This document shows positions 1 to 36,857 of a stretch of 36,857 nucleotides of DNA, one piece after another. The stretch is from IMG/VR virus record IMGVR_UViG_3300006052_000018, positions 1 to 36,857 of that record. The stretch is one strand, 5' to 3'. The stretch comes from a virus. Positions within the stretch are counted from its first letter, which is position 1. Every line of letters starts with the position of its first letter. The position numbers and the translations under genes were made by a program. The notes beneath the pieces were generated by a model. That model made no database searches. It was not told the DNA's origin and saw only the letters and a list, made by a program, of their open reading frames with translations.

Positions 1-54
1 AATAATAATCATGTAAAATGATATTTTTAAAGTAGGAACCAAAAAAGAGGCACC

Positions 55-1776
55 ATGACGATCCAAGCTTATCAATTTGCTGGTGGATACGGAACTGTAG
101 CAATTCCCAATCCTCCAATTATCTCCCCACGTTCTCCCGCTACCACAGATATTGTATCTCCTGATGGGAACCCTTATCAGATAGGGCAGTACTGGCAAAA
201 TACCCTCACCAACCAAATTTACTTCTATACCGGTGGTGGTTTATGGGATCTAATTGCGGGCGCTGGTGTTGGGCCTATTGATGCTCTTACTGGAAATTCC
301 GGAGGTGCGATTGGGCCTGTAGCTGGAAATATCAATGTGGTGGGCACAGGAACCACAACAGTTGTGGGATCAGGTCACACTTTGACGGTAACACCGACAA
401 GCGGAGGTTTCCCAGTTACTCCTTTCGTTGTTGGACCTGTTGGAGTAGCCGGCTATCAAACCATTCAGTCGGCAGCTACAGCGGCTGGTGCAGCAGGTGG
501 CGGAGTAGTATATATCCAAGGTGGTTCATACACTGAAAACGTTACAATTCCTGCAAATGTATCTTTCATAGGCTCCGATGAAGGAGTATCCATTACAGGA
601 ACTCATACCCCTCCTACTACGTCAGCCAGTTCTTTGACTTTTGATAACATCGTATTCATCTCCGCCACAGATGTCCTTTTCTCTACTGCCGCAGGAACTA
701 CCATTATTAATTTCAATAACTGCTTTTTTATCATCACTAGTGGATATGTGATGAATTTATTGAATTGGACGGGCGAATTGCTGATGGACAATTGCGGAGA
801 AGCCAGTACCAATGATGGTGTAATTAATAACACGGGTGGCTCTGCAATCAAACTGATCAACGTAGAGGTAGGTGCAGGTACTGGCAAGACAATGAATGTC
901 ACTAGTAGTTCTTTCCTCAGAATCGATACATGTAATGTCAATTGTCCCGTCAGTATGAGCGGTTCTGGTTCTTTGATCATTCAGAATGGGGTCAAATTCG
1001 CCAATAATGTTACCATTGGTGGGAGTTTATCCGGATATATCATTCAGACTGTATTTAATACCGGATCAGCTCAAGCCTTAACTTATAATTCTAGTGGTAA
1101 TACATTTCTTACCGATGTTTCTGTCAATTCCAGCAATAACCCTGCTATTGGCGGAACAGGAACAGGAACATTAACTGTTTCTCAAATATCTTTTATAAGC
1201 AATGCTGCTCTAGCTAATACTTTAACTATAGCATATGGATCATCTCTTTTGGGTTCCACGACTGTAGTTGGGACAACAAATGTCAATATCACTGGATCCG
1301 GTGTAAGCACCATAGGAACTGGAGGAACGGGAGCAGTTAATATTGGGAATGCCACAGGAAATACAGCAGTCACTGGATCTCTCACTGCTAGTACCACTCT
1401 AACTGCCACTTCGGGAGCTATCACTACCACTAATGGAAATTTTGTCGCTTCAACAGCTGGGACTGGTTTATTGTTTAATCCTACGACAACTTCAGGAACT
1501 ACAACAGCAACTCTTAATGGTCGATGTGGAAAAATCACTATCACCACCCCAACTATCAATGCCGGAGCGACTTTCACTTTCACGATCACAAATAGTTCTG
1601 TAACTAGTTCATCGACTCAAATTCTTTATGGACTGACGGGAGGGACTACAGGTTCGGCGATCACCATACAGAGTGTAACTAATTCAGCTTCTACATCCGC
1701 AGTCGTAATTCAGAACGCCTCCGCAGTTACAAATAGTACGGGATCTCTTGTCTTAACATTCTTAGTGATCAATTAA
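55..1776 (+). CDS. Tail fibre / tailspike-like beta-helix protein
   Basis: A 573-residue Gly/Ser/Thr/Asn-rich protein with the composition of a trimeric phage fibre. Residues about 78-97 carry a motif of the form LTGxSGGAI..A.NIN that recurs in the protein at 2125. From about residue 134 (YQTIQSA) the sequence has the start of a pectate-lyase-like right-handed beta-helix (VVYIQGGSYTENVTI), followed by many short beta repeats. The last 85 or so residues form a separate non-repetitive domain. The start has a good ribosome site (GAGG, 5 nt before ATG). It is the first of six adjacent fibre genes, so it probably contributes to adsorption, possibly with surface-glycan binding. I see no catalytic residues. 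Fibre class is well supported; exact role is inferred. Confidence 0.8.
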   Translation: MTIQAYQFAGGYGTVAIPNPPIISPRSPATTDIVSPDGNPYQIGQYWQNTLTNQIYFYTGGGLWDLIAGAGVGPIDALTGNSGGAIGPVAGNINVVGTGTTTVVGSGHTLTVTPTSGGFPVTPFVVGPVGVAGYQTIQSAATAAGAAGGGVVYIQGGSYTENVTIPANVSFIGSDEGVSITGTHTPPTTSASSLTFDNIVFISATDVLFSTAAGTTIINFNNCFFIITSGYVMNLLNWTGELLMDNCGEASTNDGVINNTGGSAIKLINVEVGAGTGKTMNVTSSSFLRIDTCNVNCPVSMSGSGSLIIQNGVKFANNVTIGGSLSGYIIQTVFNTGSAQALTYNSSGNTFLTDVSVNSSNNPAIGGTGTGTLTVSQISFISNAALANTLTIAYGSSLLGSTTVVGTTNVNITGSGVSTIGTGGTGAVNIGNATGNTAVTGSLTASTTLTATSGAITTTNGNFVASTAGTGLLFNPTTTSGTTTATLNGRCGKITITTPTINAGATFTFTITNSSVTSSSTQILYGLTGGTTGSAITIQSVTNSASTSAVVIQNASAVTNSTGSLVLTFLVIN

Positions 1777-1789
1777 GGTACTAAAAAAT

Positions 1790-2128
1790 ATGTCCGCAAT
1801 CGCCGTCCGTTTTGATGGATACAGATCTCTAGCATTTGGTTCAATACCAAGTACATATACTGCTCTTGGTACGCCGACAACTCACTTGATGAGGATATTA
1901 AAAATCATCAATAATACAAATGCAGATCTGAATATTTCTTTTGATGGAACAACAAATAATGACTTTGTCCCGGCTAATTCATTTGTTCTGTATGACTTTG
2001 AGACGAACTCATCCACGGATTATGACTTCTTCTTATCGCTCGGTACGCAGCTCTATGTGAATTACAATAGTGGTGCACCTACGTCTGGATCGGTTTACGC
2101 TATCATGATTTATGGGAAGGGTCAATGA
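1790..2128 (+). CDS. Small conserved tail-tip/fibre-associated protein
   Basis: This 112-residue beta-rich protein contains LKIINNTNADLNISFDG and PANSFVLYDFETN. From memory, this pattern is typical of small proteins encoded between fibre genes of podovirus-like phages, where a short beta-sandwich binds or caps fibre subunits. There is no signal peptide or membrane segment. It starts 13 nt after the beta-helix fibre gene, and its stop overlaps the next start (ATGA), which indicates translational coupling inside the fibre operon. A structural or assembly role is inferred from position and composition; I cannot name a characterised homologue. Confidence 0.65.
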   Translation: MSAIAVRFDGYRSLAFGSIPSTYTALGTPTTHLMRILKIINNTNADLNISFDGTTNNDFVPANSFVLYDFETNSSTDYDFFLSLGTQLYVNYNSGAPTSGSVYAIMIYGKGQ

Positions 2129-3342
2129 GTCAGGCTGGAATAACGAATATAAAAGGCGGAGGTGGTGGAGTTGTCTCAACTCTCACCGGGGATTCTGGCG
2201 GAGCAATTCCCCCAACAGCCAATAATATCAATTTATTTGGAACTACCAATCAAATCACAACGACAGGCACTCCAGCTTCTAGTCAGATTGTTTGGAGTTT
2301 GCCTACAACTGTTATTGCTCCAGGCTCTGTAACCACCACTACCTTCCTCACAGCTGATCTTGGAAATATTACGGCTGTTTCTGGAAATTTTGTGATGCCT
2401 TCTACGACGGCTACAGTTGGTCAGCTCGTGCAAAATGGAACTCCATTATTACAGACATATGGGAACGAAAATACTTTTTTGGGTGGTGATGCAGGTAATT
2501 TTACGCTCACTGTCGGCGCCGCTAGTGCAAACATAGGAATTGGCAACAGTTCATTGACTGCACTCACCACAGGTCAGTCCAATGTTGCCATAGGATACTT
2601 GTCAGGCACTTCAATGACAAGTGGTTTCCAGAATGTTGCAATTGGCACCTCTTCGATGTTAGATTTAACCACAGGAAATGCCAATACTGCCGTGGGTTAT
2701 CATTCCATGTTTAGCGGAACTAGTGCAGTTGCCAATACTGCCTATGGATATTCCGCTCTAGATGCACTTCTCACAGGAACTTATAACTGTGCCATCGGAG
2801 AGAATGCGGGAAATAACTATGTAGGTGCTGAATCCAGCAACTTGCTCTTGATGAATGCTGGTGTGGCCAGCGAAAGTAATGTTACACGCATAGGCACCCA
2901 GGGGGCTGGAAATGGCCAACAAAATGAATGCTTCATTGCGGGTATTGTAGGTGTCACAGTATCTAACATTCAATCTGTCGTTATCAATAGTTCTACGGGA
3001 CAACTTGGTGTCAGCAACGGATCTATAGTTTCGTGGTCGGATACTTCTGGAACCGTCAATGCAGCATCCAATAATGGATATTTCATCACCAATACATGCA
3101 CATCAACTCTTCCAGCTGCTCCAAATGAAGGAGATATTGTCTCTTATGTTGTAGACACAACAAATATTCTGACGATTACTGCCAATACGGGGCAAAAAAT
3201 ACGCATAGGCACAACAATCTCCGCTTCCGCGGGAACTGCGGCCAATAATGCGCGCGGAGATTCAATCAACTTGGTTTATCGAACTACTGGAGCTACATGG
3301 TTTAGTGTGGGAGCTCCTGAGGGAACATGGACCGTAACCTAA
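2125..3342 (+). CDS. Tail fibre with YadA-like repeats
   Basis: This 405-residue fibre starts with the LTGDSGGAI..TANNIN motif (residues about 20-36) shared with the first fibre. Residues about 115-225 hold repeats of the type NVAIG-x-SL-x-LTTG-x-N, as in YadA/Hia-type trimeric adhesin heads and many phage fibres. The last 100 or so residues (from VSWSDTSG to GTWTVT) form a domain that reappears at the C-terminus of the protein at 3829. The start overlaps the upstream stop. A trimeric beta-roll shaft with a C-terminal tip or chaperone domain is the likely architecture. The receptor is unknown. Confidence 0.8.
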   Translation: MSQAGITNIKGGGGGVVSTLTGDSGGAIPPTANNINLFGTTNQITTTGTPASSQIVWSLPTTVIAPGSVTTTTFLTADLGNITAVSGNFVMPSTTATVGQLVQNGTPLLQTYGNENTFLGGDAGNFTLTVGAASANIGIGNSSLTALTTGQSNVAIGYLSGTSMTSGFQNVAIGTSSMLDLTTGNANTAVGYHSMFSGTSAVANTAYGYSALDALLTGTYNCAIGENAGNNYVGAESSNLLLMNAGVASESNVTRIGTQGAGNGQQNECFIAGIVGVTVSNIQSVVINSSTGQLGVSNGSIVSWSDTSGTVNAASNNGYFITNTCTSTLPAAPNEGDIVSYVVDTTNILTITANTGQKIRIGTTISASAGTAANNARGDSINLVYRTTGATWFSVGAPEGTWTVT

Positions 3343-3351
3343 GGACTCTTC

Positions 3352-3819
3352 ATGTCACTTACTGCAGTAATCACACAAAATATTTCTGCGCAAACACAAA
3401 ATATTATATTTAGTACATCAGGTCAAGTTGAGGAAATCACCTATAGTAACAATCAGATTACGTATGCAGCCGAATCAAGTTTTGTGCTCTCTCAATCGGA
3501 TTTTTCCCTTTTCGCTGCGTACAAATTGCAGTTCTACAATGCGCTGCTGTCCAATTATCCTAATATCAATACATATTTTAACATAGAGATCCCAGTCTGT
3601 TTGATTGAAATTCAGTCACTGAGTGGACCGAATATCATACAATTTCATCAAACATCCACAGCTTCTCCTGTTTCATTGATTTATAATATTTCTTTTGATA
3701 GAGGAGCATTAACAGCTACATTTGCAGCACAAAGCAATCAAATCACAATTACACTTCAAGAATTTTTACTAGCATATCAAATGTTAAGATCATATTTCAA
3801 TCAATGCCAAATAGCGTAA
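3352..3819 (+). CDS. Hypothetical fibre-operon protein
   Basis: I do not recognise this 155-residue protein. It is rich in Gln, Ser, Asn and Ile, has no signal peptide or membrane helix, and reads as a small soluble beta domain followed by a helical end (EFLLAYQMLRSYF). It sits between two fibres that share a C-terminal domain, 9 nt after one and 9 nt before the other, with a weak Shine-Dalgarno (AGGA). The position suggests a minor fibre component or a fibre chaperone; nothing in the sequence distinguishes these. Confidence 0.6.
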   Translation: MSLTAVITQNISAQTQNIIFSTSGQVEEITYSNNQITYAAESSFVLSQSDFSLFAAYKLQFYNALLSNYPNINTYFNIEIPVCLIEIQSLSGPNIIQFHQTSTASPVSLIYNISFDRGALTATFAAQSNQITITLQEFLLAYQMLRSYFNQCQIA

Positions 3820-3828
3820 AGGTCAATA

Positions 3829-4524
3829 ATGCCAACCCCAGGTAATGCTCTAGATATCACGTCAGCGGGTCTAGTTAAATTTGACGGAACAGCAACTTTT
3901 TCAGGTGTGACTACCACTCAATTTGATGTTTTGGTGGGTGCTGCTTCCAATGGAATTTCCAATATAGCTCCTTCAGCCACCTCTGGTGTTCCTTTAATTT
4001 CACAAGGTAGCTCTTCTAATCCAGCTTTTGGTACAGCTGTAGTGGCGGGAGGTGGTACGGGTAATACTACTTTCACTGCTTACTCTGTCATTTGCGCAGG
4101 AACCACAGCTACAGGAATTTTCCAGAATGTTTCCGGAGTGGGTAGTTCGGGACAAGTTTTAACATCTAATGGTGCTTCAGCTCTTCCTACGTGGCAAAAT
4201 ACAGGATCCTTCGTATGGACAGATGAAGGGACTAATTTTAATGCCTTAGCACAAAATGGATATTTCATTACTGCTACATGTACAGCGACTCTCCCGGCTT
4301 CTCCTTCGCAGGGCAATCAAATTTCTTTTACAATAGATGCAGCTACCACTACGGTTACTATTACGGCTAATACTGGTCAAATAATCAGAATTGGCACCGG
4401 TGTATCTGCTTCAGCTGGAACAGCAGCTAATAATGCCAGAGGTGATTCAGTCACCTTAGTATTTAGATCTAGTGATTCCGCTTGGATAGCTTCTTCAGTC
4501 ATAGGAACTTGGATCGTAACTTAA
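3829..4524 (+). CDS. Short tail fibre sharing the C-terminal tip domain
   Basis: This 231-residue protein has an N-terminal half that is a generic phage-fibre linker (VVAGGGTGNTTFTAYSVIC, then SGQVLTSNG). That pattern is common in tail-fibre proteins of many phages. Residues about 128-231 are clearly paralogous to the last 100 residues of the fibre at 2125, sharing NGYFIT, ITANTGQ.IRIGT, SASAGTAANNARGDS and GTW.VT. A duplicated tip domain on shafts of different length suggests either two receptor-binding fibres or a hetero-oligomeric tip. Start site: AGG, then ATG. Confidence 0.75.
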   Translation: MPTPGNALDITSAGLVKFDGTATFSGVTTTQFDVLVGAASNGISNIAPSATSGVPLISQGSSSNPAFGTAVVAGGGTGNTTFTAYSVICAGTTATGIFQNVSGVGSSGQVLTSNGASALPTWQNTGSFVWTDEGTNFNALAQNGYFITATCTATLPASPSQGNQISFTIDAATTTVTITANTGQIIRIGTGVSASAGTAANNARGDSVTLVFRSSDSAWIASSVIGTWIVT

Positions 4525-4537
4525 ACTCACGAGGAAT

Positions 4538-5275
4538 ATGGTCACACTCAGTAATAGTATAGATAATACAATAGGAGTGAGCCTATCAGGCGCCACTAAC
4601 ACCTTCACAGTGCAAAATCCCAGCAATACTGCATCTTCACAAGCAAAAATTCTGGCTACTGTAGGAGGAACGACTGCAGGAGATGCGTGGACTCAATATA
4701 CGGCTGGAACTTCCCAAAGTTATGCGATAGGATTAAGTAACTCTAATTCTCAATCCTTATATATTTCTACAGCTGCTAGCGGAACCGTATCTCCCAGTAC
4801 TGGGACTGCTTTGGTCACTCTTACGTCTGGAGGAAATCTAAATAAACCTTTGACGAGTGCTTTTAATGCTTACGTAGGCACTACCTTATCCAATGTTACT
4901 GGAGATGGAACCGTTTATACCGTGGTTTTTGGCACAGTTTTGTTTGATCAAAATTCAAACTATAACAACTCTAATGGAGTTTTTACAGCACCTGTTACAG
5001 GAATATATCATTTCTCTTCTGTAATTTTTTTAAATAATATAGTTGCTCAAACCGGCCTTTCATTGTCACTAACTACATCCGTTGCTTCATACATTACAGC
5101 TTACATGAATCCTTCAACAATTATTACAAGTGGATTCTTAGCCGTATCGGCGGATGTCTATACGAAATTAACAGCAGGTCAGGCAGCTCAGATGGAAATA
5201 TCATTGACTGGAAGTACGAAAACTGTAGGTGTGTATGCCCCATACTCTTTTTTCAGTGGTACTCTTGTAGCTTAA
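4538..5275 (+). CDS. Fibre protein with C-terminal C1q-like domain
   Basis: The first half of this 245-residue protein is a repetitive Ser/Thr-rich fibre shaft. Residues about 105-245 match the C1q/TNF-like jelly-roll pattern: AFNAYV, GDGTVYTVVFGTVLFDQNSNYNN, NGVFTAPVTGIYHFS and a closing FFSGTLVA. C1q-like domains trimerise and bind ligands, and occur at the tips of some bacterial and phage fibres. Here the domain would form a third type of receptor-binding head. The ribosome site is GAGGA, 4 nt before ATG. The domain call comes from motif recognition only. It ends the fibre run; the next gene is 66 nt on and encodes an exported protein. Confidence 0.75.
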   Translation: MVTLSNSIDNTIGVSLSGATNTFTVQNPSNTASSQAKILATVGGTTAGDAWTQYTAGTSQSYAIGLSNSNSQSLYISTAASGTVSPSTGTALVTLTSGGNLNKPLTSAFNAYVGTTLSNVTGDGTVYTVVFGTVLFDQNSNYNNSNGVFTAPVTGIYHFSSVIFLNNIVAQTGLSLSLTTSVASYITAYMNPSTIITSGFLAVSADVYTKLTAGQAAQMEISLTGSTKTVGVYAPYSFFSGTLVA

Positions 5276-5341
5276 AAAAACTATTCCACAAAATTCACGA
5301 TTTTCGTATGCTCCAAAGAAAATTTTTCCTAGGAGCGTTTC

Positions 5342-5650
5342 ATGAAAGTTTTTTTCTCTTTTTTTTGTTTGGTTCTTTTTTGCTTCTCACTTGGACATTG
5401 TGTCGATCAGCAAGTCTTTCTGACGAAAAATCAAGTTCTATTGACGAATGAAGGCATCTTCATCGACTATCAAGGTGTCTTAACTCAAGCAAATTCATTA
5501 GAATTTTTAGAAAATAGTTATATTGCCTCGATAAATAATCCTCAAGTTGGTAGAGTGTGTAGAAAGTGCGGCTCAAATATTGGGCCTGACGGAAAATGCG
5601 AAAATGCATCCTGTAGCAACAGCGGACGTAACGGGCCGAGGAAAGAATAG
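5342..5650 (+). CDS. Small secreted zinc-ribbon protein
   Basis: A 102-residue protein with a strongly hydrophobic export signal (residues 1-19, KVFFSFFCLVLFCFSLGH). A short beta motif NEGIFIDYQG (36-45) follows, then a probable zinc ribbon formed by C73, C76, C86 and C91. The same order, GIxID-type strand then a Cys/His cluster, occurs twice in the secreted protein at 15537-16295, so the two are probably related. It has its own strong ribosome site (AGGAG) after a 66-nt gap and precedes an outer-membrane-like gene. It is probably periplasmic or surface-exposed, unlike a virion protein. Function unknown; a host-envelope accessory gene (moron) is my inference. Confidence 0.7.
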   Translation: MKVFFSFFCLVLFCFSLGHCVDQQVFLTKNQVLLTNEGIFIDYQGVLTQANSLEFLENSYIASINNPQVGRVCRKCGSNIGPDGKCENASCSNSGRNGPRKE

Positions 5651-5669
5651 CGAGCCAAGGAAGTGACAT

Positions 5670-6614
5670 TTGAAACAGCTGATTTTTCTATCATTTTTAT
5701 TTCTTTCGTTTTTTGGATTACTTTTTGCTGAAGATACTACTCCTATATGCCTCAAAGGAGATGTACGCTTCAAAGCAAAAGTGGAGAAAGATAAAAAAGT
5801 TTCTGCTCAACTGAAATCAGAAGCTAATGCTTGTTTCAAATATTCCATGGAAAATTCATGGCTCGATTCGAAGATAAAGTTAAGTTTACCTCTGGAAAAA
5901 TTCTATGATCATAGCGTACAACTGGAAATTGAACGACTGATCATAGGTTTTTCTCTTTTAGATGATGAAGCATTGTCCCTTGAAATTGGTAGAAGGAAGT
6001 TCGAAGATCTTTTCGAATCCAAAGTTCAGTTTAAGAGCTATTATAATGGCATCCATTTATCCCATTCTCACGCCATGAATTTAGGTCGTTTCTTTGTTCA
6101 TGGCGGCCCTCATTTTGTGAACGCTGCAGAAAACTTTTATGGATTCATTGCTGAATGTGGCATGAAAAAAATTTTAGATTCCAATGCGACATTAAAATAT
6201 TCCATTATTGACTGGAATTCTTCAAGCTCTCAACAAAAAGATTTAAACTTTTTAGTATCTCAGATGACTCTGGGATATGAGATTCCAAGAGTCATGTTAT
6301 CGACCGGAAATTTTGCCATGTTCTCCGATAAGGTTCTTCTGTATGCGGCTGTATTAAAAAATCATCATCAGTGTCATGATTCCTATGGATTTTACACAGG
6401 AGCTTGCTTTGGAAAGATCGAGCAAGCAAAAGACTTGATGATCGATGTAAATTATCAATATCTGAATTCACAATGCATGCCAGAATTCGATAGAACGGGT
6501 GTAGAGAAAGGATTTCAGATCAAGGCCGTCTATGCCTTACTCGACAATTTCGACGTTCAGGCGAAGCTTACAACTAGCAAATCGGGCGAGCTTTCTGCTA
6601 TTTATAAGTGGTAA
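5670..6614 (+). CDS. Probable outer-membrane beta-barrel protein
   Basis: This 314-residue protein begins at TTG (AAGGA about 8 nt upstream) with a typical signal peptide (KQLIFLSFLFLSFFGLLFA, cleavage near residue 20). The mature part alternates polar and hydrophobic residues. It ends in Trp with alternating hydrophobics before it (LSAIYKW), the usual recognition end of BAM-inserted barrels. Motifs such as EIGRRKFEDLFESKVQF, HGG and KYSIIDW remind me of an outer-membrane-like family in Parachlamydia-type chlamydiae, but I could not check this. Phage-borne barrels can replace or mask a receptor, as with the Lc porin of phage PA-2. Its place after the fibre genes fits that. It is convergent with the recombination operon. 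Confidence 0.7.
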   Translation: MKQLIFLSFLFLSFFGLLFAEDTTPICLKGDVRFKAKVEKDKKVSAQLKSEANACFKYSMENSWLDSKIKLSLPLEKFYDHSVQLEIERLIIGFSLLDDEALSLEIGRRKFEDLFESKVQFKSYYNGIHLSHSHAMNLGRFFVHGGPHFVNAAENFYGFIAECGMKKILDSNATLKYSIIDWNSSSSQQKDLNFLVSQMTLGYEIPRVMLSTGNFAMFSDKVLLYAAVLKNHHQCHDSYGFYTGACFGKIEQAKDLMIDVNYQYLNSQCMPEFDRTGVEKGFQIKAVYALLDNFDVQAKLTTSKSGELSAIYKW

Positions 6615-6623
6615 AAAACTACA

Positions 6624-6830
6624 TCACGATCGACAAGTAGTAAATGAGCACATTGCGACTTTCAGAGTTTCCAGCTCATGTCGGGTTTCTTGATACATTC
6701 TTGTTAATTCTCCGATCTTTGCAAACTGGCCTTTGCGTACTTTTTCCAAAGAATCACGCAAATTCCTGATCTCTTTCTCAAGTCTCTCTTCTTTTGTTTC
6801 TTGGAATAATAATAGTTGCTCTTCCTTCAT
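6624..6830 (-). CDS. Coiled-coil protein of the recombination operon
   Basis: The best start is the ATG at 6830, preceded by AGGAG. It gives 68 residues (MKEEQLLLFQ...). Residues about 12-58 are charged and heptad-like (EERLEKEIRNLRDSLEKVRKGQFAKIGELTRMY), predicting a helical coiled coil. Similar short proteins are familiar beside YqaJ-type nucleases in other phages, so an accessory role in recombination is plausible but unproven. It lies 43 nt downstream of the nuclease gene and is the last gene of the leftward operon. Confidence 0.65.
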   Translation of the reverse strand: MKEEQLLLFQETKEERLEKEIRNLRDSLEKVRKGQFAKIGELTRMYQETRHELETLKVAMCSFTTCRS

Positions 6831-6873
6831 AAACTCTCCTACAGAGCAACTAATGTAGCAAATCACATCTTAT

Positions 6874-7725
6874 TTAGGAAGATGTGATTTTCCAAAATTC
6901 TGTGGGTTTTTTACGATAAACTTCTAGGTTAACTTCTTTCAATTCGGGAATGGATGTATAATCTATGTTGCCCTTACGAATGAAACGAGAAACCTTTACC
7001 CCTGAACCCATCGAGTTCTTGTTATTGCTCATTGCAATCAATGACTTTCTCAGTGCCTCTTCTTTTTGTTCTAGTATTCTAAGTTGTTCATTTATTTTGG
7101 TCCATTCTATCGCTTGGCAAGCCCACGCTTCATCCGTTTTAACTTCAAAATCTCTTGCCGTCATCTTCGGTGGCATGAATTCTTGCAGACATTGCCAAAA
7201 AGCTTGCTCCTTTTCAAGCATTTTCTTTATATACTTGTCATCCCTGTAAACTTTTACAATGGCACCCGATGATCCGTCGAAAGAAAAATAGTAAGACATA
7301 TCCAATTCACACACTTCGAGCTGATGTTGTAGTTGAGGAAAGTACTTCTCGGGGATCTGTCCATGTAAAGCTTTCTGATGATCCACTGCTCCAGGACATT
7401 TTATCTCAGCTATATGTTTCGACTCCGCATCGATACCGTCTAAGGAAGCGATCATCCAGGAAAAAGAAGTATGTTGCTTTATTCGAGGTAAAAAAAATAT
7501 CCCCGTCATCTTCTCCAATTCCAGACGGGCTGACTCTTCTAGATCAAGACCCCTTCTCATGCTGGATGATTCAGCTCTTTTGGGCGCTAAATCGTTCTTC
7601 TCTTCCCAAAGTTGGTAGGGTGTTTTCCACGGGGAGACTTCCATGATGACCGGGGCGTCACTTGCCCCGATCTTGTTTTTACGCATTTGCAGCCACTCAG
7701 GCGTGTTTTGTTGCATGTTATCCAT
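6874..7725 (-). CDS. YqaJ-like (lambda Exo type) recombination exonuclease
   Basis: A 283-residue member of the YqaJ viral recombinase / lambda exonuclease fold (PD-(D/E)XK). Visible motifs: NTPEWLQMRKNKIGASDAP (7-25), RGLDLEESA (58-66), SLDGID with catalytic D96, the AEIKCPG motif with E107 and K109, and PQLQHQLEV (130-138). Such enzymes resect dsDNA 5' to 3' and hand the single strand to an annealing or binding protein. The start is set at ATG 7725 because GAGG lies 6 nt upstream and ATGGATAA overlaps the stop of the ssDNA-binding gene, implying coupled translation. An upstream in-frame TTG (7737) is less likely. All key residues are present. Confidence 0.9.
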   Translation of the reverse strand: MDNMQQNTPEWLQMRKNKIGASDAPVIMEVSPWKTPYQLWEEKNDLAPKRAESSSMRRGLDLEESARLELEKMTGIFFLPRIKQHTSFSWMIASLDGIDAESKHIAEIKCPGAVDHQKALHGQIPEKYFPQLQHQLEVCELDMSYYFSFDGSSGAIVKVYRDDKYIKKMLEKEQAFWQCLQEFMPPKMTARDFEVKTDEAWACQAIEWTKINEQLRILEQKEEALRKSLIAMSNNKNSMGSGVKVSRFIRKGNIDYTSIPELKEVNLEVYRKKPTEFWKITSS

Positions 7726-8524
7726 TGATAACCTCAAGCTCTTCGTTCTTCTCTCTGATCGCCTGGTAATCGTTTCTGTGCTTGGTCAATGCATTCTTGA
7801 TGCGATCAAACAATATGGCTGGCAAATCATCGAGACGCGTGATGTCCGCGGAGGATTTTTTAAGATGATCCATCAACTTAGTAAAAAAATTTGGATCACA
7901 ATCCTCGATGATTGCATTTAATTCCTGCAATTGATCTGCAGAGATTGTGCCTTTAGTTTCTACTTGCTCGAAGTTCATGTTATCCTGAGAGAAAATACCA
8001 GGAGTGCGCTGTTCCGAAGATGATGCAAAAGGGTCTTCGTTGTCATAGAGAGCATCCAAATTACATGGTCTCTCATTGAATTTTTCGATGATATGCTTAG
8101 CTAACGGCTTATGCGGTAATGGATTGACTGTATACTCCGTCTCGATTTTCTCTCCCTTCTTGATAATCTTGATATCATAGAAGAAAGGCGCGCCCCAATC
8201 CTCGTCATTGCACAAAGACTCAATACCATTACGAATGGTTGCTTGAGTGACGTGTAGGATTTGTATTTGTTCCTCGGCGTAATTCCATACAACGAAAGCC
8301 CAGAAGTGTTTGACTGGTTTGGAAGCATTAAGTGGCTTTGTAGGTTTGCTATCGAATCGAAAGCGCACTGGTTTTTTCGTTGCACCTTCCTCTAACCAAT
8401 CTTCCCAGCCTAGAATGGGTTGGGTTAGAATGCGTATTTTATTGTCTCCTTCTTGTAATTTCATATAGTAGTTGGAAGATTTGGGTGCTTCGTAACCTTT
8501 TGGAAGGAATGTTATTTTGCTCAT
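7718..8524 (-). CDS. gp32-like single-stranded DNA-binding protein
   Basis: A 268-residue protein starting at ATG 8524 (AGGAG, 5 nt spacing). The N-terminal two-thirds has the conserved pattern seen in phage ssDNA-binding proteins encoded beside YqaJ nucleases: YYMKLQEGDNKIRIL, PVRFRF, VKHFWAFVVWNY, IQILHVTQATI and DEDWGAPFFYDIKI. The acidic region (NEDPF) and helical C-terminal part may mediate protein contacts. It would protect the single strands made by the nuclease and aid annealing and replication. The coupled overlap with the nuclease gene supports a joint role. The family call rests on motif memory; it could also be named a recombination-associated OB-fold protein. Confidence 0.75.
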   Translation of the reverse strand: MSKITFLPKGYEAPKSSNYYMKLQEGDNKIRILTQPILGWEDWLEEGATKKPVRFRFDSKPTKPLNASKPVKHFWAFVVWNYAEEQIQILHVTQATIRNGIESLCNDEDWGAPFFYDIKIIKKGEKIETEYTVNPLPHKPLAKHIIEKFNERPCNLDALYDNEDPFASSSEQRTPGIFSQDNMNFEQVETKGTISADQLQELNAIIEDCDPNFFTKLMDHLKKSSADITRLDDLPAILFDRIKNALTKHRNDYQAIREKNEELEVING

Positions 8525-8532
8525 ATTGGCTC

Positions 8533-8850
8533 CTATGAATTTTTTAGTTCTTGTAAGTGTGTTTGGTTGATTTGTAAAAGTTCTTGTAAAAGAGCACCTT
8601 CTGCTTTTGGCATTGGGACAACTTTTGTTTGAGATGGGTCGCATTTGATTGCGAGACTGGTACTAGGAATCTTAAGACCCACTAAGTGGGCAGTTTCCTC
8701 AAGAGATCTCTCCAGGTCTGCAATATCGAAATATTCTGGATCGTAAAGATGCTTTAACACATCTTTGAGCCAGTATTTTATATTGACTAGCTGCTCGGAT
8801 TGCTCCTCACATACGTAACAAGTGGGTTCTAAGTATGGTTCATCGTACAT
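8533..8850 (-). CDS. Hypothetical protein, first gene of leftward operon
   Basis: I do not recognise this 105-residue acidic protein. It has a single Cys pair (CYVC, near residue 12) and two predicted helical stretches (EQLVNIKYWLKDVLKHLY and DIADLERSLEETAHLVGL). There is no signal peptide. It starts at ATG 8850 with AGAG upstream and lies 8 nt before the ssDNA-binding gene, so it is transcribed first from the leftward promoter near 8957-8985. A role in early recombination or replication is inferred from position only. Confidence 0.6.
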   Translation of the reverse strand: MYDEPYLEPTCYVCEEQSEQLVNIKYWLKDVLKHLYDPEYFDIADLERSLEETAHLVGLKIPSTSLAIKCDPSQTKVVPMPKAEGALLQELLQINQTHLQELKNS

Positions 8851-8956
8851 TTTGGCTCTCTAGTGTGTTCTTTTTTAAAATAATCTTTTTGGTTTTTAGC
8901 TGCTACAACTCGCTGCGTTTGATGCAGTCACCGAGGAGACTTGCTTTGCGTGCACT

Positions 8957-8985
8957 AATATAGCTGATAATGTATTATCAAACAA
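8957..8985 (-). promoter_or_regulatory. Leftward early promoter of recombination operon
   Basis: Read on the minus strand, TTGTTT (8985-8980) and TATATT (8962-8957) are separated by exactly 17 nt, a sigma-70-like arrangement with a 5/6 match at -10. Transcription would start near 8950, about 100 nt before the first gene at 8850. The whole spacer is occupied by a palindrome. Confidence 0.55.
8965..8980. promoter_or_regulatory. Operator-like palindrome TGATAAT-GT-ATTATCA
   Basis: A perfect 7-bp inverted repeat around a 2-bp centre lies between the -35 and -10 boxes of the leftward promoter. A protein bound there would block RNA polymerase. The HTH protein encoded from 9084 is the obvious candidate ligand. 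Weaker dyads with CACA/TGTG arms lie at 8986-9036 (for example AAATGTG...CACATTT) and may be further sites. Confidence 0.5.
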
Positions 8986-9035
8986 CACAAATGTGCTGTT
9001 TTTTTACACATTTAAAATTATGCCAAATGCATGTG

Positions 9036-9064
9036 TTGATTTAAATTATTGAAATTTCTAAACT
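9036..9064 (+). promoter_or_regulatory. Possible rightward promoter of the regulator gene
   Basis: TTGATT (9036-9041) and TAAACT (9059-9064) are 17 nt apart, each matching 4 of 6 consensus bases. Transcription would begin near 9071, just before the duplicated ribosome site of the HTH gene. The match is weak and the region is AT-rich, so this is tentative. Confidence 0.3.
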
Positions 9065-9075
9065 CTTTAGTTTTT

Positions 9076-9111
9076 GGAGGAATATGGATATAAGGAGGAA
9101 TATGGATATAA
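9076..9111 (+). repeat. 18-bp tandem duplication of ribosome site plus start
   Basis: GGAGGAATATGGATATAA occurs twice in direct succession (9076-9093 and 9094-9111). Each copy has a full Shine-Dalgarno and an ATG. The period is six codons, so both starts are in the same frame. Confidence 0.9.
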
Positions 9112-9356
9112 GACAATATTTAGAAGAAAATAAATTGACTCTCGGATGGGTAGCGCATCACGTGCAATATTCTCTTGGACATATACAACAAATAGTCGCA
9201 GGAACTAGAAGACCTGGAAAAAGACTCATTCGGGATATAAAAAAACTAACCAATGGTATGGTGATGACGGCGGATGATATATGTTCTCCACGCAAGAAGA
9301 AAGAAAAAGTTGGGTGTGTTGAATCCGATGTGAAAAATTCCTCGGATCAAGTATAG
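9084..9356 (+). CDS. HTH (XRE/Cro-like) transcriptional regulator
   Basis: 90 residues from ATG 9084, or 84 from the equally good ATG at 9102; both have GGAGG. Residues about 10-52 (QYLEENKLTLGWVAHHVQYS... then HIQQIVAGTRRPGKRLIRDIKKL) fit the five-helix XRE/lambda-repressor-like fold, with the recognition helix near SLGHIQQIVAG. The C-terminus is basic (PRKKKEK), then acidic. It is divergent from the recombination operon, and a palindrome lies between them, so it probably acts as a Cro-type switch on 8957-9064. With no integrase seen, it need not be a lysogeny repressor. Confidence 0.7.
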   Translation: MDIRRNMDIRQYLEENKLTLGWVAHHVQYSLGHIQQIVAGTRRPGKRLIRDIKKLTNGMVMTADDICSPRKKKEKVGCVESDVKNSSDQV

Positions 9357-9364
9357 AAAAAAGT

Positions 9365-9660
9365 GAGCGGTAAGAGAGCCATCTCCACCGCTCGGGAAAC
9401 ACACTAGATCTAATCACAAAACAAGCGATACCTGCCACGGAGACCTTGTTTTGTCAAAATGCCCACAGTAGGGCTAAAACTAAAGATCGGCTCCTAGAGA
9501 GCCACTATTACTAGATGGGCTACAAGAAGCCCCATTACTGTCCTCGGTGAGAGGACGGAGAAACAGATTTAATAACAAAGAGGTTATAAGAAACCTCATT
9601 GCTGTCCTCGGAGAGAGGACAGAGATAATAAAGAGGCTTTTAAAAGAGGTTTTTATTTTC
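9365..9660 (+). ncRNA. Array of at least eight RNA hairpins (structured leader or ncRNA)
   Basis: Between the regulator and replication genes there is no convincing protein. Perfect or near-perfect hairpins follow one another: 9365-9393 (GAGCGG/CCGCTC), 9416-9454 (ACAAAACAAG/CTTGTTTTGT), 9461-9474, 9489-9503 (GGCTC/GAGCC), 9515-9534, 9540-9556 (GTCCTC/GAGGAC), 9580-9597 (GAGGTT/AACCTC) and 9604-9620 (GTCCTC/GAGGAC). The last four form two copies of a two-hairpin unit of about 64 nt. The first hairpin of each copy is followed by ATTACT or ATTGCT. The stems change sequence while staying paired, which suggests selection on structure. It could be an antiterminator (put-like), an attenuator or a small RNA. 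The strand is assumed from the flanking genes. Confidence 0.55.
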
Positions 9661-9783
9661 TCTTATACTAGCCCGTTTATTTTAACGTACTTGTTCAGAG
9701 GTTTTTACACCACAAAAAAGCCGTTACGGTTGCCAGTTTAACATCATCGAGGATTTTATGAAATAGGAAATTTTTTCTTTAAG

Positions 9784-9824
9784 GGATAAAAAAACAAACC
9801 CCGTTGGCGAAAATAACAACGGGG
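9784..9824 (-). terminator. Intrinsic terminator for leftward transcription
   Basis: On the minus strand, CCCCGTTG (9824-9817), a 10-nt loop and CAACGGGG (9806-9799) form a perfect 8-bp stem. It is followed by TTTGTTTTTTT, an ordinary Rho-independent terminator. No leftward gene is seen just upstream, so it would stop antisense transcription coming from the replication genes before it enters the hairpin array. On the plus strand it lacks a T tract. Confidence 0.6.
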
Positions 9825-9857
9825 AATGTGATGAGGACCTACTCATCTTAAATAGGG

Positions 9858-9879
9858 TTCCCCCTTTTTTGAGGGGGAA
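9858..9879 (+). promoter_or_regulatory. Hairpin that sequesters a ribosome site
   Basis: TTCCCCC (9858-9864) pairs perfectly with GGGGGAA (9873-9879) across an 8-nt loop. The right arm is the Shine-Dalgarno of the small ORF at 9884, 6 nt before its ATG. Translation of that leader ORF would depend on opening this stem. Confidence 0.5.
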
Positions 9880-9883
9880 TAAC

Positions 9884-9970
9884 ATGAAAAAATATTCAAA
9901 GAAGAACGTCAGGCTGCAGCCTTACAAGGAGGAAAAAATAAAAAACCTCGATGAAGAAATAAAGCCCTAA
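9884..9970 (+). CDS. Small basic leader ORF (28 aa)
   Basis: A 28-codon ORF (MKKYSKKNVRLQPYKEEKIK...) with an unusually strong Shine-Dalgarno (GAGGGGG) held in a hairpin. The product is highly charged and lysine-rich with no hydrophobic segment. It lies 80 nt before the replication gene and is followed by a second mini-ORF. It could be a small regulatory protein or a leader whose translation controls downstream expression. Evidence is the ribosome site and spacing only. Confidence 0.4.
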   Translation: MKKYSKKNVRLQPYKEEKIKNLDEEIKP

Positions 9971-9986
9971 CAAGGGAGAACGTACC

Positions 9987-10040
9987 ATGCAGCCACAATT
10001 TATGGAAGAAAAATCTTTAAGAAACTCAGAACGAAAATAG
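9987..10040 (+). CDS. Mini-ORF upstream of replication gene (17 aa)
   Basis: ATG 9987 opens a 17-codon frame (MQPQFMEEKSLRNSERK) after GGGAG. The stop (TAG 10038-10040) overlaps the AGGAG that serves the replication gene at 10051. It may simply couple ribosomes to the next start. The protein itself may have no function. Confidence 0.3.
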   Translation: MQPQFMEEKSLRNSERK

Positions 10041-10050
10041 GAGAAGTAAA

Positions 10051-11244
10051 ATGGTTACAACAGAAGAAGAATTCGAAGGTTCCACAATTCAAAGATGTCC
10101 GCACGACAAACAACATCCTTATGTCATGATCAATTCAAATCTCATCGACGATGAAACAATTTCTCCCTTATGCAGATGGCTATTAATATATTTATTGAAA
10201 AATAAGGACGGATGGAAAATTTGCCCCCAGCAGGTCATAAATCATGCGAAAGAATTTTTAGGAAGAGACAAAGTTTTAGCCCTTTTTGACGAAGCTATCG
10301 AAAAAGGGTACATGTACCGTGTGGTCAAGAAAAATGGGAATTTAAATAATGGTTATAAATATTTTGTCTCAGAAACTCCAAAATTCAAAAAATCTTTCCG
10401 AGACCCTGAAAAGCCGGAGACTGAAAAATTAAAAAAATCTTTCCGACAACCGGCTCCTCAGGGTTCCGAAGCCCAGGCTCCTGAAGACACGGAACATAAC
10501 TATAATGAATATATAAATTCTATATTCCCTAGAGAGATAAACAAAGAAGAAGGGGGGGAACTAGAAGCGCGCGCTCCCGCGCACGCGACCCCACCCCCCC
10601 CTTCTTCTTCGGCTGCTCCACTCAAGAAAACAAAATCCGATACTCCGTTAAAGTCACCATCCAAAGTCTTACCCAAGGTCCCACCCAAGGATGACAAAAT
10701 ATCTTTTGGAGAACATGTGAAACTTCGACCTGAGGAATATGAAACTTTATGTGGTGATCTTGGGAAAGCTGTGATTGATTTGTATATCACTAAGATTAAC
10801 AACTATGTACCCAATAAGCCTGGCGCTCCATACAAAGATTATGCGGCCGTCATACGTCAATGGATCTTCAAAGACCAGACGGAAGGAAAGAAAATACCGG
10901 TCCCCGTCCAACCAAAAAGTGGAGAATCAAAAAATAAATTTGATTTAAATAAAAAACTTTGCGATAGAGCTGAGATGGAGCTGTTGCCATTCGTGACTAC
11001 TCGGACGTTCTTTAACGCAGGACCTAATGAGGCCATTTTGATTTCCATCGAGAAAGATGTGGAGATTAGATACTCTTACGACATTGACACACAAGTGTTA
11101 AAAAATAAAATAATACAAGACTGTGAGCGGTACATCGGTGTAAGAGCAGCTGAGGCTTTGATGGGAAAACGGCAAAAAACTGTGGGTGACATAGTGGGCC
11201 AAGCATATGAAAGTCTACAAAAACAAACGTGCATGAGAGTTTAG
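10051..11244 (+). CDS. Phage replication initiator / DnaD-like protein
   Basis: A 397-residue protein. Residues about 20-115 form a probable winged-helix domain (VMINSNLIDDETISPLCRWLLIYLLKNKDGWKI... GYMYRVVKKNG), as in phage replication proteins. A disordered proline-, serine- and lysine-rich linker (about 120-220) contains two KKSFR repeats and a proline run. Residues about 230-280 (LRPEEYETLCGDLG... NYVPNKPGAPYKDYAAVIRQWIFKD) match the DnaD-type module of phage replisome organisers that loads host helicase. It has AGGAG before ATG and abuts the RusA gene. The linker DNA has a C8 tract and alternating GC, unlike its AT-rich surroundings. The origin could lie in or near this gene; I see no clear iterons. 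Confidence 0.75.
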   Translation: MVTTEEEFEGSTIQRCPHDKQHPYVMINSNLIDDETISPLCRWLLIYLLKNKDGWKICPQQVINHAKEFLGRDKVLALFDEAIEKGYMYRVVKKNGNLNNGYKYFVSETPKFKKSFRDPEKPETEKLKKSFRQPAPQGSEAQAPEDTEHNYNEYINSIFPREINKEEGGELEARAPAHATPPPPSSSAAPLKKTKSDTPLKSPSKVLPKVPPKDDKISFGEHVKLRPEEYETLCGDLGKAVIDLYITKINNYVPNKPGAPYKDYAAVIRQWIFKDQTEGKKIPVPVQPKSGESKNKFDLNKKLCDRAEMELLPFVTTRTFFNAGPNEAILISIEKDVEIRYSYDIDTQVLKNKIIQDCERYIGVRAAEALMGKRQKTVGDIVGQAYESLQKQTCMRV

Positions 11245-12009
11245 ATGAAAATAATAATTGATGGTCCGCCAATAGCCAAAGAGAGACATCGGTGCGGTTG
11301 CACCAAGCAAAGACGTTCCTTTGCTTACGATCCTCAAGTTAAGGGAGAGATGCAGGGCGTCCGGAATGAAATGCTGAAGGCTTGGAACGATTCCTGGGAT
11401 AGTGAAGACAAGAGAATAGTCCTAGAAACGTCACAGTTGGCCAAGGCGCGATCTTTTGAGGTTAGCCTTACCTTTATATTCCCGATTAGTGATCGTGAAG
11501 CCTTGGGCCCTCAGAACGCGAAAAAATGGGGTTTTCTCGACCACCATGTTAAACCGGATCTGGATAACTTGGAAAAACTGTATTTGGACTGTGCAACTGG
11601 CATCTTTTGGTCCGATGACGCACAAGTTGTGGTTTGCCATTCAAAAAAAGAATATGATAAAAACCCTAGAACAGAAATGGTAATTATGGCAAAAAAACAA
11701 TTAAGTATCCATCCAAAAGTACGAGGAATACTGGAGGTTTTTGGACCTGATAAGCTGAAGGAATTTCTGAATGACGTTACCGTCTTCCAAGGAGCACATG
11801 AAAAATTTGAAGAGATGGTGGAAAAAGCTGTTACGGGAGATAAAGAACGGCTTCTTACCTCCACCGCCTGCCTTTTAAGTGAGTTTGCCGCCAAGCATGG
11901 TGCCGAACTTGCAAAGATAAGGAAATACAGTGGTCTGAAAAAAGAGTTGGAAACTATACAATTTATAAATAATGGCGTTTTAAATGTGGAACAGTTTAGT
12001 GAAGTTTAA
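11245..12009 (+). CDS. rusA: RusA-like Holliday junction resolvase with C-terminal extension
   Basis: The first 150 or so of 254 residues are a RusA resolvase domain: DGPPIAKERHR at the N-terminus, HHVKPDLDNLEKLYLDCATG (101-120) and IFWSDDAQVV (121-130). D105, D107 and D125 sit where RusA has its metal-binding aspartates. RusA dimers cut Holliday junctions and help resolve recombination or packaging intermediates. Standard RusA is about 120 residues. Here about 100 extra helical, charged residues (from HPKVRGILEVFG on) follow, of unknown role. The gene begins directly after the replication gene stop, without its own clear ribosome site. Confidence 0.88.
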   Translation: MKIIIDGPPIAKERHRCGCTKQRRSFAYDPQVKGEMQGVRNEMLKAWNDSWDSEDKRIVLETSQLAKARSFEVSLTFIFPISDREALGPQNAKKWGFLDHHVKPDLDNLEKLYLDCATGIFWSDDAQVVVCHSKKEYDKNPRTEMVIMAKKQLSIHPKVRGILEVFGPDKLKEFLNDVTVFQGAHEKFEEMVEKAVTGDKERLLTSTACLLSEFAAKHGAELAKIRKYSGLKKELETIQFINNGVLNVEQFSEV

Positions 12010-12136
12010 GAGACAACTTATCTTAACGAGTTTGACCATTTTGATGGTAATTCTATCGTTCTGGGTTTTATATGCTATAAGTTTATCTCATTATGAACAA
12101 GTATATAAACTAGAAGAGAGTAGTCAATGCAACTAG
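11999..12136 (+). CDS. Small single-pass membrane protein (45 aa)
   Basis: A GTG-started 45-residue ORF exactly bridges the gap between RusA and the next gene, overlapping both (11 and 10 nt). It has a basic start (MKFKRQ), one hydrophobic helix (about 7-29, LILTSLTILMVILSFWVLYAISL) and a polar tail (SHYEQVYKLEESSQCN). That is the layout of small phage holin- or spanin-like proteins, but nothing more specific is visible. The close packing supports a real gene. The GTG start and short length keep confidence moderate. Confidence 0.5.
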   Translation: MKFKRQLILTSLTILMVILSFWVLYAISLSHYEQVYKLEESSQCN

Positions 12137-12366
12137 AGCCGCATTTTCACGCTGTATTTAATGCATGTCGAACCGCTCGTTATGCGTTGGAAGTCTTGCC
12201 AGATAATGACTTACTTAACGAATTGAAAGTAATGTTTACAATACAGAATGAAATATTTATGCATATGATCGAAGGGAAGCATTATGGTACGGATAATATC
12301 ACAATGTTTATGGGTTATTGTCAATCAATTAAAGAGCAAGCAAGTCGCATCAAGGAGTCTTTATAA
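12127..12366 (+). CDS. Hypothetical protein (79 aa)
   Basis: I do not recognise this helical 79-residue protein with several His residues (EPHFHAVFNACRTARYALEVL, MHMIEGKHYG). It has no membrane helix or signal. The ribosome site is AGAGAG. It overlaps the next start by 1 nt (TAATG). It is one of a run of very small genes between replication and terminase. Confidence 0.55.
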   Translation: MQLEPHFHAVFNACRTARYALEVLPDNDLLNELKVMFTIQNEIFMHMIEGKHYGTDNITMFMGYCQSIKEQASRIKESL

Positions 12367-12572
12367 TGAAGGAAAGAGTGCAATTGTTTTTTGATGCTAC
12401 TGTTTCAGAAGTAATAAGCGATATAAACGACTTCTTGTCAAGAATGGATGGGAAATTTGTAAGCATTCATTATTGTCAAGGCGAAGAAGATAGTTGTTAT
12501 AGACATTCTATAGCATTAGTTTATATCCCGGAAGAAGAGAATATAATTAACTTTCCAAAATGTATATGTTAG
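12366..12572 (+). CDS. Small hypothetical protein, possibly Cse60-like
   Basis: 68 residues. The pattern [36 protein letters not shown]...[11 protein letters not shown] resembles the small alpha/beta fold of sporulation protein Cse60 and related phage proteins: strand, helix, two strands. No enzymatic motif is visible. The start overlaps the preceding stop, indicating coupled translation. The family resemblance is an impression only. Confidence 0.5.
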
Positions 12573-12580
12573 GGGACATC

Positions 12581-12733
12581 ATGCCACTTAAAAAAGGAAA
12601 ATCCAAAGAAACAATCAGTAAAAATATAAAAACTGAGATGGAACACGGTAAGCCACAAGATCAGGCTGTTGCTATTAGCCTTTCAGAGGCGCGTAAATCA
12701 GGTGCTAAAATTCCAAAGAAAAGCAAAAAGTAA
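12581..12733 (+). CDS. DUF6496-like small basic phage protein (50 aa)
   Basis: [20 protein letters not shown] then [21 protein letters not shown] and a lysine-rich end, 50 residues. This pattern (ISxNIKxEMxxGKPxxQAVAIAxSxAR) is very common in phage genomes (DUF6496-like) but has no known function. The basic composition suggests nucleic-acid binding. AGGGG lies 7 nt before ATG. Confidence 0.75.
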
Positions 12734-12819
12734 TAGAAAAGCTGAAGATGCATTCAAAAAGTGTTTGAATATTGATACAATAAATAATATCACTAGATAA
12801 TTGACGAGGTACTCGATAA

Positions 12820-13029
12820 ATGTTAATGGAAGAATTCGAAAATTTTAACGTCAAAACTAAAGAACAGTTTGATACGTTTTTTCAACAGCGTTGTTATGGA
12901 CAATCTCTTTGTGAAACATTTTGTTCACTAGCTTGGGAAATATACCAACTTCAAATTTGTATGGAAGGCATTCTTGATGATTTGGATTTGATGAGTGTAG
13001 ACAATGAAATGAAAAATTTTATAGGTTAA
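12820..13029 (+). CDS. Hypothetical acidic protein (69 aa)
   Basis: An unrecognised acidic helical protein with three Cys residues (ENFNVKTKEQFDTFFQQRCYGQSLCETFCSLAWEIYQLQ). GAGG lies 11 nt before ATG 12820, a better distance for the second ATG (12826). It follows an 86-nt gap that may hold a weak promoter. Soluble; function unknown. Confidence 0.5.
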   Translation: MLMEEFENFNVKTKEQFDTFFQQRCYGQSLCETFCSLAWEIYQLQICMEGILDDLDLMSVDNEMKNFIG

Positions 13030-13032
13030 TAA

Positions 13033-13263
13033 ATGGAAGCACATCCCAATCATGAAGAAGACGATAGCAAAAGATGGAGTGAGATTGCTCTAGGATTGAG
13101 TCGCTTAAATCTCGCGGGAGAATATGCGCGTGAGTTCTCTAAAAAATTTTCCAGATACTTGGGCCCTCAGGATCGTATGGAAATGGCTGGATTATGCGCA
13201 AAATTTGATTATTTGTACTGGAAATATTGGGAGAAGTTAATTAAAAAGATTAGAGGAATATGA
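13033..13263 (+). CDS. Hypothetical helical protein (76 aa)
   Basis: A 76-residue charged helical protein (WSEIALGLSRLNLAGEYAREFSKKFSRYL, then a basic end YWEKLIKKIRGI). No family recognised. It ends in an ATGA overlap with the next gene, so the two are probably translated together. Position in the pre-terminase run is the only functional hint. Confidence 0.5.
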   Translation: MEAHPNHEEDDSKRWSEIALGLSRLNLAGEYAREFSKKFSRYLGPQDRMEMAGLCAKFDYLYWKYWEKLIKKIRGI

Positions 13264-13523
13264 AATTCATAAGTAAACTGTACAAAACATTATTCAAGCC
13301 CATCTACTCGGAAATGGAGGCTGAATTGAAGAAGTCTTCGATAGATAGAGCAAGTCAAGCAAAAAAGGTATGGCAAATGGACAAACAGATAAGAAATATC
13401 GAAAAGACGATAAAAAAAGACACAAAAAAAGAAGAGAAGGAGCTAAAGACTCTTGAGAAAGCTGACAAGAAACGCGATAAAGTTTGCGACTATGGTCAGA
13501 AGATGATGAAAAAAAAGAAATGA
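13260..13523 (+). CDS. Lysine-rich coiled-coil protein (87 aa)
   Basis: 87 residues with over a quarter Lys. From about residue 17 on it is one long charged helix (coiled-coil-like, with KKDTKKEEKELKTLEKADKK). The N-terminus MKFISKLYKTLFKPIYSEME is amphipathic. It overlaps the previous and following genes by ATGA on both sides. It may bind nucleic acid or membrane; function unknown. Confidence 0.55.
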   Translation: MKFISKLYKTLFKPIYSEMEAELKKSSIDRASQAKKVWQMDKQIRNIEKTIKKDTKKEEKELKTLEKADKKRDKVCDYGQKMMKKKK

Positions 13524-13756
13524 TTGATCTTCTTGAAATTACTGACTTTATCGGTGGTTTACTCATCCAATTAGCCAATTATCTAAAAGTTAGAAAGATA
13601 GCTTTTGGCTGGTTAATCACCGCTTTAACAATCATCTATTGGTTTTTTAGAGTATCATCGATTGGGTTTGTATCTCAGTCTTTTTGGCATATATTTTCTT
13701 TTATTATCGCCGTGCATGGTTATATTACGTGGACAAAACAAAATGAAAAATATTAA
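13520..13756 (+). CDS. Small two-helix membrane protein (78 aa)
   Basis: The start is set at ATG 13520 because ATGA overlaps the preceding stop. It gives 78 residues with two probable membrane helices (about 27-43, AFGWLITALTIIYWFF; about 50-68, FWHIFSFIIAVHGYITW). The GYITW ending after the second helix is faintly PnuC-like, but the protein is much too short for a transporter. Just upstream of the terminase genes, a holin-like role is possible. No endolysin accompanies it. Confidence 0.55.
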   Translation: MIDLLEITDFIGGLLIQLANYLKVRKIAFGWLITALTIIYWFFRVSSIGFVSQSFWHIFSFIIAVHGYITWTKQNEKY

Positions 13757-13769
13757 TATTGGAGGATAA

Positions 13770-14216
13770 ATGGCGAGGGGACATTTAGATCTTACGCATA
13801 AGGACAAAAGTAACATCTGGTTTTATCGAGGTACCTATACATTTGAAAGAGTGCAACAACTAACTGAAAGCCTTCAAGAATGGGTAAAGAATGCCATCAT
13901 GAATGAAGAGGATTTTTTATTCTACCGTTGGGCATTCAAAATCGGTATGAATCCCAAGCGTATCTCTCACTTAGCAACCTTAAGTGAAAACTTTAAGGAA
14001 GCTTATGAGATGGCAAAGGAATGGCAAGAGTTCCGGCTACAAGAAGAGACCTTGCGTAAGAATACCGATTATAAAATGGCCAAAGACATGCTTTGCACTC
14101 ACCATGGTTGGAAGATGAATCAGCAAGAAGATGTGCTTAAGGATGTTATGAATGATTTTGGGGAATATGTAAAATTACAAAAGGAGATATACGACGAAGA
14201 ACAGGCAATGAAATAA
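13770..14216 (+). CDS. Terminase small subunit-like protein
   Basis: A 148-residue soluble, helical, charged protein immediately before the large terminase (stop and start adjoin). It contains a helix-turn-helix-like stretch (EEDFLFYRWAFKIGMNPKRISHLATLSENF) and a helical C-terminus, the layout of small terminases that recognise packaging sites. A strong GGAGG precedes ATG. Assignment rests on position and architecture more than on sequence motifs. Confidence 0.65.
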   Translation: MARGHLDLTHKDKSNIWFYRGTYTFERVQQLTESLQEWVKNAIMNEEDFLFYRWAFKIGMNPKRISHLATLSENFKEAYEMAKEWQEFRLQEETLRKNTDYKMAKDMLCTHHGWKMNQQEDVLKDVMNDFGEYVKLQKEIYDEEQAMK

Positions 14217-15521
14217 ATGGGTTTAATCGAGATCTCACCTAAGCAAAGAAAATTTCTCTTTGAATCAACAGCTCGTATTAATATCGCGGAAGGTGCTGTA
14301 AGGTCGGGAAAATCTTTTATTATCCTCCATCGATTTATGCAAGAATTGATGAATGGACCTGAAGGCGAATATGTCGTTACTGGTAAATCTCGGGATACGC
14401 TCGAAAGAAATGTAATCACTCCATTACAAAATATGTGTTCTTATGAAATTCCCTACAATCGCGGCTATGGATACTTCCACTTATCAGGTAAAAAAGTCTA
14501 TGTCATCGGCGCAAATGATGAACGAGCATCATCCAAAATCAAAGGGGCGACCTTTGCAGGTGCTCTGGTCGATGAAGTTACAGAATTGCCAGAGTCCTAT
14601 TTCGAAATGCTTTTTTCAAGGCTCACCATTAAAGGTTCCAAGCTATTTGGAGGCACTAACCCTGACAGTCCATACCATTGGCTTAAGACAAATTACATTG
14701 ATCGCTTCAAAGAAGAGGACCCGAGATTTTTCAAGCGTTTCAAATTTATTTTGGATGACAACCCGAGCTTAGATGCTGAAATTAAGAGTGATTTGGAGAG
14801 GAAATACCAGGGTTTATGGTATAAAAGATTTATTCTCGGAGAGTGGGTACTCGCTGAAGGAGCGGTATACGATTTCTTCGACTCTTCCCTCCATGTTGTT
14901 GATCATGCCCCCACGTATGCGAAAAATTATTTCCTTGGTATCGATTACGGCACGAGCAACGCTTTCGCGGCTGTGCTGGTCGGCTACAACGACAATCAGA
15001 AGCCGGAAATTTGGGTGGAAAAGGAATATTACTGGGATTCCAAGAAAATGGGGTTTCAAAAGACGAATGCGGATTACGCCAATGATCTCAATCGCGAGTT
15101 TGGGGGTTATCCTGTCCGCATGGCTTATCTCGATCCTAGCGCAGCAAGTTTTCAAACAGAACTACGCAGACAAAAAATACCTGTCACACAAGCAAATAAT
15201 GAAGTTTTAGATGGCATTCGCTGTATATCTACTCTCCTCTCGGAAAGGAGCTTGGTCATTTGCAAGAATTGCACTAATCTTATCAAAGAGATTGAAGGTT
15301 ACGTTTGGGATGATAAGGCTGTCAAACGTGGCGAAGACAAGCCGATGAAACAAAGAGATCACGCCATAGATGCCCTCCGTTATGTCATCTTTTCCTATTT
15401 TGGTAAGAAGACAACCCTAAAAGAGACCAATTATGGCGAAATGAAGCAGCAGAAATGGAATCAGAACCCCATGAATAACCAAGGATTTGGTCCTAATTCG
15501 TGGGGTTGGCAGAAGTATTAA
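14217..15521 (+). CDS. terL: Terminase large subunit (PBSX-like, Terminase_3 family)
   Basis: 434 residues with both motor and nuclease domains. The N-terminal ATPase has a Walker A variant GAVRSGKS (26-33) and a Walker B GALVDE (115-120), followed by a coupling motif GGTNPDSP. The C-terminal RNase-H-like nuclease shows GIDYGTSNA (D near 243), YLDPSAAS (D near 306) and DHAIDALRY (about 381-389), the three acidic positions that bind metal. The protein pumps DNA into the prohead through the portal and cuts it. It directly follows the small subunit. It is on the opposite strand from, and about 20 kb away from, the portal, which is less usual than an adjacent arrangement. Confidence 0.93.
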   Translation: MGLIEISPKQRKFLFESTARINIAEGAVRSGKSFIILHRFMQELMNGPEGEYVVTGKSRDTLERNVITPLQNMCSYEIPYNRGYGYFHLSGKKVYVIGANDERASSKIKGATFAGALVDEVTELPESYFEMLFSRLTIKGSKLFGGTNPDSPYHWLKTNYIDRFKEEDPRFFKRFKFILDDNPSLDAEIKSDLERKYQGLWYKRFILGEWVLAEGAVYDFFDSSLHVVDHAPTYAKNYFLGIDYGTSNAFAAVLVGYNDNQKPEIWVEKEYYWDSKKMGFQKTNADYANDLNREFGGYPVRMAYLDPSAASFQTELRRQKIPVTQANNEVLDGIRCISTLLSERSLVICKNCTNLIKEIEGYVWDDKAVKRGEDKPMKQRDHAIDALRYVIFSYFGKKTTLKETNYGEMKQQKWNQNPMNNQGFGPNSWGWQKY

Positions 15522-15536
15522 GTTGATATTTTGTTT

Positions 15537-16295
15537 CTAAACATATGCTTGTCCAAATTTCCAACCTTCTCTACCTTTTATGATCGTATGAGGGCACATT
15601 TTGTATTGCTTATTTGGGTTGAACCATCTGTGACATCGGGTGCATTTTGGGTTTAAGGATTTTTCAGCTTCCTGCTTATTTATATAAATTCCCTTTTCAT
15701 CGATAAATATATGATTTATAGCCCCAAGTTTACCTTCTACTTGTATTAATATACAATGGGACCCGGAAGTAGGATCAATTTTTGGGCTAGAATACGCTAA
15801 ACCAATGACAGTTGGATGGATATATATACGATCATCGACAATCTTGTAAGAAAAATCTTCTTCTTCTTTTCTATCTATTGACCAACCATTTAAAATATAA
15901 GTATTCGTATTCATTCCCTGTGGCGTTTCTTTTAAAATCGGCCAGTGAGGACAATGAGGGGAATTGTTATTGGCATCATAGAGTTGGTTACATCTGGAAC
16001 ATTTCTCCCATCTTGTATACGTTGAAAAAAAATCATTTGCATCCGTATATATTCCATTTATATCCACAAAGAGATGATTTACATGGCCAATCTTATCATC
16101 GATCATAAGGAAAATAGCATGAGGATTTTCTGAACATGGTTCTTTTGTAGAACCAAACAGAATACAAGCCGGACTCACATATAATCGATCGCCGTCTATT
16201 CTATAGGAAAAATCGGTAGATGCCTCACTTGCTTTTGCGGTGACGCAAAAAGATAGACAAAAGGAAAGGAATAAAAGTAAAAATTTGAATTTCAT
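15537..16295 (-). CDS. Secreted protein with two zinc-ribbon repeats
   Basis: 252 residues with a clear signal peptide (KFKFLLLFLSFCLSFCVTAKA, cleavage near 22). Two copies of a module of about 90 residues follow (28-118 and 148-236). Each has FSY[RK]I, a beta region, G-x-[VI]NH[IL]F[IV]D, GIY, and a Cys cluster: C99, C102, C115, H117 and C218, C221, C234, H236. Each cluster fits a structural zinc site. The smaller protein at 5342 has a shortened version of the same order. The gene ends the leftward accessory operon and is convergent with the terminase. Probably periplasmic or extracellular; no enzymatic motif. A host-interaction gene is my inference. Confidence 0.7.
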   Translation of the reverse strand: MKFKFLLLFLSFCLSFCVTAKASEASTDFSYRIDGDRLYVSPACILFGSTKEPCSENPHAIFLMIDDKIGHVNHLFVDINGIYTDANDFFSTYTRWEKCSRCNQLYDANNNSPHCPHWPILKETPQGMNTNTYILNGWSIDRKEEEDFSYKIVDDRIYIHPTVIGLAYSSPKIDPTSGSHCILIQVEGKLGAINHIFIDEKGIYINKQEAEKSLNPKCTRCHRWFNPNKQYKMCPHTIIKGREGWKFGQAYV

Positions 16296-16323
16296 TTGAC
16301 CTCCTGGTTTTCAGAGGAAATGA

Positions 16324-16506
16324 TTATTCATTTTTTAATTTATATGTCCACGAATAAATTCCATGCTCACCTTCTCCATCATATAACCAATTGGCTTGGT
16401 TATCTTTAAGATCACCCTTGTATATCATTTCTTTGACAACCAATACGCGTACTCTCTGTCCGATTTCTGGGAGTTTGTCGCGTACATCAATCCATTGCTC
16501 TTCCAT
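16324..16506 (-). CDS. DUF551-like small protein (60 aa)
   Basis: 60 residues with the DUF551 pattern: WIDVRDKLPEIGQRVRVLVV at the start and a Trp-rich end (NWLYDG... SWTYK). These proteins are frequent in phages; their function is unknown. GAGG precedes ATG 16506. Upstream at 16581-16528 is a 17-codon mini-ORF (MKSKIDGKNG...) that I would not call a gene on present evidence. Confidence 0.7.
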   Translation of the reverse strand: MEEQWIDVRDKLPEIGQRVRVLVVKEMIYKGDLKDNQANWLYDGEGEHGIYSWTYKLKNE

Positions 16507-16587
16507 TTTACCTCGGTGTTCAAAATATTACTTTACACCTAGATAAACCATCCCGTTTTTACCGTCAATTTTAGATTTCATGAAAAT

Positions 16588-16875
16588 TCATTCTCTCATA
16601 CAGGAAACAAAACATGAAATTGCACTCATAGCAACTCCAACAACACATAAGACCAATCCCGTAATATTTAAATTGCCTTGAGAAGCATCAATTCCTATAA
16701 TCACTGATCCACCGACTGCTGTTGCAAAGGAAACCACACAGACTTTTTGAGAAGTTTTGAATCTACTCCAAGTGGCAGAGGCTTTGCTCAACTCTTTGTC
16801 GAATTTTTTCTCATTAACAATATATGTGTGAGTTTGACCTGCTAGATAGTCTTTGACTCGAACTGTCGAACTCAT
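16588..16875 (-). CDS. Small two-helix membrane protein (95 aa)
   Basis: The start is set at ATG 16875 (AGAGG 5 nt upstream), giving 95 residues. The first half is soluble and charged (VKDYLAGQTHTYIVNEKKFDKELSKASATW). Two hydrophobic helices follow (about 44-63 and 70-92, ending ISCFVSCMRE). The ATG overlaps the stop of the preceding frame. It is a possible holin-like or exclusion protein; nothing specific is visible. Confidence 0.6.
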   Translation of the reverse strand: MSSTVRVKDYLAGQTHTYIVNEKKFDKELSKASATWSRFKTSQKVCVVSFATAVGGSVIIGIDASQGNLNITGLVLCVVGVAMSAISCFVSCMRE

Positions 16876-17070
16876 GATTCCTCTTGGTTGGGTATTGGTG
16901 GTATACAAAACCAATAACGCAGATCTGAAAAACTGATATCGGTTCTTCTAAGCAGTACAATTCCACTTTCAGGAATTGCTATACCTATCCTTTCTTCGGT
17001 GATGTCTTCATCGGCTATGAAGACAATTTCGCTCTCCTGAGTAGGTAAAGCTTCAGTGGCGTCAATTCAT
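16872..17070 (-). pseudogene. DUF551-like gene without a usable start codon
   Basis: An open frame of about 65 codons reads IDATEALPTQESEIVFIADE... RYWFCIPPIPNQEES. The first part aligns with WIDVRDKLPEIGQRVRVLVV of the DUF551 protein at 16324, and YWFCIPPIP fits its usual C-terminal WxPLPxPP. An in-frame TGA directly precedes it, and the frame contains no ATG, GTG or TTG before the conserved part. An ATG at 17070 lies one base out of frame, so a 1-2 nt indel at the start is the simplest explanation; an ATT start or sequencing error is also possible. The stop overlaps the next ATG, as expected of a once-functional operon member. Confidence 0.5.
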
Positions 17071-17202
17071 TCCACGCATTCTTCTCCCAAGCCATTTTCG
17101 ATAATTTCCTTCAAAACATTCGCACTGCTTTCTCTTCTTTCGATAGCAGTATTTGCATTTGTAGCCTTTCCGTATGTGATCTTTTTTACTCACGGATTTC
17201 AT
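17062..17202 (-). CDS. Tiny basic zinc-finger protein (46 aa)
   Basis: A 46-residue frame (MKSVSKKDHIRKGYKCKYC...) begins with an ATGA overlap on the stop of the phosphoesterase gene. It has four closely spaced Cys residues (KCKYCYRKKRKQCEC) in a very basic context, typical of a nucleic-acid-binding zinc knuckle. The ribosome site is poor, so expression would depend on coupling. No family recognised. Confidence 0.45.
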   Translation of the reverse strand: MKSVSKKDHIRKGYKCKYCYRKKRKQCECFEGNYRKWLGRRMRGMN

Positions 17203-17951
17203 AATATCACTCTAACTGGTTTATTGACAGGCTTATATCGCTCATTAACATATGAAGCGTTAACAGAAATCACGTCTGCACAATAACCTGAAAAGAAATT
17301 TCCTTGCCCATACGCTTCATGAATATGTCCAAATACATGGAGTTTTGGACGCACCGCATATTTCAAAACTATATATAATGTACTACTTCCAACGTGTTCC
17401 GCCTCATCTTCTCCTTCGTTAATATAGCAAACTTGATCCAATACCATTTTGGGTGGACTATGTGTTATCAAAATATCGGTACCGTGGGGGATGAGGCACC
17501 ATTTCTCCCATAATTGTTCTTCTGTATCACAAGTAAAAGCTCTGCAGTGTGGATTCATTCCTTCGAATGTTTTTGTCCATGGAGAGCCCCAGATTTTCCA
17601 TTTTCTTCTTTCATAGCATAGAACATCAATACTAGCCCTGTCAGTGCTCGCTGGATGATCCACTTGTACTTCATATTCAAATTCTGTTCCTGAATCACAG
17701 AGGTATTCGACATTAATATCAGAATAAACATTCTGAATTGACTCAAAACCTTTCTTTTGAAAATAATTATCATGATTGCCAGCTATGAGAATTTTTTTAG
17801 AATATTTTTGTCGGTCTATCCATGATGAAAATTGACCATATTCAACAGGTTTATCTGCAGCCGTCAAATCTCCAGCAACAATCAAAAGATCACCCCCTTT
17901 GAGTTCTGGGTAAAATCCGTGCAGATCTGAGATGCAGTCGATAATCATCAT
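17199..17951 (-). CDS. Calcineurin-like metallophosphoesterase
   Basis: About 250 residues with every core motif of the calcineurin-like phosphoesterase superfamily: DLH (D9, H11), GDL (D28), GNHD (58-61), ITHSPP (H164) and GHIHE (about 209-213). The fold resembles the UPF0046/MPPED group. Such enzymes hydrolyse phosphodiesters or phosphomonoesters with two metals. In phages they may act on nucleotides, RNA ends or signalling nucleotides; the substrate cannot be told here. The start may be the GTG at 17954 or the ATG at 17951. It lies downstream of an RNA-ligase-like remnant, so an RNA repair cassette is a possible older context. Confidence 0.85.
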   Translation of the reverse strand: MMIIDCISDLHGFYPELKGGDLLIVAGDLTAADKPVEYGQFSSWIDRQKYSKKILIAGNHDNYFQKKGFESIQNVYSDINVEYLCDSGTEFEYEVQVDHPASTDRASIDVLCYERRKWKIWGSPWTKTFEGMNPHCRAFTCDTEEQLWEKWCLIPHGTDILITHSPPKMVLDQVCYINEGEDEAEHVGSSTLYIVLKYAVRPKLHVFGHIHEAYGQGNFFSGYCADVISVNASYVNERYKPVNKPVRVIL

Positions 17952-17954
17952 CAC

Positions 17955-18164
17955 TCATTTGTTTTCATCTTTATTTGGAAAGTTAATATCTATCCAATTT
18001 GTTATAAAATCCAACATTTCTCTCAGAGTTGGGTTACCTGTCAGAAGTTGTTTTTTACGACAATCTTTTAGAAAATCCAGTAACATGGACTTAAGCTCGT
18101 AATGACAATATAGATCGGAAAGCTCCGTTTGGTTTGAATCGTCTTCATATTTTTTCGTCTCCAA
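17955..18164 (-). CDS. Hypothetical acidic protein (69 aa)
   Basis: 69 residues from a TTG start at 18164 with a strong GAGGTGG just upstream, overlapping the HTH gene by 20 nt. Helical and acidic (YELKSMLLDFLKDCRKKQLL, LREMLDFITNWIDINF). No family recognised. It ends directly before the phosphoesterase start. Confidence 0.5.
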   Translation of the reverse strand: METKKYEDDSNQTELSDLYCHYELKSMLLDFLKDCRKKQLLTGNPTLREMLDFITNWIDINFPNKDENK

Positions 18165-18399
18165 TCACCCACCTCTCGCGTTTCTTTCCAGTGATATTCT
18201 CAATGATCGATTCTTTTAAGATAACCCAGCGTCTATCCGAAATCTGTATTGCTTCTATCTCTCCACTGTGCACAGCTCTCCATACAGAAGATTTGCTACC
18301 ATAAATACCCATTTTCACTAATTCAGTAGGCGTAAAGAAGTTCTTGGGACCCATGAGACGGAGAAGATTAGCAATAAAATCGATTTCATCTGAAGTCAT
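18145..18399 (-). CDS. HTH protein, excisionase/MerR-like (HTH_17 type)
   Basis: 84 residues from ATG 18399, which shares its A with the TAA of the upstream frame (TAATG). Residues about 22-65 (FFTPTELVKMGIYGSKSSVWRAVHSGEIEAIQISDRRWVILKESI) match the winged HTH of excisionases and related DNA-binding proteins: helix, turn, recognition helix, then the wing with IxxRRWVI. It may regulate its operon from the inverted repeats at 18750-18818. No integrase is present, so a true excisionase role is unlikely. Confidence 0.7.
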   Translation of the reverse strand: MTSDEIDFIANLLRLMGPKNFFTPTELVKMGIYGSKSSVWRAVHSGEIEAIQISDRRWVILKESIIENITGKKRERWVIGDEKI

Positions 18400-18748
18400 T
18401 AGTCTTTCCAATTCCAATGCAATTTTGTGTGATCTTCGGAAAAATATTTTCCATCTTGTTTGAAGTGTCTTACGTATTTTCCCAAAAAATCTACTTTTCC
18501 TTCTCGCTCGACCCTCCAGATAGCCCCTTCTACTGGTTCCAATGCTCCATGATAGCCATAAGTTTCTCCATCGTGTTTATCTAAAAGTTTTTCAATAGTT
18601 ATACCAACTTATATACGGTTATATCTGGTTTTTGGTATAACTCATGAAAGCCGCAGATCTGAGTTCCAACATTTCGAGTGTCTATTTTACTGCCTAGATA
18701 GTCAGGAAAGACCGAACTTGTGAAGTCCAGAATTTCCATAATTTTCAT
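18399..18748 (-). pseudogene. Frameshifted, truncated RNA-ligase-like gene
   Basis: Two frames abut. ATG 18748 opens 49 codons (MKIMEILDFTSSVFPDYLG... PDITVYKLV) ending at TAA 18599. Directly after, in another frame, comes GITIEKLLDKHDGETYGYHG... EPVEGAIWRVEREGKVDFLGKYVR..., which has no start codon and ends at 18399. The EGAIWRVER-x-GKVDFLGKYVR segment is the pattern of the lysine-containing C-terminal motifs of phage RNA/DNA-ligase-family nucleotidyltransferases. One inserted base near 18608 would join them into about 115 residues. Even then the N-terminal lysine-adenylation motif (KxDG) is absent. Likely a decayed gene; a sequencing error could account for the shift but not the missing domain. 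Confidence 0.5.
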
Positions 18749-18780
18749 AAGTATCTACTTTATATTGACATAAGAAAAAT

Positions 18781-18818
18781 GGATACTTTTAAAATTTGTT
18801 ACGCCCCCAAAAGTATCC
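18781..18818. repeat. 10-bp perfect inverted repeat in divergent intergenic region
   Basis: GGATACTTTT (18781-18790) and AAAAGTATCC (18809-18818) are perfect inverted repeats with an 18-bp spacer. The core AAGTATC appears a third time at 18750-18756, just before the leftward operon. The centres are spaced like operator half-sites between two divergent transcription units. Confidence 0.65.
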
Positions 18819-18866
18819 CAAAACGGGGCCAATTTTTATATGCTTTCACTTTAGACCATGACATAC

Positions 18867-18872
18867 TATAAT
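18867..18872 (+). promoter_or_regulatory. Consensus -10 box upstream of the small membrane-protein array
   Basis: A perfect TATAAT lies about 105 nt before the first array gene. No good -35 is visible at 16-18 nt (TTTCAC is poor), so it may be activator dependent. The other features between 18749 and 18975 are the AAGTATC repeats and a relic leader at about 18873-18895. Confidence 0.35.
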
Positions 18873-18975
18873 CGAAAAATAACCGCAAGGGGAAAATCTG
18901 GATGACATTAAACTGTCACCCACCAACCAATGTACAACAAATCTCATATGTGCAAGTTCAGAAAAGGGAGAAAAA

Positions 18976-19215
18976 ATGGTTAGTTCAACACAAAAAATTA
19001 ACTGGGATTCGATTATTTCTCTAGGAGTTGTTATGGCAACCATCATTGGTAGCACTGTTCCGTTGTATATTCACTCCACGAATCAAACAGAAAATTTGAG
19101 ACAATCTATGGAAGCTAATGCGCGCGCCATACATGAAGAAATTCACGCAATCCATGAGGAGATGAAAGATTTTCACGGACGCTTATGCGCAATAGAAGAA
19201 AGAAATAGAAAATAA
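18976..19215 (+). CDS. Array member 1: membrane/coiled-coil mini-protein (79 aa)
   Basis: First of a tandem paralogous family. One hydrophobic helix (about 13-33, ISLGVVMATIIGSTVPLYI) is followed by a charged helix with heptad character, ending in the family signature MKDFHGRLCAIEERNRK. There is no cleavable signal; the helix is probably a membrane anchor. GGAG lies 6 nt before ATG. A relative-looking spacer with the sequence AAATAACCGCAAGG lies both before this gene and after it. Function unknown; see the array finding. Confidence 0.75.
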   Translation: MVSSTQKINWDSIISLGVVMATIIGSTVPLYIHSTNQTENLRQSMEANARAIHEEIHAIHEEMKDFHGRLCAIEERNRK

Positions 19216-19232
19216 CCGCAAGGAGGAAATTT

Positions 19233-19421
19233 ATGGATTGGACGCAATTTTCCATTTTCATGATATCCAATATAGTTTTTACTTTAACATTGTGGCTATG
19301 GAGTCGAGCTGAATCCAATGCTGATCATCGGGAAATGATGAATCTTATAAGAGAAATGAAAGATGAAATGAAAGATTTCCATGGTCGTCTCTGTGCTATT
19401 GAAGAGAGGAATAGAAAGTGA
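19233..19421 (+). CDS. Array member 2: membrane/coiled-coil mini-protein (62 aa)
   Basis: MDWTQFSIFMISNIVFTLTL opens a membrane helix (about 5-24). SRAESNADHREMMNLIREM follows, then the same signature tail as member 1, MKDFHGRLCAIEERNRK (17 of 17 residues identical). The DNA of the tails has diverged at synonymous sites, so the protein sequence is being conserved. Strong AGGAGG, 6 nt before ATG. The last bases (GTGA) overlap the next start. Confidence 0.75.
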   Translation: MDWTQFSIFMISNIVFTLTLWLWSRAESNADHREMMNLIREMKDEMKDFHGRLCAIEERNRK

Positions 19422-19669
19422 TAAAACTTAATGATTTTGAACGTGAAATAGATGAATTCACAGTTGAATTCATGCAGTTCGTGGAAGAAAAGGATATAAG
19501 TATGCCTATAGTCATAGCGTCTATGGTCCGAGTTTTTGTTGCTTTCAATCTCATTAATGATGTTTCGATATCTGAATTTGAAGATGGACTGAATAGATTA
19601 TTGAAAGATTATAAGCGAAGAAAAATGGAGTCTGAAAATTGGAATATTTCACATGAAGAAACCAATTAA
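19418..19669 (+). CDS. Hypothetical acidic protein inside the array (83 aa)
   Basis: A GTG start overlaps the preceding stop (GTGA). The 83-residue product is soluble and acidic (IKLNDFEREIDEFTVEFMQFVEEKD) and lacks the array signature. Its last residues, NWNISHEETN, are echoed by YWSISHEKTN at the end of the mini-ORF at 20190, showing that this segment was copied within the array. Function unknown. Confidence 0.5.
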   Translation: MIKLNDFEREIDEFTVEFMQFVEEKDISMPIVIASMVRVFVAFNLINDVSISEFEDGLNRLLKDYKRRKMESENWNISHEETN

Positions 19670-19700
19670 TTCTAACATGTGTGGCGGATATAAAATTTAA
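19653..19700 (+). pseudogene. Truncated copy of array member at 20260
   Basis: Fifteen codons (MKKPINSNMCGGYKI) start within the end of the previous gene in another frame. The full-length gene at 20260 starts MKRQINSKINYEKI, also overlapping a paralogous SHExTN-coding end. The DNA around both starts is clearly duplicated (TTTCACATGAA...AATTAATTCTAA). Here the frame closes early, so this is a relic. Confidence 0.45.
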
Positions 19701-19743
19701 TCATGGTAAAAGTCAGGTGGATGCAAAAAATGAGTAATAAAAA

Positions 19744-19974
19744 ATGATAACACAATCAGCAGACATCGGATTAATAATAGCAATCACAGGAAGTGCAATA
19801 GCAATTGTAGGCACAGTACTCGCTATGATGTTTTGGGTAAGACAGGAAGCTAATTCTTTACGCAATGAAGCTAAAGAAGATAGGAAAGATATCCTCAATC
19901 TGATAAGATCTATTGAGTTAGAAATGAGGGATTTCCATTACAAACTAGTGGAGATTGAGAAAAACAAAAAATAG
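19744..19974 (+). CDS. Array member 3: membrane/coiled-coil mini-protein (76 aa)
   Basis: One membrane helix (about 8-31, IGLIIAITGSAIAIVGTVLAMMFWV), then EANSLRNEAKEDRKDILNLI and a divergent signature tail MRDFHYKLVEIEKNKK. The start overlaps the stop of a 14-codon mini-ORF (19703-19747, MVKVRWMQKMSNKK) that carries the better ribosome site, suggesting translation by reinitiation. Confidence 0.7.
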   Translation: MITQSADIGLIIAITGSAIAIVGTVLAMMFWVRQEANSLRNEAKEDRKDILNLIRSIELEMRDFHYKLVEIEKNKK

Positions 19975-19985
19975 CAGGGGTTAAT

Positions 19986-20180
19986 ATGGAGTGGACACAA
20001 TTTACGATATTTTTCTTAGGCGTATTTGGATTATTCATATGGAATCGTACTGAATCAAGAAACGATATTCGCCATATGGATAATAAAATTGATATCAACA
20101 GACAATTAATGCATTCTATACATGATGAAATGAAAGATTTTCATTTCAGATTATTAGAAATCGAAAGAAATAGGAGATAA
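19986..20180 (+). CDS. Array member 4: membrane/coiled-coil mini-protein (64 aa)
   Basis: MEWTQFTIFFLGVFGLFIW mirrors the MDWTQFSIF opening of member 2. A charged helix follows and the tail is MKDFHFRLLEIERNRR. A single short membrane helix spans about residues 5-19. AGGGG precedes ATG. Clear paralogue of members 1-3. Confidence 0.75.
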   Translation: MEWTQFTIFFLGVFGLFIWNRTESRNDIRHMDNKIDINRQLMHSIHDEMKDFHFRLLEIERNRR

Positions 20181-20189
20181 GAGAATACT

Positions 20190-20276
20190 ATGATAAATAT
20201 TATTTTTTGGGCATTAGTTTTAGCAACATTGTGTAATGGAGTTTATTGGAGCATTTCACATGAAAAGACAAATTAA
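20190..20276 (+). CDS. Hydrophobic mini-protein (28 aa) in the array
   Basis: MINIIFWALVLATLCNGVYW is a single membrane helix, followed by SISHEKTN. The tail matches the C-terminal residues of the protein at 19418, so it may be a rearranged fragment that kept an open frame. The only upstream Shine-Dalgarno candidate is AGGAG, partly within the preceding stop. Real expression is uncertain. Confidence 0.4.
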   Translation: MINIIFWALVLATLCNGVYWSISHEKTN

Positions 20277-20433
20277 TTCTAAAATAAATTATGAAAAAAT
20301 ATCCGCATACTTTGCTGGTTTGGCTTTAATGATTACTCTCTGGAGTGTTATTAATCAAACTCAAAGAGATCTATCAGATTTAAGAGAACGAGTTGCAAGA
20401 TTGGAAGTTAAAATAGAAAGATTGGAGAAGTAA
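20260..20433 (+). CDS. Array member 5: membrane/coiled-coil mini-protein (57 aa)
   Basis: ATG 20260 gives MKRQINSKINYEKISAYFAG..., with a membrane helix at about 12-32 and a leucine-heptad tail (LSDLRERVARLEVKIERLEK). The DFHxRL signature is absent but the layout is the same. An upstream in-frame ATG (20236) would add eight residues and has no better ribosome site. Confidence 0.65.
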   Translation: MKRQINSKINYEKISAYFAGLALMITLWSVINQTQRDLSDLRERVARLEVKIERLEK

Positions 20434-20434
20434 T

Positions 20435-20632
20435 ATGGAGTGGTTTAAGAAGCATTCTGATACAATTGTTATTTTATCTGGTATTATTAGTTCATTACTT
20501 TGGATGAACATGAAGTTCAATGAAGTACATGATCAAATCAATGATATTAAAACTGAGATCGCTGTTATGAAAACCGTGTTAATCATGCAAAAAATTATGC
20601 CAGTTGAATTGGCTCTCAAAGAGGGGAAATAA
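20435..20632 (+). CDS. Array member 6: membrane/coiled-coil mini-protein (65 aa)
   Basis: MEWFKKHSDTIVILSGIISSLLWMN gives one membrane helix (about 9-24). A heptad region (FNEVHDQINDIKTEIAVMKTVL) and a hydrophobic end follow. GGAG precedes ATG by about 6 nt. Same plan as the other array members with a divergent tail. Confidence 0.65.
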   Translation: MEWFKKHSDTIVILSGIISSLLWMNMKFNEVHDQINDIKTEIAVMKTVLIMQKIMPVELALKEGK

Positions 20633-20633
20633 T

Positions 20634-20693
20634 ATGTTGTTGGCAATAGGATCTTTTATAGTGTTTATTTGTTATCTTTGCGCAATTGACTAG
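20634..20693 (+). CDS. Hydrophobic micro-ORF ending the array (19 aa)
   Basis: MLLAIGSFIVFICYLCAID, a single potential membrane helix with GAGGGG upstream. It overlaps the 3' end of the convergent ejection-protein gene by 29 nt. Too short to be sure. Confidence 0.3.
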   Translation: MLLAIGSFIVFICYLCAID

Positions 20694-21978
20694 AAAAATC
20701 TATAGATCTTAGCTTCTCTGCGATTTCGGGATTTAGCTCCTGTAATTCTCCTACATACTGATCTAAATATTTAGTAGCCAATCCATACTTATTTTCGTTT
20801 AAGGCATTCATCATCTTAGAAGATAGGTTTTGCAACCGTGGATTTAATAATAATTCTCTGGATAATAATCTGGCGCCATGTTCTCCGACCATTTCACCGA
20901 TCAAAGGGAAGTTTCCTAAAGACAATCCAGTGAGTAATCTTATTGCTTCTCCCGCACTATAAAGATCAGAGATGAGGGAGGGCTTCAATTTTTCCGAGAT
21001 TTTAGAATAATTTGAATAGAGTTTATTTGTTATTCTAAAGTCGTTAGCTAGTTCTGGTGAAATATCTTCTAACGCTTTGAAAATTGGCTCTTTGAGAACG
21101 CCAAGTTGAGAATTTCCTTTGCCTACGTAGTAATTTACATCTTTGAAGAAATTTGTGAGTGATGAGCCTGTAATGGGGCTTTTTGCCAGATCTTCAAAAT
21201 CTTCTTGTATCTTTTTTCTTACTTCTGAGGGAAATTTTTGCATCTGTTCTTGAATGGAAGTCAGAACTTTAGAGCTGGCATCTGAAGAAAGCTCTTTACT
21301 AGCCGCTGGATTTGTTTCCAAGCGATCATAGACATCACCCAAAGCTTTATAGGATTTATCCAATAGTTTTTTTGTTCGTCCCCTTCGGGGAGCGACCTTT
21401 CCAAGTATTCTTTGCTTTTTTTCTGATTGTATTAACGGAGTAATTTCTTCCTCAGCTAATCCAAGTTTTCTAGCTCCTTCAAGAAGTTGCTCTTGTCCTT
21501 TTTTCGGAATAATCTTTTTGCCTAATCCTGGAAGGCCGAATGCTGGCAATTCCACCAAACTTTGCGCCCAGTCGGGTAATCCAATTTCTTCGGCGCCCTG
21601 ACCTAAAAATCCGGCAAGTGCAGAGCGTAGTGCCTGACCTGCAAGATTTCCTCCTCCAATGGCTGCATAAGGAGCTATCCTGCCGCCTCTTTCTAACGCC
21701 GATTCAGTGAATCCTTCTTGAGTAGGTAATAGATTTTCAATGACATCTAAGACATCTGTTTCCAATGCAGGATGTATCGTAGGAATCTGATTCAAAGCTT
21801 TAACTAATGGATTTTTTCCTAATTGGGTAGCAAACTCCTTAAGAAATCCTTTAGGTGCAGCCGACAAAAGTGATCTAACAGTGGACGGTTCCTCTTCGAC
21901 AAAGCGAAATCTTGAAGGTTTTTCAGATTTTTCTTCCTGTGGAATTTCTTTTTCTTCTTCAATAAAACGAAATGCCAT
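20665..21978 (-). CDS. Probable internal virion / DNA-ejection protein
   Basis: 437 residues from ATG 21978, which overlaps the upstream stop (TGATG). The N-terminus repeats FRF[IV]EEE twice (residues about 3-27). A Gly/Ala-rich hydrophobic region follows (about 90-115, PYAAIGGGNLAGQALRSALAGFLG), then long amphipathic helices. This architecture and the last place in the structural operon match ejection proteins of P22-like phages, which leave the virion and form a conduit across the cell envelope. No lysozyme or transglycosylase motif is visible. Confidence 0.6.
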   Translation of the reverse strand: MAFRFIEEEKEIPQEEKSEKPSRFRFVEEEPSTVRSLLSAAPKGFLKEFATQLGKNPLVKALNQIPTIHPALETDVLDVIENLLPTQEGFTESALERGGRIAPYAAIGGGNLAGQALRSALAGFLGQGAEEIGLPDWAQSLVELPAFGLPGLGKKIIPKKGQEQLLEGARKLGLAEEEITPLIQSEKKQRILGKVAPRRGRTKKLLDKSYKALGDVYDRLETNPAASKELSSDASSKVLTSIQEQMQKFPSEVRKKIQEDFEDLAKSPITGSSLTNFFKDVNYYVGKGNSQLGVLKEPIFKALEDISPELANDFRITNKLYSNYSKISEKLKPSLISDLYSAGEAIRLLTGLSLGNFPLIGEMVGEHGARLLSRELLLNPRLQNLSSKMMNALNENKYGLATKYLDQYVGELQELNPEIAEKLRSIDFSSQLRKDNK

Positions 21979-23054
21979 CAGATTGGCTCCCATGTAGTCC
22001 CATTACTTTTGAATCTTTTGCCCTTATCATCTTCTATGATTTTTCCTTTATGTTGGGCAGCTTCTGGCATTTCTTCCAGATTAAATTCAGGTCCACTAAT
22101 TTTTTGCAATTCCTCTCTCAATTCTGCTTCTTTGTCTTCAACCATAGATTCGGCGATCTCTTGAGCCTTCTCTTGGGAAATTTCGCCTAAAGAATAGTGT
22201 TTGTAAACATCAGTCAAGGCTTTTTGATAATTGCTTTCAATCTCATTGAAAATATCCATTTGACGGATGATGTCCTTTCTACCTTTTTCACTGTTGATCA
22301 ATGTAGGGAGTCTAGATTGGAAGGTTTGTATATCGAAATTTGTGACTCTTCCTCCGAAGATATCTTTTGCTCCGGAGATAAAATCATTCACGGTTTTTAC
22401 GAAACGTTCAGCTTCGGGAGGCACTAATTTCAATATTTGAGCCCATGGACGAATTTGTCCTTGGGGATTAATGAATATTCTGCCTAGACCGTCTGGGACT
22501 TTCGGAGAGAGATTGTTCAATATTTTCAAATGATCTTTTTCATTTTTTAGCGCCTTGTATTTGGATGAAGCATCTTGGAAAAGAGGAACATTTTCTTTTC
22601 TCAATTCTTTTTTATAATCAGTAAGCGCTTTTCCGGTTAAGTCTGGTGGTTCTAAGTCTGGAAATATTGTTTTTCCTTCTGGAGTTTTTTCTACTTTCGG
22701 AGGCACGTAAGGTTGTTCTCTTTCAGGAACAAGTTCTTGTTCTCGTTGTTCAATGTTTTGTTGTTCAGGTTGTTCATTCAATAATTTCTCAAAAATTCTC
22801 GTTTTACCGCCTTTAGTCAATTCGGGATAAAGATCTTCAGCAAGATTAGAAGTTCCACGCGGAATGTAACCTAAATCCTCCATACTCTTAATGCTTGATC
22901 GCAATTTTTCTGATTTCTGTTCTTCTTGCTTGCCCAACAATTTCTCTTGTCGGTATCTTTTAGCAGCTTCATCAATAGTTCCAGTAACTCCGGGAAGTAG
23001 TCCTCTTAGGAAAGATTGAATACCTGAGCCTTGACCTTCTATAATTTGAACCAT
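21978..23054 (-). CDS. Probable DNA-ejection / internal virion protein
   Basis: 358 residues. The N-terminus has a short Gly-rich amphipathic segment (GSGIQSFLRGLLPGVTGTIDEA). A charged coiled-coil region, a Gln/Glu/Pro-rich linker (NEQPEQQNIEQREQELVPEREQ) and a helical C-terminal half (about 160-330) follow. It ends KRFKSNGTTWEPI. It is coupled to the next protein by TGATG. Position between a small ejection-family protein and the terminal protein supports ejection apparatus. Exact counterpart among P22 gp7/gp16/gp20 cannot be assigned. Confidence 0.55.
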   Translation of the reverse strand: MVQIIEGQGSGIQSFLRGLLPGVTGTIDEAAKRYRQEKLLGKQEEQKSEKLRSSIKSMEDLGYIPRGTSNLAEDLYPELTKGGKTRIFEKLLNEQPEQQNIEQREQELVPEREQPYVPPKVEKTPEGKTIFPDLEPPDLTGKALTDYKKELRKENVPLFQDASSKYKALKNEKDHLKILNNLSPKVPDGLGRIFINPQGQIRPWAQILKLVPPEAERFVKTVNDFISGAKDIFGGRVTNFDIQTFQSRLPTLINSEKGRKDIIRQMDIFNEIESNYQKALTDVYKHYSLGEISQEKAQEIAESMVEDKEAELREELQKISGPEFNLEEMPEAAQHKGKIIEDDKGKRFKSNGTTWEPI

Positions 23055-23060
23055 GATCGC

Positions 23061-23558
23061 CTACAGGAAAAAAGGTAAGAATTTGGATGCAGAGCCTAGC
23101 AGACTTCCGAAACTTTCCCATCCGCTGGGTTTTCTTTCATATGAATATGGCTGCTGTCCCAATAAACTCTGGGAGAGTCCGAGCAGTTTATCTATGGCGC
23201 TTTGTTGAAGATTGGAGCGGTTAGCCGCCAGATTCTCCGCCAACGTGCTTGCGGCCCCGCTAGTCGCATTTTGGAACGCAGATGAGTCCATGGCACCTAG
23301 ACCAGCGAAACGCGATCCTAGCTGTCCTAAAGCCTTTTCATAGGCACTATACGCAGGAGCTTCAGATTCAGCAAAGGCACTCTCATCTCCCGAGGCTAAT
23401 CGGGAAAGATAATCTAAACCGCCTCCCCCCAATCCCTGTCCGGTTCCACCAAGTAACATTTTAAATAGATTCATCTGTTCAGGAGTAAAGTTAGGGATTT
23501 TCCTATATCCTGAGATGTTAGATTTTGGTGTGGCTGATCCAGTAGCGCTGTAAGTCAT
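23061..23558 (-). CDS. Small conserved podovirus tail/ejection protein
   Basis: 165 residues with a pattern familiar from many podovirus-like genomes: GYRKIPNFTPEQMNLFKMLLGG, a glycine run, then SAFQNATSGAASTLAENLAANRSNLQQSAIDKLLGLSQSLL. The repeated small residues and amphipathic helices suit a protein packed within the head or inserted in a membrane. The family has no agreed function; ejection is inferred from neighbours. Confidence 0.65.
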   Translation of the reverse strand: MTYSATGSATPKSNISGYRKIPNFTPEQMNLFKMLLGGTGQGLGGGGLDYLSRLASGDESAFAESEAPAYSAYEKALGQLGSRFAGLGAMDSSAFQNATSGAASTLAENLAANRSNLQQSAIDKLLGLSQSLLGQQPYSYERKPSGWESFGSLLGSASKFLPFFL

Positions 23559-23566
23559 GGGATTAC

Positions 23567-24082
23567 CTAATTTAAAAGATATTCTAATGTAATAGTACCA
23601 CTCAAAATATTATTATTGCCAGAGCCATTAGTGATGGTAATGATGGTATCATTGATATAAATACTCACTTGCTGATCAATATTCACAGTGGAAACGAAAG
23701 GAATTGGTTCATATTTGGCATTGGTGATCACTGATGCATCCGTAATACAGCTACCATAGATACTTACAAATTGTGTAATGCCACTAATTCCATGAGTGAT
23801 GTCCAGACTTGCTCCAGCTGCGATCGCTCCAAAAGAAAATAACTGCCGGAAAGATTGCCTATATTGTAATGGCATCGCAACGCTGGTATTTTGGTTGGTA
23901 TAATATTTATTTCCTGTGGCTACCTGTACAGTATTGTAAATACCTATTGTCCTAGTATTTATCGCTTGCACGATATCAGTATCTCTCTTGGATAAGGTAT
24001 TTTGCAATTCTTTTGGATCTGTAGGAAAGCTTTGCGTCGTGGGAAGATATGGAACTTGAATGGATAAACTAGAAGTGGTCAT
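23567..24082 (-). CDS. Conserved small tail protein
   Basis: 171 residues. The opening (PYLPTTQSFPTDPKELQNTLSKRDTDIVQAINTRTIGIYNTVQVATGNKYY) is, from memory, a common signature of a tail-associated protein found beside the gp10-like protein in such phages. The C-terminal half is a beta domain. The start overlaps the upstream stop (ATGA). Probably part of the tail-tube or fibre attachment complex. Confidence 0.65.
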   Translation of the reverse strand: MTTSSLSIQVPYLPTTQSFPTDPKELQNTLSKRDTDIVQAINTRTIGIYNTVQVATGNKYYTNQNTSVAMPLQYRQSFRQLFSFGAIAAGASLDITHGISGITQFVSIYGSCITDASVITNAKYEPIPFVSTVNIDQQVSIYINDTIITITNGSGNNNILSGTITLEYLLN

Positions 24083-26931
24083 GCGAGTGTAGGCCCTGGG
24101 TAAAGATCTAGAACAATGGCATACATTTTGATCTCTTGAGTATTAATGGTTGAATCATACATCTGTGCATCGCTGAGAGTGAATCCTAACTGTATTGTGT
24201 CGCCATTAAAGCTGTTGCTCTGCCTATGCCAGATTTGATCTTGTCCTGCTTGATAAGGAGGAATGGCGCTAGAATATAAACTTGGCTCCGGAGAAGTGAG
24301 TACTACATTTTGATAAATCAAATAAGGATTGATGCTCGGATCGTTGCTCGCCAGATCAGAGTTCTGGCTAGAATAGATATTTACCGTGATTTGTCCGGTG
24401 GCCGTCGTTTCCAAAAGAAATCTTTCCAAGCCAAAACGCACCTGGCGTCCATCTTGCCAACGTACAGGAAATTGCTTAGTCTGCACATCAGGATTGCTAT
24501 AGCGAATATAAGTACCGCCCCCCAGATAAGTACCAACAATAACCACAGGATTAGTAGGTGAAGGCACAATTGTGAAATTATTCGCGTCCGTTGGAGTGAT
24601 CTTGAAAATATTCCCATTGAGACCGGTAACTCCTATGACGCCGTTGATTTGGATAAAGTCTCCCGTATTGAGACAATGATTTGGAGAAGTGATGGTAAAT
24701 CCAGATACGGCTGTAATGTATTGTGAATTGGCTTCTTCTGTTCCTAGACCTTTGATGAGCACAAATCCATGTTGATTTCCTCCCACAATATTTGGGAAAA
24801 ACGCTGCATCTCCTGCAAAATTCCAAGGATCTGTCCAGTCTGCCCAGGTGGGATATATGGTACCGATATTTGCCCATGTTCTAAAGGTAGTTCTGCGAAA
24901 GGTTCCGTAATGGGTAAAATTCTCGTCGAAAGTTGCCCAATTGTTGTCCCTATAATTATATAGAAGGGTTTTGCTGTTGAAGACATTCTGAGGACGATCT
25001 CCAGGGCAATAAGTGAAATAGACCCATTCATTGCGATAATCACGTATGGCCGTTACTCTAGAACTGTTATTATTGGCTATGGAGACATCAAAGACCTGGT
25101 CTAGTATCAGAAGATCTATGCGTTGACAACTTGTCTGTGTTGTCATTGTAAAGCCATTGGTGGCCATTCCTAACACACCAGTATCAAGGATCACAGAGGA
25201 AAATGTATTCTGAGCGCCAAATTCTGAGTTAATTGTCTGAAAGATAAATGGCAACGTGTCGTCGAATGTATAGATTAATCGCAGTTGTTTTGTCTCCAGA
25301 GCATAGATGAGCACATCTTCGTTCTCGGATACTGTAACAATATATTGATCGTAAGGAGCAGTGAGAAAACCTCCTTTTGCAACTTGATTCTGATACCATG
25401 CTGTTGGATCTGGTGCTTGTGTTTGAATGACAAATGGCAGAGGATTAGCGTAATATGGAGTGCCTACTTGAGAATAAACGATACGATTGGGATAATACTG
25501 AATCGTTGGAAAGATAGAGGTATTAGTTAGATACACTCCTGAAAATATCAATCTATTTTTGAATGGAGTGATAATATCGGCACCCACTAAATAGAAAGGA
25601 TTTGGGTTTGTACTAGCGTTGAAAGCATTTAAAGGTGGTGAGAAATTCACCCAACCAAAATTTGCGCTAACTGTAGGATCGCCATCGTACCATTTGATAC
25701 CATCTCCTGTGCTAGTACCTCCTCCATTAGATGTCAGAGTGAGAAAAATACCGCTATTATTTATGGTTTTTCCTGTGGTGTTGATAGCTACAGTGAAAGA
25801 ATCAGGTCCCGTTACAGTCACAGAAACGGATTGATTATTTAATAACCCCGCATCTGCTCCAGTGATTTCATTGAAGAATACAAAATCCCCCGTCACAAGT
25901 CCGTGAGCTGTGGCGGTAGTAATGATAGTGGGACTACCAACAGTAATCGTAGAAATGGCTTGGAAATGGAATCCCGGTTTGCCATTAGTCACCCAAAGAC
26001 ACCCGGAATTCTCAGTCGTATTGGCAATCGTATTAGTGCCAAGATAGTTTGTGGAGTAGAACTGTTGATAATTAGCCCCTGTCCAAACAAAAGGGGTCCC
26101 TGTCTCTTTGTAGAAGGTGACATCGTAAAATTCGTTGGTTCCTTGATTGAACTCATAAGAATAGATCGTATCAAAAGCTACAGGAATAGGTTGATTGACG
26201 AGTCCAATATCGAAATCTTCGAATCCCATTACCGGAAGACCCGGATAGTAGGAAAAAGTCACTATGGTAGCTATCCCTGTACCAGCAGTATGAGTTAAAA
26301 CCACAGTTCCTGTCTGATAATTTATCGTGCCACTATTACCTGGTGTTACACTACTTAATGTGCCATTTCCATTATCAGTAAAAACAATTATTCCTAAAGT
26401 AATTGTTATAGATCCAGGAACCAGTGTTAGATTAGCTTGATTCGCTATTTTCCAATTTCCACTAGAAATATAAGCGCTGTAAGTTGTTGTATCCAATCCA
26501 ATTGTGAAATTATTTGCATCGACTATTGTAATAGTGAAAGTGAAGCCATTTAGTCCACTTGTCATAGTAACCGGATTGATCATCCCATTGACGTTATATA
26601 TGACAATAGATTCACCACTTGTTAAGTTATGTCTTGGACTGGTTACTTGAGCAGGATTTGCATTTGTGATATTGCTGATGTACCCACCAAAACCAATTGA
26701 TGAAAGAACATTCAGTGTCCAAGGAGAAGCTAAGCTATTTCCCAGAGATTCCGAAACTAAGGTTCTCTCTAAACGTCCCAGCAGATCGGTACCTCTTTTT
26801 CTTGCAATCTGCTCCCTCCAGATATAGGCATTATTCAAGACAGGAAAGGCGTCATTGTTGATCAAAAAAGGCTTTCGATCTGTCTCATAACCCGTTTTGA
26901 AGTTACTTACAACCAGATGATCGACAGGCAT
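24079..26931 (-). CDS. Large tail hub / DNA-stabilisation-like protein with E1-FCCH-like repeats
   Basis: 950 residues. The N-terminus (SNFKTGYETDRKPFLINNDAFPVLNNAYIWREQIARKRGTDLL) and the bulk of the protein look like the tail-tube/stabilisation protein (P22 gp10 or tubular-B-like) that plugs the portal. Inserted are at least three copies of a module of 50-60 residues that open with T[AS]xHxLxxGDxVxxxx and close with NNFTI. They lie near residues 85-165, 335-400 and 755-815, and resemble the FCCH domain of ubiquitin-activating E1 enzymes, a known decoration in phage tail proteins. The same module occurs in two head-neck proteins here. The gene begins in a TAATG overlap. Confidence 0.65.
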   Translation of the reverse strand: MPVDHLVVSNFKTGYETDRKPFLINNDAFPVLNNAYIWREQIARKRGTDLLGRLERTLVSESLGNSLASPWTLNVLSSIGFGGYISNITNANPAQVTSPRHNLTSGESIVIYNVNGMINPVTMTSGLNGFTFTITIVDANNFTIGLDTTTYSAYISSGNWKIANQANLTLVPGSITITLGIIVFTDNGNGTLSSVTPGNSGTINYQTGTVVLTHTAGTGIATIVTFSYYPGLPVMGFEDFDIGLVNQPIPVAFDTIYSYEFNQGTNEFYDVTFYKETGTPFVWTGANYQQFYSTNYLGTNTIANTTENSGCLWVTNGKPGFHFQAISTITVGSPTIITTATAHGLVTGDFVFFNEITGADAGLLNNQSVSVTVTGPDSFTVAINTTGKTINNSGIFLTLTSNGGGTSTGDGIKWYDGDPTVSANFGWVNFSPPLNAFNASTNPNPFYLVGADIITPFKNRLIFSGVYLTNTSIFPTIQYYPNRIVYSQVGTPYYANPLPFVIQTQAPDPTAWYQNQVAKGGFLTAPYDQYIVTVSENEDVLIYALETKQLRLIYTFDDTLPFIFQTINSEFGAQNTFSSVILDTGVLGMATNGFTMTTQTSCQRIDLLILDQVFDVSIANNNSSRVTAIRDYRNEWVYFTYCPGDRPQNVFNSKTLLYNYRDNNWATFDENFTHYGTFRRTTFRTWANIGTIYPTWADWTDPWNFAGDAAFFPNIVGGNQHGFVLIKGLGTEEANSQYITAVSGFTITSPNHCLNTGDFIQINGVIGVTGLNGNIFKITPTDANNFTIVPSPTNPVVIVGTYLGGGTYIRYSNPDVQTKQFPVRWQDGRQVRFGLERFLLETTATGQITVNIYSSQNSDLASNDPSINPYLIYQNVVLTSPEPSLYSSAIPPYQAGQDQIWHRQSNSFNGDTIQLGFTLSDAQMYDSTINTQEIKMYAIVLDLYPGPTLA

Positions 26932-27563
26932 TATGTCTCCATGATTGTGATTGTGATATTTCTTAGTGGCGTTAGAGCAGGATTATTGAAGGGAATGGAA
27001 AGAATTACTTGATTATTGGCTGGAGTTGTGTATCCAGGGTATTGTCCAGAGGATAACAATACTCCCGTTAGATTTATGCTAAAAGTCACTCCATAGGTGG
27101 TTGTTCTACATGCATTTGTTAAATTAATGGTAAATGTCGTCGGAGTACCATTGGTTTGTACAATAGGTCCCGTGACATTAAAAGAATCGAATGGTGTAAT
27201 ATTTCCGGATGCTGCTAGAGATTGAAACGAAGCATAAGCCTTGATGGGTGCGAGTGGGAACAAGGTGGTTGCCGAAGAAATGGTATCTCTCACGTAGTAT
27301 GGCATCGTAATGCCGCTATTAGTGATAGCAAAGGCCACTACCTGATTGGAGCCTGGAACAATGGGCAGAGCGGCCGTCTGATCAATCCATGAGACCTTAT
27401 TATGCTTTCCATTATTGGAAGAAGCCGTCAGTGCCACATGATCACCTAATAGACCGGCTCCAGTGCCATATTGTGTATTGATTTGCTGGAAATTGGCTAA
27501 TATCTGAGGTTGCGACTGACTCGGATCATCAGTCGCTTGAGGAATATTTGGGCTGTAACTCAT
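26931..27563 (-). CDS. Tail/neck accessory protein
   Basis: 210 residues. The N-terminus YSPNIPQATDDPSQSQPQILANFQQINTQYG followed by DHVALTASSNNGKHNKVSW is a motif I associate with head-tail or fibre-base proteins in many podovirus-like phages. The rest is a beta-rich domain. Coupled by TAATG on both sides to its neighbours. Confidence 0.65.
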   Translation of the reverse strand: MSYSPNIPQATDDPSQSQPQILANFQQINTQYGTGAGLLGDHVALTASSNNGKHNKVSWIDQTAALPIVPGSNQVVAFAITNSGITMPYYVRDTISSATTLFPLAPIKAYASFQSLAASGNITPFDSFNVTGPIVQTNGTPTTFTINLTNACRTTTYGVTFSINLTGVLLSSGQYPGYTTPANNQVILSIPFNNPALTPLRNITITIMET

Positions 27564-27751
27564 TATTTTTTCCTATGCATTTTCTTTAAGGTTTCAGCGA
27601 GCACTGCTCTTTTCCTTGTAGTGGGATTCTTCGAATGTTCTGCTTTCTCTAGTTTTAATTCCGGAATCTTTTCGCCTTTTTTTACTTTCAAGGATTTGCG
27701 CAATGCACCCTTATGAGTAATTGCTTCTTGAATCCATTTTTCTTTTGCCAT
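27563..27751 (-). CDS. Small basic conserved virion-operon protein (62 aa)
   Basis: AKEKWIQEAITHKGALRKSL with VKKGEKIPELKL is a widespread small phage motif of unknown function. 62 residues, very basic, no membrane segment. Possibly a DNA-binding or assembly factor. Ends in TAATG with the next gene. Confidence 0.65.
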   Translation of the reverse strand: MAKEKWIQEAITHKGALRKSLKVKKGEKIPELKLEKAEHSKNPTTRKRAVLAETLKKMHRKK

Positions 27752-27752
27752 T

Positions 27753-27902
27753 TTATTTCCCCTTTTTTTTCTTCATTTTCATTTTCTTCTTAGGCTTCAT
27801 TTCATGGCCTTCGGCTTCCTTCATGGCTGTTTGACTATGCGGTGATAAATGGCCATGAAGCATTGGATGTAGTGTTTCTTTCTCTTTTTTCATTTTGTTC
27901 AT
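27753..27902 (-). CDS. Lysine/methionine-rich small protein (49 aa)
   Basis: A 49-codon frame (MNKMKKEKETLHPMLHGHLS...) with AAGGA 5-6 nt before ATG 27902. It ends in a run of Lys and Met (KPKKKMKMKKKKGK) one base before the next gene starts. It fills an otherwise empty gap in the structural operon. The extreme basicity suggests DNA binding. Its DNA is A-rich and slippery, so length may vary. Confidence 0.55.
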   Translation of the reverse strand: MNKMKKEKETLHPMLHGHLSPHSQTAMKEAEGHEMKPKKKMKMKKKKGK

Positions 27903-27933
27903 GATTTTCCTTATGTTTTATTCTCATTTATAC

Positions 27934-29085
27934 TTAATACTGAGTATAAAGATATGAATTGGCCTGAGTTTGATTACTAAATATCGTCGGCGTTCTCTGT
28001 GTTGCTCGCTGACGTTCACTTCGTCTTAAAACGAGGTTCTCTTGTTCTCTGAAAAGTTGTTCATAGAATGCGAATTGGTCGTAATCTCCCGTATCTGAAA
28101 GGATTTTTCTAGCTGCGCCTCGAGCAAAATACTCAGACATATAAGCAAAAGGTACTGAGGCGTTTGAGTTAAAAAATACTGTAGGTGTGACATAAGCGTC
28201 GCATTGGATCTTGTAGGCTCTATCTGGAACTGGATATAGTTTGAAAATATTATTGAAAAACAAACAGATCCTTGGAGTACCTGCAGAATAGGGGGAAGTT
28301 TGGGATTCGATATTGAAACCTGCTGGGACTACGTTCAAAAAGCTGAAGTTCGCAATTCCATTTACGTAATCGACCGTTCCAGATCCTCCTCCGCTCGGTG
28401 GAGTGCCAGTAAGATCAGGACCAATGATATTTTGAAAAGTAGCATCCGTCTGAATCAGGATACCTTGACCGAGTGAGTTTGTGTATCCACTATCTACGAT
28501 ATATTGCTGTTGTCCTGCAGCATTAACGGCTGTGATATATACGTAGGGTAATAAATTTCCCAGATCATCAATAAATGCTCTCAATACGGGATTTCTTCCA
28601 AAATTGATGACATATGGACCTGTTGTCCCATTACCTAGGATCGGGAATTCATTTAGGACTAGTTCAGGAAATAGCTTATAGAACTGATCATTGGATTGAT
28701 ACCAGCCAATCTCTATACCATCGCAGTATACGGGCATCTTGAACATATTATAGACTGGCATGACCGTCTGGGCTTGCTGCTCTCCCGCGGGAGGATTCTG
28801 AATGAACGGAGGAGGATTTGCATTAGCCGGATAAATAGGGGTGAGCGCCTGTGTGAAAGGCGCTTGGTATTCAAAAATATTTGGAATCGTTTCAAAGGTA
28901 TACTGGCGCTTCAATTCTAATAATTGAATGCGTTCTGGCACATCATAGGAGACAAATCGATTGATATAATCCGCAATCACGATATCTGATATGGATTGTG
29001 TGGAAGGACTCTTCAATAGTCTTCTTACCCATATATAAATATCGGAGAGTATGCCCCCAGTTACCTTTGGAAGTGGTGTACTCAT
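27934..29085 (-). CDS. Neck / head-tail adaptor-like protein
   Basis: 383 residues: SDIYIWVRRLLKSPSTQSISDIVIADYINRFVSYDVPERIQLLELKRQYTFETIPNIFEYQ. The helical N-terminus followed by beta strands looks like a connector or adaptor that binds below the portal. P22 gp4 is much shorter, so this may combine adaptor and tail-tube roles. Ends with an Arg-rich stretch (RSERQRATQRT). Coupled to the upstream gene by ATGA. Function inferred from order: capsid, neck, tail. Confidence 0.55.
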   Translation of the reverse strand: MSTPLPKVTGGILSDIYIWVRRLLKSPSTQSISDIVIADYINRFVSYDVPERIQLLELKRQYTFETIPNIFEYQAPFTQALTPIYPANANPPPFIQNPPAGEQQAQTVMPVYNMFKMPVYCDGIEIGWYQSNDQFYKLFPELVLNEFPILGNGTTGPYVINFGRNPVLRAFIDDLGNLLPYVYITAVNAAGQQQYIVDSGYTNSLGQGILIQTDATFQNIIGPDLTGTPPSGGGSGTVDYVNGIANFSFLNVVPAGFNIESQTSPYSAGTPRICLFFNNIFKLYPVPDRAYKIQCDAYVTPTVFFNSNASVPFAYMSEYFARGAARKILSDTGDYDQFAFYEQLFREQENLVLRRSERQRATQRTPTIFSNQTQANSYLYTQY

Positions 29086-29648
29086 GAAAATGCTCCCACG
29101 CCGATAGGAACGAATCTTCCGCGATAATGCGTTCCTGTAGGTGCAAATTGATGAGTGAACTCATCGGACTTCCAATAGGGTGTAGGTCGTTCTATATAGT
29201 CGAATGTATGGTACTTCATCGATTCCATGCCGGTATCAGTGTCTTTTTCACCACTTAGGTAGTAAGCAATCATCCTTGGAACATATACCGGAACGTTAAC
29301 GGGGATTTCCCAATAACAATCGGGATCTCCAGGCCATTTTGAAAACCAGAAACATTTAGGTTCCGTACTACTGCGTCCATTGATCACTTCGCTCTGAAAC
29401 ATTCCACGTACATATTCCCAATCATAATTGTACTTTCTTCTCCATTCCTCTTTAAAAGTCCCAAATGCCTGAAGCTTTTTCTTGGGTTCGATATAACGCG
29501 CTCCCTCAGCCTGTGCTCTCTGTTTTGCTGTTAGCGGCACTTCCGTCTCTTGTGCTTGCGGAGCGATTTCATTAATCTTGTCCACATTCATCTTGGACAT
29601 TTCTGTTGATAATTCAGCGACCTCTCTGATAAGTTCCTTTTGTTTCAT
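29082..29648 (-). CDS. Conserved head-neck region protein (188 aa)
   Basis: A charged N-terminal helix is followed by a conserved-looking core: GARYIEPKKKL, YDWEYVRGMFQSEVI, CFWFSKWPGDPDCYWEIPVNVPVYVPRMIAYYLSG and YHTFDY. I have seen this pattern next to capsid genes of podovirus-like phages, but know no function. A strong AAGGAGG precedes ATG. Confidence 0.6.
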   Translation of the reverse strand: MKQKELIREVAELSTEMSKMNVDKINEIAPQAQETEVPLTAKQRAQAEGARYIEPKKKLQAFGTFKEEWRRKYNYDWEYVRGMFQSEVINGRSSTEPKCFWFSKWPGDPDCYWEIPVNVPVYVPRMIAYYLSGEKDTDTGMESMKYHTFDYIERPTPYWKSDEFTHQFAPTGTHYRGRFVPIGVGAFS

Positions 29649-29657
29649 TTTTCCTCC

Positions 29658-30077
29658 TTAGGGGGGTTGATTTTGAAATGCCCCTGGAACAGTATTCGGA
29701 TTATTCGGAATGCCTCCAGGAGACGATGTACCGGTGTTTGAATCTCCGATTCCTGAAACCTGAGCTGGGTTCAAAACAACATAGGTGGGGGGAGATGGAG
29801 TGACGAATGGGTTAAATCCCAAGGTATTGATATTGACAACGAATTGATTAGAAGCGGGGATTGCGGAAATGTATCCCGTCCGTTCATCCAATTGAATCAT
29901 TCCCCATTGTTCAGGGATGAAAAATTGGACTTCGTTACCGATGACAAAACCGTGGCTAGTGCTCGTAGTTACAAGGGTGGTTTGTCCCATAACAATGGCG
30001 GTAATATCGCAAAGGAAAGGCGTATAACTACCGCTGTTGAATAACCCTAAATTGTATCTAGTCTGAGAATTGGACAT
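29658..30077 (-). CDS. Short structural protein with an E1-FCCH-like module
   Basis: 139 residues if begun at ATG 30077 (MSNSQTRYNLG). Alternatives are GTG 30089 and TTG 30116; none has a normal ribosome site. Residues about 25-85 (VTTSTSHGFVIGNEVQFFIPEQWGMIQLDERTGYISAIPASNQFVVNINT) are the same module seen in the 24079 and 30122 proteins. The C-terminus is Pro/Gly/Asn-rich and closely resembles the end region of the 30122 protein (IGDxNxGT). Probably a head decoration or neck component. Confidence 0.6.
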   Translation of the reverse strand: MSNSQTRYNLGLFNSGSYTPFLCDITAIVMGQTTLVTTSTSHGFVIGNEVQFFIPEQWGMIQLDERTGYISAIPASNQFVVNINTLGFNPFVTPSPPTYVVLNPAQVSGIGDSNTGTSSPGGIPNNPNTVPGAFQNQPP

Positions 30078-30094
30078 AGGTATTTGTTTCACAT

Positions 30095-30116
30095 TTGGGG
30101 AGGTTTTCCTCCCCAA
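30095..30116. other. Perfect 9-bp hairpin between two structural genes
   Basis: TTGGGGAGG, a TTTT loop and CCTCCCCAA form a very stable stem 6 nt after the upstream gene stop on the minus strand. No T tract follows on that strand, so it is not a plain terminator. It may protect the capsid-gene transcript end or lower readthrough into the tail genes. The downstream gene lacks a Shine-Dalgarno near its start. Confidence 0.6.
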
Positions 30117-30121
30117 TTGGT

Positions 30122-31222
30122 TTAAGGAGCACTAGACTTAATCAAGTCTGGATAAGTTGCTCTCCAACGGATTACATCGCTTGCATTGAGTAGCAAACTA
30201 GCTCCGATAAGAACTCCTTGACGCGTGTTAGCATAAAATGCCCCTGGTATTGTGATTGCAGGAGGAACAAACGAGATAGGAGGAACTAAGGTTCCACCGC
30301 TGTTTTGATCTCCAATAGCCAATACTTGAGGGAATGTAATGCCCAGAGATGCTTGTGCACTTGTTGGATAAGTAAAGGTAGCAAATCCTGTACTGTTGAT
30401 ATTCACTGCAAACTGATTAGCAGCTAAATTAGAGTTTGTGGCTGCGGTTTGTGTGATATATGCCTGTTGAGGAACTCCAGTCGTATTAAGCACATACTGG
30501 CTATCCAGTTGTTGCATACCCCAGACAGATGTTGTATTTACAAATCCTGTTTGAGGGAATACGAAGAAGACCTCTTGTCCAACGACAAATTTGTGATTCA
30601 ACGAAGTGTTGATCACAGTTTGCGTCGCAGGGACTCCAGTGACAGTAGCTCCTACGCCAGTAATATTCGTTCCGAATGGAACGTACAGATCTGCATAGAA
30701 CAAGCGTTTTACAAAACCTGCAGAAGCCCCAGCAGCAAATCCTGAAGTGGGGATATTTCCTATGGTGAAGGTAGTTGGACTTCCGACTGCAGTGACTGTT
30801 GTCAAAGTGCCTGCAATCTGAAGCATGGCAGTGGTGCCATAGATCAGAACAGCATCTCCCACAGAAAGTCCATGAGCAGATGTAGTTGTTACCACTCCTG
30901 TTGCAGCAACAATGCCACTGATGGTCAATGTGGGACCATACTGATAAGTGCCTGCACTGACGAAGCTAAAGGCTCCGGAAGTGAATGCCACATTCTTCAA
31001 AGCTGTGCTAGAAGTGACGTTTTCGGTTGCATACCCATAACCTGCGGGATCTTCGGCAAAACCAATAGCATACTGCACTTGAGGCGTTGCGCTAGTAGAA
31101 CCCCATTGTGTTTTATTCCAAATCTCGAAAGTATTTGGCATAAATGGCAGACTAATGAATTGAGAAGCAGCTGCTGTAGCCACTGTGAAATAGCCTTCAG
31201 CGTCTTTATTATATTGAGACAT
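30122..31222 (-). CDS. Head decoration/structural protein with FCCH-like modules
   Basis: 366 residues from ATG 31222, which has AGGAGG 5 nt upstream. The N-terminal domain (DAEGYFTVATAAASQFISLPFMPNTFEIWNKTQWG) is followed by two E1-FCCH-like modules (ITTTSAHGLSVGDAVLIYG-type near 120-170, and INTSLNHKFVVGQEVFFVFP near 215-290). The C-terminus (IRWRATYPDLIKSSAP) may contact the capsid. It lies directly downstream of the major capsid gene, so a decoration or neck protein is likely. Confidence 0.6.
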   Translation of the reverse strand: MSQYNKDAEGYFTVATAAASQFISLPFMPNTFEIWNKTQWGSTSATPQVQYAIGFAEDPAGYGYATENVTSSTALKNVAFTSGAFSFVSAGTYQYGPTLTISGIVAATGVVTTTSAHGLSVGDAVLIYGTTAMLQIAGTLTTVTAVGSPTTFTIGNIPTSGFAAGASAGFVKRLFYADLYVPFGTNITGVGATVTGVPATQTVINTSLNHKFVVGQEVFFVFPQTGFVNTTSVWGMQQLDSQYVLNTTGVPQQAYITQTAATNSNLAANQFAVNINSTGFATFTYPTSAQASLGITFPQVLAIGDQNSGGTLVPPISFVPPAITIPGAFYANTRQGVLIGASLLLNASDVIRWRATYPDLIKSSAP

Positions 31223-31230
31223 GATTCCTC

Positions 31231-32181
31231 CTAGGTAGTTTGGGTGCAACGTACGTTACGAATCCAAGTCTCTTGAAGGATGACTTGCGCTTGAGCGAAT
31301 TTGACGCCAAGGGTGCCGTTTAGAGCCAGAGGGCCGCTGAAGATAGGCGGACGGTAAAGAAGCTGGCTAGAGTAGCCATCTTGATCGATATGAGCATAAG
31401 ATTCTCTTGCAATGGCCATGTTGTTATAAACATCATTTCCATTCATGGAAGAGGCTATTTGGATTGCAGATTCAGAGCTTGTGAAAATTCTGAAGTTTAA
31501 GACCGCTCCATACTCACTGTAGATCGTGTCATTTTGATTTGGATAGTTCCAAGAACTGGTAAACTTATCCATCGCATCAAAGGTAGGCTGTATGATCGTG
31601 CTGCAGAGCAAGAAATAAGCACTACGAATGGGAGCGGTACCAAAACGATCTTCGCCTTGTTTTCCAGAAAGGAATTTAAAGGCGTTGGCTGTATCTAGAG
31701 AAGACGCAACGTTACTCAGATCCCTCACAGTCATCTCTGTGGGGTTATCGCCATTGACGCCACCTTTACAGTTATAAACAGAGACGGCAGAAAGGAGATA
31801 ATCACGTAGGATTATGTCTTCAGCCTGTCTCATGGCTACTCCAAGACGCTCTGTAACCCAGCTGAGAACGGGGTCTTGGTCTTGGATGACGACTTGTTCA
31901 TTCAAGATGACTGATGTACCATAAAAGGCCATTGCAGCATCTACAATCTCTCTTGTAGCAACTTGAGAGGGTGGTTCAATCCCAGTGTTGCCCAATTGGA
32001 CAACAGGGGGTTGTAGAGGAACAGGACGCAAGAAGCGCATGGTTGTTCCGCCATTCCTTGGCATCGAATATTTTTCGGCCGGAATGATATAGTTGAAGTT
32101 TGGTGTAGGAACACTCAACATGCCTGGAGCAAGCGATTGGAGAATCGGTGCAGGCAGATTGCTGGTTGTTGTAATCGACAT
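31231..32181 (-). CDS. Major capsid protein, N4-gp56-like
   Basis: 316 residues with the pattern of N4-gp56-family capsids (HK97 fold). MPRNGGTTMRFLRPVPL and PSQVATREIVDAAMAFYGTSVILNEQVVIQDQDPVLSWVTERLGVAMRQAEDIILRDYLLS form the conserved N-terminal part. DKFTSSWNYPNQ... FRIFTSSES and GVKFAQAQVILQETWIRNVR form the C-terminal part. GAGGA lies before ATG. It follows the scaffold-like gene, the usual order. Family named from memory; major-capsid role is strongly supported by position. Confidence 0.8.
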   Translation of the reverse strand: MSITTTSNLPAPILQSLAPGMLSVPTPNFNYIIPAEKYSMPRNGGTTMRFLRPVPLQPPVVQLGNTGIEPPSQVATREIVDAAMAFYGTSVILNEQVVIQDQDPVLSWVTERLGVAMRQAEDIILRDYLLSAVSVYNCKGGVNGDNPTEMTVRDLSNVASSLDTANAFKFLSGKQGEDRFGTAPIRSAYFLLCSTIIQPTFDAMDKFTSSWNYPNQNDTIYSEYGAVLNFRIFTSSESAIQIASSMNGNDVYNNMAIARESYAHIDQDGYSSQLLYRPPIFSGPLALNGTLGVKFAQAQVILQETWIRNVRCTQTT

Positions 32182-32204
32182 CTTTCCTCGATGGTTTACG
32201 TTTG

Positions 32205-32234
32205 GACCATTCCAAGAACATGCTCAAAATGGTC
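32205..32234. other. Inverted repeat in the leader of the capsid gene
   Basis: GACCATT (32205-32211) and AATGGTC (32228-32234) can pair across a 16-nt loop within the 95-nt gap between scaffold and capsid genes. A translational or processing signal is possible. Short and unproven. Confidence 0.3.
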
Positions 32235-32276
32235 TTCAAATACGTAACGACCAAGGAAGCGACCAATCTTTCGAAA

Positions 32277-32996
32277 TTATCGATGAGTTGGACCGGAACC
32301 GTTACCAATGGGTCTGCGTTGAGCCTCTTTTAGTTTTGTGTAGGCTTGCTCACGAGCAGCTTTGGATCGAGTATCGAACTCCACAGCGCTAGGCGTACCA
32401 GAACTGGGAGAGATGAAGTAGGGATTTTTCATATTTTCGTCTACTTTCTCTTTAATCGACTCTTGAGGCTTCACGTTCTGCATACTCTTCAATTTCTTGT
32501 AAGTACTGAGCCTACGTGCGTAATCGTCGGGCACTTCTAAAACAGTCTCTAAAAACACAGGATCTACATTGTTTAAATTGGCAATCGCCTGTTCGTTCAT
32601 TACATGATCGTAATCAGGAAATTGCGACTTTAATCTTTGTAGATAATTTCTTTTTCCTTCTTCTTCACGTTCCTCACGGATGGTTTGCTTAGCAATTTCT
32701 TTAGCTTCCTTCTTAAAGTGAGCTCTCTCTTTTTCAAGTTTTGCTCTCAGACGGGCAGGATCTACAAAGTCTTCGGCTCCATCCAAAGGATCTTGTTCTT
32801 TGGGTTGCAGCATTTGTTTGATCTCTTCTAGTTCCTTTCGCATCATTTCCGCCTGCATTTCTGCACGGACTCGGGCATCTCTCTCTTGTTCTCGGGCTGC
32901 TTCCAACCTTCGAAAATTAAGCTCTTTATCGCTAAGCCCTTCTTGAGGCTTTTGTTCAGGTACGGCGAGGTCCTGTGGATTTACGCCTTCGTTCAT
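32277..32996 (-). CDS. Scaffold-like protein
   Basis: 239 residues from ATG 32996 (MNEGVNPQDL), with AAGGA about 9 nt upstream. It is almost wholly charged and helical: residues about 20-120 are coiled coil (REQERDARVRAEMQAEMMRKELEEIKQML; KLEKERAHFKKEAKEIAKQTIREEREEEGKRN). It ends in a basic helix (SKAAREQAYTKLKEAQRR), as scaffold proteins use to bind coat. It stands directly before the capsid gene. It directs prohead assembly in this model. Confidence 0.75.
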   Translation of the reverse strand: MNEGVNPQDLAVPEQKPQEGLSDKELNFRRLEAAREQERDARVRAEMQAEMMRKELEEIKQMLQPKEQDPLDGAEDFVDPARLRAKLEKERAHFKKEAKEIAKQTIREEREEEGKRNYLQRLKSQFPDYDHVMNEQAIANLNNVDPVFLETVLEVPDDYARRLSTYKKLKSMQNVKPQESIKEKVDENMKNPYFISPSSGTPSAVEFDTRSKAAREQAYTKLKEAQRRPIGNGSGPTHR

Positions 32997-33055
32997 AGAA
33001 TTTGTCCTTGGTGTGACGACGACCTTTACGTCAGAAAAAATATTTAACATCCCTA

Positions 33056-33084
33056 TTGACGCAAGGGGGCGTGCATATTTATAT
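33056..33084 (+). promoter_or_regulatory. Sigma-70-like promoter of the plus-strand island
   Basis: TTGACG (33056-33061, 5/6 consensus), a 17-nt spacer and TTATAT (33079-33084) precede the gene at 33124 by about 40 nt. TATATG, one or two bases on, is an alternative -10. A short dyad TTAAATT-AAA-AATTTAA follows near 33086-33102. Confidence 0.5.
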
Positions 33085-33123
33085 GTTAAATTAAAAATTT
33101 AATTAACACATAAGGGGTTTCAC

Positions 33124-33639
33124 ATGCAAAGATTTTATTTGAAAAAGGATCAAGTTTGGGAAAATACTGAATTTTGGAAGCAAAATACCGAAGAAGACTA
33201 TGTCAAATGTATCCAAAGCTTAATCACTTCGAAACCATTCGGAGATCATAAATTCTATATCTACTCTTTTGTGAAGAGAGTAAATGATAACACCGGGGAA
33301 AAGAAAATGTACCACCAGCCTCGCCTAACGCGTCCGGAGCCTCTTCCAGGCACTTCATTGCTCAAGGTGGACCCAAGGTCGCCTGATACCGCGATCATCG
33401 TCTGGACGCTTCCTAATCAAGAGAATTTTGGACTCTATCAACGAGGCAAGATGTTTGCTGATGAATTTGTCCATGAATGCATTCAAAAGTTTCTAAATAA
33501 TCCAAAAGAGATGTGCAAACCAGATAGTGAAGACTTAAACGACAATCAGATAAGAGATATCTATAGAGGCATCAAAAACAGATTGAAAGCGTTAAAAGCA
33601 ACAAATTTGGCGAAAGAAAAAATATCGAAGAGTGTATGA
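33124..33639 (+). CDS. Conserved phage protein on inverted island (171 aa)
   Basis: A soluble 171-residue protein. MYHQPRLTRPEPLPGTSLLKVDPRSPDTAIIVWTLPNQENFGLYQRGKMFADEFVHECIQKFLNNP has the look of a phage family I have seen among structural genes, without known function. It is transcribed against the surrounding structural operon from its own promoter, with AAGGGG before ATG. Possibly a regulator or early host-interaction protein. Confidence 0.6.
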   Translation: MQRFYLKKDQVWENTEFWKQNTEEDYVKCIQSLITSKPFGDHKFYIYSFVKRVNDNTGEKKMYHQPRLTRPEPLPGTSLLKVDPRSPDTAIIVWTLPNQENFGLYQRGKMFADEFVHECIQKFLNNPKEMCKPDSEDLNDNQIRDIYRGIKNRLKALKATNLAKEKISKSV

Positions 33640-33660
33640 TGAGTGAAAAACGAAGGATTT

Positions 33661-33849
33661 ATGGACCCAGATTTACATCTTTTAGCTACAGTAGGATCTT
33701 TGACAGTTTTGATGTGGGGGTTGTTAAAATTTATGCTAAGAGATATTCACAAAGATTTAGAAGACATAAAACAGGCTCAGAAACGCTCTGAAACTAGGAT
33801 TGATCATTTATACGAAATTTGCATCGGACTTCTAAAGAACAGAAAATGA
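33661..33849 (+). CDS. Distant member of the membrane/coiled-coil family (62 aa)
   Basis: MDPDLHLLATVGSLTVLMWGLLKFML gives one membrane helix. RDIHKDLEDIKQAQKRSETRIDHLYEI, a heptad helix, and a basic end LLKNRK follow. The plan is that of the 18976-20632 array, 13 kb away. ATG 33661 has AAGGA close by; a GTG at 33643 would add six residues. Ends in an ATGA overlap. Confidence 0.6.
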   Translation: MDPDLHLLATVGSLTVLMWGLLKFMLRDIHKDLEDIKQAQKRSETRIDHLYEICIGLLKNRK

Positions 33850-33932
33850 ACATAACCAAAAAAGATTATTGTGAAGCAATTTCAGAAGGAGTTAAACAAG
33901 TGAAAGAAGCTCTGAAGGAAATTCAGGGTTAA
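33846..33932 (+). CDS. Small coupled ORF (28 aa)
   Basis: MNITKKDYCEAISEGVKQVK... , a single amphipathic helix, begins in an ATGA overlap. It ends at a TTAA shared with the stop of the convergent gene at 33929. Coupling is the only support. Confidence 0.4.
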   Translation: MNITKKDYCEAISEGVKQVKEALKEIQG

Positions 33933-34117
33933 TTCATCTTCCTAGGAGGTTTTCCACGAGGATTGCGGACTTTTGGATTGAACACATCCGTAAATCCGCC
34001 ATCTTTGGTAGCGACTTGAGCAGGAATGCCCATTCCTTGATATTTTCCTGCGTTGCTTTGAGATCGATAGTCATAAGGAGGGCGTTTCCCATCTAAGGAA
34101 GTATTTTTAACCACCAT
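33929..34117 (-). CDS. Small YDYR/GKY protein, copy 2 (62 aa)
   Basis: 62 residues. PPYDYRSQSNAGKYQGMGIPAQV parallels YDYRNIENIGKYRGVGEAGK in the neighbour upstream, so the two are tandem paralogues. Basic, proline-rich end (NPRGKPPRKMN). Its start overlaps the preceding gene. Presumably a minor virion or assembly protein. Confidence 0.6.
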   Translation of the reverse strand: MVVKNTSLDGKRPPYDYRSQSNAGKYQGMGIPAQVATKDGGFTDVFNPKVRNPRGKPPRKMN

Positions 34118-34307
34118 GATCGCGTGGAACTCCCATTGTCTTCTTTTTGGGAGGCATTGCCTCTATAGATTCAGAGCGAAAATATCCTGTTTTTCCAGCT
34201 TCACCTACTCCACGATATTTCCCAATATTCTCGATGTTACGATAATCGTAAGCTTCCTCAAAGAATTTAGGATCAGTTAAACTGGGATGCTTGATTTCAT
34301 TGTCCAT
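34107..34307 (-). CDS. Small YDYR/GKY protein, copy 1 (66 aa)
   Basis: Started at ATG 34307 (GGAG 4-5 nt upstream) to give 66 residues: DNEIKHPSLTDPKFFEEAYDYRNIENIGKYRGVG, then a basic PPKKKTMG end. Small proteins with YDYRxxxNxGKYxGxG occur near portal genes in several phages, from memory. Function unknown. Confidence 0.6.
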   Translation of the reverse strand: MDNEIKHPSLTDPKFFEEAYDYRNIENIGKYRGVGEAGKTGYFRSESIEAMPPKKKTMGVPRDHGG

Positions 34308-34479
34308 TTTTCTCCAAAAATTGAGAGCGGTAACTTTCCCTATCATGTATTTTTTTAGCAAACGTTAGGACATCTTCCATAGATTTAAATGCCCAGCGAT
34401 ACCCTTTTTGATAAAGTTCTGGGCAGTCTAACTCTTCATTATTTTCTCTGTATTCATTGGGGAAATGAATACCCATCAT
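34297..34479 (-). CDS. Hypothetical protein (60 aa)
   Basis: MMGIHFPNEYRENNEELDCPELYQKGYRWAFKSMEDVLTFAKKIHDRESY; 60 residues from ATG 34479. A longer form (78 residues) would start at 34533 inside the previous gene, and neither start has a strong ribosome site. No family recognised. Part of the portal-scaffold small-gene run. Confidence 0.5.
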   Translation of the reverse strand: MMGIHFPNEYRENNEELDCPELYQKGYRWAFKSMEDVLTFAKKIHDRESYRSQFLEKNGQ

Positions 34480-34489
34480 GTACTTCAAA

Positions 34490-34705
34490 TTAATGCCTGA
34501 ATTCTGGTTTGGGCATATTTTTTGATGTCTCACTCACGCCTTGCTCTTGATCACGATGCACTGCCATTTCGGTATCTGGATATTTAAATCCTCGAATTTC
34601 TCCAGCTCTTGGCAATTTTTTGTGATGAGGCATTTCTGGAAAATAACCATCGGAATCAACTTCACCACGGTTCATATCCATTTTTCTCTCGCTCATTGGC
34701 TTCAT
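34490..34705 (-). CDS. Small hydrophilic protein after portal (71 aa)
   Basis: 71 residues, charged and without hydrophobic segments (SERKMDMNRGEVDSDGYFPEMPHHKKLPRAGEIRGFKYPDTEMAVH). It starts in an ATGA overlap with the portal stop, so it is translated with it. Function unknown; probably minor virion or assembly component. Confidence 0.6.
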   Translation of the reverse strand: MKPMSERKMDMNRGEVDSDGYFPEMPHHKKLPRAGEIRGFKYPDTEMAVHRDQEQGVSETSKNMPKPEFRH

Positions 34706-36825
34706 AGTAGTGCACTCCTTACTTGTGACTCATTCCCCATTTTATTCTGTGGGCTATTATTATTCATCATATTTGTTAAAAAATTATTTGATTCCGATTG
34801 AATCTTTGCAGAGATTTTTTCGCGATTTTCCCTGTCTTCTTGCATTAAAGCTTGGCTCTGAAGTTCAACAAGTTTTTGTCTGGCGTCGAATTCCCCATAG
34901 GCTTGGTAAGTTTCAAGCAGTTTTTGTAGCGCTTCCATCTTGTCTTTGAGAGCTAGAGCATCATTTCGGCTAATTTCTGATATTCTTTCTTCAAATAAAC
35001 CAATGTTAGCTTCTGCTCTTCCGTGACGTTCGCGGGCTGTTGCAAGTTCACTAGCGGATTTGGCTTGTAGATTCTGGAGTTGTGCTTCCAATAGAGTATG
35101 TTTGAGCATCATCTCTTGTTTCTGCATCTCAGCAGCTTCCATTTGTGTTTGTTCAATGGCAGCAATGATCTCGTTTTTACCTTGAATAGTAGCATTTTCC
35201 AAAAGGAATTTTGGAGGAATAATACCTCCCAGAATCTGATTGAGATCGAGCATTTGCTTAAATTGCATCTGTTGTTGGATGGTTGTATCTAAACCTTCTG
35301 AGACAAGAACATCATATTTTGAGAATGTCTTTGTGAGAAACTCAGGATTAGGCTCTTTGCCAAGGATGCGAGCAATTTTCGCAGGAGACCAATTATTTTG
35401 AATGATCTTCTGTTCCAGTCTTCCAAAAAGTTTTAAAGCCACATCCCACTGATCGAAGTATTTTTGAAGAGTAACAAGTCCTGCTCCCTGTCTTAACATT
35501 ACCTCGATTCCGGTCTTGGAATCGTCAGCCATTCCCAAAAGTTCTTGGTTGACTCCCGATGTGCGGAAAATAAAATCAGCAAGCTGATCAGCGAGCTGCA
35601 TATCGCTGGGAGGAACCGCATTAGGAATAATCTTTTGAATATCAGTGAGCTCAAATCCTTCCTTAATGATGATGTCTTTTCCTTGGCCACCATAGCGTAG
35701 ATCTTCCTCATTGACGATAGAATTTTCTTTGCGCATCCATCCGGAATTGATTGAACTCTCTGATATATCGTGGTTTAAAATTATACGACGATTAAGAAGA
35801 AATTGCGAATCGCGCATAGCTCGAGTTAAAGAACGTACTCTTAGATCATATTGAGCTACATGTGCATCATAATTCCAGTAGATGGGAACCAGAGGACACT
35901 CATCAAAATGTAATGGATTATAATTTAAGTACATCATGTGTTCGTTGATGACTACTGCAAGCTTCCATGTGGGAGTAGGAACTTCGATTACTTCAAACAT
36001 TCCAGTGCGATTCACTAACTCATCCAAGAATTGCTGATTATCCACGTAATCGTAGGCGATGCCATCATTGCGATTATAGAGCATCTTCTTCATGCGCTTA
36101 CTTTTGTACCAGACGTGACTCAGTACAAGCAGATCATTACGAGCAAGATTGTAGTTCTCAGGAAGGAAATAGAATTTTCCATAGCGATTACCATAACCCG
36201 ACATTGTACGAATGAGATCTTCTTTATCTGGAAAATAGTTAATCGCTTCTTGTTTAGAGAGATATTGTTGACACCAGATGAAATTACAATCGCTCATATC
36301 GGGTTCCCTAAAATAGGGATCAATCATGAAAGAATTGTAAGACCATACTTTTGCATCCAAAGTGCCATTGATTGGGTCATCAGTAAAATCCAAGTAAGGC
36401 TGTAATAACACCATGCCCGCAATGGCAGATTGTTCATATGCTTGAGACACCTTTTCCAAAATGTTTCTATAATTATTGGCATAAGTAACTACCTTGGTGA
36501 GATCATCTGCGTAATCTTGTTTTGAATTCTCTAAAGGGGTGAAATTGATAGATTTACGATGTTGTCTTTGGTAACCCGTCACCATATTGATGGGTTGTTG
36601 AATCAAATTAAAATGGAAAGTCTGAAAATTATATTGAGGATAGAAATTGAAATATGAATTGATGAAGCGCTGTTCGCCTGCATAGAATAAGGTGTCTATA
36701 TTTGACTGATTCCATCTCGCCTGTTCTAAAGGCTCAAACTTCCCATACAGATTATCCAGCCAAATCTTAATATTTGATTCGCTTGGCTCAGTGTCGGTAT
36801 CCCATGGGGGAAAATACATCGGCAT
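34702..36825 (-). CDS. Portal protein, P22-like
   Basis: 707 residues, close to the P22 portal length (725). The N-terminal stretch (QARWNQSNIDTLFYAGEQRF, then FNLIQQPINMVTGYQRQHRKSINFTPLE) and the core (AIAGMVLLQPYLDFTDDPINGTLDAKVWSYNSFMIDPYFREPDMSDCNFI) fit podovirus portals. The last 170 residues are a long helical, Gln/Glu/Ala-rich barrel (MEAAEMQKQEMMLKHTLLEAQLQNLQAKSASELATARER). The dodecamer forms the DNA channel for packaging and ejection. ATG 36825 is the first start after an in-frame stop, with only 32 nt left to the window end. Those 32 nt contain a repeated GATGCCTA and a poor ribosome site. Confidence 0.82.
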   Translation of the reverse strand: MPMYFPPWDTDTEPSESNIKIWLDNLYGKFEPLEQARWNQSNIDTLFYAGEQRFINSYFNFYPQYNFQTFHFNLIQQPINMVTGYQRQHRKSINFTPLENSKQDYADDLTKVVTYANNYRNILEKVSQAYEQSAIAGMVLLQPYLDFTDDPINGTLDAKVWSYNSFMIDPYFREPDMSDCNFIWCQQYLSKQEAINYFPDKEDLIRTMSGYGNRYGKFYFLPENYNLARNDLLVLSHVWYKSKRMKKMLYNRNDGIAYDYVDNQQFLDELVNRTGMFEVIEVPTPTWKLAVVINEHMMYLNYNPLHFDECPLVPIYWNYDAHVAQYDLRVRSLTRAMRDSQFLLNRRIILNHDISESSINSGWMRKENSIVNEEDLRYGGQGKDIIIKEGFELTDIQKIIPNAVPPSDMQLADQLADFIFRTSGVNQELLGMADDSKTGIEVMLRQGAGLVTLQKYFDQWDVALKLFGRLEQKIIQNNWSPAKIARILGKEPNPEFLTKTFSKYDVLVSEGLDTTIQQQMQFKQMLDLNQILGGIIPPKFLLENATIQGKNEIIAAIEQTQMEAAEMQKQEMMLKHTLLEAQLQNLQAKSASELATARERHGRAEANIGLFEERISEISRNDALALKDKMEALQKLLETYQAYGEFDARQKLVELQSQALMQEDRENREKISAKIQSESNNFLTNMMNNNSPQNKMGNESQVRSALL

Positions 36826-36857
36826 AAGTAGGCATCTTTTTTAGGCATCTTTTATCC

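What the first reader, a model, noticed from the sequence alone, without database searches (positions are those of the whole stretch)
5342..6614. Exported zinc-ribbon plus outer-membrane barrel cassette; possible chlamydial host
Two genes with signal peptides follow the fibre genes. The second ends in the aromatic, alternating pattern of a BAM substrate. Its motifs (IGRRKFEDLFESKVQF, HGG, KYSIIDW) match my memory of a protein family in Parachlamydia-like chlamydiae. A phage-borne outer-membrane protein beside receptor-binding genes suggests receptor replacement or superinfection exclusion. The chlamydiaphages I know of are small ssDNA microviruses, so a tailed phage of this group would be notable.
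Basis: partly seen in the sequence, partly recalled or inferred. Interest (0 to 1): 0.75.

Follow-up and report, generated by a model that had tools for sequence, protein, structure and literature searches.

The report
Outer-membrane porin in chlamydia-linked tailed phages
A tailed virus of bacteria carries, right after its host-recognition fibre genes, two exported proteins, one of them a membrane-channel porin, and several of its genes and those of its relatives match plasmids of amoeba-dwelling chlamydiae, which suggests a little-known group of viruses that infect chlamydiae and alter their outer surface.

Summary
The two genes are real. 5342-5650 (+) is an exported zinc-ribbon protein. 5670-6614 (+, TTG start) is an outer-membrane barrel. 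AlphaFold2 gives 16 strands plus a signal helix; it matches OmpM1 (Z 23.8) and OmpF/OmpC (Z about 20). Seven relatives, all in IMG/VR phages of one podovirus clade, show a conserved segment at the porin L3 (constriction-loop) position. The barrel follows the fibre genes, same strand, in 8 of 8; the zinc-ribbon/barrel pair recurs in two other phages.

Chlamydial host: no cellular barrel homologue was found, so the remembered Parachlamydia family is unconfirmed. Independent evidence does point to Chlamydiota. A Simkania plasmid holds an HTH/small-protein/Bet block like the clade's early region; Bet is the top plasmid hit for a barrel phage's RecT (54%; 220 bits, next 119). The zinc-ribbon family matches ORFs on Simkania and Protochlamydia plasmids but not controls. 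Relatives carry U-box and F-box genes.

Most likely: a late-expressed porin placed in a chlamydial outer membrane to remodel the infected cell's surface (superinfection exclusion by receptor replacement). Fold firm, host likely, function inferred.

The parts
5342..5650 (+). Exported zinc-ribbon protein (102 aa): signal peptide, short beta-rich domain (GIF-x-x-QG), CxxC/CxxxxC ribbon
   Evidence: relatives in L087 and L084, G012 and G045; chlamydial plasmid homologues
5670..6614 (+). 16-stranded porin-fold outer-membrane barrel (314 aa, TTG start, signal peptide about residues 1-22, C-terminal W)
   Evidence: family of 8
6000..6038 (+). Codons for residues 111-123, at the porin L3 (constriction loop) position between strands 5 and 6; most conserved stretch of the family, constant length 13
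   Evidence: mean pairwise identity 0.59 against 0.37 in strands and 0.18 in other outer loops
55..5275 (+). Tail-fibre/tailspike gene array upstream on the same strand; the last gene (4538-5275) ends in a C1q-like head
   Evidence: PF00386 E 4.5e-9; phrog_4636 tail spike
15537..16295 (-). Second exported protein (252 aa) with two copies of the same domain plus CxxC ribbon
   Evidence: matches pPNK 74346-74690, E 1.5e-4
9084..9356 (+). Small HTH regulator (cluster C21); the family matches HTH genes on Simkania and Protochlamydia plasmids
   Evidence: window member found by a model built without it, E 1.1e-17
18145..18417 (-). Small HTH-like protein matching the Waddlia plasmid pWc
   Evidence: E 1.1e-6
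18976..20180 (+). Four small membrane/coiled-coil proteins of cluster C22 (18976, 19233, 19744, 19986), a family with a member on the Simkania plasmid beside the HTH gene
34702..36825 (-). P22-like portal protein, the marker that defines the phage clade
   Evidence: PF16510 E 2e-64; 320 IMG/VR relatives

Best explanation
The window is a podovirus-like tailed phage of a clade linked to environmental Chlamydiota. At the end of its fibre (late) gene array it carries a cassette of an exported zinc-ribbon protein and a 16-stranded porin. The porin is exported by its signal peptide and should be inserted into the outer membrane of the infected chlamydia by the BAM machinery. There it most likely remodels the infected cell's surface: it adds or substitutes an outer-membrane channel so that the porin-type receptor used by this and related phages is diluted or displaced (superinfection exclusion), while permeability is kept, as the conserved L3 implies. 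Shown by computation: export signals, porin fold, conserved L3 position, fibre-linked position, recurrence in 8 phages. Well supported: chlamydial host. Inferred: late expression, membrane insertion, and the exclusion role. By estimate: fold about 0.95, chlamydial host about 0.85, exclusion as the main role about 0.4.
For: Fold. Family and conserved L3. Position: downstream of and co-directional with the fibres in 8 of 8; no promoter-like site in 5275-5342; signal-peptide-like ORFs concentrate within three ORFs of fibre genes, 18 of 56 against 145 of 1156 ORFs overall, P 6.6e-5, and 11 of 48, P 0.02, without the barrel family (home-made rule). Host: RecT of barrel phage G001 hits Simkania pSn Bet at 54%, first of 28 plasmid records, 220 bits against 119 for the next. 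The HTH of barrel phage G031 has pSn as its only hit (1 record) in 72,556 plasmids at E <= 0.01. A small G001 protein has pSn as best hit, E 0.01, next 2. Models of the HTH, C22 and zinc-ribbon families hit chlamydial plasmids (E 7e-19, 1e-7, 1e-5) and not 360 kb of controls (best 0.036, none, 0.37). Three of the window's 63 ORFs match chlamydial plasmids at E <= 0.01 and no control. U-box over cut-off in 2 and F-box over cut-off in 3 of 50 relatives, 0 of 14 control genomes. Phage F-box protein matches a Protochlamydia plasmid F-box protein, E 1e-10.
Against: No barrel homologue in 84,980 species genomes (pattern-limited) or on the chlamydial plasmids. ParA of relative G013 is closest to Spirosoma, Deinococcus and Cardinium; the window's RecE to Cupriavidus; the terminase to Streptomyces phages; the replication protein of G041 to an E. 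coli plasmid, Protochlamydia lower. The number of phage gene clusters whose best hit is a chlamydial plasmid (13) against control plasmids (6), for 281 against 200 kb, is not significant by itself. F-box and U-box proteins also occur in Legionella and Amoebophilus (PMC4209131). Exclusion itself is untested, and a conserved L3 fits a plain nutrient channel just as well.
Confidence: 0.5

Rival explanations
1. The porin is a working channel that raises nutrient and nucleotide-precursor uptake, or repairs permeability, of the chlamydial cell during infection; exclusion is incidental.
For: L3 is the most conserved part while the other outer loops are short and variable, as expected if conduction is selected. 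A relative carries a queuosine-precursor transporter at the same fibre-adjacent place (G012).
Against: Strict linkage to fibre genes is not needed for a nutrient role, and most relatives lack it: 45 of 50 records had no match (several are fragments).
Confidence: 0.3
2. The cassette is a lysogenic-conversion or transduction cargo: surface genes like the clade's U-box and F-box genes, moved between chlamydiae and useful to the bacterium inside its eukaryotic host.
For: Zinc-ribbon homologues live on chlamydial plasmids. Relatives carry U-box and F-box genes, and one sits directly beside a barrel (L083).
Against: No integrase was recognised in the window's own gene list (not exhaustively tested). 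The barrel is found only in phages so far.
Confidence: 0.2
3. The phages infect another intracellular or amoeba-associated bacterium (Legionellales, Rickettsiales, Dependentiae, Amoebophilus), and the chlamydial plasmid matches come from shared mobile-element traffic.
For: Mixed best hits for ParA and RecE. Tetranucleotide usage of 3 of 22 phages is closest to a Megaera plasmid. F-box proteins are not unique to chlamydiae (PMC4209131).
Against: Three adjacent early-region genes and the zinc-ribbon family match Simkania and Protochlamydia plasmids, against Legionella, Cardinium, Megaera and Bealeia controls.
Confidence: 0.15
4. The barrel is a virion or lysis component (for example an outer-membrane disrupting protein) rather than a porin serving the infected cell.
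For: It lies with late structural genes. No endolysin name appeared among the families shown for 90 representative proteins (only 25 families shown in each).
Against: Signal peptide, full 16-strand porin architecture and conserved L3 position.
Confidence: 0.05

Closest known systems
OmpM1 of Veillonella parvula (PDB 8bys/8bym/8byt), outer-membrane attachment porin
   Same: Porin barrel aligns over 266-269 residues, Z 23.5-23.8, 2.9-3.0 A
   Different: 14-15% identity; the aligned part of OmpM1 starts at residue 110-113, after its N-terminal attachment part (recalled: SLH domain and stalk), which the phage protein lacks
General porins OmpF/OmpC/OmpK36 family
   Same: 16 strands, end-to-end alignment, Z about 20; a conserved segment at the L3 position
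   Different: 10-14% identity; no Pfam porin match for the window protein; short outer loops; 4-8 cysteines in the mature protein, whereas enterobacterial porins have none (recalled)
Lambdoid phage porins Lc (phage PA-2) and NmpC (recalled, not tested here)
   Same: A porin gene carried by a tailed phage; PA-2 Lc is the textbook case of receptor replacement
   Different: No sequence link shown; different phage type and host; no exported zinc-ribbon partner known to me
PagP-like outer-membrane protein of Burkholderia phage BcepIL02 (ACR15015)
   Same: An outer-membrane protein gene in a podovirus with a distantly related portal
   Different: In the replication region, not beside fibres; PagP is a small enzyme-type barrel (recalled), not a porin
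Exported zinc-ribbon ORFs of chlamydial plasmids: PNK_RS12560 (pPNK 74346-74690) and an unannotated ORF at pSn about 116141-116452
   Same: Leader-like start, GIF/GIY domain and cysteine ribbon; HMM E 1.1e-5 and 1.2e-5
   Different: Plasmid-borne, no barrel homologue on these plasmids; function unknown
Phage-derived gene group on plasmids of Protochlamydia massiliensis and Criblamydia sequanensis (PMC7846284, passages)
   Same: Tailed-phage genes in Chlamydiota
   Different: Terminase and tail tip protein L; its relation to this clade could not be tested

Membership tests
16-stranded outer-membrane porin | Sec signal peptide | tested here: met
   Hydrophobic leader ending ...LLFAED; all 8 members pass a simple signal rule; helix 2-18 in the model. 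No SignalP available.
16-stranded outer-membrane porin | 16 antiparallel strands closing a barrel, matched end to end to solved porins | tested here: met
   16 strands; OmpM1 Z 23.8, 3.0 A over 269; OmpF/OmpC Z about 20
16-stranded outer-membrane porin | C-terminal aromatic residue of BAM substrates | tested here: met
   8 of 8 members end in W
16-stranded outer-membrane porin | Loop L3 (strands 5-6) folded inward as constriction | tested here: inconclusive
16-stranded outer-membrane porin | Trimer and ion conductance | not testable with these tools
   needs experiment
Pfam/NCBIfam porin sequence families | Match over curated cut-off | tested here: not met
   0 families for the window protein; weak Porin_4 E 0.14 in one relative
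Chlamydial MOMP (Pfam Chlam_OMP PF01308) | Match to the family model | tested here: not met
   0 of 1, but no control genome rang either; the Pfam scan of the protein gave none
   No relative among 23 and 94 pattern stretches in 84,980 genomes; the scans require near-exact short motifs
Phage of Chlamydiota | Shared genes with chlamydial replicons beyond controls | tested here: met
Phage of Chlamydiota | Prophage, spacer or physical link to a chlamydial cell | not tested
Lc/NmpC-type receptor-replacement porin | Blocks adsorption of phages using the host porin | not testable with these tools
   needs experiment

The most novel reading that the evidence does not exclude
A widespread clade of tailed podoviruses infects environmental chlamydiae. 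It carries, in its fibre region, a modular slot of exported surface proteins (16-stranded porin, zinc-ribbon proteins, small lipoproteins) and elsewhere eukaryote-acting U-box and F-box proteins, so that these phages both alter the chlamydial envelope against rival phages and spread effector genes among symbionts of amoebae, with chlamydial plasmids holding relics of the same phages.
Probability: 0.55. Interest if true: 0.85.

Novelty: new variant of a known kind. Interest (0 to 1): 0.68.

Why it matters
A podovirus clade tied to Chlamydiota, with a porin beside its receptor-binding genes, would make phage pressure on the chlamydial envelope directly testable, give lead genes for phage-host work in obligate intracellular bacteria, and offer a route by which ubiquitin-system genes spread among amoeba symbionts.

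Tried and rejected
Barrel searches that found nothing: single-sequence scans of viral contigs and genome contigs, alignment scan of genome contigs, plasmids, phages (one chance-level hit, E 4), PDB sequences, Pfam, PHROGs and NCBIfam. The single-sequence viral scan also missed all seven phage relatives found later, so its emptiness, and that, means little.

A second viral scan with the larger alignment returned the same seven contigs. A zinc-ribbon scan returned two contigs, both already known.

Queuosine transporter, ParA, RecE and a replication protein as host markers: mixed or generic hits; rejected as evidence either way. The U-box protein of G013 had no plasmid match. PF01308 in the window: no hit, and no control rang.

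Endolysin absence as a sign of a host without a normal wall: 90 of 129 representative proteins were scanned and no lysozyme-like name was among the 25 families shown in each of two searches, but 18 and 132 more families were not shown; inconclusive.

Tetranucleotide usage: best correlation with a chlamydial plasmid segment in 19 of 22 phages, but with five chlamydial against four control segments and small margins; an uncorrected first run favoured Simkania in 8 of 8 and is discounted for sample size. Two-hydrophobic-segment (Inc-like) small proteins were seen often but not counted against a control. The zinc-ribbon model is weak (pLDDT 69) and was not searched. A control comparison of hydrophobic proteins with named podophages was dropped because of their higher G+C (recalled, not computed); those records served as controls.

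Literature: searches listed no paper that describes, by its title or abstract start, a tailed dsDNA phage isolated from chlamydiae; PMC5654357 (passages) lists a 19.3-kb predicted prophage region in a Parachlamydia draft genome.

Full report
WHAT IS THERE. The window is a 36,857-base IMG/VR virus record. It has a P22-like portal (PF16510 E 2e-64), a terminase, a RecE-type exonuclease and a fibre array. Gene order and content match a large clade: 320 portal relatives in IMG/VR, 80 kept. Named phages are only about 22% identical at the portal, so the clade has no close relative among the 50,697 phage records. The two genes of the finding lie at the end of the fibre array: 5342-5650 and 5670-6614. 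They face the convergent RecE region, and no promoter-like site lies in the gap in front of them.

THE BARREL FAMILY. A search of 50 related phage records found the barrel in 5; an alignment scan of the viral collection added two more. The family now has 8 members at 28-40% identity to the window protein. All end in W, and all have 4-8 cysteines in the mature part. The AlphaFold2 model (pLDDT 80, pTM 0.73) has a signal helix and 16 strands. Foldseek ranks OmpM1 first, then OmpK36, OmpU, OmpF and OmpC; VIA-align gives Z 23.8 for OmpM1 (3.0 A over 269 residues) and about 20 for OmpF/OmpC. With a periplasmic N terminus, residues 111-123 fall between strands 5 and 6, the place of loop L3 that narrows the pore in general porins. 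This stretch, [FLM][ED]xxF[DEN]SKxQF, keeps a length of exactly 13 in all 8 and is the best conserved: mean pairwise identity 0.59, against 0.37 in strands, 0.18 in other outer loops and 0.14 in periplasmic turns; the top five of 280 windows of 13 residues start at 109-116. I take this as a sign of a working channel. Inward folding of L3 could not be checked.

POSITION. In 8 of 8 phages the barrel is downstream of the fibre genes and on the same strand. The exported zinc-ribbon gene precedes it in three (window, L084/G037, L087/G051) and stands without the barrel in two more (G012, G045, 32 records searched). With a home-made signal-peptide rule, signal-bearing ORFs are enriched within three ORFs of a fibre gene: 18 of 56, against 145 of 1156 ORFs overall (P 6.6e-5); without the barrel family 11 of 48 (P 0.02). 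The 22 genomes were chosen partly because they carry the barrel, so no prevalence should be read from them; the less biased figure is 5 of 50, several of those records being fragments.

HOST. Other evidence was then sought. (1) The Simkania negevensis plasmid pSn carries, at 6836-8615, a C22-like small protein, an HTH gene, and, divergent from them, Bet. RecT of barrel phage G001 is 54% identical to this Bet: first of 28 plasmid records, 220 bits, next 119. The HTH of barrel phage G031 finds only pSn among 72,556 plasmids. A small G001 protein (cluster C29, same region of pSn) finds pSn best, E 0.01, next 2. (2) Models of the HTH, C22 and zinc-ribbon families were run against 281 kb of chlamydial plasmids and 360 kb of controls (Legionella, Cardinium, Megaera and Bealeia plasmids and four podophages): HTH 7e-19 on pSn and 1e-12 on pPNK, control 0.036; C22 1e-7 on pSn, none in controls; zinc-ribbon 1.1e-5 on pPNK and 1.2e-5 on pSn, control 0.37; barrel none. 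The pPNK zinc-ribbon protein (PNK_RS12560) starts with a leader and ends in a CxxC ribbon; the pSn ORF is not in the plasmid gene table. (3) Of the window's own 63 ORFs, three match chlamydial plasmids at E <= 0.01 and no control: 5342 (pPNK 6.4e-4, pSn 0.0098), 15537 (pPNK 1.5e-4) and 18145 (Waddlia pWc 1.1e-6); three others (RecE, the replication gene at 10051, portal) match controls only. (4) Relatives carry eukaryote-type ubiquitin domains: U-box over cut-off in 2 of 50 (G013, G016) and F-box over cut-off in 3 of 50 (G014, G017, G042, the last on a 57-residue frame), 0 of 14 control genomes. The G013 U-box gene sits beside a barrel. The F-box protein of G014 aligns with a Protochlamydia plasmid F-box protein (E 1e-10). 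Such domains are greatly expanded in Parachlamydiaceae, but also occur in Amoebophilus and Legionella (PMC4209131, passages).

AGAINST. ParA, RecE, terminase and a replication protein point elsewhere or nowhere. The plain count of phage gene clusters with a best hit on chlamydial (13) against control (6) plasmids is not significant for 281 against 200 kb (counted by eye from its table). Plasmid matches show gene exchange, not infection. The chlamydial chromosomes could not be searched by profile here. Tetranucleotide usage is only weakly in favour.

MECHANISM. Export, BAM-type insertion and a channel follow from established knowledge of porins. The link to receptor-binding genes, the patchy presence and the other exported proteins at the same place suggest surface modification of the infected cell. 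The best known precedent is the Lc porin of phage PA-2, recalled here and not tested. Nutrient uptake is the main rival, since the conserved L3 speaks for conduction. The zinc-ribbon partner may be a periplasmic or surface protein; its role is unknown, and its presence on chlamydial plasmids suggests a chlamydial family that phages share.

NOVELTY. Phage-borne porins exist: BFVD lists 'OmpC' and OprO/P-like phage proteins among the matches, and lambdoid porins are known (recalled). Phage-derived genes on chlamydial plasmids are reported (PMC7846284, passages). New here are a porin family confined so far to this podovirus clade, its fixed place beside the fibres with an exported zinc-ribbon partner, and the evidence tying the clade to Chlamydiota. 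The paper searches listed no described tailed phage isolated from chlamydiae.

Noticed in passing
L101:691-1599 (G013), L127:14083-14949 (G016), L120:5175-6128 (G002): Phage proteins with a glycine-zipper hydrophobic segment followed by a U-box (Pfam hits in the first two; the third aligns with them but has no Pfam hit), a eukaryote-type ubiquitin-ligase domain in tailed phages.
   Followed up: partly
L129:18554-19696 (G014), L126:5822-6244 (G017), L118:1082-1666 (G003, weak): Phage F-box proteins. The G014 one starts with two close hydrophobic segments, like an inclusion-membrane protein, and aligns with an F-box protein on the Protochlamydia naegleriophila plasmid.
   Followed up: partly
window 16588-16914 and 17056-17286; L099:18138-18777; L115:11652-12369: Small proteins with two close hydrophobic segments, resembling chlamydial Inc proteins (recalled resemblance). 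Not counted against a control.
   Followed up: no
window 18976-20180: Four neighbouring copies of one family of small membrane/coiled-coil proteins (C22), present in 10 of 22 genomes.
   Followed up: partly
L113:18835-19551 (G012): Queuosine-precursor transporter (TIGR00697) soon after the fibre genes, in the place where other phages carry the barrel.
   Followed up: partly
L127:13202-13957 (G016); L132:1491-1997 (G041): Further exported proteins ending in patterns like outer-membrane barrels, unrelated to the porin family by BLAST clustering.
   Followed up: no
L135:3448-3612 (G019), L137:8792-8986 (G029), L129:16627-16821 (G014): Small lipoprotein or signal-bearing proteins (cluster C66) next to the fibre genes in phages that lack the barrel.
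   Followed up: no
window 4538-5275: Last fibre protein ends in a C1q-like domain (PF00386, E 4.5e-9).
   Followed up: no
L162:46141-46452 (pSn about 116141-116452): ORF on the Simkania plasmid, absent from the plasmid gene table, that belongs to the exported zinc-ribbon family.
   Followed up: yes

Follow-up and report, generated by a model that had tools for sequence, protein, structure and literature searches.

A predicted antisense small RNA gene with two seeds complementary to the recombination operon of a tailed phage

The stretch analysed here (the window) is a complete virus record of 36,857 bases and belongs to a tailed phage, which encodes a terminase and a P22-like portal. Its early region is divergent, with leftward genes running from 8850 to 6624 and rightward genes in the opposite direction (Table 1). 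On the rightward side, a gap of 694 nt separates the gene for a 90-aa regulator from that for a replication initiation-like protein, and the left part of this gap is occupied by an array of RNA hairpins. The interval between the array and the replication gene also holds two possible tiny plus-strand reading frames of 28 and 17 codons (9884-9970 and 9988-10041). Elsewhere in the window, a presumed tail protein of 950 aa (24079-26931, minus strand) carries three Pfam E1_FCCH domain matches (E 6.8e-26).

Table 1. Features of the early region, ordered by position; strand is left empty for hairpins assigned to neither strand.
Feature	Coordinates	Strand	Sequence or remark
YqaJ-type recombination exonuclease	6874-7737	-	Pfam YqaJ, E 4.7e-24; same operon as m105 and m308
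m308	7718-8524	-	weak likeness to phage single-strand DNA-binding (SSB) proteins
m308 ribosome-binding site	just upstream of 8524	-	AGGAGCC; second predicted target
m105	8533-8850	-	first gene of leftward early operon; no family match; main predicted target
Target site (m105 leader, ribosome-binding site, start codon)	8848-8869	-	AACACACTAGAGAGCCAAAATG
Structured leader element	8902-8941	-	just downstream of leftward promoter, in nascent leftward mRNA
Leftward promoter-like sequence	8957-8985	-	TTGTTT-17-TATATT; overlapped by perfect palindrome TGATAATGTATTATCA at 8965-8980
90-aa regulator	9084-9356	+	weak helix-turn-helix match; convergent with predicted small RNA
Core antisense small RNA gene (predicted)	9357-9456	-	upstream hairpin, linker, terminator; about 100 nt
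Hairpin 1, intrinsic terminator	9357-9393 (stem 9365-9393)	-	GAGCGGT..ACCGCTC + ACTTTTTT; -18.2 kcal/mol on minus strand
Seed 2 (terminator loop)	9373-9381	-	TGGCTCTCT; complementary to m105 ribosome-binding site 8853-8861
Seed 1 (linker)	9398-9408	-	TCTAGTGTGTT; complementary to 8859-8869, just upstream of m105 Shine-Dalgarno
Hairpin 2	9416-9454	-	10-bp stem ACAAAACAAG/CTTGTTTTGT; upstream hairpin of core RNA; counterparts in relatives
Hairpins 3-8	9461-9622		most of both 44-nt repeat copies; possible 5' extension of small RNA
Hairpin 3	9461-9474		plus-strand loop ACAGTA
Hairpin 4	9489-9503		plus-strand loop CTAGA
Hairpin 5	9517-9532		plus-strand loop ACAAGA
Hairpin 6	9538-9558		plus-strand loop GGTGA; also delimited as 9540-9556
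Hairpin 7	9580-9597		plus-strand loop ATAAGA
Hairpin 8	9602-9622		plus-strand loop GGAGA
Hairpin 9	9632-9654	+ only	weaker than hairpins 1-8; five G-U pairs
Second leftward intrinsic terminator	9786-9829	-	before replication gene
Replication initiation-like protein	10051-11244	+	PHROG replication families

The hairpins described in the initial annotation are present, eight of them within 9365-9622. Folding of the 304 nt from 9357 to 9660 on the plus strand yields -100.1 kcal/mol versus -68.4 for shuffled sequences (z -6.48; 0 of 100 shuffles as stable), and it is this energy z-score that distinguishes the array, which does not rank first for density in the window when perfect Watson-Crick stems are simply counted. 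As the same annotation had proposed, a unit of two hairpins is repeated, its 44-nt copies being 84% identical and 64 nt apart (9518-9561 and 9582-9625). Between the copies the first stem is altered on both sides twice with pairing kept (GGGCT/AGCCC to GAGGTT/AACCTC), the second stem is unchanged (GTCCTC/GAGGAC, with GGTGA or GGAGA as its loop), and ATTACT or ATTGCT is located after the first stems. One stem that had been called perfect, TGGGCT/AGCCCCA, does pair, but contains a bulge. Folding of the minus strand is equally stable (-98.5 kcal/mol), so the strand had to be settled by other means.

Whereas the earlier reader took the RNA to be plus-strand, the leftmost hairpin forms an intrinsic terminator on the minus strand: it is a strong stem with a U-tract on that side only, while on the plus strand AAAAAA precedes hairpin 1 and no T-run follows. 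This U-tract terminates at the stop codon of the regulator gene (9354-9356), which the 3' end of the core RNA abuts; RNA and regulator gene overlap by a few nucleotides at most, and the seeds match another mRNA. The terminator loop TGGCTCTCT complements AGAGAGCCA, which immediately precedes the m105 start codon, and the linker TCTAGTGTGTT complements AACACACTAGA, just ahead of the loop target. Positions 9397-9405 of the linker additionally match the m308 leader at 8556-8564 (9 nt). A search of the window for a convincing sigma-70 promoter for the core RNA found none, and promoter-like sites near the array occur at chance level. Taken together with the comparisons below, these features make it likely that 9456-9357 on the minus strand is an antisense small RNA gene, similar in kind to OOP and c4, that would repress the recombination operon of the phage. 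The proposal that the array encodes an RNA is thus retained, with the amendment that at least hairpins 1 and 2 would belong to an antisense RNA that is made from the opposite strand and acts by base pairing.

Relatives were gathered via the terminase (80 loci) and the YqaJ exonuclease (80 loci). A three-part layout of upstream structure, short linker and strong terminator hairpin is found in the window and in 18 other phage contigs, and in several relatives the minus-strand terminator at the equivalent place has a different stem and the same loop, GATGGCTC. In all 19, the loop complements the ribosome-binding site of either the first or the second gene in a leftward early operon that comprises an SSB- or RecT-like gene and the YqaJ exonuclease. 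Furthermore, loop and target covary, from UGGCUCUCU/AGAGAGCCA in the window to UGGAUCCUU/AAGGAUCCA and GUGGUUC/GAACCAC in relatives; individual loop/target pairs are TGGATCCTT/AAGGATCCA (L093), GTGGTTC/GAACCAC (L111 and L133), ATGGCTCCT/AGGAGCCAT (L114), TTGGCTCTCC/GGAGAGCCAA (L137) and GGTGGTGCT/AGCACCACC (L141). The longest linker matches are those of L090 (14 nt), L114 (12), L147 (11), and L120 and L258 (9 each), and there is little or no linker match in L093, L101 and L128 (4 nt) or in L137, L141 and L218 (5 nt). In L101, L114 and L137 the second gene has the same start-site motif and is also matched; in L009 the second gene is RecT-like. L109 has a terminator with a GGCTC loop that does not match its own first gene. 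The comparison of genomes thereby supports the predicted terminator, the architecture and the covarying complementarity at two sites.

The arrangement is present in 19 of the 83 YqaJ loci examined, most being without it. Alignment of replication proteins identified 15 loci, and a leftward terminator in front of the replication gene is common to many of them; among these 15 such a small RNA was seen in L179 alone, which is the same contig as L008/L091. Leftward terminators before rep thus recur in many rep relatives that lack the small RNA. A scan with the window replication protein alone returned no relative, and one for RusA found nothing. By YqaJ, the nearest named phage is Bdellovibrio phage phi1422 (32% identity), in which gene order differs, and YqaJ relatives also occur on plasmids.

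Loop pairing was examined by picking terminators and start sites regardless of matching and comparing own with permuted pairs. For the first test, 14 of the 80 YqaJ loci were removed by hand as near-duplicates or as lacking upstream sequence, and the remaining 66 plus the window gave 67, of which 42 were usable; the related loci L114 and L136 were both kept here, and L136 was omitted from the 13-phage linker test below. Loops matched their own start sites over at least 9 nt in 7 of 42 loci (permuted pairs averaging 0.6 and never exceeding 4 in 1,000 permutations), over at least 8 nt in 9 of 42 (1.8 permuted, maximum 6), and over at least 10 nt in 3 of 42, a count reached in 4 of 1,000 permutations. 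A second test, on 16 loci with new contigs from a second YqaJ scan (13 usable), was not significant, with matches of at least 7 nt in 3 of 13 versus 2.0 permuted.

The linker provides an independent test, as it was never used to select members. In 13 phages, the mean longest match between the linker and the stretch upstream of the Shine-Dalgarno sequence was 7.62 nt versus 5.19 in permuted pairs, a value reached in 0 of 10,000 permutations, whereas the crossed control of loop against the same upstream stretch gave no signal in these phages (3.69 versus 3.51). The linker also showed a weaker signal against the Shine-Dalgarno sequence itself (14 of 10,000; 13 phages), because the two stretches overlap. 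Six later members that had been found by their loops only gave 6.5 versus 4.94 (176 of 10,000), and all 19 phages together gave 7.26 versus 4.98 (0 of 10,000). The loop-versus-Shine-Dalgarno score of the 13 phages is circular, since members were selected by that score.

In the proposed mechanism, the two seeds would bind side by side on the leftward early mRNA of the same phage: the loop would cover the Shine-Dalgarno sequence as far as the start codon, with the linker on the stretch immediately 5' of that sequence. Pairing in this position should block ribosome binding, and would in this way hold down m105, the SSB- or RecT-like gene and the YqaJ exonuclease; that the RNA is transcribed and acts as a repressor we infer from the sequence. 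Because its gene and the regulator gene face each other with their 3' ends, rightward transcription would make a perfect complement of the RNA, and the complement made by transcription from the regulator to the replication gene could switch silencing off. The family would be marked by co-evolution of two seeds with their target and by its aim at the recombination operon. As each seed has a defined partner (the Shine-Dalgarno sequence for the loop, the preceding stretch for the linker), members and targets should be predictable from raw sequence, and natural seed/target pairs can be swapped to test the predicted pairing.

To our knowledge, known phage antisense RNAs are mostly single cases that govern lysis versus lysogeny. 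OOP of lambda, a short leftward RNA ending at a terminator of its own, is encoded between an early regulator gene and a replication gene, and the predicted leftward RNA, with its own terminator, lies in a similar position. The mechanism is of a known kind, that of the phage antisense RNAs c4, OOP and sar as treated in passages of PMC12197685. In these passages c4 of phages P1/P7 is an antisense RNA whose complementary stretches, probably displayed in loops, pair around a ribosome-binding site (PMC12197685). Like c4, the predicted RNA has loop stretches with computed complementarity to a phage mRNA around its ribosome-binding site. Unlike c4, which targets the antirepressor gene ant, it is predicted to act on m105 and on the SSB- or RecT-like gene preceding YqaJ; it also carries a terminator of its own, is encoded away from its target and falls in a window without an Rfam match (no family at gathering score in the window, and none credible up to E 10 in 8830-9900). 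OOP RNA is described as antisense to cII (PMC12197685); in contrast to this cis-antisense RNA, pairing here is predicted with a separately transcribed mRNA of the same strand via two short seeds. The same source lists sar RNA of P22, of 68/69 nt, as acting in trans by pairing with a phage mRNA and stopping antirepressor synthesis (PMC12197685), whereas the RNA predicted here differs in target and location, any sequence relation to sar being compared through Rfam only. Full-text literature searches, mostly at abstract level and without most subscription journals, returned no description of this small RNA family.

Hairpins 3-8 lie 5' of the core RNA when read on the minus strand and may be a phage-specific 5' extension, in which a hairpin-linker-hairpin module was duplicated and seeds were added. 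On this strand, TGGCTCTCTAG of hairpin 4 (9494-9504) is complementary over 11 nt to the m105 ribosome-binding site, and TCACCGAGGA of hairpin 6 (9541-9550) over 10 nt to the leftward leader element. Overall, the minus strand of the region has matches of 11, 11, 10 and 9 nt to the leftward leader, and the plus strand none of at least 9 nt. Two matches of at least 10 nt in the extension arise in 8 of 20,000 shuffles (p about 4e-4) and in 2 of 3,626 genome windows. The hairpin 4 and 6 matches favour a longer, multi-seed RNA in the window phage. Evidence against such an extension is that the plus strand alone allows the outer pair of hairpin 6 and the whole of hairpin 9. Absence from related genomes had been named at the outset as evidence against a functional RNA; the repeated unit is indeed absent from all relatives fetched, only the window phage having the 9461-9622 part, while the small RNA itself is present in relatives. 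That the whole array is one minus-strand multi-seed antisense RNA of about 300 nt, grown by duplication of the hairpin-linker-hairpin module, is a tentative reading that we consider somewhat unlikely. Its loops would grip a single leader at the folded element (8928-8937), before the Shine-Dalgarno sequence and at the ribosome-binding site, and would also reach the second gene of the operon. If true, tailed phages of Chlamydiota would have a widespread family of two-seed silencers of recombination genes, turned off when convergent early transcription sets in, and this RNA would be its elaborate extreme.

Extra seeds upstream of the core were also considered as a general feature of these phages (40 of 5,000 permutations; 13 phages) and rejected, the strong cases L133 and L141 being explained otherwise. 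In L133, about 165-250 nt upstream of the terminator, there are three repeats GTGGTGTTCAT (the first being TGGTGTTCAT), which are complementary to the start of the leftward transcript and operator-like in appearance. In L141, about 330 nt upstream of the terminator, the opposite strand reads as a start site, CACGGAGCACCACCATG. Since the former is an operator-like promoter repeat and the latter the start of a second gene, these seeds are not counted as general support. This L141 start site and the first leftward gene have the same ribosome-binding site, and a single small RNA might therefore act on both early operons.

We think it unlikely that the array is instead a structured plus-strand leader of the replication operon (an antiterminator, an attenuator or a protein-binding RNA), the minus-strand matches of hairpins 4 and 6 then being due to chance. 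The array is stable on the plus strand, where alone hairpin 6 pairs fully, through its outer U-G pair, and hairpin 9 forms, through its five G-U pairs; there are compensatory changes between the repeat copies, and the array sits in the 694-nt gap of the rightward operon. Against this, the U-tract of the leftmost hairpin is on the minus side, no U-tracts follow hairpins 1-8 on the plus strand, and the unit has neither an Rfam family nor a homologue in viral contigs or in phage and plasmid records: blastn of the array gave one chance-level match of 34 nt among 50,697 phage records and nothing useful among 72,556 plasmid records, and its exact hairpin pattern had only three matches in viral contigs, all in DNA that by eye looked coding. 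Nor do the loops of hairpins 3-8 suggest a CsrA-type sponge, GGA being present in one of six on the plus strand.

Put RNA of phage HK022 consists of paired hairpins in early phage transcripts, and the initial annotation had likened the array to it. This likeness finds no support in phage records or Rfam, and unlike put the array starts behind the 90-aa gene and not next to an early promoter. That position is held by the leader element at 8902-8941, and a put-like or other leader function is therefore to be sought there rather than in the array. The element consists, in order, of AGTCTC, a stem, a purine-TGA bulge in most members, a second stem and GTTGTAGC. Among 13 phages, whose elements are the regex hits judged genuine (the remaining hits looked coding), AGTCTC is invariant and GTTGTAGC near-invariant, with no Rfam match. 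Its eight pairs are 92% paired in these phages, with six changed on both sides; the covariation score is 0.58 versus 0.25 in shuffles, and the number of further pair types does not exceed that of shuffles. The palindrome that overlaps the promoter just upstream is unique in the window and is a probable repressor operator.

We regard as distinctly improbable that the array, read on the plus strand as the 3' region of the rightward transcript, titrates the small RNA as a decoy. Such a decoy would offer perfect complements of both seeds and, in hairpin 4, a second copy of the target, the plus strand there reading CTAGAGAGCCA exactly as the target site does. With a convergent layout this complementarity is automatic; as a result of overlap it proves no function, and the extra target copy is found in the window phage only among the ten loci compared. 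Finally, DNA-level elements, either palindromic operators or replication iterons, are very improbable: two 17-bp palindromes GTCCTC-N5-GAGGAC do lie 64 bp apart beside the replication gene, and L133 has its operator-like repeats at a similar place, but stem letters vary with pairing kept, a constraint that operators do not need, the exact palindrome occurs nowhere else in the window, the leftward promoter has a palindrome of its own, and in 19 phages the loop/ribosome-binding-site matches fall in terminator loops and beside start codons.

A Bacteroidota host was first suggested by Flavobacterium and Cellulophaga phages with matches to the leftward protein of 308 aa, and by TTTG motifs read as promoters. 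It was dropped because the leftward promoters look sigma-70-like and because YqaJ relatives (E 1e-30 or better) were found in 9 of the 232 genomes from the phylum to which a Simkania MAG belongs (Chlamydiota) versus 0 of 395 from that of a Bacteroidetes MAG. Terminase relatives (1e-60 or better) were found in 4 of the same 232 Chlamydiota genomes, and several of the Chlamydiota matches come from contigs as large as such a phage (36-41 kb). The hosts are thus probably Chlamydiota, as judged from sequence matches in MAGs, in which binning errors are possible. If this link holds, the predicted RNA would represent RNA-level regulation in a little-studied group of phages. One of five loci from Chlamydiota assemblies has the arrangement, with only a 6-nt match that is below threshold. 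Phage-sized contigs with YqaJ relatives in these assemblies are G166 contig 1, G094 contig 388, G002 contig 2, G053 contig 126 and G126 contig 19, and one further YqaJ relative lies within a 1.17-Mb contig of G162.

Follow-up and report, generated by a model that had tools for sequence, protein, structure and literature searches.

Tandem arrays of one-helix membrane proteins with putative trimeric coiled-coil tails in uncultured tailed phages

Widespread uncultured phages, but none of the phage isolates that were searched, carry tandem arrays of small genes whose products probably act at the host membrane; sequence supports their assembly, their function we infer, and the preferred reading, to which a rough probability of 0.36 is given, is that they form sets of membrane-anchored hetero-trimers, most likely holin-like. 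The window, meaning the whole stretch of 36,857 nucleotides that was analysed, is a 36.9-kb virus contig with genes for a P22-type portal (PF16510, E=2e-64), a terminase, YqaJ and RusA. On its plus strand six one-helix open reading frames (ORFs) lie within 18976-20632, where the first-pass annotation had placed six or more small genes with a single membrane helix, every coordinate of which checks, together with an ORF that bears no signature (19418-19669). The array genes, numbered 1 to 7 by their starts, and the related features are:

18845..18872, plus strand: promoter-like TTCACT-16-TATAAT ahead of the array, no more than chance would give
18976..19215, plus strand: gene 1, class A, 79 aa; membrane helix at about residues 12-30; tail MKDFHGRLCAIEERNRK with RLCAIE
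19233..19421, plus strand: gene 2, class A, 62 aa; tail identical to that of gene 1
19418..19669, plus strand: gene 3, 83 aa; inside the array, no signature, not a counted member
19744..19974, plus strand: gene 4, class A, 76 aa; tail MRDFHYKLVEIEKNKK with KLVEIE
19986..20180, plus strand: gene 5, class A, 64 aa; tail MKDFHFRLLEIERNRR with RLLEIE
20260..20433, plus strand: gene 6, class E, 57 aa; anchor NYEKISAYFAGL, tail ERVARLEVKIERLEK with RVARLE
20435..20632, plus strand: gene 7, class D, 65 aa; anchor W[FI]KKHxDT..WMNxKF, tail KTVLIMxxIMPxEL
20665..21993, minus strand: convergent neighbour of the ejection/tail-type cluster, outside the family; the cluster abuts arrays in many phages
33661..33849, plus strand: class B gene, 62 aa; tail RIDHLYEICIGLLKNRK; adjoins a conserved 171-aa gene (33124-33639)

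The tail pattern M[KR]DFHxxLxxIE, previously noted in four members, is present in genes 1, 2, 4 and 5, which make up class A, and all four are recovered by leave-window-out hidden Markov models (HMMs), that is, by profiles to which the window contributed nothing, at E=1e-16 to 1e-27 (gene 1, E=1.3e-22, 64% identity to L070:4958; gene 2, E=3e-27, 70% to L002:5575; gene 4, E=9.6e-17, 74% to L047:8981; gene 5, E=1.5e-27, 75% to L017:10001). Gene 6, whose start at 20260 was picked for a GGAG 8 nt before the ATG (the alternative ATG at 20236 gives 65 aa), is 74% identical to L047:9944 and has further relatives in L075:10719 and L021:8194. Gene 7 shows 60% identity to L171:5402, and its phmmer matches are 18 ORFs in other loci. 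The gene at 33661, proposed earlier as a seventh relative, has the same plan and belongs to another tail class (B, RIDxLYxxxxxLLK), being found by the class B leave-window-out HMM at E=4.1e-13 with 46% identity to L006:2476. Gene 3, with a weak blastp match to L117:3776 and a counterpart similar in size and position by eye (L047:8711), is probably a passenger gene. Two tiny hydrophobic frames of 28 and 19 aa (20191-20277 and 20634-20693) lie in and just past the array and are possibly shorter members. Promoter-like sites in the region number 9, where 11.4 are expected.

The array ORFs are gene families under purifying selection. The stretch said to be identical between members 1 and 2 is confirmed over MKDFHGRLCAIEERNRK, and across these identical 17-residue tails the two genes show 12 nucleotide differences, of which 11 fall at third codon positions, with 0 amino acid changes; over 521 homologue pairs the median pS is 0.81 and the median pN 0.24, with pN/pS of 0.29. 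Such synonymous-heavy divergence is the pattern of translated, selected genes. That the frames are untranslated or arose by chance, a thought permitted by phages that are uncultured and known from sequence alone, is next to impossible, since the codon-level selection seen in the tails and in pN/pS, together with conservation over about 94 contigs, contradicts it.

Class A proteins begin with an acidic or neutral N terminus of 2-14 residues (often MDW or MEW), followed by a hydrophobic helix, W-x-R-x-E and a helix running into the tail. In 114/127 distinct class A proteins more K/R residues follow the helix than precede it (mean 2.9 vs 0.5), so that by the positive-inside rule an N-out/C-in topology is predicted, and AlphaFold2 models gene 5 (19986-20180) as one continuous helix over residues 3-63 (mean pLDDT 91.8). 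The same charges bear on the proposal of an inner-membrane spanin-like set with a periplasmic coiled coil, which would require the N-in/C-out orientation of i-spanins (Rz-like): weak PHROG matches to Rz-like spanins speak for it, but they are at the level expected for any membrane helix plus coiled coil, the 114/127 proteins predicted to be N-out/C-in place the coiled coil in the cytoplasm, and inspection finds no lipoprotein partner beside the array, which makes this proposal very improbable.

Conservation in class A is at its maximum in the tail and at its minimum in the membrane helix, the tail score being partly inflated because the seeds were chosen by motif. In the tail consensus EMKDFHGRLCAIEERNKK, which includes R-L-C-A-I-E, the residues I, M, F, L and I occupy heptad positions, and the tail looks coiled-coil, as had been supposed. 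RLCAIE corresponds to R(g)-h(a)-x-x-h(d)-E(e), a motif of parallel trimers, in register with the hydrophobic heptad of the tail, and the class A consensus RLxxIE likewise has the register expected of a parallel trimeric coiled coil. R-h-x-x-h-E is described as a parallel-trimer coiled-coil motif in g-a-d-e register and is also found in some coiled-coil dimers (PMC3653964). Of 157 class A proteins 80.3% contain it, whereas its rate is 2.3% in shuffled tails and 1.05% in a set of 7,592 other small ORFs; since the class A members are related, this counts as one conserved feature and not as 126 independent events. Gene 6 (RVARLE) has the motif too, as do tails of C type (RLSKLE, RLTRLE), and class B tails (RIDQLYxMFIDLLKE) keep R-h-x-x-h with the E missing. 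The class B profile matches A proteins across the anchor, roughly at profile positions 3-46 and with E values as low as about 1e-7, and because anchors are common to A and B while tails differ, the parts look modular. At least five tail classes, A to E, can be distinguished. As predicted from these features, the proteins are probably membrane-anchored coiled-coil oligomers, trimeric and able to mix. The earlier idea of hetero-oligomers is thus made plausible by the conserved trimer motif; the holin/antiholin, exclusion and envelope-complex roles offered with it are all candidates.

A highly conserved cytoplasmic tail on a variable anchor, continuous with it in a single helix and existing in several classes that could bind several partners, would also suit a membrane scaffold that uses its tails to hold phage replication or virion assembly at the inner membrane. 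Such tethering has been proposed for the membrane-anchored phi29 p16.7, which resembles the array proteins in its N-terminal membrane helix and cytoplasmic coiled coil; p16.7 ends in a DNA-binding domain and exists as one copy, whereas the array proteins are multi-copy and have no DNA-binding domain. Moreover, a search modelled on the tail alone turned up no matching tail on a soluble or large protein among the ORFs of the compared loci, copy number varies and the genes are not universal among relatives, so a scaffold is improbable.

How the arrays arose was also reconsidered. Repeated duplication within this phage had been suggested, but for only 3.75% of 80 copies from multi-copy genomes does the same genome hold the nearest anchor relative (null 1.4%, p=0.13), against about 96% with it in another genome, so recent in-genome duplication was rejected and the arrays are collections of old, long-separated lineages. 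The tail shared by genes 1 and 2 is accordingly explained by both matching the family consensus and not by recent copying. An ordered block is common to the window and L047: an A gene with an IAIVGS anchor, an A gene with an FGLFIW anchor, an E gene and then the convergent ejection-type gene. A direct repeat of 41 nt, 85% identical, links 19638-19678 and 20245-20285; the copy at 19638-19678, between genes 3 and 4, is apparently the decayed start of a gene-6-like (class E) copy, as judged from the repeat, and suggests local turnover. Tail homogenisation within genomes is not significant by mean identity (p=0.15 and 0.16), and a nearest-tail test gave 12.5% vs 1.4%; with that test alone positive, homogenisation is kept as a hint only, and its weakness is counted against the holin-like reading.

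Homologous arrays, the absence of which from related phages had been named beforehand as grounds for refutation, are found in many of them. A class A alignment run against IMG/VR gave 95 confirmed stretches, of which 80 were kept; after overlapping loci were merged, about 94 contigs carry class A, 77 class B and 31 both, figures that are rough because class was assigned by profile score and that show spread and not frequency, the contigs having been picked by the query. A whole-record search gave 1-7 class A matches per record in 41/41 array contigs (a few being split pieces of one gene), and at the locus L010 nine such genes follow one another (four A, three B, one B-like and a final A). Among terminase-related records, A is present in 14/32, A or B in 18/32 and neither profile in 14/32. 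A class A member searched by tblastn matched none of the 50,697 phage records and none of the 72,556 plasmids, and a class B search of the same kind gave chance-level matches only (E=0.9). Class A matched one of 84,980 species genomes in GTDB, on a 33-kb contig of a Bacteroidales MAG that is possibly misbinned. In the record G043, whose capsid is 91% identical to that of the window and in which neither A nor B is found by profile, L234:133-384 encodes a divergent one-helix relative (35% to gene 5, motif absent). The same record has an F-box match (L235:2182-2763, E=5e-5), and one island gene elsewhere is weakly U-box (E=6.5e-4); eukaryote-like domains of this kind suggest that the hosts live within eukaryotes. 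In the literature searched, nothing directly relevant was found on small-membrane-protein arrays or on tailed phages that infect chlamydiae or symbionts of amoebae.

The array genes run opposite to tail/ejection genes in 63/66, 20/20, 17/17 and 72/79 cases, which makes a shared late transcript unlikely; relative to capsid and portal they are opposite in about 70%, and relative to replication genes about evenly oriented. The islands sit at varied late-region junctions (tail fibre/ejection in L014, portal/terminase in L032) and contain, besides arrays, HTH, Fic/Doc, Band_7, DUF551, resolvase and other genes. In L004:399-1024 a Fic/Doc toxin gene with an AbrB-like partner is followed directly by a class B gene, the toxin stop and the class B start overlapping, and in L169:4250-5095 a phage Band_7/SPFH membrane protein (E=8e-31) is encoded directly 3' of a class B gene. 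The terminase matches at L095:3363-5024 and L096:2472-4133 are about 380 nt longer than the aligned residues need, possibly owing to an intein or intron. Elsewhere in the window, 5342-5650 and 15537-16295 (minus strand) encode small proteins, alike by eye, with signal-peptide-like N termini and CxxC pairs and no significant family match.

An accessory role played early, exclusion for example, is favoured by the strand, the missing lysin, the patchy occurrence and a conservation centred on the tail. On that account a moron-like island would make membrane trimers early from its own promoter, which would exclude competing phage DNA or alter a host membrane protein, and their variety would reflect competition. 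Strand-inverted islands flanked by late genes at varied places, patchy presence in 1-7 copies, the HTH, Fic/Doc, Band_7, DUF551 and resolvase genes in the same islands, and the frequent proximity of arrays to ejection-type genes as a possible target all fit. An ectodomain of about 2-14 residues, however, leaves little exposed outside, no named exclusion family is similar, conservation is strongest in the cytoplasmic tail, and lysis genes may also sit in early units, as in SPP1 (PMC6316719); exclusion or takeover is accordingly judged possible, though somewhat unlikely.

A neighbouring lysin gene is the usual hallmark of a holin, and no lysin gene adjoins the window array. Phage lysozyme (PF00959), Amidase_2 (PF01510), SLT (PF01464) and M15_4 (PF13539) are absent in 41 array-bearing records (G000-G040), and Pfam scans of the window ORFs and of most G007 ORFs gave no murein hydrolase; these negatives cover recognised families, divergent lysins being possible, and refer to records whose completeness is not given. 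In Pfam and PHROGs no family fits classes A to E, single members being matched at the coiled-coil chance level only. The candidate phrog_1009 weakly matched 14/49 members, but it also matches E. coli, B. subtilis and other controls and is therefore non-specific. Holin_BhlA (PF10960) was found in 0/20 array-bearing records at E<=1 and not among the matches listed for 49 members, and XhlA (PF10779) gave at best 15.4 bits against a cut-off of 34.7, in a sub-threshold range of 9-15 bits.

The arrays belong with small phage membrane protein sets, a kind already known. Gordonia phages encode one-TM, N-out/C-in holin-like proteins always arrayed with at least two other TM genes (PMC9671378), and these resemble the array proteins in their N-terminal helix, orientation, tiny outside part, charged cytoplasmic tail and arrays of small membrane genes. 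The Gordonia sets are endolysin-linked in most cassettes, with one-TM tails lacking a coiled coil and at most four genes, none duplicated (PMC9671378), whereas the arrays described here show no known lysin, a trimer-motif coiled coil and runs of as many as nine genes that are homologous or share the plan. BhlA/UviB/TpeE proteins (PF10960) share a length of about 70 aa, one helix and a C-terminal amphipathic helix, and the TM helix of BhlA is bactericidal by itself (PMC9527704); they differ in being often from Firmicutes, amidase- or bacteriocin-linked and not arrayed. XhlA with XhlB is likewise a small, partner-dependent phage lysis protein with a coiled coil and one helix, such pairs being lethal only on co-production (PMC6316719), but the XhlA helix is C-terminal and the order thus reversed with respect to the N-terminal helix of the array proteins. 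The class III holin T of phage T4 shares one TM helix and differs in its 218 aa, N-in/C-out topology and large outside domain (PMC9671378).

That the nearest architectural precedents (Gordonia arrays, BhlA, XhlA/XhlB) are lysis-linked is counted for the holin-like reading, as is the lack of a recognised lysin in array-bearing records, which would fit lysin-free release. Counted against it are the array without a lysin neighbour, the orientation opposite to tail/ejection genes, the 14/32 terminase-related records without A or B, the missing BhlA/XhlA match, and a conservation high in the tail and low in the membrane helix, where a pore-former might have the opposite pattern. In the holin-like reading each gene would yield a one-helix protein lying N-out/C-in in the host inner membrane, its helix continuing into the cytoplasm, where the conserved tails would zip into parallel three-stranded coiled coils. 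Differing anchors with matching tails would then give homo- or hetero-trimers that gather varied anchors in one membrane patch; we infer that such a mixed set might disturb the inner membrane, or time its disturbance, at release in phages without a recognised murein hydrolase. A bolder extension, which appears rather doubtful, sees a modular toolkit of five or more tail classes (A-E) and many interchangeable anchors in tandem arrays. With its mixed hetero-trimers, phages that infect wall-poor intracellular bacteria could lyse their host, or keep rivals out, by means of membrane proteins alone and without a murein hydrolase.

Taken together, the analysis resolves a nameless block of tiny ORFs as defined, searchable protein families on more than 100 environmental phage contigs, which are not recognised in Pfam or PHROGs, and offers the concrete prediction that parallel trimers form, with chains from different paralogues. 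Should lysis be the right reading, the arrays would represent an exit route for tailed phages without a recognisable lysin.
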